This document shows, in pieces, positions 1 through 64,000 of a stretch of 64,000 nt of DNA (its first letter is position 1; each line of letters starts with the position of its first letter). The notes below the pieces were generated by a model. It worked only from the letters and a program-made list of their open reading frames with translations. It was not told the DNA's origin and did not search any database. This DNA comes from Branchiostoma floridae (Eukaryota > Chordata > Leptocardii > Amphioxiformes > Branchiostomatidae). The stretch is from assembly GCF_000003815.2 (NCBI RefSeq), contig NC_049994.1, forward strand, positions 15,855,711-15,919,710. Direction: 5' to 3'. The translations under genes were made by a program, and so were the position numbers.

Positions 1-535
1 ATTTTTCCATCCGTCCGGCCGTCCGTCCATCCATCCATCCATCCATCCATCATCCCTCCATCCATTCATCCATCCATCCATTAATCCCTCCATCCGTCCA
101 TCCATCTATCCATCCATCAATCAAATCATCCCTCCCATCCTCCCCCCCACCTACCTCTGGATCCAATCCATTTTTTCCCCTCCCGCCCGGCGTCCCATCC
201 ATCCATCCATCCATTNNNNNNNNNNNNNNNNNNNNNNNNNNNNNNNNNNNNNNNNNNNNNNNNNNNNNNNNNNNNNNNNNNNNNNNNNNNNNNNNNNNNN
301 NNNNNNNNNNNNNNNNNNNNNNNNNNNNNNNNNNNNNNNNNNNNNNNNNNNNNNNNNNNNNNNNNNNNNNNNNNNNNNNNNNNNNNNNNNNNNNNNNNNN
401 NNNNNNNNNNNNNNNNNNNNNNNNNNNNNNNNNNNNNACATACGAAACCAGTCCCAACGCCGCCAAGTCTAAACGAATCCATCCATCCATCCATCCATCC
501 ATCCATCCATCCAAAGTTTGCAATGAATATTTTGC
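1..535. repeat. (TCCA)n microsatellite flanking an assembly gap
   Basis: Tandem CCAT/TCCA tetranucleotides fill 17-130, 195-215 and 477-512. Bases 216-437 are unknown (N). Long open frames across it on the minus strand are only translations of the tetranucleotide repeat. The promoter or an upstream exon of the first NHL gene could lie in or beyond the gap. Confidence 0.95.
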
Positions 536-606
536 CAAGCATTAATTGTCAGACAGGAAGCTAAAAACACACCAAGAACCGCCATAGCAGAATATTCAGA
601 GGAAGT

Positions 607-3600
607 ATGGCTCAGGCAAATCCCGATGCGCTGCATCCGGACCGGAAGTGCGTTCCGAAATCCCGGAATCCGAATCCTATGTACGCGCCAAACTCCGTTC
701 ACACTGACTTAAATCCGACGCGAGGGCCGGATTCTCACCCTGAAGGCCGTGGCAATAATGAGGACTGTGCCTTCACCCAACCGTGTACTGGTGGTGAAAC
801 GCACCAGAACAGCTATAAAAACTCCTATAGACCAGCCAGCAATGATAACAATGGCTATGTCAAGCCACATGAGGATGGTGATAATGCTAACCCCGGCAAC
901 CCCGGCATTCATCACCATCACGGTACATGTGAAGAAGCTAAACCAGCCGAGGCCAGGCCAGATAACAATTCTGGTGATTCCTGCCTCCGGTCATGTGCTG
1001 TTACACTTGAAAAGGAAACTGCCTTTGGATCAGCTGACAGCAAAACCAATCCCTGTGCTGTCGTCAAGCCAGAAGCTGGTAGATTCCAAGACAATATCGT
1101 CGAATCAGCTGACAATGATGGTAACCCCTGCATCAAATCGTATTCAGTTAAGAACCAGGAAGACGATGGCACAGATGTCGGGCCAGCCGACTGTGAAGTT
1201 ATCCAGCCATACGCTGTGAAGTACCAAGAGCATGACGACAGTAGTAATGATCGCCCACACCCAGGAACCGATGCTGTAACTGAAAACGGACAAACAGCAA
1301 ACATTGCCCCTGAAGAAGACGACATTCAGCCATATGCTGTCGCATACATGGACCAGGATGACATGGCGTGTGCCACAACGTCAGGGGACAATCACGCCCA
1401 AGCTAGACTGTCCTTGCATACACCAACGACGGCTCCAAACAGCATCAATGATGTCTTGGCCAACCCATTGAGCAACGATGCAAATCCTGCTAGTCTTGTC
1501 AGTGAGGAAAGGCAACAGGTCCAGAATGCGCTTCATCTGAATCCGGTGCCCGTGCCAAACGTTCGCCATCCTGCAGCCTGCAGTAAGTTATATTCATATT
1601 TCAAAACATTTGGATATTCGCACGGTTAATACATCCTCCTAACGCAGGAACATCCAACAGCGAAACCGCCTGTCTGGATGTACCCTGCTCTTTCAGCCGT
1701 CACCCTTAGTTCCTGACCGAACTGCTTATGAATATTAATGTGCTTACCCTTATAAATGCGGGATCCCTTTTGAAAACTGAAAGGTCTATTCTCTGATTGG
1801 CTGACAGCTGGTTTGGGGGGACGCCCACAGGAACTAAGAATGACGGCTTAGAAAGCAGGGTACATCCAAACAGACAGTTTCGCTGTTGGATGTCCCCGTA
1901 TAGGAGGATGGGTCATTTGGATGAAGACAGACCTTGGATGACATTTAGAAGTTTATACAAGATCAAAACAAATTTGTTTTGTTTTCTTTGAGAAGCTACA
2001 CCATTTGTATTTGCATCCTTATTGTAGCCACTCACTCACTCATTCTCCTGTATGTGGTGCATAGAGCCGACTGAATGTACCACGGTTCTTCACCGCCCTC
2101 TGCTCGATGCTGCTGATGGAGTGTGATGTTGATACTACGCAGATTGTAGCCAAGGGCTAGAAATTAAACTTCTGTAAAGAAACATTTTCCTTAAAATAAC
2201 TCTTTAGATTGGGATAACGCTTACTTTTGATAACATTGCTGTTAATGTGATTTTTTTTAGTTTGTCACCTGGTGTGCTCAGCTGTAACCACGGCTACAGT
2301 TTTTGTGTTGTGCATCGTCAGCGGAATCTTTCTCTGGCCACTCCATAACTATAGCACCAACCCACCAACGGTACGCTTCTGTTCGTTTCTTTGTGTTTGT
2401 TTGTTTGTTTGAATCTCTGTTTATTCATGAAATCTCAAATCGGCCTACAGGTCGCTTTTCACTGAGGTTATAAGGGAAGAGGGAAGAGTCAGACAACTTA
2501 TATAACAAGCATTCTGTGTTATAGCCATATAATTTGTTGCTTTGTAGACCATTAGTGAAGGCAGCTATTTTCCCTATGAGTTCCTATATGCTTCATACTT
2601 ATCTAAACACTCCATGGATTTTTATGTTTGTTAAATCCATCAGTGTGCTTGTAACAAACCTAATTTCATTTTTGCTATGTAGACTAATGGATGTAACAAA
2701 TATAAGAAGCCATGCAGGATATGAATATTATCATTATTAAGGTGAACCAATGACTAGATAACCCTCTATCTACAGCCGACAGGAACGCTGGCTACTACCT
2801 TTACCTCTGGTCCGACTGGATTCTATAGTTCTATCCCCACACCGCCGGCAGTCTCCAACAGCTCACAACGTACAGGTGAGACAAGCCCGAACCTTCTGGC
2901 TCAGGGCTCGAAGTACGTTTTTCTGCGTACCTGCCCTGTTGCAGGTAACATTGAAAATCACCTGCACCAGGTAAATTTTACCTGTACCACTCTAAAACTG
3001 TTCAGGAACCATTGCTATATTTTCTTTTATACTTTAAATATACGTGGTAACAGTCCGAGGAGAAAATTACAATCCATATACACCTGCATCATAGGACATT
3101 TATGTATAAAATCCAGTACATGGACCAGTGCAGGTTAGGCGCAGGTAGACACCAGAATTTGACCTGCACTAACCTGCATATGCAGGTGATATTTCGAGCC
3201 CTGCGGATGTGTTGGCATAAATGGTTAATCTTGGGCAGTGTGGTGGTATGGGAAGTACCTTTGGGTCATAGTGTCCAGACATTGGATACTTCACAAGATC
3301 ATTTCCTGTGGGGAGTTGCGAAGGCTGTATTTATCAACAATAATGCTGTTATATTGTTAATTGCTTCTCAACAATATTCATCAACCTTCCACTTAAGACC
3401 CCAGTGATACTATATAATTACCAGACCTTTCTAAGCCCTAAAACAGTTTACCAAGTGCAAGTTACTTTTTAGTCATGTTTCAAACCTAGAGACAACAGAT
3501 GAGAAATAATGATTTCACAAAGAAGTTAGCTTGAAGAACAACAAGCCCAGGATATAAAAGCAATGACAACAATGACTCGATATCTAGTGTCAGATCGCGA

Positions 3601-4760
3601 TCGCCTAGAAGGCACGTTCAACAGAACCCCAGTTTATAATGGTTTCTTTGACCACGGGTAGAAACTTGAGCCCTGAAAATTACAATTTGTATTTCAAGAC
3701 ATAAAAATAGCAAAGCCAATTCAGCTGTGAGGAAGACATTTTCAAGTTGTAGTTACACATAGACAATTTGATAGGACTGATTTGAAAGTGGAAATTTGAA
3801 CAAGGTTGATTTAAAAAAATCTAAATTTGCAGATGGCATAGACTACATAAAATATTTGAAATGCGAGTGAGTATTGCACTCACAATTTGTGTCATTGTTA
3901 TTATTACGTTTGTTACAGAAATTCACAACAGAAAGATGCAGATGATCACCTTTGGTGGGAGAGGAACAGAACCTGGAAAATTCAAAACCAACTATGGAGT
4001 GGCTGTGTCTGATGACGATGAGATGTTTGTGACTGATCTTTTTAACAATCGAGTTCAAGTCTTCAGCATAAACGGGACTTATGTCCGCCTCTTCCCAACG
4101 ATAGTGCCGGATGAAAATTGGGGAATGTTCCCCTTCAGCGTTGCTATGGACGGGGAACCAGGCTACCTGTGGGTAGTGGGGAGTAGGACTGCATATCATC
4201 CTGAGTCACATGTCGTTCAGTACAGTAAGAACGGCCTGCCCATAAAGAAGTTCGGTGTACGCTTCGTGGGTCGGGTATTCCATCCCTGCATTGCCTTAGA
4301 CGTGCGCAACAACAAAGTAATCGTGGGAGAGGGGGATGCAGTAATGCTGTTTCACCCGAATGGCTCTCTTGTTCGGAGTTTTCAACTGTTAGACAAAAAA
4401 GGAATAAAGCGGTTAATCCGCGGAGTCGTATCGGACAAGGAGGGAAATATTTTGCTTACGGACTCATACAAAAGCATTGTGAAGTACAGTCATTCTGGAG
4501 ACAAGATGTTGGAATTTGGAACCAAAGAAGGACTGCTTGCACCAAAAGGTATTGTTTTGGACTCCTCGGGTCACATCATCGTGGCATACAGTGGCAACAA
4601 CAGGGTAGACATGTTCACAAGCCGCGGGGAGTTTGTCCGTACTGTCGCGAACATTACACACCCGTGGGGTCTCGCCATGGGACCGCATGGACAGTTGGTG
4701 GTGACTAACTCACTTGACGGCACTGTAACCATCTTTCCACGCCACATGGTGTTTCCCTGA
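607..4760 (+). CDS. NHL-propeller single-pass membrane protein, copy 1
   Basis: Four exons join in frame to 675 aa: 607-1582, 2261-2370, 2776-2875, 3919-4760 (phases 1, 0, 1). Residues 1-325 are acidic and low-complexity, with one NPMY motif and PYAVxYxxxDD repeats (two intact near the end, others decayed). Residues about 333-353 form one hydrophobic helix followed by an N-glycosylation sequon (NYS). The linker (to about 395) is Thr/Pro-rich with another sequon (NSS). The last 280 residues are NHL repeats (GKF..NYGVAVS, FVTDLFNNRVQVF, GIVLDSSGHIIVA), a beta-propeller fold. There is no N-terminal signal peptide, so a type II orientation is inferred. The ATG at 607 has A at -3 and G at +4, but an earlier exon in the gap cannot be excluded. 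NHL propellers usually bind RNA or protein; the ligand here is unknown. Confidence 0.8.
1632..1910. mobile_element. MITE with ~85-bp inverted repeats, intron 1 of NHL copy 1
   Basis: The left arm starting CATCCTCCTA is repeated in reverse complement ending TAGGAGGATG. The arms stay similar through the shared block ACATCCAACAGCGAAAC and the TTAGTTCCTG block. No convincing target duplication is seen. It has no coding capacity. Confidence 0.75.
2902..3203. mobile_element. MITE with CAGGGCTCGAA termini (hAT-like ends)
   Basis: The ends are CAGGGCTCGAA and TTCGAGCCCTG. Internal arms are rich in alternating CAGGT/ACCTG blocks that can fold back. It lies in intron 3 of NHL copy 1. The flanking 8 bp do not match, so it is old or was rearranged after insertion. 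Confidence 0.65.
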
Positions 4761-4999
4761 TACTCTACAGAATGGGAGACAGCGCTCTGACACAGCCCAG
4801 ACACAATAGTTGCTCCTGACACTCCTTTCCATTACTGACATAAGACATTTACGTACTAGTTCTACCTTGAGGTGAAAACTAGGTACACTTGTCTAACAAT
4901 TCACTCTTTTCTCTTTGTCAGTGATAAATGCTGTCTAAGCCATCCCACTAGCTTTGTTTTCACGTATTGCGTAAAGTTTTTACGTATGAAGTGGCACAG

Positions 5000-5600
5000 G
5001 CTTGTATATCAATGGCAGGTGGTCACTTCCACAGGTTTGATCGTATAATAATAGCCAGGTGGTCCTTATGAAGAGGTGGTCACTCGTACAAGTTTGACTG
5101 TATATCAATGGCCAGGTGGTCCTTATCTAAAAGTAGTTACTTGTACAGGTATGACTTTATGTCAATGGCCAGGTGGTCCTTATGTAGAGGTGGGCCGCAT
5201 GCACAGGTTTGATTGCATCACAATGGCCAGGTAGTCAGTCGTACAAGTTTGACTGTATATCAATGGCCAGGTGGTCGTTATGTAGAAGTGGTCACTTATG
5301 AGGGTTTACTGTATTAAATATCGATGGCCAGGTGGCCCGTATGTAGAGATGGTCACATGCACAGGCCTAGGTTTGCGAAAAGTTTTGACTTATGAATAAG
5401 CAGTCAACAGGGTTGCATATCAGTGTCAGGTGGTCACTTACACAGGTTTGATTGTATAATAATGGCCAGGTAGTAACTCGTACAAGTTTGACTGTGTGGT
5501 CAGGTGGTCATTATGTAGAAGTGGTCAGTATACGTATGGCTCTTCATCAATGGCCAGATACGTAATCTGTATGTTGAAATGGTCACATGTACACAAGTTG
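5000..5600. repeat. Minisatellite, ~58/39-bp modules, block 1
   Basis: Diverged tandem copies share the core AATGGCCAGGTGGTC and GTTTGATTGTATAA. Two module types alternate, one ending in a CACTTGCACAG-like stretch and one in ACTCGTACAAG. Related blocks occur at about 6240-6470 and 14100-14790. Confidence 0.85.
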
Positions 5601-6676
5601 TACTTAATATGAATATTCTACCAGCGCAAAAACATCAGTTTGAGTCTAGAGACGAATACGTTGGGCGAGTTCACTTCGATAATTCCCAGGGGAGGGAAAC
5701 TTAATGGGAATTCTAAATTCATAGAGACACATTTTGTAATTGTCTTCACAAAACCGCCCCAGTGAATGTAATCTAACCACTTATAAGAGTTATCGTTAAA
5801 TCTCGTGAACATTAGAATGTGGCCCTTTTTTACAGTGTTAAAGTCTCAATTTGTTTATTCAATATTTTTGGACGCCTACACACATTGTGTCTCGGCCCTG
5901 GCTGAGTCTCATGATCAGTTGTACTGCTGAGTGCGAGCCGATTCCAGAAGCTTTACCGTAAGTAAGAATTGTCTCAATCCTGTTTTAACTTAAAGGATCT
6001 CTTGCCAATTTATACGATCCCAATTTATAGGATATTTGTTCTTACTGATCTGAAGTAGAACCACATTCGTATGTTTGTTTGTTTGTTTGTTTGTTTGTTT
6101 GTTTGTTTATTCTTTATTAAACCAGGGTAAAAGTATGTCGCCTGAATTTGCATATCAATGTTAAGTGCGTATGGACTATTCCTTGGGCATTTACATGCCA
6201 TTTTCCTTCATGAATGAATGAGCGGTGCGAATTGTTTACATCAAGTGGTCACTTGCACATGTTTGTATATCAATGACAGGTGGTCCTTATGTAGACGTAG
6301 TCTCTTGTACAGGTTTGATTGTGTAACAATGGCCAGGTGTAGTCTCTCGTACACGTTTGACTGCATATAAATGGCCAGGTGGTCCTGTACAGGATTGACT
6401 GTTTATCAATTGCCAGGTACGTGATCCTTATGTTAAAATGGTCACATGTACACAAGTTGTACTTTATATGAATATTCTACCAACGCCAAAACACCAGTCC
6501 GCATCCAAGGACGAATAAGTTGGGCGAATCCACTTCGATCATTCCCAGAGGAGGGAAACTTAACGCCATGGGAAATCCAAATTTATTGAGACGTAATAAG
6601 TTTGTAATGTCTTCACAGAACTGATCCAGTGAATGTTTTTCAACTACATATTAGAGTTATCGTCAAGTCTCGTGAC

Positions 6677-7109
6677 TAGGGCTGGGTACCGGTACAGAAA
6701 ATTCAGGTCCAGGTCCGGTTCAGGTCCAAAGGATTAGGTCCAGGTCCGGACCTGAACCTGGAACTGATGTAGTATGACTCATGCCAATGGTCCATTTTAC
6801 TACAAAGAAATCTGTTTGGTGGAGTACTAGACTTACACTGGCGTTTTAAAATCCTACAACGCTAACTGCACCTGTACGATTGGCTGTAAAACTTGGTAGA
6901 AATTACTATAAATTCTACTCTACTTCACTCTTCTTATTTTCTTCCATCTGCAAGCGCTAAAACGTGTGAATGCCTGATAAAATAATCTGTTAATTTTCGA
7001 ATCGGTCCAACATCCGGTCCACCTAATTTTTTCAGGTCCGGTTTTTCTGGACCGGTCCAATAAGAAAAACCGGTTTTGTACCGGTACGCAGTACCGATAC
7101 CCAGCCCTA
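6677..7109. mobile_element. hAT-type MITE with 8-bp target site duplication
   Basis: A 433-bp element begins TAGGGCTGGGTACCGGTAC and ends with its near-perfect inverted copy. It is flanked by exact CTCGTGAC duplications (6669-6676 and 7110-7117). The two paralogous spacer sites, near 5800 and 15030, lack it, so they act as empty sites. There is no coding capacity. An 8-bp duplication is typical of hAT transposases acting in trans. Confidence 0.93.
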
Positions 7110-7971
7110 CTCGTGACCATTAGAATGTGCCCCTTTTGACAGCACAGTGTTCAAGTCTCAATTTGTTTATTCAATATTTTTGAACGCCTACACATATTAT
7201 GTCTAGGCCATGACGGAATCTCATGATCAGTTGTGCTGCTGGGTTCAATCCGATTCAAGAATTTTACCGTAAGTACAAAATGTTACAATCCTTTTTTGTT
7301 TTTATCTTGTTGGAGCTAGGTCCTGTCACGTTATAACAAAGGATAACTTTAAGAATCTCATGCCAATTTATAGGATGCCAATTTTATAGGATATTCTTAC
7401 CGATCTGAAGTAGAAACACATTCGTATGTTCCATTCTTAGGGCATTTACATGCTATTTCCATGTTCTAAGTTCATGAACGAATCAATGGTGCAAATTGTT
7501 TACATCAAGTAGATGTTACAGTATCTCTGTTCTGATAAATCAACAAACCTGTAACGCAGTTTCAACAGCACTGTTATCATCATCATACAAAGGGGATCTT
7601 CCGTTGACTAAATTTCCCCGCGAACGTAAATTTGTACACAAAGAAGGAATTCAAAACTAATGACCGTTTAACCACAAGTAAGCAAAAAATGTACCATATC
7701 AACATAGCAAGTTGTTTCAATACAGTAGGTGTATCTGATTTTATGAAGTACCGCAGATTTTATGAAGTACCGCAGGCCTAAGCTATACTATGACGACGTT
7801 TCACATGAGCAATCAACAATGTCCCTTTGGAGAACTGTTCAGATGAACGTTAAGTTTATGTATACACACCACGAAAAAATGGAAATCTGTGGCCAGAGGC
7901 TAGCGTACTCAGTAAAGATGCAATATACCAACTTGTGATGAATTCCAAAAACAACGTCAGGCAAAAACAAC

Positions 7972-8067
7972 ATGTCAGCTGCAACTCCAACAAGTTTTTC
8001 AAATCTTAGCATTGATATGAATTGTCTGGCATCAGAAGATGACTCGTGGGCAGCTTCATCTACATAG
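7972..8067 (+). CDS. Small conserved upstream ORF, NHL copy 2
   Basis: A 31-codon open frame (Met-Ser-Ala-Ala-Thr-Pro...) lies about 270 bp upstream of the copy 2 start codon. The same frame, with one amino-acid change (Ala to Val), sits upstream of copy 3. It could be a translated uORF or a remnant of a coding first exon. A pyrimidine tract plus AG about 50 bp further on suggests a 5' UTR intron is possible. Whether it is translated is not shown by sequence. Confidence 0.35.
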   Translation: MSAATPTSFSNLSIDMNCLASEDDSWAASST

Positions 8068-8334
8068 TGATTAATTTGTTTGTCTGACCTTCGACGTTGC
8101 ATCGTTTTGTTTTCAGTGGGCGGTGAAACTACTACAGTGCACACAGTCAAATAGGATTTGGGATTTTAAAAAATCGTTCACGTGTACTGCACACACAATA
8201 GTCAACGAAGTAAAAGAAAGAGACGTCGAGTAGCGCGATAAGGTTTGAAACTTTGGAAAAAAGCCACGGAATCGGAGCAAAGAGCTGTCTGTTATCACCG
8301 GCAGGTACCATATACTTTACATCAAAATCGCACC

Positions 8335-11300
8335 ATGTCATCAAGAGGTCTCGAAGCCATGGCTGAAGATTTATCCTCCGACGCCATCTTCTTGAATAAA
8401 CTTATGCCAAAACCAACTGCAGAAGCTGCACAGCCTCTCTCCATGCAAGCTGCCGGAGGAGGCAATCTCCACATCCCAGGTAAATGTGAGGGAAATGAAC
8501 AAGACGACGATGACCAAGGCGCTATTAAAAGCGATGCTGCAGTTGAGACCAGTACTGGTGACACATACCCTATAGCATACATATGCGAGGATGGCAGTAC
8601 ATGCAGAATGAAGAAAACGTCGGAGGAGACGAAAACTGAACCCTTTCGGGCAAAGAAGACAACCAGCAAGAATAATAACGACATGAACGTGGCATATAAC
8701 GATAGTTTCAAGGAAACTGACAGTAACATGCACACGAAGGCCAGGGATCAAAATCCGATGTACACACAAGGCACCATGAATCCTCCAAACGACATTACTT
8801 TTAACTCGATGTACACTCAATGCACCATGGACGTTATTCCAAACCCGATGTACACACAAAGCTCCATGAACCCTCCTCCAAACCAAGTTTCTCGTAATCC
8901 GATGCACAGTCGAAGCATCATGACCCCTCTGCCAAACGAAGACAATTCTAACCAGATGTACACTCAAAGCAAAATCAACCCTTCTCCAAACGACGTTACT
9001 CTGAACCCGGTGTACACACAAAGCACCACCAACCCTTCTCCAAACGACGATACTCCTAACCCAATGTACACACAAAGCACTATGAACCCTCCTCCATACG
9101 ACGATACTCCTAACTCGATGTACACACAAAGCACTATGAACCCTCTTCCAAACGACGATACTCCTAATCCGGTGTACCTACAAAGCATCATGGCCATGGA
9201 GCCAGATGTCAGCCCTGGACAAGCCTCCAAGTCAAACAACAGTGATGGCAACTTCTGCACTCAGCCATCAGCTGATACACGTCAGCAAGGTGATGAAGTC
9301 ACCTTTATACCTGCTACCAACGATGGCAAACAACTGAAAAATGGTGATGAGGAAAGTGTCGTTGAGGCAGCAAACAATGAGGACATCAAGCCGTATGCAG
9401 CTAAATACCAGGAAGACGACGAACCCGCTACTGAGTCAATTGGATGTGATGCTATCCAGCCTTACGCTGTTAAATACAAGGAACGTGATACTACAGCTGA
9501 AAACGGACAAACAGATAGTATCACCTCTGATGATATAGACATTAACCCATATGCTTCCGCATACATGAACCAGGATGTCATAGCGGGTGGTACAACGTCA
9601 GGGGACAATCAACCAACAGCGGCTCCAAACAGCAACAATGATGTCTTGGGCAACCCATCGAGCAATGATGCAACAAATCCTACTGATGTTGTCAGTGAGG
9701 AAAGGCAACATGTCCCGCATGCGCTTCATCCAAACCCGTTTTACGTGCCAAACGCCCAGCATTCTGCAGATTGGGGTAAGTTGTTCCTTGATGATGATAA
9801 TGATGATGATGATGGTGATGATGATGATATGATGATGATGATATTTCAAAGCATTTGGTCAATCTCTCGGTTTTGTATGCCAAATGGTTTCAAGACAGAG
9901 CTTGACTTGCAGTTAAATTTATGAAAGATGACAACAAGTCATTTATCAGGCTGGACGTTCTGTTTGTGAAGCTATACCAAGCTTAAATGCCGAATCTCCG
10001 GAGAGAAATTCTTTGTCATCAATACTTAAGCTTTTATTGATTGTCTGTTTATTATTGAGATGCCTTTTTTTCTTTTTATACAATTCATTTAAAACTGAAG
10101 TGGCTCATATGTAATGCTATGATAATCTTTTTTTGTAACGTCCAATGTTTCAGAATGTACACGTCAGCAGGTATGCTCAGTTCCAACAGCGGTTACAGTC
10201 GTTGGTCTATTCATCGTCAGCGTAGTCTTTTTCTGGCTATTCTTTGATACCAACACACCAGCGGTAAGCTTCCGTCTTGCAGCCTTGGGTCTTTGTTGCT
10301 TCGCTGACCTTTTTTTTAAAGAAAGGTTTTGTCCCAATTTCGGCCGTCGTTTGGATAATTCATTAAAATGAAACTATGACAATATTGTTAAATAGCGCGG
10401 AGTCTTCCTCTGGCTATTCTTTGATACCAACACAAAAACGGTAAGCTTCCGTCTTGGAGCCTTGTCTCTTTGTTGCTTTGCTGACAATTTGTTGAGATGT
10501 TTCATTACAATGATTCAAATATTATATCGTTTAGATACTTTATTACAATGAAACTATGAAAATGTTGCGCAACAGTTGACAGATGCTTACATCTGTCAAA
10601 ATTCAACCATGGGCTAGATACTCTTACCGGATGCGGATGTATCAATGACAATGACAATGAAGTTTATTGCATTTTCATGCCCCATTATATTGGGGCTAAA
10701 TGCAGTCAGTTTGGTACATATGGATTAATTGAAAAGCTATACGTATACTACAGTTTATATGCTTCTTCTCTAATCTTAAAACATGCGTGGACGAACTCAC
10801 AGAGTTTTTCCAGTATATCGGAGTTAGATGATGACATAAGGTATTTGAACACATCTTTCCTCAACCTACAGCCAACAGTGACTGTGGATACTACCTTTAT
10901 CTCTGGTCCCACTGGTGTCCCCACTCCACCGGCAGTCTTCAACAGCTCACAACATGAAGGTGAGATTGACACCCAAAGTGCATCTAAGTGTGTTCATATG
11001 AAGAGTACAAGTTGGATAGAGTACCTCAGAGTCTGTTTCACTGTGTGTCAAGATATCGGGCACTAAACGAGATTATATTTGGAATATTCCGGACACAATT
11101 TATTATTTATTGCAGAAAACCACCAGGGACCGACTGGATGCTGCAGGTTTAACTCCTCAACGACGGCAGTCTCCAATGGCGCCCAACCTGCAGGTAAGCC
11201 TTGCAGGAAACAGCACGTACCGTTGCTCAGGTCAGAATTTCTTGAGTGAGAGTTAAGGAATTTTTATGTATACAGTAGAAGCCGCTTAATTGCACACCCA

Positions 11301-11433
11301 ATTTGCCAGCGCATTTCGTGCAAGTATCCGGGAGGTGCAATAATGTTAACTTAGTGGACCGTACATGTTTGGGATTTGGGGATTCCGTGCAATAAACAGA
11401 AGTGTGCGGTTATCCGTTAACTGGCCTCTACTG

Positions 11434-11478
<45 letters not shown>

Positions 11479-13706
11479 GAACATATATATTGTTCATGTT
11501 GGCATCCATCAGTCGCTCGCCGTCTGCCTGGTCTGCACGTGACTTTTGAAGGTGAAGGATCCGGAGGTGTGTGCACTTCCTTCTCCACCCTTTCGTGTAC
11601 TGGCGCACCATTTAAGTCCCACAGGGACAAGACTTGCATTCCACGTGTAAGACGGCCCCAGCAGATGCAGGTTTGGTGTTCGGAGTTTCCGTCTCCTAGG
11701 AGGACTTCCGACGAAGGATGCAAGGGGTTCCTCCTACCCCTGACTCGTGTATAGCTGGTGCGTCATGCCCGAACATGCCCCTATGGCCTGCCACTGCCAC
11801 AAAGGCCTGTCATTGCCACTAGCCACAGCTAGCTACTCATTTACACTTGAGTTGAGTGAGGAAAGTCGTGTAAAGTGCCTTTTTTATAGGTGTAGTCAGT
11901 CACCAATAGAAGAATGAATAACTGAAAAACTGTAACTGAAAGTCATTTATGCCACGCGTCGAAAGATACGCCCCCCCCCCCTCTCGTGTTCACTATAACA
12001 CGTCCGGTAACTTTCTAGCGAAGACCAATTAGATCGCTGCTGGCAGGTCAACGGCATTCCTAAAGCCCCCTTTACAAATCAAGAATTTAGCTCGGGCGGG
12101 TTGTCAGCGAGCTCTAAATTACGAGGAGGTATGACCCTGATGCCGACGAAGAAACTCTGCCATTTGTGCGTAGGCATCAGGGTCATGACTCCTCGCCATT
12201 GAGAGTTCACTGCCCACGCATGCTATGTGAATATATGTCTACAAATGCCGCTATTTGTGCAGCAATCTGTAGGAGCCTGGTAGAAGCTAAGACCTTCCTA
12301 CGGACGTAGATATATACGTTCACGTGAACCCGNNNNNNNNNNNNNNNNNNNNNNNNNNNNNNNNNNNNNNNNNNNNNNNNNNNNNNNNNNNNNNNNNNNN
12401 NNNNNNNNNNNNNNNNNNNNNNNNNNNNNNNNNNNNNNNNNNNNNNNNNNNNNNNNNNNNNNNNNNNNNNNNNNNNNNNNNNNNNNNNNNNNNNNNNNNN
12501 NNNNNNNNNNNNNNNNNNNNNNNNNNNNNNNNNNNNCGGCCGAGCTAAATTCTTGATTTGTAAAGGGGGCTTAATGAATAAGGCAGTAACTGTCGAGTTG
12601 CGAGCGTACCATTCCTTATCATGTAGATGTAATGAACCTAGCAGTTATGTATATATAAAGTGGAAGCCAGTTAATTGCACAACGGATAATCGCACACTTC
12701 AGTTAATTGCACGAAATCATTAAGTCCATTGGTGGTGCGGTCCAGCTTAATAACTTCGCTTTGCTGCACCATTCGGATAATTGCACGAAATGCACTGGCA
12801 AATGGGGTGTGCAATTAAACGGCTTTTACTGTACCATTCTTTTCACTTCTTGCAGCAAATCATGACAGAAAGATGCAGGAGGTCATCTTTGGTGGGAAAG
12901 GAGAAGAACCTGGAAAATTCATAACTAATTACGGAGTGGCCGTGTCAGCTGACAATGAGATATTTGTGACTGACTTATTTAACAATAGAGTTCAAGTCTT
13001 CAGCATAAATGGGACTTATCTCCGTCTCTTCACAACGGTAGTGCCGGGTAGAGATAAGAAAATCCATCCCTTAAGTATTGCTATTGACGTGGATCCTGGC
13101 TACCTGTGGGTAGTGGGGAGTAGAGATATATTTCCCACCGATACTGATGCACTTGTCGTTAAGTACAGTAGGGGCGGACTACCCGTAAAGAAGTTCGACG
13201 TACGGTTCGTGTGCCGTTATCGCCATCCCAGCCTTGCGATTGACGCGCGCAACAACAAAGTTATCTTGGGAGAGGGACATACAATAATGATGTTCCAGCC
13301 AAATGGCTCGCTCGTTCGGAGTTTTGAAGTGTTCAGCAAAGAGATTACCCATAAACTAGTCGGCGGAGTCGTGTCGGACATGAAGGGAAATATTCTGCTT
13401 ACGGACTCCTATAGAAGCATTATGAAGTACAGTCATTCTGGAGAGAAGATATTGGAATTTCAAACCAGTGGAGGCCAACTGCTTGACCCTGAAGGTATTT
13501 GCGTGGACTCCTTGGGTCGCATCATCGTAGCAAACAAAGCCCAAAACAGGGTGGATATGTTCACAAGCCGCGGGGAGTTTGTCCGTACTGTCGCGAACAC
13601 TACACACCCGTGGGGTCTCTCCATGGGACCGGATGGACAGTTGGTGGTGACTGACCCATTTGGCGCCACTGTGACTGTTTTTCCACGCCACATGGTGTTT
13701 CCGTGA
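8335..13706 (+). CDS. NHL-propeller single-pass membrane protein, copy 2
   Basis: Five exons give 855 aa: 8335-9775, 10154-10263, 10872-10959, 11116-11193, 12856-13706. The start ATG (context CACCATGT) is the first in frame; a second Met follows at codon 9. Residues 140-285 contain about nine tandem 16-17-aa units of the form NPMYTQSTMNPPPNDD. Strict NPxY appears six times in the tail, with variants NSMY, NQMY and NPMH. Three PYAxxYxxxD repeats follow. The transmembrane helix is about residues 492-511, from an exon of exactly 110 bp as in the other copies. The linker has an extra 78-bp exon not found in copies 1 and 3. The C-terminal NHL domain has NNRVQVF and GRIIVANKAQNRVDMF blades. Intron 4 carries several MITEs and the 204-bp gap. 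NPxY motifs are known to bind PTB domains and clathrin adaptors; this supports a cytoplasmic tail but is inference here. Confidence 0.8.
10396..10485 (+). repeat. Duplicated 3' edge of exon 2 with its splice donor
   Basis: This block repeats the last ~45 bp of copy 2 exon 2 (CTGGCTATTCTTTGATACC) plus the donor GGTAAGCTTCCGTCTTG and about 45 bp of intron, 177 bp downstream of the real donor. It has no acceptor of its own in view, so it is probably a non-functional decoy. Confidence 0.8.
11271..11435. mobile_element. Tigger/pogo-like MITE
   Basis: The ends TACAGTAGAAGCCGCTTAA and its inverted partner (GGCCTCTACTGTA) are flanked by TA dinucleotides. CAGT-type ends plus a TA target site resemble pogo/Tigger elements. 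An (AT)n tract follows directly. A related, more diverged copy lies at 12655-12833. Confidence 0.6.
11843..11890 (-). mobile_element. SINE 3' core fragment
   Basis: The stretch GAGTGAGGAAAGTCGTGTAA is the reverse complement of the conserved core seen in the fuller SINE-like copy at 31553-31823. Upstream bases (11500-11842) show no other recognisable feature. Confidence 0.45.
12061..12573. mobile_element. MITE with ~34-bp TIRs, contains assembly gap
   Basis: The left end (TAAAGCCCCCTTTACAAATC) and the right end are inverted copies that continue through GAATTTAGCTCGG. Within it, 12265-12332 carries one arm of the CTGGTAGAAGCTA fold-back family also seen at 18.4 kb. The rest is hidden by Ns (12333-12536). 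It lies in intron 4 of NHL copy 2. Confidence 0.75.
12655..12833. mobile_element. Tigger/pogo-like MITE, second copy
   Basis: Inverted ends are related to those at 11271-11435 (GTGGAAGCCAGTTAATTGCA on the left, GGCTTTTACTG on the right), with internal repeats of TAATTGCACGAAAT. It ends 22 bp before the NHL exon of copy 2, so it abuts the acceptor region. Confidence 0.55.
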
Positions 13707-13796
13707 TACTTTGCAGACTGAGGTAATAGTAGTAGTTCCTTACACTCCTTTCTATTACCCAAAACATACATGTATACAATAGCTTTACCAGTGAGA

Positions 13797-13893
13797 CGTT
13801 GGGTCTCGCCATGGGACCGGATGGACAGTTGGTGGTGACTGACCCATTTGGCGCCACTGTGACTATATTTCCACGCCACATGGTGTTTCCTAG
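13797..13893 (+). pseudogene. Duplicated 3' end of the NHL exon
   Basis: About 97 bp repeat the last 32 codons of copy 2 (GPDGQLVVTDPFGATVT), followed by a second 3' flank that resembles the 3' flank of copy 1. The stop codon is changed (TGA to AGA). It looks like a partial duplication or gene-conversion product downstream of the real stop at 13706. Confidence 0.8.
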
Positions 13894-14099
13894 ATACTCT
13901 CCAGTATGTGAGACACCGCTCTGCCACACCTCAGATACTAGTAGCTCCTGACACTCCTTTCTATTACCCACATAACATAATAAGATACTTAGTACTAGTT
14001 CTACCAGCGAGTCGAGAACTGGTTCCGCTGGTCTTCAGAGTTCTATTTTCTCTTTGTCAGTGATGAATGCTGTCTGAAGCATCCGATTCTGTTTTGACT

Positions 14100-14790
14100 T
14101 ATTGCGGAAAGTTTTGACTCATGAAGAAGTGGTCACTAGCACATGTTTGCATATCAATGGCAGGTGGTCCTATTGTAGAAGTGGTCACTTGCACAGGTTT
14201 GATTGTATAACAATGGCCAGATGGTCCTTATGAAGAAGTTGCCACTTGCACAGGTTTGATTGTATAACAATGGCCAGGTAGTTACTCGTACAATTTTGAC
14301 TGTATATCAATGGCCAGGTGGTCCTTATGTAAAAGTGGTCTCTTGCACAGGTTTGATTGTATAACAATGGCCAGGTAGTCACTCGTACAAGTTTGACTGT
14401 ATATCAATGGCCAGATGGTCCGTATGTAGAAGGGATCACATGCACAGGTTTGATTGTATAACAATGGCCAGATGGTCCTTATGTAGAAATGATCACATGC
14501 ACAGGTTTGATTGTATAACAATGGCCAGGTAGTCACTCGTACAAGTTTGACTGTATATCAATGGCCAGATGGTCCTTATGTAGAAGTGATCACATGCACA
14601 GGTTTGATTGTATAACAATGGCCAGATGGTCCTTATGTAGAAGTGATCACATGCACAGGTTTGATTGTATAACAATGGCCAGGTAGTCACTTGTACAATT
14701 TTGACTGTATATTAATAGCCAGGTGGTCCTTATGTAGAAGTGGTCACTTGTACAGGTTTGACTGTTTATTAGGTACCTGATCCTTATGAG
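14100..14790. repeat. Minisatellite, ~58/39-bp modules, block 2
   Basis: At least ten modules are present. Spacings of the GGTTTGATTGTATAA core are 57-58 bp, or 97 bp where a 39-bp ACTCGTACAAGTTTGACTG module is interposed. These arrays give runs of spurious open frames on the minus strand. Confidence 0.9.
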
Positions 14791-15816
14791 TTATGTTGAA
14801 ATGGTCACATGTACACAAGGTGCACTTTATATGAATATTCAACAATGCCAAAACATCTGTCCACGTCTAGTGACGAATAAGTTGGGCGAGTCCACTTCAA
14901 TCACTCCCAGAGGAGGGAAACTTAACGCAATGGGAATTCTAACTTTATTAAGACATAACTTGTATGATTGTGTCTTCACAAAACCGACCCAGTGAATGTT
15001 ATTTAACTACTTATTAGAGTTATCGTCAAATGTCATGACCATTAGAATGTGCCCCTTTGTGACAGCACAGTGTTCAAGTCTCAATTTGTTTATTCAATAT
15101 TTTTGACCACCTACACATATCATGTCTCGGCCCTGAGTCAGTCTCATAATCAGTTGTCCTGCTGAGTGCTAGCCGATTCTAGAAGCTTTACCGTAAATAC
15201 TGAATCCTTGTTCTTTATCGGATGTACAACTTTCTCATGCCAATTCATAGGATGCCAATTTATAAGATATTTGTTCTTACGGATTCGATGTAGAAACACA
15301 TTCGTATGTACTATTCCCAGGACATTTACATGCTATTTTATTTGGTGCAAATTGTTTACATCATGTAGTTATATCCGATCTTCTGAAGGACCACAAATAA
15401 ATTAACAAACCTATACATGCCTTTCAACAACACTGTTATCGTTATCATACAAAGGGGATCTTCCGTTAAGTAAATTTCCCCGCGAACGTATATTTTTCCA
15501 CAAAGAAAGAAAAACGAAAAATGAATGACCGTTTAACCATAAGTTAGCAAAAAAGTACCATATCAACATAACGAGTTGTTTCAATAGAGTAGATGTATCT
15601 GATTATATGAAGTACCCCAGGACTAAGCTATACTATGATTTCAACGCGACGTTTCACATGGGCAATCAACAACTTTGGGGAATTGTTCAGATTAACTTTC
15701 TAGAAGTTTCCACACCACGAAAAATGGAAAAATGTGGCTAGAGGAAACTGTATTCAGTGAAAGATGCGGTATACCAATTTGTGACGAACCCTAAAACAAC
15801 ATCAGGTAAAAACAAC

Positions 15817-15912
15817 ATGTCAGCTGCAACTCCAACAAGTTTTTCAAATCTTAGCATTGATATGAATTGTCTGGTATCAGAAGATGACTCGTGGGCTGCT
15901 TCATCTACATAG
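15817..15912 (+). CDS. Small conserved upstream ORF, NHL copy 3
   Basis: 31 codons, identical to the copy 2 upstream ORF except one residue (Val for Ala), ending in TAG at the same place. See the copy 2 entry for possible roles. Confidence 0.35.
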   Translation: MSAATPTSFSNLSIDMNCLVSEDDSWAASST

Positions 15913-16430
15913 ACATTAATTTGTTCGTCTGTCCACTGACGTTTTCAGTGGGAGGTGAAACTAATACAGTGCACACAGCCATACAGCATTCGCGATAAAA
16001 ACTGTTCACGTGTACGGCACGTAAGATAATCAATGAAGTGAGAAGAAAGAGACGTCGAGTAACGGGAAGGTTTGAAACCTTGGAAAAAGACCACAGAATT
16101 GTTGCAAAGAGCTGTCTGTTATCACCGGCAGATACCGCATTCTTTACATCATAATCGTAACGTTCTTCCAATCTTTGCACTGATATGAACTGTCTGGTAT
16201 CAGAAGATGACTCGTGGGCTGCTTCATCTACATAGAGATTAATTTGCTTGTCTGTCCATTGACGTTTTCAGTGGGCGGTGAAACTAATACAGTGCACACA
16301 GCCATACAGCATTCGCGATAAAAACTGTTCACGTGTACGGCACGTAAGATAATCAATGAAGTGAGAAGAAAAAGACGTCGATTAACGGGAAGGTTTGAAA
16401 CTTTGGAAAAAAATCATAGAACTGGGACTG
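15852..16430. repeat. 323-bp direct duplication of the NHL 5' flank
   Basis: The segment starting near GATATGAATTGTCTGGTATC (15859) recurs 323 bp later (16182) and both copies run through ACAGTGCACACAGCCATACA and GAAGAAA(G/A)AGACGTCG. Copy 2 has one unit of this flank. Two promoter or 5' UTR units therefore sit in front of copy 3. Confidence 0.9.
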
Positions 16431-16508
16431 CCTGATTCGACAGGCAGATACCACATTCTTCATTCCTCACATCAAAATCGTAACGTGCCGTCCAGAGGTC
16501 TCGAAGCC

Positions 16509-19500
16509 ATGGCTGAAGATTTATCCCCTGATGCCACATTTTTGAGTGAAAGTATAGCAACACCAGGTGCAGAGGCTGCGCAGTCTCTCTCCAGGTAAGC
16601 TGGCGGAGGTGGCAATCTCTACATTTCCGGTAAATCTGAGGAAGATGAACAAGAAGATGAACAAGAACTCTCTATAAAATGCGATGCTTCAGCTGAGAAC
16701 AGACAAACGATCAACATCAGTGCTGGTGATTTTGATACTTACGCCATTGCATACATATGTAAGGTTGATAGTGCATGCAGCATGAAGAAAACATCGGACG
16801 AGACGAAAACGGAACCCTTGGTGTCCAACAATGATAACAACATGAACTTGGCAGGGAACAATGGTACTGACACTTTCAAGGGTAACACGCGCAGTAACAA
16901 GTCCAGGGATCCAAATCCAATGTACACACATAAAAACACGGACCCTTATCTGGTGTCCACCCCAAAAAACGTTAACCCTAATCCGATGTACCTGCCAAGC
17001 ACCATGAACCCCCCTCCAAACGAAATTAACCCTAATCCGATGTACCTGCCAAGCACCACGGAGCCAAACGTCAGTCCTGGACCCGCCTCCAAGTCAAACA
17101 ACAACGATCGCTGCATCCAGCCATCAGCTGATAACAGTCAGCAAGATGAAGAAGCCAAGTTAACGCCAGCTAACAACGAAAATGCTTGCCTTCAGCCGTA
17201 TGCTGTTACAAAACTGCAAGATGAGGAAGTGGACACTGTTGTTGAGAACAATCACTGTATCCAACCATATGCTTTTAGATGCATAAAACGTAATAAAACC
17301 GTCTTAAAATCATCTAACTGTGATGCCGCCAAGCCCTATGCTTTTGGATACCAAGAAGATGACTTCGACTCAGCTAAGAGCTGTGGTTATTCCTGCACCC
17401 AACCATATGCTGTTAAATACCAGGCAGACGATGGCACTGATGTCGGGCCAGTTGACTGTAGTGTCATCCAGCCATATGCAGTTGGATACCAGGAACATGA
17501 TAATGATTATCCACTTCCAGGGACTGATGTAACAGCCAAAAATGGACATACAGCCTCACTCGGTATAAATTCTGATGATGTGGACATTAAACCATATGCT
17601 GTTAGATATCAAGAACATGACGATAGTGGTAATGATAACCCATCCTCAATAACTGATGCCGCCTCTGGTGATGACGAAGTCGACATTACACCGTATGCTA
17701 CCGCATACATGGACCAGGATGACATGGCGTGTGGCACAACTTCAGGGGATACTCAAACAAAGGACCCATTCCAGAAGCGGACAGATGCTACATACAGCAA
17801 CAACGATGTCAACGATGCTTTACATCGGAATCCGATGTATGTGCCAAACGCTCAACGACAGGAAGCTTTCGGTACGAAATTTTTACATTTTAAAGCCCCT
17901 GTCCTGCTGATAATCATTTTGTATTTTGCCCTTCTTAGCTGGTTAATTAATCAGATCAGTAAAACTTGACATATTTTGTTCTCAATCATAGTCGATATGC
18001 AATAGGATAGTTTTATCTAAACTTACTGTGTGTAAAAAATTATTTTAAGATTGAATTTGAAAATTGTTTAAGGCCCTAAAATACATTGGGTTCCTTTGAT
18101 ATTTTCTGTTCAACGCTTTGAAGGCGTAATATATTTTCCAGGGTGTGCATATGGCCGGCTGGACCGGGTACTGAAGCCAGCTGCAGTCCTAACGCTTTTC
18201 ATCTCCGCTGGAATCTTTTTCTGGTTATTCTTTACCTATACCACATCAGTGGTAAGTTGTGTATTCCGGACTTGTCTTGTTGTCCCTTTCCTGCCGATTA
18301 TGTCCGTTGATTTGTTTAGTACTACCAGTTCCTGAATATTTCAGACAATACATGTTGATCTTGTACAAATAGGGTCCAAATGAATGCAGCATGTTGACAT
18401 TTGAATAGAAATGCATAGGGTAGAAGCGTTACATACCTTAAGCCGGGTTCACGTGCACGTATATATCTATGTCCGTATGAAGTTCTTAGCTTCTACCAGG
18501 CTCCACAGCTTGCTGCAAAAATAGGGGAAATTGTAGAAATATAAACACATAACATGCCAGCGGAGTTAACTGGCCGAGGATTCAGCTGATTCCACTGGCA
18601 TGTTATCTGGCCGAATTATCTAGCGACCTGTGGAGCCTGGTAGAGGCTAGGACTGACATCATATGGACTCGAATATATACGCACTCAAACATTGATCTTT
18701 TCACATGCCACAATCTGGCCAGTGTTCAGATGACATGATATTAAAATATATCTCCAGCCGTCAGCGACAATGGGCACTGCACTCACAACTGGTCACTCTA
18801 CTCCGGACACTGCCCCAACCCCTGGCCATTTTGCTCCGGACACTTCCTTCACCAGTGGTCACACTCCTCTGGACAGCGCCCCCACCACTGGTCAGCCAGC
18901 CTGTTGCAGTTCCAACAGGACGACCATCAGGACGGCATCTTCTGAGGGAGCAGCACCCAGACAGAAGTCGTCGGTCTCCTACGAGTCACAACATGAAGGT
19001 GAATCTATTTACTGTGTGTGGGGGGGGGGGGGGGGGTATTTTTCCCGAGCAAAAACCCTGTTTCGCCACCGTTTCCCCTGTTGGGTCCTTTGGGCCTTAC
19101 TCTTCGCAAGAAATTCAGCTTGTCTCAATCATGATGTTTTTGACCAGAAGAGATGCTGTTAGGTACAATTTAACCCGTAACCTTGTAGTGACCTTCGGGT
19201 CACACCTTGAAATGACCTTCAGCCCTTGTTACGTGGTGACCATTAAGTAAAAAAAAAACATATCAAAGAAGCGCCAAATCGTTGTAAATGTCTCTTGGTT
19301 GTGTAAAAATGCACTTAATCGACGAATCGGATGGTTCTATCTACAGAAGTGACTCTACTTATTTCTGAAATTAGTGGAATATTAATCTTCCAACCCTTGT
19401 ACTGTTACAACTGTCCAAGTCTAATGCCTGGTCATACGTTATAGACTGTTTCATTTGCTAAATAAAGATTATAAATCATTACAGTAAACCATGGCAGATA

Positions 19501-20329
19501 CAAGACGACGAAGACAACCTTTGGTGGGAGGGGCAGAGACCCGGGAAAATTTGGCGAGATCTCTGGAGTGGCCGTATCTCCCGATAATGAGATATTTGTG
19601 AGTGACTCTCAAACCAACCGTGTCCAAGTCTTTGACATGAACGGGGCCTTTCTCCGCAGCTTCACGATACTGCCGTCAGATATATACTGTATAGTAAACC
19701 CTGCTGATATTGCAGTTGACGGAAAAGGCAACATATGGGCAGTTGATCCGAGTATCTTTGCCAGTTCCTGTCCGCATGTTGTAGTGCAGTATAGTCGAGA
19801 CGGCCGGCCAATGTCCAAGTTTAAGGTGGGCTTTAGTCGAAGTACTGTTCCATCTGCACACATTGCTGTTGACGTACGCAATGACAAAATCATCGTCGGA
19901 GAGAAAGATGAGATAATGATATTTGAACCCAACGGCTCGCTTGTTCGTAGGTTTGTAGAAGCGAACCTGAAAATGGGTGGCGTCACGTCGTCCATGGCGG
20001 GAAATGTCCTGGTTACGGACTACGTTAGCAAAGTCATGGTGTACGATTCCTCAGGCGTCTTATTATCTAAATTTGGAATCTGGGGAACCATACAAGGAAA
20101 ACTATGGACACCCCTAGGGATTTGTGTGGATCCCTTGGGTCGCATCATTGTGGCAAACAATGTGAACAACCGGGTAGACATGTTCACAAGCGGCGGGGAG
20201 TTTGTCCGTACTGTCGCGAACATTACAAACCCGTGGCGTATGGCTATGGGTTCGCATGGACAGTTGGTGGTGATTAACGTGAAAAACAGCAATGTAAGCA
20301 TCTTCCTGCGTCACAGGGTACTTCCTTGA
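16509..20329 (+). CDS. NHL-propeller membrane protein, copy 3 (in-frame stop near the 5' end)
   Basis: Exons: 16509 or 16782 to 17871, 18142-18251, 18758-18998, 19485-20329. The ATG homologous to the copy 2 start is GTG here. From the next Met (16509) the frame is open for 29 codons, then hits TAA at 16596, where copy 2 has CAA. The same frame continues beyond. Starting at Met 16782 gives 761 aa. The tail has four NPMY motifs and seven PYA repeats. The transmembrane helix (about 376-395 in that numbering) is preceded by Arg/Lys residues (GRLDRVLK), which favours cytoplasmic N terminus. The 241-bp linker exon encodes 3-4 repeats of TxGHxxPDT type, mucin-like. The NHL domain is complete. It may be active through the downstream Met or splicing, or be a young pseudogene. 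Confidence 0.7.
18449..18686. mobile_element. Fold-back MITE in intron 2 of NHL copy 3
   Basis: Arms of about 60 bp run from ACGTGCACGTATATATC through TTCTACCAGGCTCC and return inverted (GGAGCCTGGTAGAGGCTA ... GAATATATACGC). A second, internal palindrome is built on CATGCCAG/CTGGCATG. One arm is shared with the gap-containing element at 12.3 kb. Confidence 0.7.
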
Positions 20330-21031
20330 TGTGAGAAGACCAGTGAAGAAAGAATCGATCTGACATTTGTAAATATAGTGTGCATCACTCATCACTTGTG
20401 TCAAATTGCTATTGGTCATGGGTGAGCAGACATTTGTTATCAGTAGAAATCTAAACCCACTTGGGAGATTAACATTTTTTATTTCTTTTACTTTTTTAAA
20501 GTTTTGTGTTACACTAACCGTTTTCGCATACTGATTGGTGCTGTTTTCGCATAGTGATTCGTGCGCATCACATAAGATTCGTACGAATTTTATAAGGTTC
20601 GTGCAAAAGCTTAGGTACCCCTGATGACAACCGAGAAGGTTCTTCCCTGATATGAATTGTCTGGTATCAGAAGGTGACTCGTGGGCTGACAGATTGGTTT
20701 TTGTTTTCTTGGGGCTTGATGTAGATGACATGAAGATTGCTTTTTGTCTGTATTAGACACTTTGGCAGGATGATTGACGTATAGATTTTTTTCGTGGGGG
20801 CTCAGTCTGTATGAAGATTGGTTTTGTCTGTATCAGACTCGTGGGCTGGATGATTTACATATGGATGATTTTTTTTCGTGGAGGCTCAATCGGTATTGAA
20901 GCTGTCAAAATTTGTAACTTTATCTCACGTGGCACCAAAAATGAATAAACAAACAAACCTATGTTAGAATTACCATTAACTATACTGTCTAAGAAAGTCT
21001 TGCGAAGCTAAATATTCCCCGAAAGGAAAGA
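20330..21031. other. Degenerate 5'-flank repeats between NHL copies 3 and 4
   Basis: The motif GATATGAATTGTCTGGTATC recurs at 20651, and two shorter decayed units (CTCGTGGGCTGGATGAT-like, TTTTTTTCGTGG) follow at about 20750 and 20820. No gene is recognised. Confidence 0.6.
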
Positions 21032-21863
21032 ATGGACAATCTAAAGACTAAAGAATCTAAAATTTATCAAGAGAAATATCATAGCATATCAGAATCGCAA
21101 ACAATACAACATGTCAACAACTACCCAGCCAGGGTATCAATTACTCTGAGCACTTGTATAACATGTATCTTAGCGCTGATATGGATTTTCTGGTATCCGA
21201 AGAGGATCCGTGACCAGCTCATTTACATACAAATCAATTGCTTTTAAATTAGTCTGGCGACGTTACCATTTTTTCAGTGGACAATCATGGTTATGTACAT
21301 GTTGCAAAATACCATAAGTACGGCCTGCCTATAAAGAAATTTGATGTGAGCTTCATGACTCGCGATCCCCATCCCAGCATTGCGATAGACCTGCGCAATA
21401 ACAAATTTATCGTGGGAGAGGAGATACAATCATGTTGTTCCAGCCTGATGGCTCTCTCGTCAGGAGTTTTAGAGGTTTAATCAAAACGCACAGCGTGTTC
21501 ATCCGTGGAGTCGTATCGAACAGATATGGTAATATCCTGTTCATGGACTCCTATAGAAGCGTTAAGGTGTACCATCACTACGGAGACAAGATATCCGAAT
21601 TTGGAACTGTTGGACGCGGCGAAGGCCAACTGAGGACCCCCACGGGTATCTGTATGGACAAATCGGGTCGAATCATCGTCGCTAATCATGGCCACAACCG
21701 TGTAGACATGTTCACAATCGGCGGGAAGTTTGTCCGTACTGTGGTGAACATTACAAACCCGTGGGGCGTCGCCATGGGTCCGGATGGACAGTTGGTGGTG
21801 ACTAACACATTTACATACACTGTAACTATCTTTCCTGATATATATACTCTTCTAGTGCCCTAA
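21032..21863 (+). pseudogene. NHL family copy 4, truncated and frameshifted
   Basis: The 5' part (21032-21247) is an open frame of 71 codons with one hydrophobic stretch, lying over sequence related to the 5' flank of copies 2 and 3. An acceptor-like TTTTTTCAG (to 21277) leads straight into the middle of the NHL domain: the first blades are missing. A 1-bp deletion near 21425 shifts the frame (compare GGAGAGGGACATACAATAATG in copy 2), after which NHL blades continue to a stop at 21863. Deletion plus frameshift indicate a dead copy, unless the short frame is expressed alone. Confidence 0.75.
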
Positions 21864-21892
21864 CTCCCTCCCTCCTTTAGTGAAAGAATGTA

Positions 21893-22012
21893 AGAAGGAA
21901 GGAAGGAAGGAAGGAAGGAAGGAAGGAAGGAAGGAAGGAAGGAAGGAAGGAAGGAAGGAAGGAAGGAAGGAAGGAAGGAAGGAAGGAAGGAAGGAAGGAA
22001 GGAAGGAAGGAA
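21893..22012. repeat. (GGAA)n microsatellite
   Basis: About 30 uninterrupted GGAA units directly follow the end of NHL copy 4. Confidence 0.97.
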
Positions 22013-22194
22013 GTAGTTGAATGTGTAGTTTGTATTTTTCTTATATGATCTGCACTGTTTTCAGTATTGATGCTTTTTCTTTCTTAAAGAAACAAAAGTG
22101 TATGACAAACATGTGGCTCCATATGCCGCTTCAGCGCAATATAATAATTTAATTCATTCCTTCGTTCGTTCAGTCTTCTTTCTTTATTTCTCAG

Positions 22195-22325
22195 GGTCAG
22201 GATAGGGTTCGGGTTAGGCTTAAACTTAGGCTTGGGGTTGGGGTTGGGGTTGGGGTTAGGGTTAGGGTTAGGGTTAGGGTTTGGGTTAGGGTTAGGTTTG
22301 GGTTAGGGTTTGGGATTGGGTTAGC
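22195..22325. repeat. Interstitial telomere-like (TTAGGG)n tract
   Basis: Tandem GGGTTA units with variants GGGTTG and GGGTTT, about 130 bp, between the NHL array and the 12-TM gene. TTAGGG is the usual deuterostome telomere unit. Unique sequence continues on both sides, so this is not a chromosome end. Confidence 0.9.
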
Positions 22326-22439
22326 AGTGCGACCCTTCCTTTCAAACCCACCCATACTTCTGCTAGAAAATTATAAAGCCCCACGAGTGTGACCAAGAAG
22401 GTCATAATATTACATTTAATTTCTTTCTTAGTGTGACGC

Positions 22440-22560
22440 AACTCTAATCTCCAAGCAGATTCCTCCGTGGCATAAGACAGTAACATAAGCTGGGGAAGGA
22501 CTTTAGCCGGCAGAGGAGTAAAATTGGCCAAATTTACTCCTCTGCCGGCTAAACTCCTTT
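22440..22560. mobile_element. Partial MITE with internal palindrome (CTCCAAGCAGAT family)
   Basis: It starts with CTCCAAGCAGATTCC and ends in a near-perfect palindrome (22497-22558) around TTTAGCCGGCAGAGGAGTAAA. The same family occurs at 60.8 kb (half copy) and 63.83-64.0 kb (inverted ends both visible). Confidence 0.65.
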
Positions 22561-22854
22561 TAACGAGAGATTAACGCAACTCTCCCTTCTCGGCTGTACC
22601 TGAAACCCCAAGCAGTGTCGGCGCAAGTACCTCGTGTAACGAGGGGACAAATATTCCCTAACAGGGATGAACCAAGAGGGAAGGAGGGGTGGGGTATAAT
22701 CGTTTTATTCAAGTCAACAGCTCAATCAGCCCTCCACTATATTTTGTTTTGCGCACTTCCGTCGATTTTTGGGGGGGTGCAAGTTAGTCGATCGTTATAA
22801 ATGTTACCATTCTTTTGGTGCAACTATTTCATTTTCATTATCGTACTATTTGAT

Positions 22855-23066
22855 TACTGTAAATGCAGAAATTTTCGCGGTGGATTATTGTTCGCGGTTT
22901 TCGCGACGACTACTTTACCGCGAAGTTAAATCCAACGCGAACATTTTTCTATTAAGGTATTAGACTGCAGTAGATGGTGTTATCGCGAAATTAAATCCAC
23001 CGCGAAAAGTCATTTTTCCCGCTACCGCGAAATTAAATCCCCGCGAACTTAAATGCATTTGCAGTA
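22855..23066. mobile_element. MITE, TACTGTAAATGC family, copy 1
   Basis: The ends TACTGTAAATGC and GCATTTGCAGTA are inverted. The interior alternates TTCGCGGT and ACCGCGAA blocks that pair across the element. Related copies lie at 62555-62772 and 63011-63222. Confidence 0.85.
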
Positions 23067-23363
23067 TTCTCCCTTCCGCGGTGCTAGCTGGATCGCCCTG
23101 CGGTCTTTGCTATTCAGTGACACGGTAATCTGCTTAGCTCTATGTCAGTGACACGGAACTGATGTGGTACGAAAGGGGATCAGCAAACCTGGTCAGTCCT
23201 TTGATTCTGTCTGGTAAGCCCTTTCGCATTCACCACGTGGCGGCCTGGTAACCCCCAAACACACCCGCATACTCTCCTCTTTAGATCATGAATAAGGCGC
23301 ATAAATTATAAGACCCCGTGGCGCGGACAGCCCACTTCATTCACAAGCTTTTATACACCAGCC

Positions 23364-26300
23364 ATGGACGCGACAACAGGAGAGCCGAAATCCCAGATGA
23401 CATCGTCCACTGTTGGTCTCGTGATGAAAGAAGGAAGACCGCCACCTGAAGAAGAAACATCTCAGGTAGGTGCTGATATTGTTTCTTGCTTGTCGACACC
23501 ATCATCATCATCGCGGGCTGCTTGCCCGGACCAAGTCTACTCTTTCTCTCCAGACTGTTCTGTCCTCGACCCGCAACCCTAGATCACAAGCAAGCTGGTC
23601 TATGTATATAGGTTAGTCGAGGTCGCCCAGCATGTGTATACCCGTGTGCTGGCTTCCACAGTTTGAGTTCACTAGCAAGCTCACAACACCAGTCGCCACT
23701 CGATATTATTTTCTCCACGCAATCGGATTGGGGACTGTGATAAGGTACTTAGTGATCACGCATTTATAAGCTATTACCTGTGCAGATATATGCTGAATAT
23801 GTATCATAACTTTCACGAGCCAATTTCCAATCTAGAATATTCAGTTTTCAAGAGGTCGGTGTAAGGCGCGATCCAACATTTTGCTAAGGTTGTTGTTGAA
23901 CACCTCACTGGTATGACATAACTATCACTTTAAACACCGATCTTATCACAATGTAGGACAAGCAATTTACAAGTATATCAATCGTTTCAACAGCCTTAAG
24001 GTGTTGAAATGCAAAACCAATTTTCCTTATTTTAACACGTTAGTCTTGGGGAGCATTTTTGTTCGGAGGATATGTGTTTAGCCACAGTCGACGCTGCAGA
24101 GCTGATATCAATTAGGATTTTACCATGGTCAATATCAACCGAAGGAGGCAACATACATATATATATACGTGTTTGAAAATAGGTCAGAGACTGGGCTTAA
24201 AATGGATGTATTTTGCATCGCAAGGCCAGGTGGTTCACCACAATACTAGCGGCACGTTACTGCTTGCACTCTGATCTTACATGACTCTCGACAAGCGATT
24301 TACATGTATCCATCGTATCAACTGGTGTTCAAAGTCCATAGCTTATTTCCTTGTTTTAAGAACGAGACAACAATCGAGAGTTGCTGTTTTTTCTACGTGC
24401 ATGTTTGAAAACGGGTCAGGGCTGGTATTTACGTGTTCTGCATCGCTAATGTTTGGTTGAGCACAATACTGGCAGCACATATCCACTTACAAACCAACTT
24501 TACCATAAATCCGGTGAAGTCATTTGTCAGTAACGCTAGTTTACTTTTATCCACAAGGGAATCTATATTCATTGTTAAAAACGGGACATTTATTCACCAT
24601 CAAGTCGACGGATGGTGGGTTCAAACTACAATATCTTAAAACTATCGTAATTGGAAATCACTGTCCGTCGACGTGATATTCCCTTGCCATGTTTTGAATA
24701 TAATTGATATAGTTTACCCATGGATAAAGGTGAACTAACGTTACGATTCACATCAACAGCTTTTATGTTTTCAGTATGTTAAGAACAAGGTAGAATTTTC
24801 TATTCGGGCGCTGCGTGTTAGTAAGCAGGTCAGGCTGGGGTATGTCACGCAGCGAGCCACGCACGTACGGATCAGGTGTGCTACGTGTGAAAGGCTCACC
24901 TGATGAACAACAAAGGGACTGTTATCGTAGTGAGGGCAGACAGATTCTCTGAAAGGACGCGTTTATAGCTCGCTTAACTGGTCCTTTTCAACTTTCATGA
25001 ATGGATTTAATGATTGTTGTTGTTAATCGCTTCTTGTGTATGAGGTAGTAGCAGTGTGTATGGTTATAAAAACACAAAAGTAGCAAAACTGTTACCCCGA
25101 CGGTTGATAAGGAAGGCTACACTTTTTTCAATGTAATTTTCTAAACTCCATTGCTCATAGCTCGCTTAATTGGTCCTTTTCAGCTTTCATGAATGAATTT
25201 AAAGATTGTTGTTGTTATTCGTTTCTTGTGTATGAGGTAGTAGCAGTGGGTATGAGCAAAAGAACACAGAAATACCAAAGCAAATGTGAAAGAATCGCCT
25301 GATTAACAACAAAAGAGCTGAAATCTTAGTGAGGATAGACCGATCCCCACAAAAGAAGCATTTAGCCGGCCTAATCGAGCCTTTTCAACTTTCGTGAATG
25401 AATTTAATGGTTCTTGTTGTTAGTCACTATTTGTGTATGTGCTAGTAGCAGTGAGTATAAGGCAAGAAATCAGAAATGGTGAAATCGTTTCCCCGACGGT
25501 TGAGAAGGAAGGCGGACATACCGGTTCTCTCAAAGGACTCGCTTAGGTCACTTCATTGATCCTTTTCAACTTTCATGAATGGATTTAAAGATTGTTGTTG
25601 TTGGTCGCTTCTTGTGATAGAGCTAGTAGCAGTGAGTATATTGTTATAAAGCAAGAAATCAGAAATGATAAAATTGTTACCCACGACGGTTGGCAAGGAA
25701 GGTTACAATCTTTTTAACGTAATTTTCTACACTTCATAACATCAATTTGTCCCTGGTTTGTCATTTTCAACTATCGTGAATAAATTAAGGAATTGTTGCT
25801 TCTGTGTCTTGCAATGAGACAGTGTTTAAAATCATATTTACTCTGTACAAGATTTCCATCATCTTAAACCTTTTGCAGCGCCCAATGACACCTACCCATG
25901 CGGGAGACAAAATAACCAAATAAACGTCCTTGAAAATAGACCACTTTCGAACACGACGGTTCACTGAAAGAAAAAAGAAGGGAGGGGAATAAACATCCAC
26001 CGGGTGTTCAAACAAATTTGGGCAGAAGTCCTCCAGAGACATTTGTTTTGTCTAGTAGAGCGTGGCCGGTAATACGCCCTATGACGTAACGCACCTGTTA
26101 TGCAATTGCCAAGCAGATATAGGGTAGCAAAGCGTAACCTAATATATGGATGCCATGTTTATCGGGCGCGCAATGTTGGGGTGGATGTGCTTTTAAAGTC
26201 GAAAATTAACCTCTATTACATCCCCCAGGCCCCTCGTTCCGATGTGCGGTGGTACCAAATACAGGACCTGTGGGTATAACTTTACGGGACGGTCGCCATA

Positions 26301-29300
26301 TTGGATCAGGCTATACGTTCCATCAACATGGCGTCGATAGAACATGATAGCTATAACCGCTGTTCCCCCCAGCCCCCCGTTCCGATGTCCGATGGTACCA
26401 GAGACATAATGGGGACCTGTGTTCTGGCTTGAAAGGTCGTCACATTGGATCTATACGTTCCACCAACATGGCGACAATAGAACATGATAGCTATAACCTC
26501 TGTTCCCCCCCAGGTCCCTCGTTCCGATGTGGGTCTTATTGTCCGGGACGGTCACCATCTTAGATCTTTACTTTCTAAGACGATAGAACCTGATAGCTAC
26601 AACCTCTGTTCCCCCCAGGTCCCTCGTCCCGATGTCCGATGGTACGAGAGACAGGACCTGTGGGCGTGGCTGTTCGGGATGGTTTTCATTGGCGGGCTGA
26701 TCGGAGCCATCTTCGGACTGGGCAGCTACAGGTGAATCTTAATGTCGACTAAGGCCTAGGTCGCAATTCCCAACCCGGTAACCGACCGGGTAGCTTTTGG
26801 AAACGAAAAATATGATAAGAAAGGCAACAAAACACACTTTTCTAAAAGTCAGGAGCATAAGTTGTGACTGTATATTCCCTGGTAAACAGTTTCATTTTTC
26901 GTTTCATACAACTGATTTTAAGAAACTCGATACCTGGAGTAGATGATTTGGCTGTATTGCTAACTATCTATTCTAAGAAAGATAAATATTTACATAAAAG
27001 ATTGATTATAAAAAGTAATAAGAGTAATTATGAAAGATACTCACGTTTAGCCACACCCAGTTGTATTTTAAAATTCTACCGACTACACGATCTAGGATTA
27101 TAATAGCTCTTAAAAGAACTATTATCCTAGATCGTGTAGTCGGTAGAATTTTATCATCTCTTCTATATGCCTACTTTGTACTTTATACACTAAGGTTATA
27201 ACGCTTTTTATCATCTGCCTTTAGGGGTTGGTACGCACCCGTAGGTTTCGCCTATAACGTTACCAACACGACCAGAGAGCGATTTCTACCCGAGCCGTAC
27301 ATACTGGAACCGGGGGTGAAGGGGAGACAACACCCTGACTCAGGTAAGTCATTTATTTGCCGTTTTTGATGTGTTTTCTGATGGCTATTGTAGTCTACAT
27401 TGCATTTTGTTAGATGGAAAATGTGCAGTCAAATTAACAACCTCTATATAAGGACCCCCTGACTAAAGTGACCACTTTTTGGTCTGTTATACAATTCATC
27501 CCTTTGGCACAAGCATCCTGTATATAGTTACCACTTGACTGTCTGCTGGGTGGTCTTCTTTGGCAGGTTTGACTCAACTTGAATGCGGAAGCCACCATAA
27601 TACTACACAACACTCAGAAAAAAATGATGTATTAATAGAAAGCCGACATCTGTCTTAAGTTTTATGTATACACGGTTGCACTTAAGTAAGCATTTAAGTG
27701 AAAAGAAATGAAAAAGAAAGTTTGAGATTTCTTAATGCTCTCCTAGCCACATGCATACAATTACAGAACCCCCGGTTTGATGTCATTTGAGTGCATAGTA
27801 TGACATGATTTCTGTTGCTCCCTCTAGCCGGCCGCTGGTACTTTTGGAAGCTCCGCCCAGAACTGGTGACTCCATGGACTCAAACGTTTGTATGGGCCTG
27901 TTACACCGTCCATCAGCTGCTAGCCTGGTGGCTCTTGTACCTGGCACAGGTGAACAAACAGGTAAGATAGTCTTAACGCCAAAATGTACGTACGCCAGCT
28001 CTCGAATAATTAGTACAGACACTATCTTTACGTACCTGCAGGAACATAAATTATATATATATTTGTATACTGTACGTTTAAACAATCTATTTCTAACTGT
28101 TTCATTTCCCAACAGTCACAGAAGGGTAAGAAGTACTCCACACGGCTGAGTAAGTACAACTGGGCAGCTATGGCCGTGCACACCTTCTTCCACCTGATGC
28201 ACCTGGCGCAGACTCACCTGACGTACGACGCTACAGCACAGGTGAGAGAGATTCTAAACGGATCCTTCTAAATTAGCTATAGAATATAATCTAAACTTTT
28301 TAGCAATGGCGTGACCATGGTAGAGAGGACGTATTGTTGTGGAATTGTCCATAACGTTTTAACTATTATGGAAATGTGACAAGAATCTTAGCGTGACTAA
28401 AATCGCGCTCCTAGGCCCTACAATTGCCGCCACCTCTCAATAAGATTGTGTAAACACAGGCTGACAAGAATCTCATGAAGATGCTTATGTGGTCGAGTAT
28501 CAACCTTTTGATGTCAGGAGGGTTCATACGCACGTTTTGTCACATTTGAACCATTCATTCATCCATTCATTCATTAATTCATTACTCCAGTCATTCATCA
28601 ATACATCCATTCATTCATTCATCCTTCAATTCATTCATTCATGTAGTCGTTCGTTCATTTATGTATTTTCCAACTACTTTCAGGACGTGACAATCGGTAG
28701 TTCCCAAGGCTCGGTTATCGTGGCCCTGCTGTTCGTTATGATCATAGAGTTCCGGGACAGGGGTGTGTTCTTCGGCTGGCCTAATGTCAAAAGCACAGGT
28801 AAATCTTTTCATCATTCTTTCCAAAAAAAATGTTGTTATACCCACTTACCAATAATCATGTACGCCTTCCTTGTTTGCCACAAGTCTACAATTCCAATTG
28901 TAAGTTATTGAAACTGTGATTGGTATTAAAGTAAGACTTGCTTACACACTTAAGCCATCGTCAGGGAAACTGATCCACTCAGCTGTCACGTGATCTGACG
29001 AGAGCCTGATGTTGGTAGCAATCAAAGCTGCGGAGACGTTTGTGTCTTCCTTCTGACCAGTTAGCTGAGCAACGCATGTGATTCGTTCCTTTCGCTTTAT
29101 TCACCCCTGGCGGCCAGCCTATCACGTCGCCGTTTACGGCCAAGAGGCAAGGTGATTGGCTGGTGAGCTAACGATTAGATTAGCAAATTTGTGACGGGGT
29201 CCTGGGTTGATTTTAACTCCGGCCTTGCCCACAAAAATACCTCAGTAGCCGCAGGGAGTCCAACGGGGCCACGTAGGAGGTCAAATAACTGCTGCCGGCT

Positions 29301-31517
29301 CACACTAAAAGGGCAGTTGCGTAATGGGGCGCATTTACACACGAAATAGAAAACGTTCACAATCCAAAACATACAGGCTCAGAGTCGACACCTTCCGTGA
29401 CCACGCAGCACAGGTTATATCGTACTGCCTCTGAAAGAAGGCTTTTTACCTCTCCTTCAACAAGTTTTTTTTCGTACTACATGTACTTTATGTACCCGCG
29501 CATGAATACTGTGTTCTGCTCATCATCATCGCGTGACTTGTTCGCACACCGCCCCTTACGGGGTGACATACCCTTTCGCTGGCTAATTACAAGACGGGCT
29601 AAAGGTTTGTGTTCTGCTACCAAGGAATAACACAAATCTCTACATTTTCCTTCTGTTGCTTCTAGATAAAGTAGGAAAAGCTATGCGGTCCCGGTCACGT
29701 GATTCGGTGAGCTTCATCCGGAAGTACCACGGGTACCTCATCATGTGGGCGGCGGTCTACACCTTCTGGTATCATCCAATGGAAAACACGCTGGGTCACG
29801 TGATGGGGTTCTTCCACACCTGGATTCTGATGCTGCAAGGAAGCCTCTTCTACACTGATCTTCATCTCAACAGGTACGTTCTGACACTTTAGGGCATGTT
29901 GATTCGATTAAATGGAAAGCATCCTTCTGGAAGCCCAAACCTGATGCTAGCGTACGAATAGTTGTCTTTATCACGAATCTGAGTGGTCAATAAGGCTGAA
30001 CAAGACTAAATATCAGGTTGGCGAATGGCTGAAGGATAATCTATGTAAAACTTTATATTTGGGACCGCAATGTTCCTAGCTGCAATTCAAAGGGAACCAG
30101 TCAGTATTGCCCTGAAGACGATGACAAACGGTCACCGGCTTTTGAGATATATGTGGTTGTGAATATAGGATTTTGTTGTTCATGCTTGTAAATAATTTTC
30201 AGATACTGGCGCTTCACCCTGGAGGTTTGGGTGACCCTACACGTCTTGTTTGCAATTAGCCGATGTCATGTTTGCAATTAGCTGATACTTTCTTTGCAAT
30301 GGGCCTTGGATATGGATCAGCAATAAAGTTATTTTCATGCTATTATTCTGCCATCAGATACTGGCGCTTCACCCTGGAGGTCTGGGTGACCCTACACGGC
30401 GGGCTGGTGGCCTGGCAGACCGGCGGGCCGGACCAGATGGGGACCAAGCTGTGGCCCATGTTCCTGTTCGGCTTCCTCACGCTCATAGTGCTGACTCAGG
30501 TACGATAATTAAAGATGTAGTGTTTTCTAAACAAATGTTTCTTATCCGACAGCAGGGAAATCTACAAAATGTAAACATTTGACCGACTTTTCGTTGAGTT
30601 CTAGTATAATGAGTGATACTTTTCTTCACTAAGGAAATGATTCTGCATCAGACTCGATACTAAACACAGATAACTTTTTATTCTAAACGCCCGTCTCAGT
30701 TGATATTCTATATCTATCTCTTTTGAGTTCGTGTTTCTTTCGTCATGCAGTTACCCAAAAAGTTCCTTTAACGTGCTGTAAACAAGATTGAGATTTTTAA
30801 CATCTCTGGCAATTAAAGCGCACGAAATGTCGGAATAGAAACAATACCTCCACACGCATTCTTATTGCCGAGCTAAAACGTGTCGTCCTTGTGATCTGTC
30901 TATATTGTTCTTATTTTAACTTTATCCCATACCCTATACAGCTGTACGGCCTACCCTTCTGGAAGCACCTCCCGGCCTGGTCACGAGGTATCCCGGCCCT
31001 GCTCTACGCCGGAGTACTGCTCTACTGCTACAGCTGGATCCCTGACGCAAACGGGCGGCCATGGACCCGCCTGCACGAACCCTTCCTCATCCCTCTCAAC
31101 CAGTACCTCTTCCCATTGGTCATATGTGGTCTTGTGACCTTTGGCCTGTACATCGAACGTAAACTGACCAATAGGAAAGCAGGATACAGTTTGAGTAATC
31201 TAGCGAGGGCGGGGTATCTCTTCGCTTCTGTGTGCATGTATGTGGTCATTGTTGTGCTTTCGTGGGCGCTGGAGTATTTTGACGTACCTATTCCAGGGCC
31301 AGCGATGATGTTTGCGCATGTGCCGGTGTTTATATTGTTCTCTGTGATCTCTGCCTTCTTCGTGAAAAGACTGGTAGAAGTCCCGAATGAGAGTGGGAGG
31401 GTCAGTCCGGATTTGGGGGGTGAGATTCCGGGAAAGGGAATTCCCGGAACGTTCCAGGTGAGCGTGATAGAACTGGAACATGGGCAGATGCAGTTTAAGG
31501 AATCCACCTTGAAGTGA
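23364..31517 (+). CDS. Polytopic (~12 TM) membrane protein, unrecognised family, copy A
   Basis: Nine exons give 544 aa: 23364-23465, 26619-26731, 27225-27343, 27828-27961, 28116-28241, 28684-28798, 29666-29873, 30358-30499, 30942-31517. All junctions are GT-AG and in phase. The short N terminus (34 aa) has no signal peptide. Hydrophobic segments: about 48-69, 125-150, 170-190, 205-222, 260-275, 280-300, 308-326, 330-352, then four in the last exon. The first loop has two sequons (NVT, NTT), so it is probably lumenal or extracellular. Histidines cluster at 178, 182, 185 and 190 and at 273, 281 and 287, inside predicted helices; both clusters are conserved in the paralogue at 33-48 kb. I do not recognise the family. 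A channel, transporter or a metal- or haem-binding membrane protein are all possible; none is shown. Confidence 0.85.
24529..24746. mobile_element. Diverged MITE, TAACGTTAGTTCACC family
   Basis: Left end TAACGCTAGTTTACTTTTATCC-like and right inverted end GGATAAAGGTGAACTAACG. A better preserved member is at 37433-37621. It lies in intron 1 of the 12-TM copy A gene. Confidence 0.5.
24940..25800. repeat. Tandem repeat, ~190-200-bp unit, about five copies
   Basis: The core TTTTCAACTTTCATGAATGG and the following GATTGTTGTTGTTA recur near 24986, 25178, 25383, 25570 and (weakest) 25765. Each unit also has a TATGAGGTAGTAGCAGTG-type stretch. It lies in intron 1 of copy A. Confidence 0.8.
26205..26618 (+). 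repeat. Tandem partial copies of the exon 2 acceptor and 5' edge
   Basis: Three decayed copies, at about 26225, 26368 and 26512, of polypyrimidine-AG plus CCTCGTTCCGATGT precede the real exon 2 of copy A at 26619, with shared flank (CCAACATGGCG...ATAGCTATAACC). They break the reading frame soon after the acceptor. An inverted piece of the same unit survives at about 44910-44990 in the paralogue. Confidence 0.85.
27069..27153. repeat. 85-bp near-perfect hairpin in intron 2 of copy A
   Basis: Two ~37-bp arms (TAAAATTCTACCGACTACAC ... inverted) are separated by about 12 bases (CTCTTAAAAGAA) with one 3-base bulge. It could be a very small fold-back element or a hairpin RNA source; sequence alone does not decide. 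Confidence 0.8.
30203..30243 (+). repeat. Partial copy of exon 8 with acceptor
   Basis: AATTTTCAG is followed by 41 bp nearly identical to the start of exon 8 of copy A (ATACTGGCGCTTCACCCTGG), 155 bp upstream of the real exon 8. The copy then diverges into intron-like sequence. Confidence 0.85.
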
Positions 31518-33113
31518 TCTGACCTTGCCAAGAAAAACACGGGATAGTGTGGTGTAAACTGTAGGGTGTTTGGACCAGACTGACCCAGAGATCCTGGGTT
31601 CGAATTCTGTCATGCTACCGATCTTGTGCCTTTGGGAAAGGCACTTAACACGACTTTCCTCACTCCACCCAGTTGTAAAATTGGGCACCTGACTTTGTTT
31701 GGTGAGTTAAAAGGCGATTGAAGGAGAGGGTTGGGCTCTGCCTTACAAGTCACAGTGGATGATAGACCCGACCCCCACCCCCTCCTTATAGCCTTACAAA
31801 GGCTATGGGACACTATACCTCCATTTTTTAGATGCCCGAAACATGGGATTTAACAATCCCCTACAAAGTTTCTAAGCTGTTATCTAAACATTCCATTGAC
31901 CTTAAGTATGTAATCTGTACTTGTATTGAATTTGTTCTGCTAGCACAGTGTAGTGACGCTGAAGAAGAATGGTGGATGTTACTCTAAAGTTCTAAACGTC
32001 CGGAAGTGAATATCCGTTTTTTATCCAGTTGTAGAGATTGAATTGTATTTGAATATGTAATCTGTTATTCATGAAAGATGGATAGGATTGCAACATGTAA
32101 AGGCATTGTGCCATGTACATATCTGTGATTCTGTGTATATATTTTACGCATTCTGCAATGTATAGTTTTGCCTTATGTTTTGTTTTGTGTAGTCATATAT
32201 CTATATATAACGTTATCAATCTATTTATGTACATATATTTGTATCTACGTTGTATTTATCATCGGGTATTTGTCCTCCAATTATACTGTTCGATAGATGA
32301 TGTTTGACTTTATATTTGGGTTGTACGGTTTACCATAACTATGTACATACAATTATATAGATCACAAAGAATGAAATATATAACATGTCATTTCCTCATG
32401 TAAATTAACTTGGATGATATTCTGTAATAGTAAACATCACACATTACCGAGTATTACCAAGAATGCACTACAATTTAATGAATAAAAGAAAACAACACAT
32501 TTTACAAGTCACTTGATGAAGTATTGTACAGATATGTCCTCTATCACTGTTTATGGATTGTAATGTACGCAACATATTTAACAGATAACCTTATGCATTT
32601 TTACAAAATTGTATGAAAAAAAGTCCCCTGTCACTGAATTGGTGAGGTGCAGTATGAAAACAATGTTACGTCGCTACTATTTCGACGGACAAAAATTCGA
32701 TAAGTCGTGAGTTCAATCCCCGGCCGATTCATACCAAGTCATTTTAAAATAGTACATGCTGCTTTCTCTGCACATTTTTGCTAACTTTTGTCCAACCGAG
32801 CTAAGTAAAGGTCACAACAGAGACAGAACATACATATAGTCCATGATAGACTTAGTTCGGTTTCTTCTCGCTTCTTGGTAATGGTAAAAATGTAGGTTTG
32901 CATGAGTTTAGCAAAAGTCGGTTTGTCAAAGCGCATAAGGAACATAAATTGTCAGTGTTACTCGTATGTGTAAATGAGGGAATCTGCTTTCTATTAGCTA
33001 AATATGGTATTTCTATCATTAACATGTATGGTACAATCAACAATGAAGTGCACTTCATCTTCTACCCTGTTTGAGGTACAAAATTAACATATTACTACTT
33101 ATTAGTTCTTAGA
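31518..33113. other. Convergent spacer between the two 12-TM genes
   Basis: It contains the SINE-like element (31553-31823), a half copy of a fold-back element (31940-32053), and AT-rich DNA up to about 32600. No further gene is recognised. AATAAA-like signals occur (ATGAATAAAAG at about 32480). The spacer must hold both 3' UTRs. Confidence 0.6.
31553..31823 (+). mobile_element. tRNA-derived SINE-like element
   Basis: A box-B-like GGTTCGAATTC (about 31600) lies about 40 bp after a weak box-A-like stretch. It is followed by the core GGAAAGGCACTTAACACGAC and TTCCTCACTCCACCC, which recurs as fragments at 11.85 kb and 45.05 kb. There is no protein-coding capacity. Confidence 0.6.
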
Positions 33114-33857
33114 TCAGGACAAAACAGACTCTTTGACCTTCCCGTCGTCCAATGACATTGGAATCGAACCGTAACTTCCCGGAAGCCCCTTCCCGGGAAT
33201 TTCGTGTTTTTCCTTTGCCTCAACGTCGACCTTCTCCGTTTTAGCCTCAACTAACCTCCTCACAAAGAAACCGGCTACGACAACAAGCACAATCCATATA
33301 GCCTCGTGAACTACCATCATGGACGGACCGGAAATCTGGAAATCATAGTATTGGATCGCCCATGCAATGAAAACAACAATCAAATACATGAACACAAAAC
33401 CAAAGACATAGGCAACGCGACCAAACGTACTCAAAGTAGTGTCTGGACTGCCATTGGTCAATTTTCGTTCTACGTAAAGGCCAAAGGTCACGAGGACGCA
33501 TATGACCATGGCAAAGCCCCAGTTGTTGAAAGGGATGACGATTGGTTCCCAAAGACGGGTCCAGGGGTTGCCGTTTCTGTCAGGGATCCAGCTGTAACAG
33601 TAGAGGATGGCGGGAAGGAAGGCCACGGTAGGGATGACACGTGACCAGGTAGGGAGGTGCTTCCAGAACGGCAGGCCGAACAGCTGGAAACAGAAACAAG
33701 TTCAAGGTCAAATTATCTAAGTGGTAAGATGTACGTTAACGTTACTCTAATATAAGGGCTACGGATTTACTATAAACATTACTTTTCTGTCTGTCTGTAT
33801 GTATAGATGTCTCTGCTGGTGTTCATCTGTGGATCCGTGTGTGTGCGTGTGTGTTTG

Positions 33858-33890
<33 letters not shown>

Positions 33891-36800
33891 TTGTGTGTGC
33901 GTACGTGTGCATGTGTCTCAGTGTATATCTGTATATAAGTACCAAATCTTTTTGTCTTGATTTTTTGGCACAATGCAGATCTAAACAATTAACAACTCAC
34001 CTGTGTGACCACAACAAGTGCGAGGAAACCAAAAGCGAACATAGGCCACAGCTTGGTGCCCATCTGGTCCGGTCCGCCGGTCTGCCAGGCCACCAGCCCG
34101 CCGTGTAGGGTCACCCACACCTCCAGGGTGAAGCGCCAGTATCTGGTGGGGGTAAACCACGAAAATAACTTTATTACAAAGCTAATTGCAAACAATGCAT
34201 CGATTAGCGCAGACAACGCAGAAAACATAATATCGGTAACGTTACTATGATAGCATTTTTTTCTGTTTCTGATTTAGTGCTCTATGTTTCGCCATAGAAC
34301 ATGAGTTAGGTACTGAACCTACGAGCATGTTCGTACAAGATGAAAAGGAAGCCATCTACACTAGTGCTTATCGACCCTCTCAGTCGAGACGGGGGCCGAT
34401 ACCAACTACCATGCACATCTGATCCGTTGCTGATATCGCACTTCCGATCAGATCATGTGACATGGGCATCGGGTCATTTCGCCAAGCTTTTGGTCATTCT
34501 AAATTGAGATGGGTCATACCACTGATCGAAATCTTGTTGGTAAGCGCTTTGCCTTGTGTATGAAAATTGCGAATAGAGCCTTTATAACGAACCCACCTGT
34601 TGAGATGCAGGTCTGTATAAACGAGGCTTCCTTGCAGCATCAGGATCCAGGTGTGGAAGAACCCCATCACGTGACCCAGCGTGTTTTCCATTGGATGATA
34701 CCAGAAGGTGTAGACCGCCGCCCACATGATGACGTAACCGTGGTACTTACGGACCAGGCGCACCGACTCACGTGACCAGGACCGCATGGCTTTTCCGGCT
34801 TTGTCTTAGGTAAACACAGTACACAGAAATTGCGGCATTTAAAACAACTTAGCTTCTGCTAAATGGTTAACTAAGTTCTTTGTGAACAACCAAGTATCTA
34901 TATTTATTTGTCAACGTTTTAGAAACCGTCTGTCACATTCCTACGGACAAAATTACTGACTGGTTCTACTTGGCACTGCAGCTAGGTGTCGCTGCTACAA
35001 TGTGGAGAGTGCGGTTCCAGACGTGACTGAATTCATTGCGTTAATATTTTTGAGAGCAATACTTGATAACTGATTGTTGATCTGTTTAATATGTATATAC
35101 GTATTTTGTAGAATCTATTTTCTGCCTTTTTCGACCATTTTTATATTGCAATCCATACATAGTATGGGATTGCAATATACTGTTTTTCCTTTGTTTCTTC
35201 TCCTGTCAAATCTTCAATTGGATTCATCTTTTTCATTTTGGGGCCAAATGAGCTGAAATTTGGCATGGGCATAGAACTTGCAAATACCCCAGACGTTTTT
35301 TTCACTTTCTTGATAGAGGCCTTAGAATTTATGATATTTAGGGTTTTTGGTCATTTTTAGACAAAATATGTATATTTTGGGTCCCTGTGCCCTGGTATTA
35401 CAAGCTAATGACCTGAAATTCGCTACAGAGGTGCATTGGACATATGAGCACAGAAAACCATTTACACTTTCTTCATAGATCACTTTAAAATTGAGTTATT
35501 TTAGGGGTTTTGGCCATTTTTGACTAAAAATGTATATTTTTGGCTCCTATGCCTTGCCATGAGGGATAAATGACCTGAAATTTGGTATATAGGTGCATTG
35601 GATATATAAGCACAGGGCTCCATCAACACTTTCTTCATAGATCACTTCAAAAATGAGTTATTTTGGGTTTTTCGGCCATTTTTGACAAAAAATGTATATT
35701 TTTGGCTCCTATACCCTTATATGAAAACCTAATGACCTGAAATTTGGTACATAGGTGCATTGGACATATGACCACAGGACCCCATCAACGCTTTTGTCAT
35801 AGATTACTTCAAAAATGAGTTATTTTGGGGTTTTTGGCCATTTTTGACTAAAAATGTATATTTTTGGCTCCTATACCGTTGTATAAAAACCTAATGACCT
35901 GAAATTCGGCATGAAGGTGTGTCTGGCTTGTGCCCACATTACTTCATTTTCACTTTGGTCATACATTACTTTAAATTGTTGAATTTTGGGATTTTTTGCC
36001 ATTTACGGACTAAAAATGTTAAGTTTTGGCTCTTGTACCTATGTATGAAAACCAAATGGTCTGAAATTTGGTATGAAGGTGCGTACGTTATGTAGCCACA
36101 GGGCTCTATTCACACCTATGGTGTATATCAATCAAAAATTGTTAAATTTGGGATTGGCATGCATATGAAGATGGATTGCAATATGCTGTATTTGCTCCCA
36201 AGCAAATGTCGGCCTTTTTCCTTTGTCTCTCCTCCTGTCAAATCTTCAAATGGGATTAATTTTTTCATTTTTGGGCCAAATGAGCTGAAATTTGGCATGG
36301 AGGTAGGGATAGCAAATACCCCCAGACGTTTTTTTCACTTCCTAGATAGAGGCCTTAGAATTTATGATATTTAGGGTTTTTGGTCATTTTAAGACAAAAT
36401 ATGTATATTTTGGGCCCCTGTGCCCTGGTATTACAAGCTAATGACCTGAAAGTTGGTACAGAAGTGCATTGGACATATGAGCACAGGAACCCATCAACTC
36501 TTTCTTCATAGATCACTTAAAAAATTTGTTATTTTGGGTTTTTTGGCCAATTTTGACTAAAAATGTTTATTTTTGGCTCCTATGCCCTTGTATAGAATTC
36601 AAATGACTTGAAATTTGGTACATAGGTGCATTGGACGTATGGGCACAGGATCCCATCAACGCTTTCTTCACTGACCACTTCAAAATTGAGCTATTTTGGA
36701 GTTTTCAGCCATTTTTGACTAAAAATGTTAATTTATGGCTCCTATGCCCTTGTATAGAAACCTAATGACCTGAAATTCGGCATGAAGGTGTGTCTGGCAT

Positions 36801-39800
36801 GCGCCCACAGTACTTCATTTTCACTTTGGGGATACGTTACTTCAAATTGTTGAATTTTGGGATTTTTTGCCATTTTTAGACTAAAAATGTTAAGTTTTGG
36901 CTCCTGTGCCTATGTATGGCAACCAAATAGTCTGAAATTTGGTATAAAGGTGCGTACGGTATGTGGCCACATGGCTCTATTCACACCTATGGTGTACATC
37001 AATTAAAAATAGTGAAATTTGGGATTTTTTGCCGTTATTGACCAAAAATGTACATTTTTGCTTCATGTGCCATGAGAAAGCCAACTCATCTGGACTTTGG
37101 TATTAGGGTAGTTTTATCACTTTAAATGGGAAATGGGCCATATAGACTGGTCCATTTTGCATAGATAGGGGTGTTCTGGAAGAGTCCATTATTGTATGAA
37201 GATGGATTGCAATATGCTGTATTTGCTCCTAAGCAAATGTCGGCCTTTCTAGTTTATTTGACTTTTCTTACCTGCGCTTGTCACAGAAGGCCAGCCGAAA
37301 AACACACCCCTTTCCCGGAACTCTATGATCATAACGAACAGCAGGGCCACGATAACTGAGCCTTGCGAACTGCCGATCGACACATCCTGGAGAAAAAAAA
37401 TACACAAGTACATGTGGTGCTAGTCATCTGCAGTAACGTTAGTTCACCTTTATCCCCGAGGTAACCTATATCCGTTGCTTTTGTAGGATATCATGTCGAC
37501 AAACTTGGTTTCAAACTGCAGAATTTTGAGAATATTGCAGTTTGAAACCACCGACTTGATACCCTATTATTTAAATAAACAACGGATATAGGTTACCCCG
37601 CGGATAAAGGTGAACGAGTGTTAGATAATACCGAATACCGAATTTAAGATAACAAAACAAAAACCGACCCGTCGCCATTTTGGATCTGTGTTCCCAACCA
37701 ACATGGCAGCAGCAGATCTTATATCTTTACTTTGTGACGTCACGTCTAGCAGCTCTCTTGGATACTTTAAAATACCCGCTCTCACCTGTGCGGTAGCGTC
37801 GTACGTCAGGTGAGTCTGCGCCAGGTGCAGCAGGTGAAAGAAGGTGTGCACGGCCACAGCTGCCCAGGTGTACCTGTTCAGGTTGGTTGAGTATTTATTG
37901 CCCTTCTCTGCCTATGGGAGAAATGGGATGATGCAATTGGGATAGATACAATATGTTGTCTTTATCTTTCATTTTGTGTAATAGTTGTAACCGTGCAATA
38001 AAGTTCTATCATATAGTCTGACATGTACGCAGATCTCTTCCCAAATCCAGAACACATGCGACAAAAAAGGTAAAGTTACTTTCTACAAGAGACTGTGAGG
38101 ACTTGATTGAGGACTTGACTTTTATTTGCAGGCAAGCTCTGGTTAGTAAGGGGGGTATGGGGACCACGGTTATCTAACTAGGATGATACACAGACTAGGC
38201 AAGCTCACCTGTAAGTGTTAGCTCACCTGTTTGTTCACCTGTGCCAGGTACAGGAGCCACCAGGCCAGCAGCTGATGGACGGTGTAACAGGCCCACACAA
38301 AAGTTCGAGTCCATGGAGTCACCAGTTCTGGGCGGAGCTTCCAAAAGTACCAGCGAGCCGCTAGGTAGCACAAAGGACAGCCACATCAAAACGCAAATAA
38401 TGGATTATTCAATCAATTATCGACCGCTGACTAACAAATGTTGCTGTCTTCAGCTTTTGTTTCAGCTTGCAATAGACGAGAGTGTGAACTTGTTTATCAA
38501 TTGCTATGACGGGGGGCGCCCTAGACTCTCTGTAACTTATGATCAACTGCTCACCGAGTCACGTGTGCCATCTACAAAACGTGACGTCATAGAAGAAGTG
38601 GATTGCCCATTCCTTGACAAAGACAGTAGTCCATCAGTCTAAAATCTGAATACGTCCAATTTCTTATGTGTTTAACTTTATTTAGAATGTATGGTAACCC
38701 TTTCACTTACATGGATCTACCCCGTATCTCCCCTTGACTCCCTCTTCAGGTTCGTACGGCTCCGGTAAGAACCGCTCCCGTGTCGTGTTGGTGTCGTTAT
38801 AGGCCAGTCCGCTAGGGGCGTACCAACCCCTGTAATCAGGCAAGAGTTTACACACAGGCTATCGGAGATGGCAAATTTCACCACCATAACTTTCACACAG
38901 CTTTACAATTCTCACACTCCCACCCACAAATATGACAACAAATATTGGTGCACGAAAACTGTAAATAAATGTAACAAGCAATGATTGGCAGGGCAAAGAC
39001 GCCAACCTGTAGCTGCCCAGTCCGAAGATGGCTCCGATCAGTCCACCAATGAAAACCATCCCGAACAGCCACACCAACAGGTCCTGTCTCTGGAACCATC
39101 GGACATCAGAACGAGGAACCTGAGGGGAACAGAGGTTATAGACTGCTCAAGAGCATAAAACAAGAAAATGTCTGGACGTGACAAGGAAGGGCGCATGCGT
39201 GGCGTCGTGTAGACGCTTCTGCCGCGTGCTGCAGGTCTAGAGCTCTTTTTCAGCCATTTTTGTATGGTTGGAGTGAGAGTCTAGGCCGGAGGTTTAGTCA
39301 GTCGGTTAGCTGGTTTTACCAGGATCATTTCGATGGTTTTCGATCTTCTGTAAGTTGATTTTTGGAGGAGTTACGGTGTTTTTTCGTGCCACCGACACCC
39401 TCCACGTCGAGCGTACGGGTCCCCCCTACGTCCTCGTGCCGCTAGACGAGGGTAGGTGGACACGTGCAATCTTTGCCGGTAGATATTTCCCTTGCCCGTG
39501 AAGGGACACTCTTCCTACTTTGTAGGAAAGGAAAGCAGGTTTGTGCCAACATTCCTACATAGTCTTGTTTCGCTTCGAATCGAATTTGTGGTGTTTTGAG
39601 CTGTTTCTGTACCCTCGCCCCCCGGCCATAGTGGGTGAAGGGGTTGGTACAGTCCAAGCACACCGCCTGGTGCCACTGTTTTTCTGGGTCAATCGCTATT
39701 TTTAGAATAGGTGGCATTCCGGGGCTCTAAAAGGGGTTTCTGGAGACCCTAGAAGGAACCTTCCATATACTCCACAGAGAAATAGACTGATTTCGGACTA

Positions 39801-42800
39801 GGCAAAATGTGGAGAGACAACTCAATTTGCGTTACGTATACCGCTCAGAAAGACAAGTTATCTGAGCAGGAGACCTGGGCACTCCTGGACTCTGTGGGGA
39901 TACCTACATCCAGTCTCCAGACAGTGCAAGCGCTGAACGCTACGTCTTTTGATTTGACCTTCCGTACGCTTCACGATAGAAAGTTGTATGGGGGTAAACT
40001 CTCGGCACTACAGTACTTAGATGTCCGTGTGTACGGAAGTGCTGAGACAGTCGTCACAGCAACCCGTATACCGGACGAGTTAGATGACAATCACGTACGG
40101 TACTGGCTATCCCGTTATGGACAGGTCCTGGCTTCCCGTATGACCACCTACTGGGACAGACCTACTGTCCGTAATGGGAACAGGCAGTACAAGGTTATAC
40201 TCAAACCAGGGGCAAACATCCCGTCCTCTTGGAGGTTAGCAGACGGTCGGTTAGCCTTTTTCCGGTATGTCGGACAACAAAGAACATGTCTGAAATGTTA
40301 CCAGGAATTAAGGGCACGAGGCAGCACAATGTACTGTCATCTTCTGTAACAAATGCCAACTGATTGGGCATACCTCTGCGGAATGCAGCAATCACGTAGT
40401 CTGTAATCAGTGCGGCAAGGAGGGACACACCGCACGTCGGTGCCCTACTTCATATGCCAACAAACTGCTGCCTGACAATAAGTGGACCAGCGGTCCGGCT
40501 GCTGAGGCAACCGTGGCCAGTGCTAAGACCCCTGGTCAGAGTGAGCAGTCTCAAGTAAACGAGACTGTCTCCAGTGGTAAGAGTCAGAGTGAGCAAACAA
40601 ACGAGACTGACTCCAGCGACTCCGGGTCGGAGGAGAGCGGGGAAGATGATTCCGCCGAGGAATTTGCTTCCTCTGACGAACTGACGGAGAAAGAAAGGGG
40701 GCTAGAAAGGGAGCTGCTTCTTGAAGCAACCCAACCATCTCCGAGCTCTGCGGAGCGCATTGAACCAAACGGGGAGCAAGAAACAACCCATCCTCGCAAC
40801 AAGAAACGCAAGAAGCGCAAGGGCAAGGCCAAAAATGGCCGCAAACAGAACAACGAGGTCGAAGAGCCTCAGACACCAGTCAAAAATGTGGTGGCCAAGA
40901 AGAAGGCCCCACATACTGGAGACCCGTCATCTGACGCGATGGAAGTCGACCAGCAGACCTCTAAAAGGCCTGCGCCTTCCGACGAAGAAGTCAGCCCAAA
41001 AAGAAAGAGTGAGCCGTCGACAGTAACGAAGGGCCCTCATAGTCCCGGTTACGACCTTCCCTTATCAGGAGAGCTAGCCATCGACGAGTTCACGTCATCT
41101 GGAGAATCTCTATAATGATGCCCCAAAATATGCATAGGCTCAATGCCTTCTTTATGTTAACGATGGTGGTTATAGCAACCTTAAACGTTTGTGGGATGCG
41201 CAATCCCAACAAACGCAAACAGGTATACGACTTTTGCAGACAACACAAATTTGATATTGTTTGCCTGCAAGAGAGTCACATTACACATGTGGATGAAACT
41301 ACTAAGTGGGAAAAGGAATGGGGAGGGCAGGCCCTATGGAGCCTTGGTACGCCCAATTCTAGAGGTGTAGGCATCCTGCTTTCCCCATCCCTTGACTTGA
41401 AAATAACTAAGAAATTCTGCGATAATGAGGGTCGCGTAGTTTCCGCAGTCCTGGCTGACGGCACGCGCTCTCTTCGAGTGTGCAACGTATACGCACCGAA
41501 TGATGCAGCTGAACGATCCACATTTTTCCGTGGTCTAGGCAATTTCTTATCCAACTCTGAGTCCACGGTCCTTTGTGGGGATTTCAACTGCATTGAGTCT
41601 CCCAGCCTAGATAAAAGAGGGGGGAATCCAAGTCGTAGTTCTGGAGGTTCGAAAATTCTAAAGAACCTCTGTGCTAGTCACAACCTACACGACTCGTGGA
41701 GGCAGCTGAATCCGGATGGGCGCGTATGTACGTGGCGTCAACCTGATAACGCTGTAGCATGCCGACTGGATAGACTTTACTCATCCAACAATCTGCCCGT
41801 CTCTGGCCATTTTTTCCGGCCTGCATACTTCACAGACCACGATTGTGTGGGAATCGATGTGCTTCCAACAGCTAAAAAGAAGTCTTCCATGTGGAAGTGC
41901 AATGTTTCCATCCTAAAGAACAAAGAAGTCCAGTCGGACTTCACTGCGTCCTACAAGGACTGGCAGACTTTGAAGTTGGGTTACCCTTCCCTGAGATCTT
42001 GGTGGGATGACGTCAAAGACCGAACCCGCTCCTTGTTTATTAAGCACTCATGTAAGATAGCCAAAGACAAAAGAGAAGCTCGTTACCAACTGAACAACAC
42101 TTTAGGGGATCTGACCAACCAACTTAATGCTGGTGCGGTCTCACCTGATGTCCTGAGACAATATAAGGCCACGAAAGACGCACTGTCAGAGTTGGCAACC
42201 TCTGAAGCTCAGGGCGCCATCGTCAGATCCCGAATCAAACAGTTTGAGGAGGGGGAAAAGTGCACGTCCTTCTTTCTAAAGCAGGCCGCTTCCAACGGCA
42301 AGAAGAAAAGGATCTGTGCCATACGAGACTCAATGGGAAAAGTTGTCCATGAGGATGACGAAATCGCAAATGTTTTCTACGAATTCTACGCAGAGCTGTT
42401 TGCTGAGGAACCAGTGGACCCGGTTGCCTCTGACCAGCTTTGTGACAACCTTGAAAACACATTGACCCCAGAGGAGGCCCAAGCATTGGAGGCCCCTCTC
42501 TTAACCGACGAAATGTTAAACTCAGTCCGCAGCATGCAAAATAACAAATGCCCGGGCAGTGATGGTCTACCCAAAGAGTTCTACACGACCTTCTGGCATC
42601 TGATTGCCGACGACCTCCTGAAGGTGTTTCAAGAAGCTCTTGATGCTGGAGAACTTTCCTCCAGCCAGAAGTTTGGGGTTTTGACACTGTTGCCAAAGAA
42701 GGGAGACGAATTGGACCCCAAGAACAGGAGACCAATCTCCCTCCTAAACACCGACTACAAAATTTTGACTAAAGTTCTTAATAACCGCCTTCAGTCTGTA

Positions 42801-45800
42801 ATAGCGTCGGTGTTGCACCCGGACCAAACCTGTGGTGTACCAGGAAGGTCGATCCAGTGCAACCTCCGACTCACACGAGACATAGTTGTTTACGTAAATA
42901 ACAATAACGTCGAATGTGCTATTGTCTCCCTTGATCAAGCAAAAGCCTTTGACCGTGTCAACATCTCCTTTCTACAACAGACTCTCGCACGAATGGGATT
43001 TGGACCTTCCTTTCGGAAGTGGGTTTCAATACTTTACAACGACATCTCCAGTTCCGTTTTGGTGAATGGCTCCCTGTCGTCTCCCTTCGCCCTAACAAGG
43101 GGAGTGCGGCAGGGATGCCCACTTTCGCCACTGTTGTATGCAATCTCTCTTGAGCCGTTTGCGGCGACAGTCCGCAAAGACTCTGAGGTGCATGGAGTAA
43201 AACTCCCAGGCGGCTACGAAGCCAAAATGTCTCTGTATGCAGATGATAACTCTGCCTTCCTGACATCAGACGACTCTATCGTCAGGCTGTTTGACCTTGT
43301 CGGGCTGTACAACAGAGGCTCAGGCTCAATGTTGAACCTAGACAAGTGTGAGGGGTTATGGCTGGGGAAATGGAGAAATAGACCAGACACCCCTGTACAA
43401 ATAAAATGGACATCTGGGTCCATCCGTCTGCTTGGTGGGGTCTTTGGCAACATTGACATGCCCCTAACCAACTGGAAGGAAGGTAAACGCAAATTTGTTG
43501 AAACCTTACAAGGATGGGGAGCCAGATCCCTCTCCTTTACAGGCAAAGTGACAGTGGCAAACTCTCTAGCCACCGCCAAACTGTGGTACCTGGCGTCGGT
43601 GTTCACCCCTCCTGATTCGGTCATGAAGGAAATCAATACCGCACTGTTCGCCTTTTTCTGGGACAAAAAGCGTGAGATGATCAGCCGAAATACCATCTAC
43701 CTTCCTCCTGAGAAGGGCGGCTGGGGCCTAATCGACATAGCAAAGAAGGCAAAATGTCTGTACAGTCGGCCTTTCTCGGACATCATGTCCCAGGAAGACT
43801 TACCTTGGGTGCAGCTCGCCATGTACTGGCTCGGTATTTTCATTAGACGTTTCGACCCGTCAACATGGTCCAATAACATGCCCCACTCCCCGAACGCCCC
43901 TCCCCACTACAAAGCTCTACAGTCCCTGGTATCTGAACTCGTAGAGGCATCCCCCTCTAAAAAGTGGGACCCCGGGTGCACTACGCGGTCTCTATACGAC
44001 AGCCTTCTAAAGAAGGATGCTCACATTCCAAGCGTCTGTCTTAACAAGCGTTCTGTTCCCTGGCCATTAACCTTCCAATCTGTTCAACACCCACTCCTGG
44101 AGAACAGACTGAAGGGCACTGCATGGCTGGTTGCACACCACGCCCTCAAAACGAATGCCCTGCTCTGCTCGAACTGGGGTTACATTCGCTCGGGAACTTG
44201 TCCAAGGCAGAATTGTAAAGGCCACGAAACTGTAGAGCACGCCATGTGGTACTGCAGCGAAGTGCTGCTAACATGGACTTGGGTGGAGGGTTTTCTCAGG
44301 AGGTGGGTCATGTCAGACTTCCGAATAAATAAACAGATGGTTATCTATGGCATCCTGCCACCCTCATGGAAAAAATGCAAGATAGATGCTATCACCTACA
44401 CCCTGGCCGTCGCGAGGAAACGCATATGGTCCTCACGTTGTGAAGCACTCTTTGACAAGACCTTTTCGACTCATGTCGAGATGGTCCCATACACCAAGGA
44501 GTGCCTCCGCTCAAGAATAAAGCTTGACTTTGTACGTCTGAACGAAACAACGTTTATGTCTCTGTGGTGCTCAGTGCAGTGGGCGAGGGTCGACGGGGGA
44601 AAACTGCGACTACGCTTTTAATCCCCTGCTTCCCCCCTGTAGTCGTATCAGTCTGGTATGAACTGTCTGTCTTGTACGTTTCGTATGTCTTTTTTATTTG
44701 GATGTGTCAAGTTGGCAGGAGTGGGTTGGTGGGAGCTCGGCGGACAAGTAACCTGTTGTGGGTAGCTTGACACATCCCTTTTTCTTTCCTTCTTCTCTTG
44801 TATGTTCTTTGAAATGATGTAAAAAAAAAATGAAAACAGTGAAAAAACGTCTTGTCTCTCTTGTCTAGTTTTCTTTCTTTTTTGATTTTGTTATACCCCC
44901 ATTAAAAACGGGTTATAGCTATCAGGTTCTATCGTCGCCATGTTGGTGGAACGTATAGATCCAATATGGCGACCATCCCGAACAGCCAAGACCCAGATTT
45001 TAGCTACCATGTGTTTGCGATGCGTTTGCGCACATGCCCATGTATACCTGGGTGGAGTGAAGAAATTCGTGTTAAATGCTTTTCCCCGAGTACAACAACG
45101 TCTAGTTCAAGACCCCAAAGTCTAGCCTCCATAGCAGGCTCTCTGGGTGTTCTTTTTTTCGTCTTTTGGTTCATAATACACTTTTGCTGTCCGTTTCTTC
45201 TTTGTAATGGGTTGCTTGTACGGACCGGCCACCCAGTACAAAAAGAGAAGACCAGTATAAACAGTGTATCAGACACTGCAGACAGACACACCGGGTGTGC
45301 TGGTTGCACGGATGGGCACGATTCTCGGCCCTCCATCCTTCCCTATCCTCCATAGCCTTGGGCAGATCTTCAGCCGATCAGCCTGTATGTTCACAAAGTT
45401 GGTGTACATATGTTTTGCGTGGTCTACCTATGCTCGCTTGACCATGACAACAGTATATTTTGACCCAAAAAAGACGAACAAAGGGCCCAGGGAGCCTGCT
45501 ATGGAGGCTACAGAAATCGCACTCGTGACTCGTGACCCGAATACTAACCACCAGCCCTCCGGTTATGTGTTTGTGTTTACCTGACCCAACTGGGTGGGTC
45601 ACGACATGACGTTTGCAAGGACAGGTCAGGACAGTTTGACCTCTCTGGTTAATAATTACAGCTGTCGATTGCAGGACAAACAAGAACAAAGGAACACCCT
45701 GTCAGTAGCCTTCATAAATTGCATTATCGTATTTTCATCTGAAAAGGCCCAATCTGCACCGATAGCGACCTCCGAGAGGCCAACACTGCTACCCTAAGAT

Positions 45801-47773
45801 GGATCCATTGGTGGAGTGACAAGATATGATGACCTGAAAAGGCCTACTGATCTCACTTTCTTTAACACAATCTGGTCAAAATGACTTTTTAAAAGTTTTT
45901 AAACTTTTTTTAAAAATCCTTGTCGGTGGTTGGTTCTTTCACAGCTAGCCTGCTTGAAAATTCTACGACATCAGAATCGTAGGACGACCAACGACGAATG
46001 TGGACGCACCCTTGAAACATTTATAGAGTCTCGGTAACTTACAAATCGCGAGGACACTGACAGTATTCCGGCTGAATATTCCCTTTAAAGCTCGCAGACT
46101 CTTTGGGCTAGCTCTTTTCCAGTTGTGTGACCTGAAATCAAGTCTACCGTGGATATTTGCCAGGCTCGCTTCGGGTCAAATGAAGCTATCTACCGCCGGG
46201 GTAATCTTTTGCACCCGGCATACGTAGGAGCTTTACGCGGTAGGAGTTAAAAAATTAAAACTCCTACCGCCTAAAACTCTTACCGGGTGAGAAAGACTAC
46301 CTCGGCGGTAGCAAGCTTCGTCCGTCCCGAAGAGAGCGTAGCCATTACACGGGTAGACTGGATTCGAGGTTAACATGAAGGTTAAGTTGCGGGGATGTAT
46401 TCGAAAGAGCTACGCGTGGTTGTAGTACCTGCTAATGGATGCGCTTATTTTAGGTTACACAAACCACCTGTTTCTTCATACTAAATACATGAAACATTAA
46501 AATATTACCTTCGGGACTGTAGCACCTGTAGCGCGATGTTTAACGATACTCTTGTATTCCATTGTTATCACGCGGTTTTCAGCAGGACCTATGGGTGCTT
46601 GGGTCCTCCAGCCTTGCCGTCTGGTGACCTTGGTATCCTTCCTGGTGTCATCCATGTCTTAGAACTATCGCTGCCTTATTGTCCTTATTCCTTATACATG
46701 TCTTGTCCGTCAGGACAGTTTGACCTCTCTGGTTAATAATTATACCTGTCGATTGCAGGACTGCTGGGTTAAAATTCACTGAAACTGCTGTATCTTGCGG
46801 ATGATTGGTTCTCTCACGTATACCTAGCTGAAAATCTCACGACGTTTGTTGTGACTGCGCCGCTTAAGCAAGGCTGCCATATTGCCTCCGTCATAACGTT
46901 GCGTAACATGTCTATCTATATATGGCGATTGTAAGTATTATCATGAAATGTCAGATGGCAACCTGAATATACTCGGGACAAACCGCGGAGAAACGTTCTG
47001 GGGGAGCATGGAAATGTGTTGTTTTCAAATCCTGGGTAATTAGGAATCTGCGCCAATTCCACTAAAAAAGTCACACACTCAAGTGGGGATTGTATTTTTT
47101 ATGCCAAATTGTTTGGTTATTTGAGCCCCTTCTCCGACATGTTTTGATATAACGTGTGAATGATGTGCATCTGAATTGATGTCAAACATAGCGCTTAACA
47201 AACACTCTTAACGACAGCAATACAGCAACGCCGTCAAATTGTCTGTTTTCTATCTTTTCTAGCGTCACAGTTCAAGCAACTGGCCAAACTTGAAGATCGG
47301 TTAAAGCTCTCCGAATCTCAAAATCGAATGGTGTCGACCGTATTTTTTTGCTCAAAATCTGCCCTTCACAAATTGGACGAGGCTCGGGTGATGCCTATCC
47401 AACACTAAGATTATGAATCCCCCATGACATGGTAGAATACATAAAAATCGACTAAGAATTAAGCCCCAGTAGGCTAACGTCACATTTCCAAACTGGGCCC
47501 GGCCCGGTCGTTTGCAAATAAAGCTCACAACTATTCTCTTTACGTCTTGTGTAGTTTAACTGTCCTTTAAACCAATTATTTTCTGTCCTGAACGCTGCCC
47601 GGCCGGGCCTCGGTTTAGAAATGTGACGTAAGCCCATTAAGATAAACCACAGCCACACAGTAACAAACCCGTCCACTCAGTGCTCTACTTACTGTTTGTT
47701 TGGCTCCCTCCAGCACCAGTCCTGAGCTCGAGGCGGACAGCTGTGTGTCGGGGTCCTTAACCGGCTCCTCCAT
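33114..47773 (-). CDS. Polytopic (~12 TM) membrane protein, unrecognised family, copy B
   Basis: Nine exons on the minus strand give 535 aa: 47693-47773, 39007-39119, 38711-38829, 38227-38360, 37786-37911, 37272-37386, 34597-34804, 34001-34142, 33114-33683. Exons 2-8 have exactly the same lengths and phases as copy A. The first exon (27 aa) and C-terminal tail are the most different. Identity is very high in exons 4-8, including the histidine clusters (HTFFHLLHLAQTH; FWYHPMENTLGHVMGFFHTW) and the TGGPDQMGTKLWPM loop. The sequons in loop 1 (NDT, NTT) are kept. Intron 1 (8.6 kb) contains a LINE and several MITEs, and intron 6 a satellite array. The exon 1 assignment rests on phase, start codon and donor (AAACAAACAGTAAGT); transcript evidence would settle it. 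Confidence 0.82.
33838..33922. repeat. (TG)n-rich microsatellite
   Basis: TG dinucleotides with TTTG and TGCG interruptions, within intron 8 of copy B. Confidence 0.9.
35170..37255. repeat. ~162-bp satellite with ~1.03-kb higher-order period
   Basis: The core GACCTGAAATTTGGTAC recurs about every 160-165 bp, near 35249, 35411, 35571, 35732, 35895, 36060, 36280, 36441, 36604, 36766 and 36930. Unit types repeat in the same order, and the boundary block GATTGCAATATGCTGTATTTG occurs at about 36175 and 37204, giving a higher-order period near 1030 bp. The array sits in intron 6 of copy B, between exons 7 and 6. Confidence 0.92.
37433..37621. mobile_element. MITE, TAACGTTAGTTCACC family
   Basis: Ends of about 35 bp (TTCACCTTTATCCCCGAGG ... 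CCTATATCCGTTG and inverted) surround a smaller internal palindrome (GGTTTCAAACTGCA/TGCAGTTTGAAACC). It lies in intron 5 of copy B. Confidence 0.8.
39807..41115 (+). pseudogene. LINE ORF1, CCHC zinc-knuckle protein, broken by a 4-bp insertion
   Basis: The first 167 codons are open and end in the first zinc knuckle. Four extra bases (TTAA at 40308-40311) between Glu and Gly codons shift the frame to a stop at 40349. In the +1 frame the rest of knuckle 1 (GHEAAQC) and two more CX2CX4HX4C knuckles (CNKCQLIGHTSAEC, CNQCGKEGHTARRC) follow, then an acidic Ser/Glu stretch and basic tail to 41115. The stop overlaps the ORF2 start (TAATG). ORF1 proteins bind the element RNA and form the particle used for retrotransposition. 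Confidence 0.85.
41115..44621 (+). CDS. LINE ORF2, endonuclease-reverse transcriptase
   Basis: 1168 intact codons. N-terminal APE-type endonuclease (about 18-240) has LNVCG, LQESH, GDFN and TDHD motifs. The reverse transcriptase (about 530-800) has LLPKKGD, RPISLLN, DQAKAFDRV, GVRQGCPLSPLLY and the catalytic YADD. A Cys/His motif (CPRQNCKGHETVEHAMWYC) lies near the C terminus. The protein nicks target DNA and primes cDNA synthesis there. The layout and RT style fit the L1/Tx1 group; the clade is a judgement from motifs. Complete coding suggests recent activity, though ORF1 is broken. Confidence 0.93.
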   Translation: MMPQNMHRLNAFFMLTMVVIATLNVCGMRNPNKRKQVYDFCRQHKFDIVCLQESHITHVDETTKWEKEWGGQALWSLGTPNSRGVGILLSPSLDLKITKKFCDNEGRVVSAVLADGTRSLRVCNVYAPNDAAERSTFFRGLGNFLSNSESTVLCGDFNCIESPSLDKRGGNPSRSSGGSKILKNLCASHNLHDSWRQLNPDGRVCTWRQPDNAVACRLDRLYSSNNLPVSGHFFRPAYFTDHDCVGIDVLPTAKKKSSMWKCNVSILKNKEVQSDFTASYKDWQTLKLGYPSLRSWWDDVKDRTRSLFIKHSCKIAKDKREARYQLNNTLGDLTNQLNAGAVSPDVLRQYKATKDALSELATSEAQGAIVRSRIKQFEEGEKCTSFFLKQAASNGKKKRICAIRDSMGKVVHEDDEIANVFYEFYAELFAEEPVDPVASDQLCDNLENTLTPEEAQALEAPLLTDEMLNSVRSMQNNKCPGSDGLPKEFYTTFWHLIADDLLKVFQEALDAGELSSSQKFGVLTLLPKKGDELDPKNRRPISLLNTDYKILTKVLNNRLQSVIASVLHPDQTCGVPGRSIQCNLRLTRDIVVYVNNNNVECAIVSLDQAKAFDRVNISFLQQTLARMGFGPSFRKWVSILYNDISSSVLVNGSLSSPFALTRGVRQGCPLSPLLYAISLEPFAATVRKDSEVHGVKLPGGYEAKMSLYADDNSAFLTSDDSIVRLFDLVGLYNRGSGSMLNLDKCEGLWLGKWRNRPDTPVQIKWTSGSIRLLGGVFGNIDMPLTNWKEGKRKFVETLQGWGARSLSFTGKVTVANSLATAKLWYLASVFTPPDSVMKEINTALFAFFWDKKREMISRNTIYLPPEKGGWGLIDIAKKAKCLYSRPFSDIMSQEDLPWVQLAMYWLGIFIRRFDPSTWSNNMPHSPNAPPHYKALQSLVSELVEASPSKKWDPGCTTRSLYDSLLKKDAHIPSVCLNKRSVPWPLTFQSVQHPLLENRLKGTAWLVAHHALKTNALLCSNWGYIRSGTCPRQNCKGHETVEHAMWYCSEVLLTWTWVEGFLRRWVMSDFRINKQMVIYGILPPSWKKCKIDAITYTLAVARKRIWSSRCEALFDKTFSTHVEMVPYTKECLRSRIKLDFVRLNETTFMSLWCSVQWARVDGGKLRLRF
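45123..45510. mobile_element. MITE with TAGCCTCCATAGCAGG termini
   Basis: Inverted ends of about 60 bp, TAGCCTCCATAGCAGGCTC ... and the inverse ending CCTGCTATGGAGGCTA. The TAGCCTC start is shared with the element at 47814-47968. No clear target duplication. Confidence 0.75.
46181..46322. mobile_element. Palindromic fold-back element
   Basis: Two ~70-bp arms are imperfect inverted copies: GAAGCTATCTACCGCCGGGG on the left, CCTCGGCGGTAGCAAGCTTC on the right, meeting at an AT-rich centre flanked by GGTAGGAGTT/AACTCCTACC. Confidence 0.8.
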
Positions 47774-47813
47774 GACAGTACCGGACCTGGAGACGTAGGG
47801 ACAAAGTTTTAAC

Positions 47814-47968
47814 TAGCCTCTACCAGACTACGTGGATCGGTGGTCTAATTGTAAAAATCGTGGTGAGGATAATGTTTTTTTTCTGGCCGGCCGTCTCCCC
47901 TAGCGTACTATTGACTCTGTCCAATTTCTACAATTAGACCACCGATCCACGTAGCCTGGTAGAGGCTA
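47814..47968. mobile_element. MULE-like MITE with 9-bp target site duplication
   Basis: 155 bp with long inverted ends (TAGCCTCTACCAG ... CTGGTAGAGGCTA, then GGATCGGTGGTCTAATTG inverted). Exact 9-bp direct repeats AGTTTTAAC flank it (47805-47813, 47969-47977). A 9-bp duplication is typical of Mutator-like transposition. It lies just upstream of the copy B start codon. Confidence 0.88.
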
Positions 47969-49154
47969 AGTTTTAACCCCTACAATAGACCGATGATTGC
48001 TTATTTCTAGGCTATGAACACCAAACCTCAATAGCAGATGTCCTTAAGGGCACTGACGTATATGTTAAAACTGTATGTCTCTGCCTCCATCTTTATTTTT
48101 CTATCTGCCTGTCTCTCTTCCTGCCTGTCTGTCCGTGCAGGACAGAAATAGAGAAGACTCAGCGTGTTGGGAGACAGACACAATAGAAGCCTGTCAATTT
48201 CTTCTTCTGACGTCATACTTACTTCAGCCTGTTGGACTGAGTGCTTTGTGTGCGATAGCCCTTATCTTTCCATTGCAGGCCATAAATGTACCGGAATTGT
48301 ATAGTTTACAAGGGTTGCCGCAAACTTTTAACGCTGAAGGATGCGGGCTTGAAACAAAAGAAAGGGGCAAAATCTCTACGGCATTTCAGAGTGCACTAAC
48401 CATTTGTGCTGACGAATTATGCTGCTGAACTATCGACTATATGTTTCAAGTATATGGTGGTTACCGAATTTGTTAGTTGCGAGGCAACGTCTCGAACGGA
48501 ATCGAAGAACTCCGTGAACTTTTGACCTACGCATACGCGGGCTAAGCAAGTGTGTTTGCCTTCATGCGATAATGTCGTCCCTAAAAGAAGGCCACGAGAG
48601 GCAAGAAGGGCAACAATTTTACGACTTTTAGTGGCAAATGGTGGCACATACATGATGACACGGATGTTAGTGGCAAGTATTGGTACAAAGATGACGGCAC
48701 ACTGGCGCCCAAAATCCGTGTTTTGGCACACTTCTGACAGGTTAACCAGTAGGCTCGAGGGGTATCACGTGTGAAGTGCCTTTGGTTGTGCATGCCGAAC
48801 AGCCAAAGCAATGACCACCAATGAATGACCATGAATAAATGTGAGCCATGTATTAACATTATTCGAGTCAGGTAAATTTTGATGCCAAATAAGTAGTGTT
48901 TTTAGTTCGTTAATCAGACTGCACAACGATGTGTCAAAGCTAGTAAATAATATCTTCTTTCCCGCAAACTTTATCTAAACCTGTCAAATGCCCATACGCA
49001 GCCCACATGGACTTGAACATACGTACTAGTGTGACTGCTCCCTTAAATCTCATTATCGTCACCGTGGTGACGTCACAGTAACACCATCCCCGAAACACGC
49101 ACCTGAACTTGGCCGACACTTCACAAGTGTTCTGTAGAGTAATAAGTCTCGGAG

Positions 49155-49500
49155 TCGGGAGTCACGGTGAAGGTTTTCTTCTCGGTCGAACGTAAAGCCT
49201 CTGTGGAGTACGTGCGTGACCTAGAGTTACCTTTCTTTCACTTCGTTACGTAAGTTGCGCAAGGGCTATACCATTTCAAGAGTAGGGGTGGTTGTCAAGA
49301 CAGAAGACTCTCCAAGGAGAGGTTCACTGTGAAGATTTGCCTCTTGGTCGGACGTGTACTGTTTGTGGTGTAACGTTGCGTGCGCGACCTGAAGTTACTC
49401 TTCTTTCACTCAGTTGCGTAAGTTGCTATACCATTCCACAAATAGGGGTGGTGGCGAACACAAAAGACTCTCCAAGCAGAGGTTGGGGGATCGTAAATTT
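49155..49500. repeat. ~180-bp tandem duplication
   Basis: Two diverged units share GCTATACCATT(T/C)CA, AGGGGTGGT, GACTCTCCAAG(G/C)AGAGGTT and TTACT/CTTCTTTCACT-like stretches. Function unknown. Confidence 0.65.
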
Positions 49501-50143
49501 TCTCTGACAGCCGACCCATTTACTCATAGCGCTTAAAAGCACCATTGAAAGCAAGACCATAGCACACCCGGGTCAAAAGATAAAAAGAAACGGAATTTCT
49601 GCTACAGTACCAAGGTCACATGCAAGGAGATCAACCTTGACCTTTATCTTCCCAACATCTAACCACATACAAATATCATCGCAATCTATCAAGAGGTTTT
49701 TAAGTTTTAAGTGCTGACTACAATAATCCGGAAACACAATCAGACAGGCAGACAGACACACCCAAAACTATATCTCCATTTTTCATGGCGATAATAATAC
49801 AGACACCTGTTTGGAGATAAGAACCCTTACATGCACACATGGCATTTAGCTAACTGTTGCTGCCCTCACACGTTTTGCCACGTGTTACATAACTCAAGTG
49901 TCATGTACGGTTATGTAAGGCCTAGGGCCGTTAAACTTTACCTAGTTATGTAAACCTGAACTTTGGCGGAGGGAAGCAAGTGCCCTTTGAGATCCTTTGA
50001 CTGGCCTTTGTCACATAAATTGTTTGACCCCAATGGAATGCCCACGACCACCTGTTGATCTCTTGCTTCGTTGGAGCAGCTTACAATAAGAACACTCAGT
50101 TTTCAAGACTGCAAGCATAGCTGACCCACAGGAGATATCTCTT

Positions 50144-50362
50144 GTGCCAGTTAATGCATGTCATAGACACTCTACTAGACAGTCATTGCATGATTATAGA
50201 TTACCGAATACAAGGAACAACAGCGGGAGGAGAACGTTTAATTACAGATCAGTTAAACTGTGGAATCTGCTACCCAGAGATTTTAACATTGTCTCAGATA
50301 CACGGTTGTTTAAGAAGATGATTTTTTACGGATCATACGTTTTAGTGTATATAAACCTCTGA
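50144..50362 (+). pseudogene. Relic of a CR1-type LINE C terminus
   Basis: A 72-codon frame contains TRNNSGRRTFNYRSVKLWNLLP, the type of C-terminal sequence found after the reverse transcriptase in CR1-like and related LINEs. Nothing of the RT itself is present upstream, so this is a 5'-truncated relic. Confidence 0.6.
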
Positions 50363-50836
50363 CATCAAGACAACTGTGAGACTGCTACCAGTTGAGCTAC
50401 AGGGACATAGCTCCACTCGAAAACTACCTGAACGTTATTGTGAGGGGCTACAGAGATGAAAGAAAGAAATTCAAACAACTTCACACACATTTTTAATCAA
50501 AATACCACCATATCTAAGATACTTTTAGTACATCGACATCCTACAGATTGTGCCCATTCTATATTACACATCTCATAGGACAGATTTTACAAACATCAAC
50601 AACATTCAAATAAACTTTCATACTGTCAACTTGGACTTTCATCTGCGTTTGCATTTAACGTAGTGGAGTGTTCAAACTTTGTTCCAGCACAACGAGATAT
50701 TAGCTTGAATTATTTTTTTTCTGCTAGTTCATTCTAGTGACGCTGAAGAAGAGTGATGGGTGTGAATTGTCTTTGATAAAATGAGGTATGGGATCTTTCT
50801 TTCATAAAATGAGGTATGAGATCTTTCATCTTGAAG

Positions 50837-51215
50837 CTAGACGGGGCAGTAGGCCCGGAACATGAGGAGACCCCTGGAGCTGATCTTCAGCTTCACGTCC
50901 TGATTGGCTGAGATGAAGATGGCGGCCCCGCGCTTGAAGCTGATTGGTTCCCCGGCGGTGACGTTGGTGCCGGTGGCGTCGCCCTTGACAACCAGTACGA
51001 TGCTGGCACTGCTCATGCGCGAGATGACGTAGGACTTGGTCTTGGACGGGATCTTGGAAAGAAAGACAAGATTTGCCCTGAGTTCTTACTGTACATTTTC
51101 ATTTTAGCAACAATAAGAAAGATAACGGTATAGAAAGATATAGAACCGTACCTTCCAAAGAGAGAGAGAGAGAGAGAGAAAGAGAGGGAGAGAAAAAAAG
51201 AAAGAAAGAAGAGAG

Positions 51216-51290
<75 letters not shown>

Positions 51291-54200
51291 CCTGATTAAA
51301 TCTCGCTAGTAGTAGCCCGCCCTACAATCTATAGAGGGACCAATTACAGCCCTGGACAGCAGAGTTTGTGTTACACAGACTAACACACACACACAAATGC
51401 AGCTGCAGAGAGCTTGAGGAAGGAGAGACAGAGAAAGGCAAAGGCACACAGAGACGTTTTGCAATAGTGTTTTGAAATTTGATGTACTATGTGTTTGCAT
51501 ATATGTTTTGAAATTTATGATCAGACGCCAACTAACCATAGCGGATATAAAAGAGACTACAACAACAACCTTTACCTCGATCTTGGCGACGGCGAAGTCG
51601 TCGATGCCGGGATCGTAGAACACGACGTTTGGGTCGGCCGGGTCCGGCTTGGTCTGCATGATCTTGTCGGAGCACGGGGCGGGGTCGTACCTGAAGATAG
51701 ATGTATGAAATATAGTCATGTAATGACATGTTATATGCGTTTTGCGTATTTTGTCTTTGTATCTGAATCTGTATAGCTGGTAAAACATCCATTCGTCGTA
51801 AGCCGTATTACACACCAGCTTCGCAGGCATGCCACAGCAGCTGGTTTTTCTTGCACTGAACAGCCTGTCACATAAGCACCAAGGACTGATCTTTTCGCAT
51901 CTACTTCAAGCGTTGCTTAAAGCAATCTGATTAGAATGCTCCTGCTCTACTTGGTCACAGCGAGCTCGACTCTCAGATATGATCATGATTCTTGAAAATA
52001 ATTTGAATAAAGCAAAAATAAATAAAACCGAACTTCTGCTCGTAGAGTAGAACTCCCTAGCGGAGAAGCATTATGACTGTCATGCCCAGATGACATCACC
52101 ACTGACCTGAGCATGTCGCTCAGCGTCTCGAAGTCGTTGAGGCGGCTGAACTGTTTGTCTGTCAGACCGCCGCACACCACGTTGTCTCCGTTTGCCAGAA
52201 CCTCCACACAGTCTGGAAACATGTACTACACTTTAATATTGTTTGTATTCTCGTCTAGACGTAAGGATTTGAAATGAGTTTAGATCAATCAAGGATGTCC
52301 TTGGATTAATAAATTAGATACTGTCGATTTCACCGATATATACTGATGCATTGTGCATTTTACTATAACGTTACCATTACGTGTATTTTATTTGCTTCAA
52401 TGCATAGCAAGACATAGGCATAAACTTCTCGACAAAACTTACGCATGGTATCATCCTAAAATGACCTTGCATCTTTAACCCACCAATATGGTGGACACTT
52501 AACTACGTCACAGTCACGTGACTACAAATGTTAAAATCACGTGACTTCAAAACTCACCTCCGGAAATGTAGGCATGCGCCTCGTTGACAGGCACGTCGAT
52601 GGCCTGGTTGGGGTCAATGTCCACCACGTTCAGCAGATAGATGGCGAAGCACCCCCTATCGGCCGGGTACTGCCTGTGCAGCTGAAGGAACAGCTCACCG
52701 TTACTGGCCGTCACATCCCGACCTGCGGCAACTAAAGTTATAGAGAAGAAAAAGAAAGATTCTCTAAATTGTGCTACAATTTTAAACATTATAACCGTAC
52801 ACCAAATTGAAGTGTTTACCAACAAGATTTCGATCAGTCCTCTGATCCTTATCAAGTTGTAATGACCCAAAGCCTATATCACATCCAGATCGGAAGTGTG
52901 AAATGAGCAAAGGGTCAGAGGTGCTTGGTAGTTGGTATCGGCCCCCCGTCTCGGTTGAGGGAAGGTTGATGGGCTCTCGCTAAATATGTTTGATTTCCAA
53001 ACCTTCTCAAACCAGGGAGATAAACTTTCTTAAATTACCACCAAGAGCTATGGAGGTAGCTTGGAAAGAATAGATTTGAGGCGATTTTAATAAAGCCGTT
53101 TCGACCTCGTAATAGATTTAAACCCATTTTGATTTTTTGAACATGAACGGGGCCTTTTAAGCCAGTATTCTCGACGATCGAACTTTCTTGGTAACTACCA
53201 TAGATGACAATAGCGATCTCTTACTCTCTTTGTTGATTCTCTTGTCCATAACAGCCAGTAGCTTGGCGACCACCTCGTCGTTACAGAGCATCAGGGCCCG
53301 GAAACATTTCTTCAGGGACCGGAGCGCCGCTTTCTGGTGGGCGGCGTCAGACGCGCCTGCAGCCGAGAGGAACTCCTCCGACACCTCGGCTCCTATCGCC
53401 TCGTACAACTCCGGAATCTCTGCAGTAATTAAACGTTGCATTTTTGGTCTTTCTACATCTTGAAGTTATGCAAGCAAATGTCATGGTCACAATTGGAAAA
53501 GAGGGACCTGCCGGCAGGGTAGCTTACGGGCTATTTTTTCACTTTCGGACGTCACCCTCAGGTGGCTACCGGGCTATTTTAGGTCAGAGCAGGGCCCCGG
53601 ACTTCTTTTAAATTCGCAGTTGCAATCAAAGTAATGACCGTCAGATTATGCTGACTATAAGGTGGGTCCTTTTGTACATGATAGCAATCAGAAATCAGTA
53701 CGTACGTAACACTGCGTAAAGCGGTGACTTTAAGGATGAGACATGATATGAAGTGTTGAAGACCAACATCGTACCCTAAAGGCAGCCGGCTCTCTTGACC
53801 TACGATCTGGATGATCGTAACCGCGATCCGCGATGGGGATTGGGTCAGTATAGGACCAGGAAGAATAAGAAGATGCGTTATTGCTTAAAATGGGTTTAAT
53901 CGTTTGGGTTGCGTTAGGGCTGGTGATTCAGGGGTTAAGAAGAAGAATATACGTACCCTTGAGGTAGCCTGCTATCTCACTGAGCGGTCTGAAGCCGCAC
54001 ATGCCCCGCATAGGTGTCAGAGCGATGGCGATCTCAGGCTTGTGGTTGTCATCCGGGTACTTCTCGGGGTGGCGCGCGAACAGCTCCTCCGCGTGTTTCT
54101 ATGGCAACGAAATTCAAAACTTGTGAAGCCATCTTATTAAAAACAGAGACAATGTTTTATCTAATTGTATCATGCTAAATGAAATGGGAGGGGTTGTTAT

Positions 54201-56753
54201 CCGTTTCTTTGTGTATGTCAACTAAGACTTCAATAGTTGTCTTGGTTTATTTATCTGTTGCATCTATTAGTGTTTCCTTCTGTATGAAGTATGATAAAAA
54301 TGTAGCATTCACTAGCTTATACAATATTCAATACCTTATAAGGATTTCGGTACCTTCCATGGGATTCAATACCTTATAAGGAATTCTATACCTTATTAGG
54401 AGGGATATCATACCTTATTAGGAGGGATATCATACCTTATTAGGATGTGCCTGTAGGGGCAGGGCCGTGTCGAAGGACAGCACCTTCATCAGGAACGGCA
54501 GCTGACCTTTGAACTTTTCCCGCACTTTCTTTCCCAGGCAGTCCGGATGTTCGTCAATCCAGGCCTCCAGAGTCTTGTCCGTGTCAGCCACGTAACATGG
54601 CGACTTTCGGTGGGTCCCCATCCATAGCTAACAATCACATGAATCAAAATGTTATCCACATGTGTCCTCACAAACGTCCAAACACATTTGACTAGTTACT
54701 AAAATGACGTTTTGAAGAAGTGAATTTGGTAAATGCGGTTGGTGGAGTACTTTAAGTTTCTCACCTCAGCGTAGGTTGTGTCAGAGTTAAGAGAAAAGAA
54801 GTAGAGAAAAGCCGGGCTGGTACGGACTACCTGCCCCACTGAAGGCTTCACACCAGAGGCGTCGCCAAAAATTGGCATTTCTGAAGATTTTGAAATCGCG
54901 CCTCAGCGTACATTGTTTTTGGGTTGAGATAAAAGCCGAGCTGGTACGGGCCGTGTCTGTCTATGGGTTTAGAGAAAAGCCGGACTGGTAGGGGCTGAAC
55001 TAGTACAGGCAAGCAGGAGCCGCGCCACTTCTAACTCTAGTGACTCAACGTCTTCCTTAACACTACACCATTAGAATCAACCCATTGGCGCTGCCTAAAA
55101 GTAAACCTTTCCGAAAGTTTCCAAAGACGTTAACGTTTCTTACCTCAGCGTAGGTTGTTTCTGAGTTGAGGGAAAACCCGGACTGGTACGGGCTGGACTC
55201 CAAAAGCCGCGCCACTTCGCTCTGTCGCCCTTTCTTCCCCCACAGGTACAGCTGGGTCCCGCATTTCAGGGGAAACACTGGGACAAAATAAAGGGACTTT
55301 CAAAGACTGGACACATACCGGGAGAACGCCCAGTGAAGGAAGTACAGATACCGGACACCAACAGATAATAGAGATAATTCATGTGAGGAGCGACCCAAAC
55401 TGGAATTCTACAGTTCCAACCTGTTCAAAGAGTTAACCTTACTCCACTCGAACAAATACAATTTTTTAATCATCATAAGTTTCAGTCAGAATGTACAGTG
55501 TACTATATCATGTATACCTTGCAGCTTTGCGCAAAAATGAGCCTAGAATACATTTCCCTGAATTCTTTTTCATGATGTAGATGATAATTTCAGCACTTTT
55601 CGATTTCTTGCGACACGCTCACTGTGTATTAATATCCGTGACAAGTGTTTTACTCATGAATCATTGAATGTACCAAAACAGCCAATGGGAAAGGGCAATA
55701 AATAAGCATTCCATGTGGTGCGCCGCAATTACTAGACCAAAATATGACAAACTGAAATCAAGTTTCCAAAATTTTGTGTTTGATTTATGTGAACAAAATG
55801 ATATATTAGTGCATATAACATACATGTAACCATTGCATGCTCTGCTATTTTTACTTCAGCAATGTGCGCCCCCTAGCGGATGGCACAGGTATTGACATAA
55901 GAAACTTTGACCCATTTTAACCCTATATAAACGTCACGTGTAACCTTACACCAGGAAGGGGGCGTGGTTGTAATCTGACTCCAGATTAACCATTCTGTTT
56001 ACATGTTGTTCGTCACGTAAAGATGAATGCGCTCGTGTTTCAACCCTAACCACCTGTGTGTTCTATACGCGCTAAATTTTTGCCCTGCGATGTTCAGAGA
56101 TCAAAAGGCGACCGCCGATATTGAAGGATCTTCCGTGCCCTTTTCCGGATCCGGCACAAGATAGCTAAATTTTGTACCAACCGTCTACTTCTGTGCTAAG
56201 GTGACCCTCAATATCCTATCAAAAGCGACTCAAACCAAAAGGCCTGTGAGATACGAATTATTTATACGCAAACTCCAGCGAAAATTAATCAAAACGCGCC
56301 TTCCCTACGTGCTAGTTCGCGTGAATTTGGACTTTGGAGCCCCAAGCGACTACCTGACCTTTTGGCAGTCATATGCAGGAAAGTAACAAAGCTGCATGTT
56401 ATAAAGATGAATCATTTCTATTCAACTGACACCGCAAATCACCGTGTGATATTGCATGCGCGAAAGAGAATGTACAGTATTTGATAGTAGGGGCGCTCTT
56501 TTCGCTAAATGAAGCATTGCAAGGCTAAGGTCAGGACGTAGAGAAGCGTCGAATACCATCGATTCTAAAGGTGAATGAATATCCGCAAATAACAAAGCCG
56601 ACAGAATTCTGCTATTGTTGTTTTCACTGATGTGGTGTGGGTAAAATCATCGCACGTTCTATCGGTGCGGAAATAGTCTTATGGAACTTCATACAGGGAA
56701 AATGGTGTGAGAAGCTCTGGGCATTGTACGCACACACCTTTCGCTTCCGCCAT
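50837..56753 (-). CDS. MPI: Mannose-6-phosphate isomerase (phosphomannose isomerase)
   Basis: Nine exons give 426 aa (human about 423): 56738-56753, 55144-55277, 54436-54627, 53957-54098, 53225-53419, 52558-52722, 52107-52212, 51576-51690, 50837-51052. The tiny first exon encodes MAEAK and joins in phase to [17 protein letters not shown]. The enzyme interconverts fructose-6-P and mannose-6-P in the cytosol, feeding GDP-mannose for glycosylation. Zinc ligands are visible: Gln109 and His111 in QAHPNK, Glu136 in HKPE, His276 in NEAHAY. The segment after DNVV, normally RAGLT in bacteria to man, reads CGGLT, so the conserved active-site Arg295 is Cys. The C terminus [10 protein letters not shown] matches the family. 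Decoy copies of exon 2 and of the exon 3 donor lie in the introns. Confidence 0.95.
51155..51288. repeat. (GA)n and (CA)n microsatellites
   Basis: A purine-rich (GA) tract (51155-51215) runs into about 33 CA units (51221-51287), in the last intron of MPI. Minus-strand Met-Cys-Val open frames here are repeat translations. Confidence 0.97.
54300..54445 (-). repeat. Tandem copies of the MPI exon 3 splice donor
   Basis: The real donor reads (minus strand) CCTAATAAG/GTATGATAT. The 22-bp unit is repeated twice more immediately downstream (54387-54435) and looser versions (CTTATAAGGTAT) occur twice further on. Each copy contains a plausible 5' splice site. Confidence 0.85.
54760..55045 (-). repeat. 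Partial copies of the MPI exon 2 3' edge
   Basis: Three decayed repeats of the exon 2 end lie downstream in intron 2. Each keeps parts of GCCGGACTGGTACGGGCTG-like sequence and one (about 54763) keeps ACCTCAGCGTAGGTTGT with a matching donor. Confidence 0.8.
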
Positions 56754-57361
56754 GATAGATCCAGAGAGAGCGTGACTTTCAAATCAAAGGTCATTTGTAT
56801 ATTATAATATTACGTCACTGCCATAGTGAAAGTTCTGTTTCAATAATGTGTGTGTGTGTGTTTATGCATGTTAACATTACAATGTATGTGTGTGTCTGTG
56901 TGATCGGGTGACGGTGTCTGTGTGCTTGTTAGTGAGTGTGCGATCATGTTGCTGTCTGTGTGCGTCTAGACGTCTGTAAGCATGCGGCACCTCTGTTTGC
57001 GTTTGAAAACAAACAAGCTAATTTCATTATCATTATTGTATTACCATTAAACGTTAACGTTACGTTTATATAAATGAAAACTTTCTACGTAAAGTTAACG
57101 TTAGTTACGTTTCTTACAACAGATATAATTGCTTCGATTTCAAACGAATGCGTCTTTGAATCGTTCTTTTAGCCGACCTGTATGACCATACCTCACTATT
57201 GTAGTATTTTTCACCTGCGTGTTTTACAACACCCCATCCCCTTCCCTCCCTAGCATGACATCGGTAGGCGCACCTACCCATCTTCCCATCAGCCCAAGCG
57301 ATTTGTCGGATTTTACGACAGTTTCCAGCCCGCCCGGTTTGCGGCATCCATCAGATCCATC
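56754..57361. promoter_or_regulatory. Candidate divergent promoter region, MPI / PP1-inhibitor-like gene
   Basis: About 600 bp separate the MPI start (minus) from the next gene start (plus). No TATA box is evident. The interval includes a short TG-rich stretch (56846-56860) and tandem AACGTTA motifs at 57050-57106. A shared promoter is an inference from head-to-head spacing. Confidence 0.35.
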
Positions 57362-57482
57362 ATGGCGGCGCTTCACGATCCGGACAAGCAACCGCGCCGA
57401 GGAATTCTCAAGAAAACTTCGAGTAAAGGAAGTTTCGACGCCCCGCCCGAGTTCAGGACGCCCGTGCCGGAAGCCCAGCCCA
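57362..57482 (+). CDS. Probable first coding exon of a protein phosphatase inhibitor-2-like gene
   Basis: ATG (context CATCATGG) opens a frame of 40 codons plus one base to a consensus donor (CAGCCCAG/GTAAGA). The peptide begins MAALHDPDKQPRRGILKKTS. An N-terminal K/R-GILK motif close to the start is the PP1-docking signature of inhibitor-2 (PPP1R2), which binds and restrains protein phosphatase 1. The later signature of that family (a KWDEMN-type motif) is not found before 64000, so the remaining exons would lie beyond the window. GILK-type motifs also occur in other PP1 partners. Confidence 0.45.
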
Positions 57483-60478
57483 GGTAAGACCGTTGGTACC
57501 AGTCTTGCCACCGTACTTTCTTCGCAATCCGCCCGTACGCACACTGACATGCCTTGCGTCGGAGCTCCGGAGAGCCAGCCCCCCTAAAAATCCGCTAAGT
57601 TTTGGTTCAGTGAATCTCCGACTCGGGTGACAGTGGACCATTCTAGCTTCATTCAGTGCCGCTCTTGCGTTCGACTGCTCTTCTGAATGTGTAGAAAAAC
57701 ATCGCTTTGTAGCGAGATAACTTTTACAAACAAAAACCGTTCCCCTCGAAATATTTTCGAACTTCCCCGTTTCCTCATAAGAGATTATGACATTTCTATG
57801 TTGTTCTTTCCCAAAGATGATTTAAGACTTCATTTGCTTACGCTTCTATATATCCAACCGTTGCTGTATTTAGACTTTCTCGTTCTTTCTATAGAACTGG
57901 CAAAGAGCAGATGTCAGTAGCTCTTGCCCTTGGTTTCATGCCAATAAAAATAACGGTATACATGTAGCAGGATATGTAGTACATGTACAAGTGCACGTAC
58001 AAAGTCAGAGCTGTCAGTTTTCTCAGTGTACAGGAATCAGAGCTTCTCTCCCAAATTGTTGTTCTCTATAAGCATCTCACCTTAGTTAAAAGCCGAATCC
58101 AGAATAAATGTGAGGTTAAATAAACACGAATTGACAAAAATATACATTTGGTGATGAACCTATCATATACCAGCTTTCACACAATGTGTTTTGTATAATT
58201 GTAATCAAGGAGGTACCTCCTTGTTGTAATGGAAAATGTTTATAGATTTATTAGGGATTTAAGGATATAAATACTATAATCTGTGTCTTTAAGTTACAAA
58301 CATAAAGGTATTATTGTTTACTAATATAAGGCGTACCCTTGACATGACTTCAGAAATAAATAAAACCCTTGATTTATCATTTAATAGGTTCTGTACACAG
58401 AATTTTCTATGCAAAGGTTGAGTGCACCAATGCACCTGTTTCCCCCAAATTAACCCCATTGTATTGCTTCTGTTGCAATTCCAATGGTATAGAAAAAAGG
58501 AAAATTTGGAGCACAGGTGGTAGGGTGAGCATTGTTTGCTACATGTCAGTTTGCCCAGTATGCAATTGTGTACATGTATTACACAAGACCATGTGTGAGT
58601 GACCTTTGTTCTTGACCAAGGATCACCAGATTTGGCAACATGAACATGCGTCCAGACAGTGGCAATGTGAAATATTCTGTGTCAATTTCTCCTCGTAAAT
58701 ATCAGGCTATTTTGTCTCTATTTTCATTTGGATTGCAGGTATCCCTCAATAGAATATGTTTGGATCAAGGTAACATCATTCATGTTATTGATAACATTCA
58801 TTTAAAATTCCAAGGATATTGCTTTATCCTGAACACACATTTCATAATCTTATGAAACATGCAACTTCCATTTCCAACTGTCTTTTGTCCATCGTCAATC
58901 TCTCAATTTGTGACTATTTTGATACGATATTTAAAAGCTCTCACTGAGAGTTTCAGTGCAATTTTTTTTCATAACATTTGTGAAAGTAGCATTTATGCGC
59001 TTCTTCTTTCCTATGGGATTACTCAGTATATAATATAGTGAAATGAATAAGACGTTGTTTCTAAAAGCTCTGCGATAAAGGCATGTATCTATCAATCATC
59101 CAATACAGTTGCTTTTGACTTGAGTGAAGCGCAATAGCTACGCAGGCATTCGTTTTTGGCTGGTTATATTACATTGACTTGCCTGTCACAGCTAAGCCAT
59201 GAATGTTTATCTACAAATTGCAGCTACGAGTAAGTAATAAAGGAGCCCTTTTGGAACTCCATGGCCTTCCAAATTTCATTTGCAATGGCACTTGTGTTCA
59301 AATAAAGAAGCAATGTTGCACTGCAGATCAAGATAAATCCGTCTGAGACTCTGAGCGAAAGTCTGTACCTTGTAAGCTTTAAACTTAAAAGTGAGTTTAG
59401 TCAGAGTCAAGTTTTCATCACACCCCTCTGTTTTAATTTTGAGGCCTTACAGTCATTGCTTGAAGAAGAGTGTCTGATGAACCTCTTCAACGAGGCCTTG
59501 CTAAATGATAAATCTTTACTGATAAGTTCAGTTCAGTTCATCCATCTGGTGACATTATGAAGTCCCTGAAAAAACTTAACTCTAGATACTTATAAATTAA
59601 AATTTCCTATAAATAATATATACCTTTAATTGCTCTGTATGAAGAGATCCTACTGCATTTGGTATGTCGGGCTCTTCAGCCTTTTTACTAAGCTCGTTCC
59701 ATGGCTAATAATCAGTCTAACTGAGACTAACAGTACCGTGGTTCACTGGGCTCAACACTGTATACGTAACTGCTAGCCAGCCCTAACCCCTGCTGAGTTG
59801 ACCAGGGTGTTTGGCTGGGTTGGTAAAAGGTGGAAGTGTCCTAATGCCCTGCATTGAATGATCTGTATTCATCTACTCTCATGTAGCTGACATATAAATA
59901 ATTGCCATTCGGCGTAACACACCAGTTTCGCAGGCATACTGCGACAGAAGCTGGTTATATGAATAAATGAATGAATGAATATTGCACTGAACGACCTGTC
60001 ATACCTAACCTTTGCACATATACTAGTAAGTTAATTGTAAATGTTTCAAAGCTCCTTCTGTACTTTGTGGCAACGATTCGATTCAACTCAACAAGTTATC
60101 TTAGCTGGTTACTTCCTTGAACTTGAAGACTTCAACACTTCCTGACATTGACAAATGGGATCAACAGTAGCCCTTTGTGGTCTGGTTGTGTTTGTGACTT
60201 TGCTTTGAAAAATAGAAGCAACCACCTTTAGGTACCAACACGTCTGTTTTTGTTCGTTGTTGTGTGTTTGTCTGCCAATGTTAGATTGTTTGAACAAGTT
60301 TTTTCTAAGAAAAAGGGGGCAAGGCCAACAATATTGTTGAGATAGGAGAGAAGCCAGGCAAAGGGTAGTGGTGCAAAAGGTGAATTGTATATTCATAGCA
60401 TCTATATGTATTGTAGGTTTGGACCAAGAATATGGTTATATGATGCGTTTATGAAGGTTAGACATCTAGGTAAGCAAT

Positions 60479-60682
60479 ATTCAAATACAATTCAATCTCT
60501 ACAACTGGATAAAAAAACGGATATTTACTTCCGGACGTTTCTGTAGCTGTCCTTGCATGGAATTGTCCTGCTAGCTCATTCTAGTGACGCTGAAGAAGAG
60601 TGATGGATGTCACTCGAAACGTCTGGAATTAAATATCCGTTTTTATCCAGTTGTACTTGTAGAGATTGAATTGTATTTGAAT
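60479..60682. mobile_element. Fold-back element with ~62-bp TIRs
   Basis: Left arm ATTCAAATACAATTCAATCT through ACGGATATTT to GGACGTTT; right arm is its inverse. The centre contains GTGACGCTGAAGAAGAGTGA and a short hairpin. Right-half relics occur at about 31940-32053 and a short central piece at 50725-50785. Confidence 0.85.
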
Positions 60683-61344
60683 TGTTGTATGATGAATTGA
60701 TGATATATTTTGGAATGACTACTACATGTAGTACTTGGTTCCTTGAATGGGAGAAGTGTGCTACTGGTTTGCAGGATATTGACAGTAGCATACACACTCC
60801 TACATATAGGCCGGCTTCACTCCTCTGCCAGCTTTTGATATTATCTTATGCTACCATAGAATCTGCTTGGAGATTGATTGACAACATGAATTTTAGTAAT
60901 CTTAACATCTGCAATTTATTTGATACAAGGAATCAAATCATGAAGAAAATAGAGTATCAGATTCACTCCAATGGCTCTGATTAAAAGAAAATGACTTACA
61001 ATATTCAAATTTGTTAAAGTGGAGCATTTTGCATGATTTGCCTCCAAAGTTTGTAACTTTAATAATCAAGTGATAAGTAATGCTTCCGCCTGTGTCTGTA
61101 AACCCAATTTGCAGAAAGTATTAGCCAATTTCTTGGAAGTTGTGTGCGTATGTTCCAAGATCCTTCCAATGAATATATGATATAATCTGCACATGTTCAT
61201 GAATGCCAATGGAAAGTTTAGAATGAAGGAACATATTCAGAATACAAATTCTGTAATACTATGTAATAGGAAAAATTCATGGAAGTTTATGTAACATTTT
61301 TTCCTAAACTAGATTCGAACAATGTGATATTGGCAGGATTCATT

Positions 61345-61765
61345 GTGAGTGAGTGAGTGAGTGATGAGTGAGTGATGAGTGAGTGAGTGAGTGAGAGTGA
61401 GTGAGTGAGTGATGAGTGAGTGAGTGAGTGATGAGTGAGTGAGAGTGATGAGTGAGTGAGTGAGTGAGTGAGAGTGAGTGAGTGATGAGTGAGTGAGTGA
61501 GTGTGTGAGTGAGTGAGTGAGTGAGTGAGCGAGCGTGCGAGCGAGTGTGTGTGTGAGTGAGTGAGTGAGTGAGTGAGTGAGTGTGAGTGAGTGAGTGAGT
61601 GAGTGTGTGTATGAGTGAGTGAGTGAGTGTGAGTGAGTGTGTGAGTGAGTGAGTGAGTGTGTGTGTGAGTGAGTGTGTGAGTGAGTGAGTGTGTGTGAGT
61701 GAGTGAGTGAGTGTGTGAGTGAGTGAGTGAGTGAGTGAGTGAGTGAGTGAGTGTGTGAGCAAGCG
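61345..61765. repeat. (TGAG)n microsatellite
   Basis: About 420 bp of GTGAG units with TGATGAG and GTGTGAG interruptions. The 140-codon minus-strand frame is a translation of this repeat. Confidence 0.97.
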
Positions 61766-62089
61766 AGTGAATTATCAGAAAACGTTCTGGAAATTTGAAG
61801 TTTCTACCTTTATTTGGAATGATTTGTTACAATAGTTACTTGTAACAAGAATTGTTATGATCATATTCTTTATAGTTAGATGATCAACCTGTATTTTTAC
61901 AATATTTGTAATGATGAGTACATTACTATGCTACGTGTATGCTACAGGAAGAGCAACATGTCCGCTATGCGGCCAGCATAAAGCCTCCTGATCATCTTCT
62001 CTCTGATAACTAGCTGAGATGCAGACACATCTGCTACAATACCCATTAGAGGCTACCCCTTAATACCGATCGATCCCTTGAGGTGTTAA

Positions 62090-62324
62090 CCCTTAAACTG
62101 CCAGAGTTTCAGCCCTATAAAATGCTATCAGTGCCAGGGTTGGCTGCTGACATCCAAAAAGAAACCCCCGAACAAGGCTGAAGTCCCTAACTTCCCTGGT
62201 TCGTGTGCTACATGCACGCAAAGCTGCTACTTCGGGGGAATATGCTATCCCGGATATATTCGGGCACGGCACACAGGGCATGTATATGTGTGCCGGATAT
62301 ATCGGGGTTTGGCAGTTTAAGGCC
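62090..62324. mobile_element. piggyBac-like MITE
   Basis: Inverted ends CCCTTAAACTGCC and GGCAGTTTAAGG; the left end is preceded directly by TTAA (62086-62089) and the right is followed by CTAA, a one-base decay of TTAA. The CCC start and TTAA target fit piggyBac elements. Interior has paired TATCCCGGATATATTCGG/CCGGATATATCGG-type arms. Confidence 0.65.
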
Positions 62325-62554
62325 CTAATTTCTAAAAACTTGAAACCCAAGAGTGAAATTTTCCAAGAAAGCTCTAGCACCTCCTTTCTTTCTGTTTCTG
62401 TGTAAATCCAAGGATGAAGGTGTGTTGCGCCAAAGGGCAGTTGTACTGCCTATATAGATCAAGGAGCTTTCATCATGTTGAAAGCTGCATGTAGAGATAT
62501 CTGATAGATAAAGTGAAAGAGCAAAGAGAGCCAAGGCTGAAATTCAACACTCAA

Positions 62555-62772
62555 TACTGTAAATGCAGAAATGTTCGCGGTGGATTAATATTCGCGGTTT
62601 TCGCGGCGACCACTTCACCGCGAACTTAAAACCACCGCGAACATTTTCCTATTATTGTATTTGATTTTGACTGCAGTCTATGGTGTTACCGCGAAATTAA
62701 AGCCACCGCGAAAAGTCATTTTTCCCGCTACCGCGAAATTTAGTCCCCGCGAACTTTAAGGCATTTACAGTA
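62555..62772. mobile_element. MITE, TACTGTAAATGC family, copy 2
   Basis: Ends TACTGTAAATGCAGAAATG and GCATTTACAGTA inverted, with internal TTCGCGG/CCGCGAA arms. Closest to the copy at 22855-23066. Confidence 0.88.
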
Positions 62773-63010
62773 CTTTCACAGGGCTTTAGACTGAAGACTA
62801 CTGCATGGCATGATTTATTGAAGGCAAAACTAAGGCTTTTCCTTGGTTGTGGGGGAACTTAAAGTTAAAGTGGGGTTGATGCACATGCATGGCTAGCTGT
62901 GTTGACATTTAGAAATTCACAATGTTATGTTTATTCTCTTAATACATCCTCAAGCTACAACCTTATTCTCTTTCTTTAGAAACATCATTACAGTAAGTGC
63001 ACTTTAGTAA

Positions 63011-63222
63011 TACTGTAAATGCATTTAAATTTGCAGGGATTTAATTCAGCGAGTTAGCGGGAAAGTGGAGTGTTCGCGGTGGTTTTAAGTTTGCAGTAGT
63101 GCCATAGACTGTAGTCACATACCATAATAGAAAATATTTGCGGTGGTTTTAAGTTTGCGGTAAGACTGCCTCGCGAAAGTTGCCAACATGAAACCACCAC
63201 GAACATTCAGGCATTTACAGTA
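63011..63222. mobile_element. MITE, TACTGTAAATGC family, copy 3
   Basis: Same ends (TACTGTAAATGCATTTAAAT ... GGCATTTACAGTA) but a more diverged interior in which the arms appear in the opposite order. Confidence 0.8.
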
Positions 63223-63825
63223 CACTACAGTAACAGTAACTATTTTCTTAGCTTTCCTGAATCTGTGGCTTGTCTGTCTTCACCTCAAATTTGTGTTGTT
63301 TAGACAAGCAAGTGCTTACAAATGACATCACTCCCTTGGCATGTCAGCAACCCTAATAGATCCAGTCAAGACGTCTTGGTACTTTCTTAAGGGCCCTCTT
63401 GTCAGGCCTAGCCTTAAAGTTCTAAAGACCTTTCTGGTGGGATTTAGGTGCCTAAACCGGAAATATTCTATTAAAATTTTGCTTATTGATGATAAGGAAA
63501 TAATGTTTCCATTCATATTTTTGTTATTCTATCACATTTCAAGTATTTACATTTGCCTTAATAGATAGCCATTATCAATGAAGACTACCAGTCCTGTATA
63601 TTATATCTTGTACTGGTGTAGTTGTTTTCAATGGAACACAAGAGGGTTTTCTATTATGAAGGCACATCTACACCAAAACGTCAACTCAACCCAGGCTAGT
63701 TTTTCTTTACTTTTTATCCCAAGGGGTTGAAGTTTTGTTTTTGCATGTCTATTTACTAGTATGTGTGTGTTTGTGTGTGTGTGTGCATGTCTGTATGTGC
63801 ACAACTACAAGGCACATCTACTGGT

Positions 63826-63998
63826 ACTCTCCAAGCAGATCCTACGGTAGCATTTGCTAGTATCAAAAGCTGGCAGAGGAGTGAAGCCGGCTTAGGAGTG
63901 TGTTTCGCTACCGGCAAATGGACGCCTCTTGGCTGACTACACTGGCTTCAGCCAGTTTGGTACTATCTTATGCCATTGTAGGATCTGCTTGGAGATTA
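63826..63998. mobile_element. MITE, CTCCAAGCAGATCC family, at the window end
   Basis: Ends CTCCAAGCAGATCCTACGGT and its inverse (GTAGGATCTGCTTGGAG). Internal AGCTGGCAGAGGAGTGAAGC is shared with the copies at 22.5 and 60.8 kb. Confidence 0.8.
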
Positions 63999-64000
63999 AT

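Follow-up and report, generated by a model that had tools for sequence, protein, structure and literature searches.

A genome-wide Branchiostoma floridae gene family predicted to join tyrosine-motif tails to NHL propellers

Our results suggest that a family of single-pass type II cell-surface proteins has expanded in the lineage of Branchiostoma floridae and that, on balance, its members probably act as recognition receptors with a phosphotyrosine/adaptor tail. The parts list is strongly supported and consists of an acidic, motif-bearing tail, one transmembrane (TM) helix, a linker, and a C-terminal six-bladed NHL propeller of the TRIM2/3 type. A first-pass annotation of the window (the whole 64,000-nucleotide stretch analyzed) had proposed a receptor-like design with the tail inside and the propeller outside. 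This design is supported because its parts are linked genome-wide, the charges around the TM helix follow the matching pattern, and sequons are enriched in the linkers.

Gene models in the window

At three loci (copies A, B, and C), exons occur in the order tail, 110-bp TM, linker(s), and one-exon NHL propeller. The models, which rest on splice signals and homology, are as follows, together with a broken fragment (relic D):

607..1582, + strand: copy A exon 1, cytoplasmic-type repeat tail, ATG at 607; donor GTAAGT at 1583, phase 1
2261..2370, + strand: copy A exon 2, 110-bp transmembrane; AG acceptor, GTACGC donor, phase 1 to 0, KD 2.17
2776..2875, + strand: copy A exon 3, P/T/S linker with sequon SNSSQ
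3919..4760, + strand: copy A exon 4, NHL propeller through the stop codon; 675-aa model unbroken
8335..9775, + strand: copy B exon 1, repeat tail including a 54-bp coding tandem repeat (6.7 copies, 8830-9192)
10154..10263, + strand: copy B exon 2, 110-bp transmembrane
10872..10959, + strand: copy B exon 3, linker with sequon FNSSQ
11116..11193, + strand: copy B exon 4, predicted second linker (phase 1-1) with sequon FNSS
12856..13706, + strand: copy B exon 5, NHL propeller through the stop codon; 855-aa model unbroken
13790..13891, + strand: extra duplicate of the NHL exon 3′ end, behind copy B
16509..17871, + strand: copy C exon 1, repeat tail interrupted by an in-frame TAA
18142..18251, + strand: copy C exon 2, 110-bp transmembrane
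18758..18998, + strand: copy C exon 3, mucin-like T/S/P repeat linker with sequon NRT
19485..20329, + strand: copy C exon 4, NHL propeller (modelled)
21265..21839, + strand: relic D, part of a broken NHL exon, split into two frame pieces that overlap

The introns of all three copies are bounded by AG/GT, with phase 1 between tail and TM, 0 between TM and linker, and 1 between linker and NHL exon; copy B has one additional linker exon (phase 1-1). As the first-pass annotation had stated, the TM exon is 110 bp long in A, B, and C alike. Copies A (675 aa, 4 exons) and B (855 aa, 5 exons) have frames open from ATG to stop, and the stop-to-stop frame of the copy A tail starts at 565. A signal-peptide-like start before the copy A NHL exon (ATG 3861) was rejected as probably a pyrimidine tract translated as codons.

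Copy C carries an in-frame TAA at 16596-16598, which is codon 30 from the ATG at 16509; the following in-frame ATG is at 16782. Since this TAA sits within a good splice-donor string (AG/GTAAGC), it could reflect an allele, decay of the start, or an intron that went unrecognised. For relic D, neither HMM nor genome searches found a TM or tail exon, and relic D is therefore not evidence for the shared exon plan. Thus, the earlier claim that three genes and a relic share one plan holds for the exon order and splice phases of A, B, and C, but copy C has a broken reading frame and relic D is an NHL fragment only.

Copies across the genome

The family, initially described as a local tandem, comprises dozens of copies genome-wide beyond the three-gene tandem in the window. 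Searches of the 513-Mb genome revealed at least 75 tail places and at least 137 NHL places among the matches listed. For 53 of the 75 tails, a listed NHL exon on the same strand followed no more than 15 kb downstream, while random placement predicts 0.85; this count drew on 89 of 137 NHL rows, with the C17:18.3-18.9 Mb cluster (48 rows) excluded, and on 76 of 127 tail rows, a single row having been chosen by eye for each place (75 places at E ≤ 0.01). Among the matches listed, a partner was absent at 22 of the 75 tail places and 36 of the 89 NHL places, and the weakest tail matches (E near 0.01) may be chance.

Five of the 22 tail places lacking a listed NHL exon were examined. Two (L030 and L031) have NHL pieces, two (L029 and L032) have a TM exon and linker, and L033 has a linker alone; at none of the five was the tail joined to a non-NHL ectodomain. 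Reading of 20 loci revealed a TM exon upstream of the propeller at 19. Although the 10 peptides used to build the TM HMM (3 from the window, 7 fetched) match by construction, the TM peptide was outside this build at 10 of the 19 matching loci.

Tail, membrane anchor, and propeller

The tails are long, acidic, and N-terminal, with repeated NPxY and IQPYAVxYQExD motifs; examples of tyrosine-motif peptides are NPMYVPN and IQPYAVKYQEHDD. In 26 tail ORFs, NPxY occurs 64 times compared to 2.8 in shuffled sequences, and PYA occurs 78 times compared to 2.3. These ORFs, some of which run briefly into UTR or intron, comprise three from the window, L001-L020 minus L004, L008, and L017, and L029-L033; L034-L038 are later additions outside this count. 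The last NPxY usually lies close to the end of the tail exon, directly preceding the TM exon. The repeat tails reported by the first-pass annotation are therefore real features of the set, except that copy A is repeat-poor, with one NPxY, two PYA, and NPVP as its membrane-proximal motif. NPxY is absent from 2 of the 26 tails, and a Pfam scan of three tail ORFs matched no family.

The same annotation had called the tails endocytic or adaptor-type. While NPxY enrichment fits this description, the endocytic part fared poorly: residue Y-5 of the 64 NPxY motifs is V or I in 4 and F or Y in none, unlike an FxNPxY-type endocytic signal. Coding constraint on the tail motifs is strongly supported. A motif-core test, for which motifs were picked from only one sequence per pair, revealed excess conservation. 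Tail dN/dS exceeded 1 in 2 of 10 pairs (1.24 and 1.29), which counts against the main reading. Excess conservation of tyrosines as a class was rejected (48 of 63 conserved, versus 1068 of 1450 other tail residues; p 0.77, with related sequences compared, so that p-values are not independent tests).

Charges flanking the TM helix fit an N-inside/C-outside arrangement (the positive-inside pattern) in 16 of 18 TM exons, drawn from 24 distinct exons after excluding near duplicates and those with no clear tail end; the N flanks of L001 and L003 include a K possibly read across the donor, which leaves the direction unaffected. Sequons are enriched in linkers, not in tails (21 of 22 linkers counted, excluding L004; those of L001-L003 may be shortened). 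Linkers are P/T/S-rich and most bear sequons: NSS in A, two NSS in B, and NRT in C. Both these sequons and the basic residues noted earlier before the copy C TM helix (R, R, and K) are present. The charge pattern and the sequon enrichment in linkers rather than tails support a predicted type II topology, with the tail in and the propeller out. In hydropathy scans of models A and C, no other segment reached the strength of a TM helix or signal peptide; the runners-up (1.15 and 1.19) both fall in the propeller. Propeller sequons were rejected as proof of topology (2.48 versus 1.94 in shuffles), and in a control class of NHL proteins on C17, an NGT particular to that class is conserved in 8 of 8.

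Pfam detected NHL repeats (PF01436) in the four propeller ORFs scanned, with scores of 46.5-66.9 bits (cut-off 20). The predicted structure of the copy C propeller has 24 strands (pTM 0.86) and a six-bladed NHL fold. Structure comparison placed TRIM NHL structures first, with a TRIM2/3/71-like NHL; PAL and PknD propellers also match the fold. TRIM-NHL is the closest propeller both by sequence and by fold.

The NHL propeller is under purifying selection (ten pairs, overlapping with the pairs used for the top face), while its top-face loops evolve fast. Since the top face has diversified just as strongly in the C17 NHL class, which is separate (1.31 versus 0.48), this diversification cannot single out a receptor role, and we rejected it as a receptor-specific sign. 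The comparison covered 10 pairs from 25 family NHLs and 4 pairs from 8 controls. Top-loop net charge averages +2.5 (range -7 to +9) in 25 NHLs and -0.6 in 8 controls, values too scattered to indicate a ligand type.

Interpretation and comparison with known systems

In a model that accommodates these data, the tail would be cytosolic and the propeller displayed outside the cell, where the fast-changing top-face loops could bind varied partners, such as microbial, self, or neighbouring-cell molecules. Receptor clustering might then allow tyrosine kinases to phosphorylate paired tail tyrosines, and signalling or uptake would proceed through the PTB/SH2 adaptors that these recruit. More tentatively, the family may be a propeller recognition repertoire of about 100 germline type II receptors with an immune or self/non-self role, each exposing a TRIM-type NHL propeller with a diversified top face outside the cell and carrying a multivalent tail of paired tyrosines (PYAVxY) inside.

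A different role would be membrane-anchored adhesion or homophilic self-recognition, in which propeller tops would bind one another, or a fixed partner carried by a neighbouring cell, while tails contact adaptors or the cytoskeleton. The copies are numerous and diverged, with variable top loops, and teneurin has the same type II order and an exposed NHL top face (PMC5851990). However, the EGF repeats and YD shell are absent from our models and foreign ligands explain variable loops equally well, and we consider adhesion unlikely, if plausible. Endocytic or scavenger uptake, in which the propeller would capture or release ligand and NPxY would recruit Dab2/ARH-type adaptors, draws on the strong NPxY enrichment and on the position of the last motif just before the TM exon. 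LDLR and LRP combine a cytoplasmic NPxY motif with an extracellular propeller, and an NPxY tail beneath a propeller recalls this plan. Against uptake stand the Y-5 residues, the loss of the proximal tyrosine in copy A, and the tails lacking NPxY, and we judge it doubtful.

TRIM-NHL proteins are cytosolic, and as they are nearest in sequence and fold, the propeller could instead be cytosolic and the tail lumenal. The positive-inside pattern, the linker sequons, and the hydropathy scans all argue against this opposite topology, making it highly improbable. It is just as hard to credit that the genes are mostly decaying duplicates with no present function. Decay would fit the copy C stop, relic D, the open NHL frame with a diverged or damaged middle at L030, the reverse-transcriptase-like ORF behind the linker at L029 (where no NHL exon was found in the 8 kb read), and the split tail frame of L006. 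Yet the NHL is under purifying selection, A and B are intact, and most of the 137 listed NHL places are free of internal stops. Thus, decay is possible for copies C and D and unlikely for the family as a whole.

If the receptor reading is confirmed, a cytosolic propeller of the TRIM type at some point acquired a membrane anchor and a tyrosine-motif tail, and a large surface family later grew from this fusion. This would add a receptor class to an early chordate lineage that already has very large innate repertoires, and would account for genes possibly labelled TRIM-like by automatic annotation. Should the recognition-repertoire reading be true, these receptors would be built from a fold otherwise best known in cytosolic ubiquitin ligases.

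Compared to the TRIM-NHL proteins (TRIM2, TRIM3, TRIM71, Brat, and Thin), which have the closest propeller, the family instead has a TM exon and a tyrosine-motif tail. No RING or B-box was detected in the exons scanned, and predicted models A and B start with the tail, unlike TRIM-NHL E3 ligases. The resemblance to LDLR/LRP is one of functional plan only: the family has an NHL rather than a YWTD propeller, is predicted to be type II rather than type I, and lacks the hydrophobic residue at Y-5, and Pfam found no LDL-A, EGF, or YWTD families in the ORFs scanned. The PknD extracellular domain and PAL/PAM have kinase or enzyme partners and another domain order. In the same genus, the DED-TRADD-N-propeller expansion is likewise lineage-specific with variable propellers, but it is described with WD40 propellers and DED-TRADD-N rather than with TM segments and NPxY/PYA tails (PMC8195603).

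Teneurins are single-pass proteins with a cytoplasmic N-terminal region (PMC5851990; PMC6428715) and are type II, with a six-bladed NHL propeller exposed outside, for which homophilic or adhesive recognition was proposed (PMC5851990). Teneurins give the extracellular membrane-anchored NHL propeller a precedent. The initial suggestion of an undescribed system is in keeping with the open-access literature of the one library searched, where no account of the family itself was found. Teneurins (TEN_NHL, PF25021) and the family would share the type II order and the extracellular six-bladed propeller. The teneurin EGF repeats, TTR/FN plug, and YD shell are missing from our models, which end with the NHL exon. 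With the TEN_NHL profile, copy C scored 12.5 bits against a cut-off of 27.1 and A and B were not listed; the family propeller fold is nearer to TRIM NHL than to teneurin.

Gene models in the window

The first-pass annotation had assigned one exon plan, consisting of a repeat tail (an N-terminal region with NPxY and PYA motifs), a 110-bp TM exon, a linker and a one-exon NHL propeller, to three genes and a relic. This plan is common to copies A, B and C, whose intron phases are identical, but not to relic D, which is an NHL piece only; a TM HMM found no TM exon there and a tail search no tail.

Features of the window (assembly G000, contig C16, G000:C16:15855711-15919710), in window positions
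607-4760: copy A gene model; exons of 976, 110, 100 and 842 bp; open frame of 675 residues
8335-13706: copy B gene model; exons of 1441, 110, 88, 78 and 851 bp; 855 residues
16509-20329: copy C gene model; exons of 1363, 110, 241 and 845 bp; TAA at codon 30
21265-21839: relic D; damaged portion of an NHL exon

In copy C, the next in-frame ATG after the codon-30 TAA is at 16782. Reading its tail exon through into intron 1 (17872-17969) yields a further hydrophobic stretch as well as a stop, possibly a propeller-less isoform or possibly chance. Directly 5′ of the copy A NHL exon, an in-frame ATG and a signal-peptide-like hydrophobic stretch (3861-3918) are probably a pyrimidine tract. A 54-bp coding minisatellite in the copy B tail (8830-9192, 6.7 copies) multiplies an NPMYTQ motif, the number of which may therefore vary; a piece of a second TM exon (10399-10437) lies 3′ of the copy B TM exon.

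The window also holds LINE-like ORFs (39786-44621): one of CCHC type, and a frame of 1192 codons that resembles, by eye, endonuclease plus reverse transcriptase. Two multi-pass membrane ORFs in opposite orientation, 30801-31517 (+) and 33114-33701 (-), are similar by eye; Pfam gave no family above cut-off for them.

A tail-TM-NHL family across the genome

Searching the genome (513 Mb, 431 contigs) with the copy C propeller returned at least 137 places (731 candidates). Forty-eight of those listed cluster at G000:C17:18.3-18.9 Mb; the 89 outside this cluster have frames of ~240-390 codons. The copy C tail gave 127 matches at ~75 places; the weakest may be due to chance. In 53 of the 75 tail places, the next 15 kb downstream contained a listed NHL place in the same orientation, and a tail was listed upstream of 53 of the 89 NHL places. 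Random placement gave 0.85, with a maximum of 4 in 1000 trials.

When 20 NHL loci were read, tail ORFs were present in 18 and TM exons in 19. At L006 the locus's own tail is split into two frame pieces, the intact tail being a neighbouring copy's; at L017 the tail lies just beyond the edge of the stretch read; and L004, which contains 200 N, has no tail among the matches listed. Of five further NHL loci, chosen because they lacked a tail match, four have a diverged tail keeping a PY[A/I] motif. Among these four, the TM match is strong in one, weak in two and absent in L035; the fifth locus, L036, contains 833 N. One family member carries a reverse-transcriptase-like ORF 3′ of its linker (L029:5850-7442).

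Eight ORFs from the C17 cluster (L021-L028) served as controls. NHL frames in this cluster are mostly long (~300-965 codons, many 530-620), and dN/dS in their top loops is 1.31 (four pairs). In the one example scanned with Pfam, L021, NHL repeats were present and neither RING nor B-box was found; a coiled-coil-like repeat region and linker lie upstream in the same frame. A tree of 38 propellers groups the eight controls in a single clade (support 1.0) and places the remaining propellers outside it. Since deep branches outside this clade (L037, L038) retain the tail, the tail-propeller fusion probably arose once, before the duplications. Copy C groups with L001, L002, L003 and L004 (support 1.0) in a clade typified by a KPxAV-type TM and a mucin-like linker; A and B fall in a group with a short SNSSQ-type linker.

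Tail motifs and membrane topology

Across 26 tail ORFs, we counted 64 NPxY motifs (2.8 expected) and 78 PYA motifs (2.3 expected). Around PYA, the consensus reads I-Q-P-Y-A-V-x-Y-[Q/M]-[E/D]-x-D-[D/E], and the final NPxY usually lies a little upstream of the tail-exon end. The residue at Y-5 is V or I in only 4 of 64 NPxY motifs and F or Y in none, so they do not match the classical endocytic form. Identity was 190/233 aligned positions at motif cores versus 1463/2327 elsewhere (nine tail pairs); tyrosines as a class showed no conservation excess (48/63 versus 1068/1450, six pairs), and dN/dS exceeded 1 in 2 of 10 pairs. By these comparisons, the tail is fast-changing with its motifs kept.

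Each TM exon read encodes a single, strongly hydrophobic segment (mean of the best 19-mer 2.13-2.72, n = 18). K+R is higher on the N side than on the C side for 16 of the 18, the same on both for 2 and lower for none. P, S or T make up 50% of linker residues; at least one sequon occurs in 16 of the 21 linkers, which together have 21 sequons versus 7.8 in shuffles. Tails had 94 sequons versus 106 expected. Propeller sequon columns at residues 52, 149 and 245 (16, 18 and 15 of 25) are suggestive only, because the C17 controls have a conserved sequon at another position. Type II topology, with the tail inside and the propeller outside, is supported by sequence evidence.

Proposed function and known systems

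The gene plan, family size, fold and constraint are established here. In the mechanism we propose, the propeller top face would bind varied extracellular ligands, and PYAVxY and NPxY would bind adaptors in a phosphotyrosine-dependent manner. We found no description of the family in the one open-access library searched, including passages of PMC3160408, PMC5851990 and PMC4284660. Nor is the architecture described in passages of two accounts of Branchiostoma proteins, one reporting unusual TRIMs with MATH domains (PMC3503706) and the other an expansion of DED-TRADD-N propeller proteins (PMC8195603).
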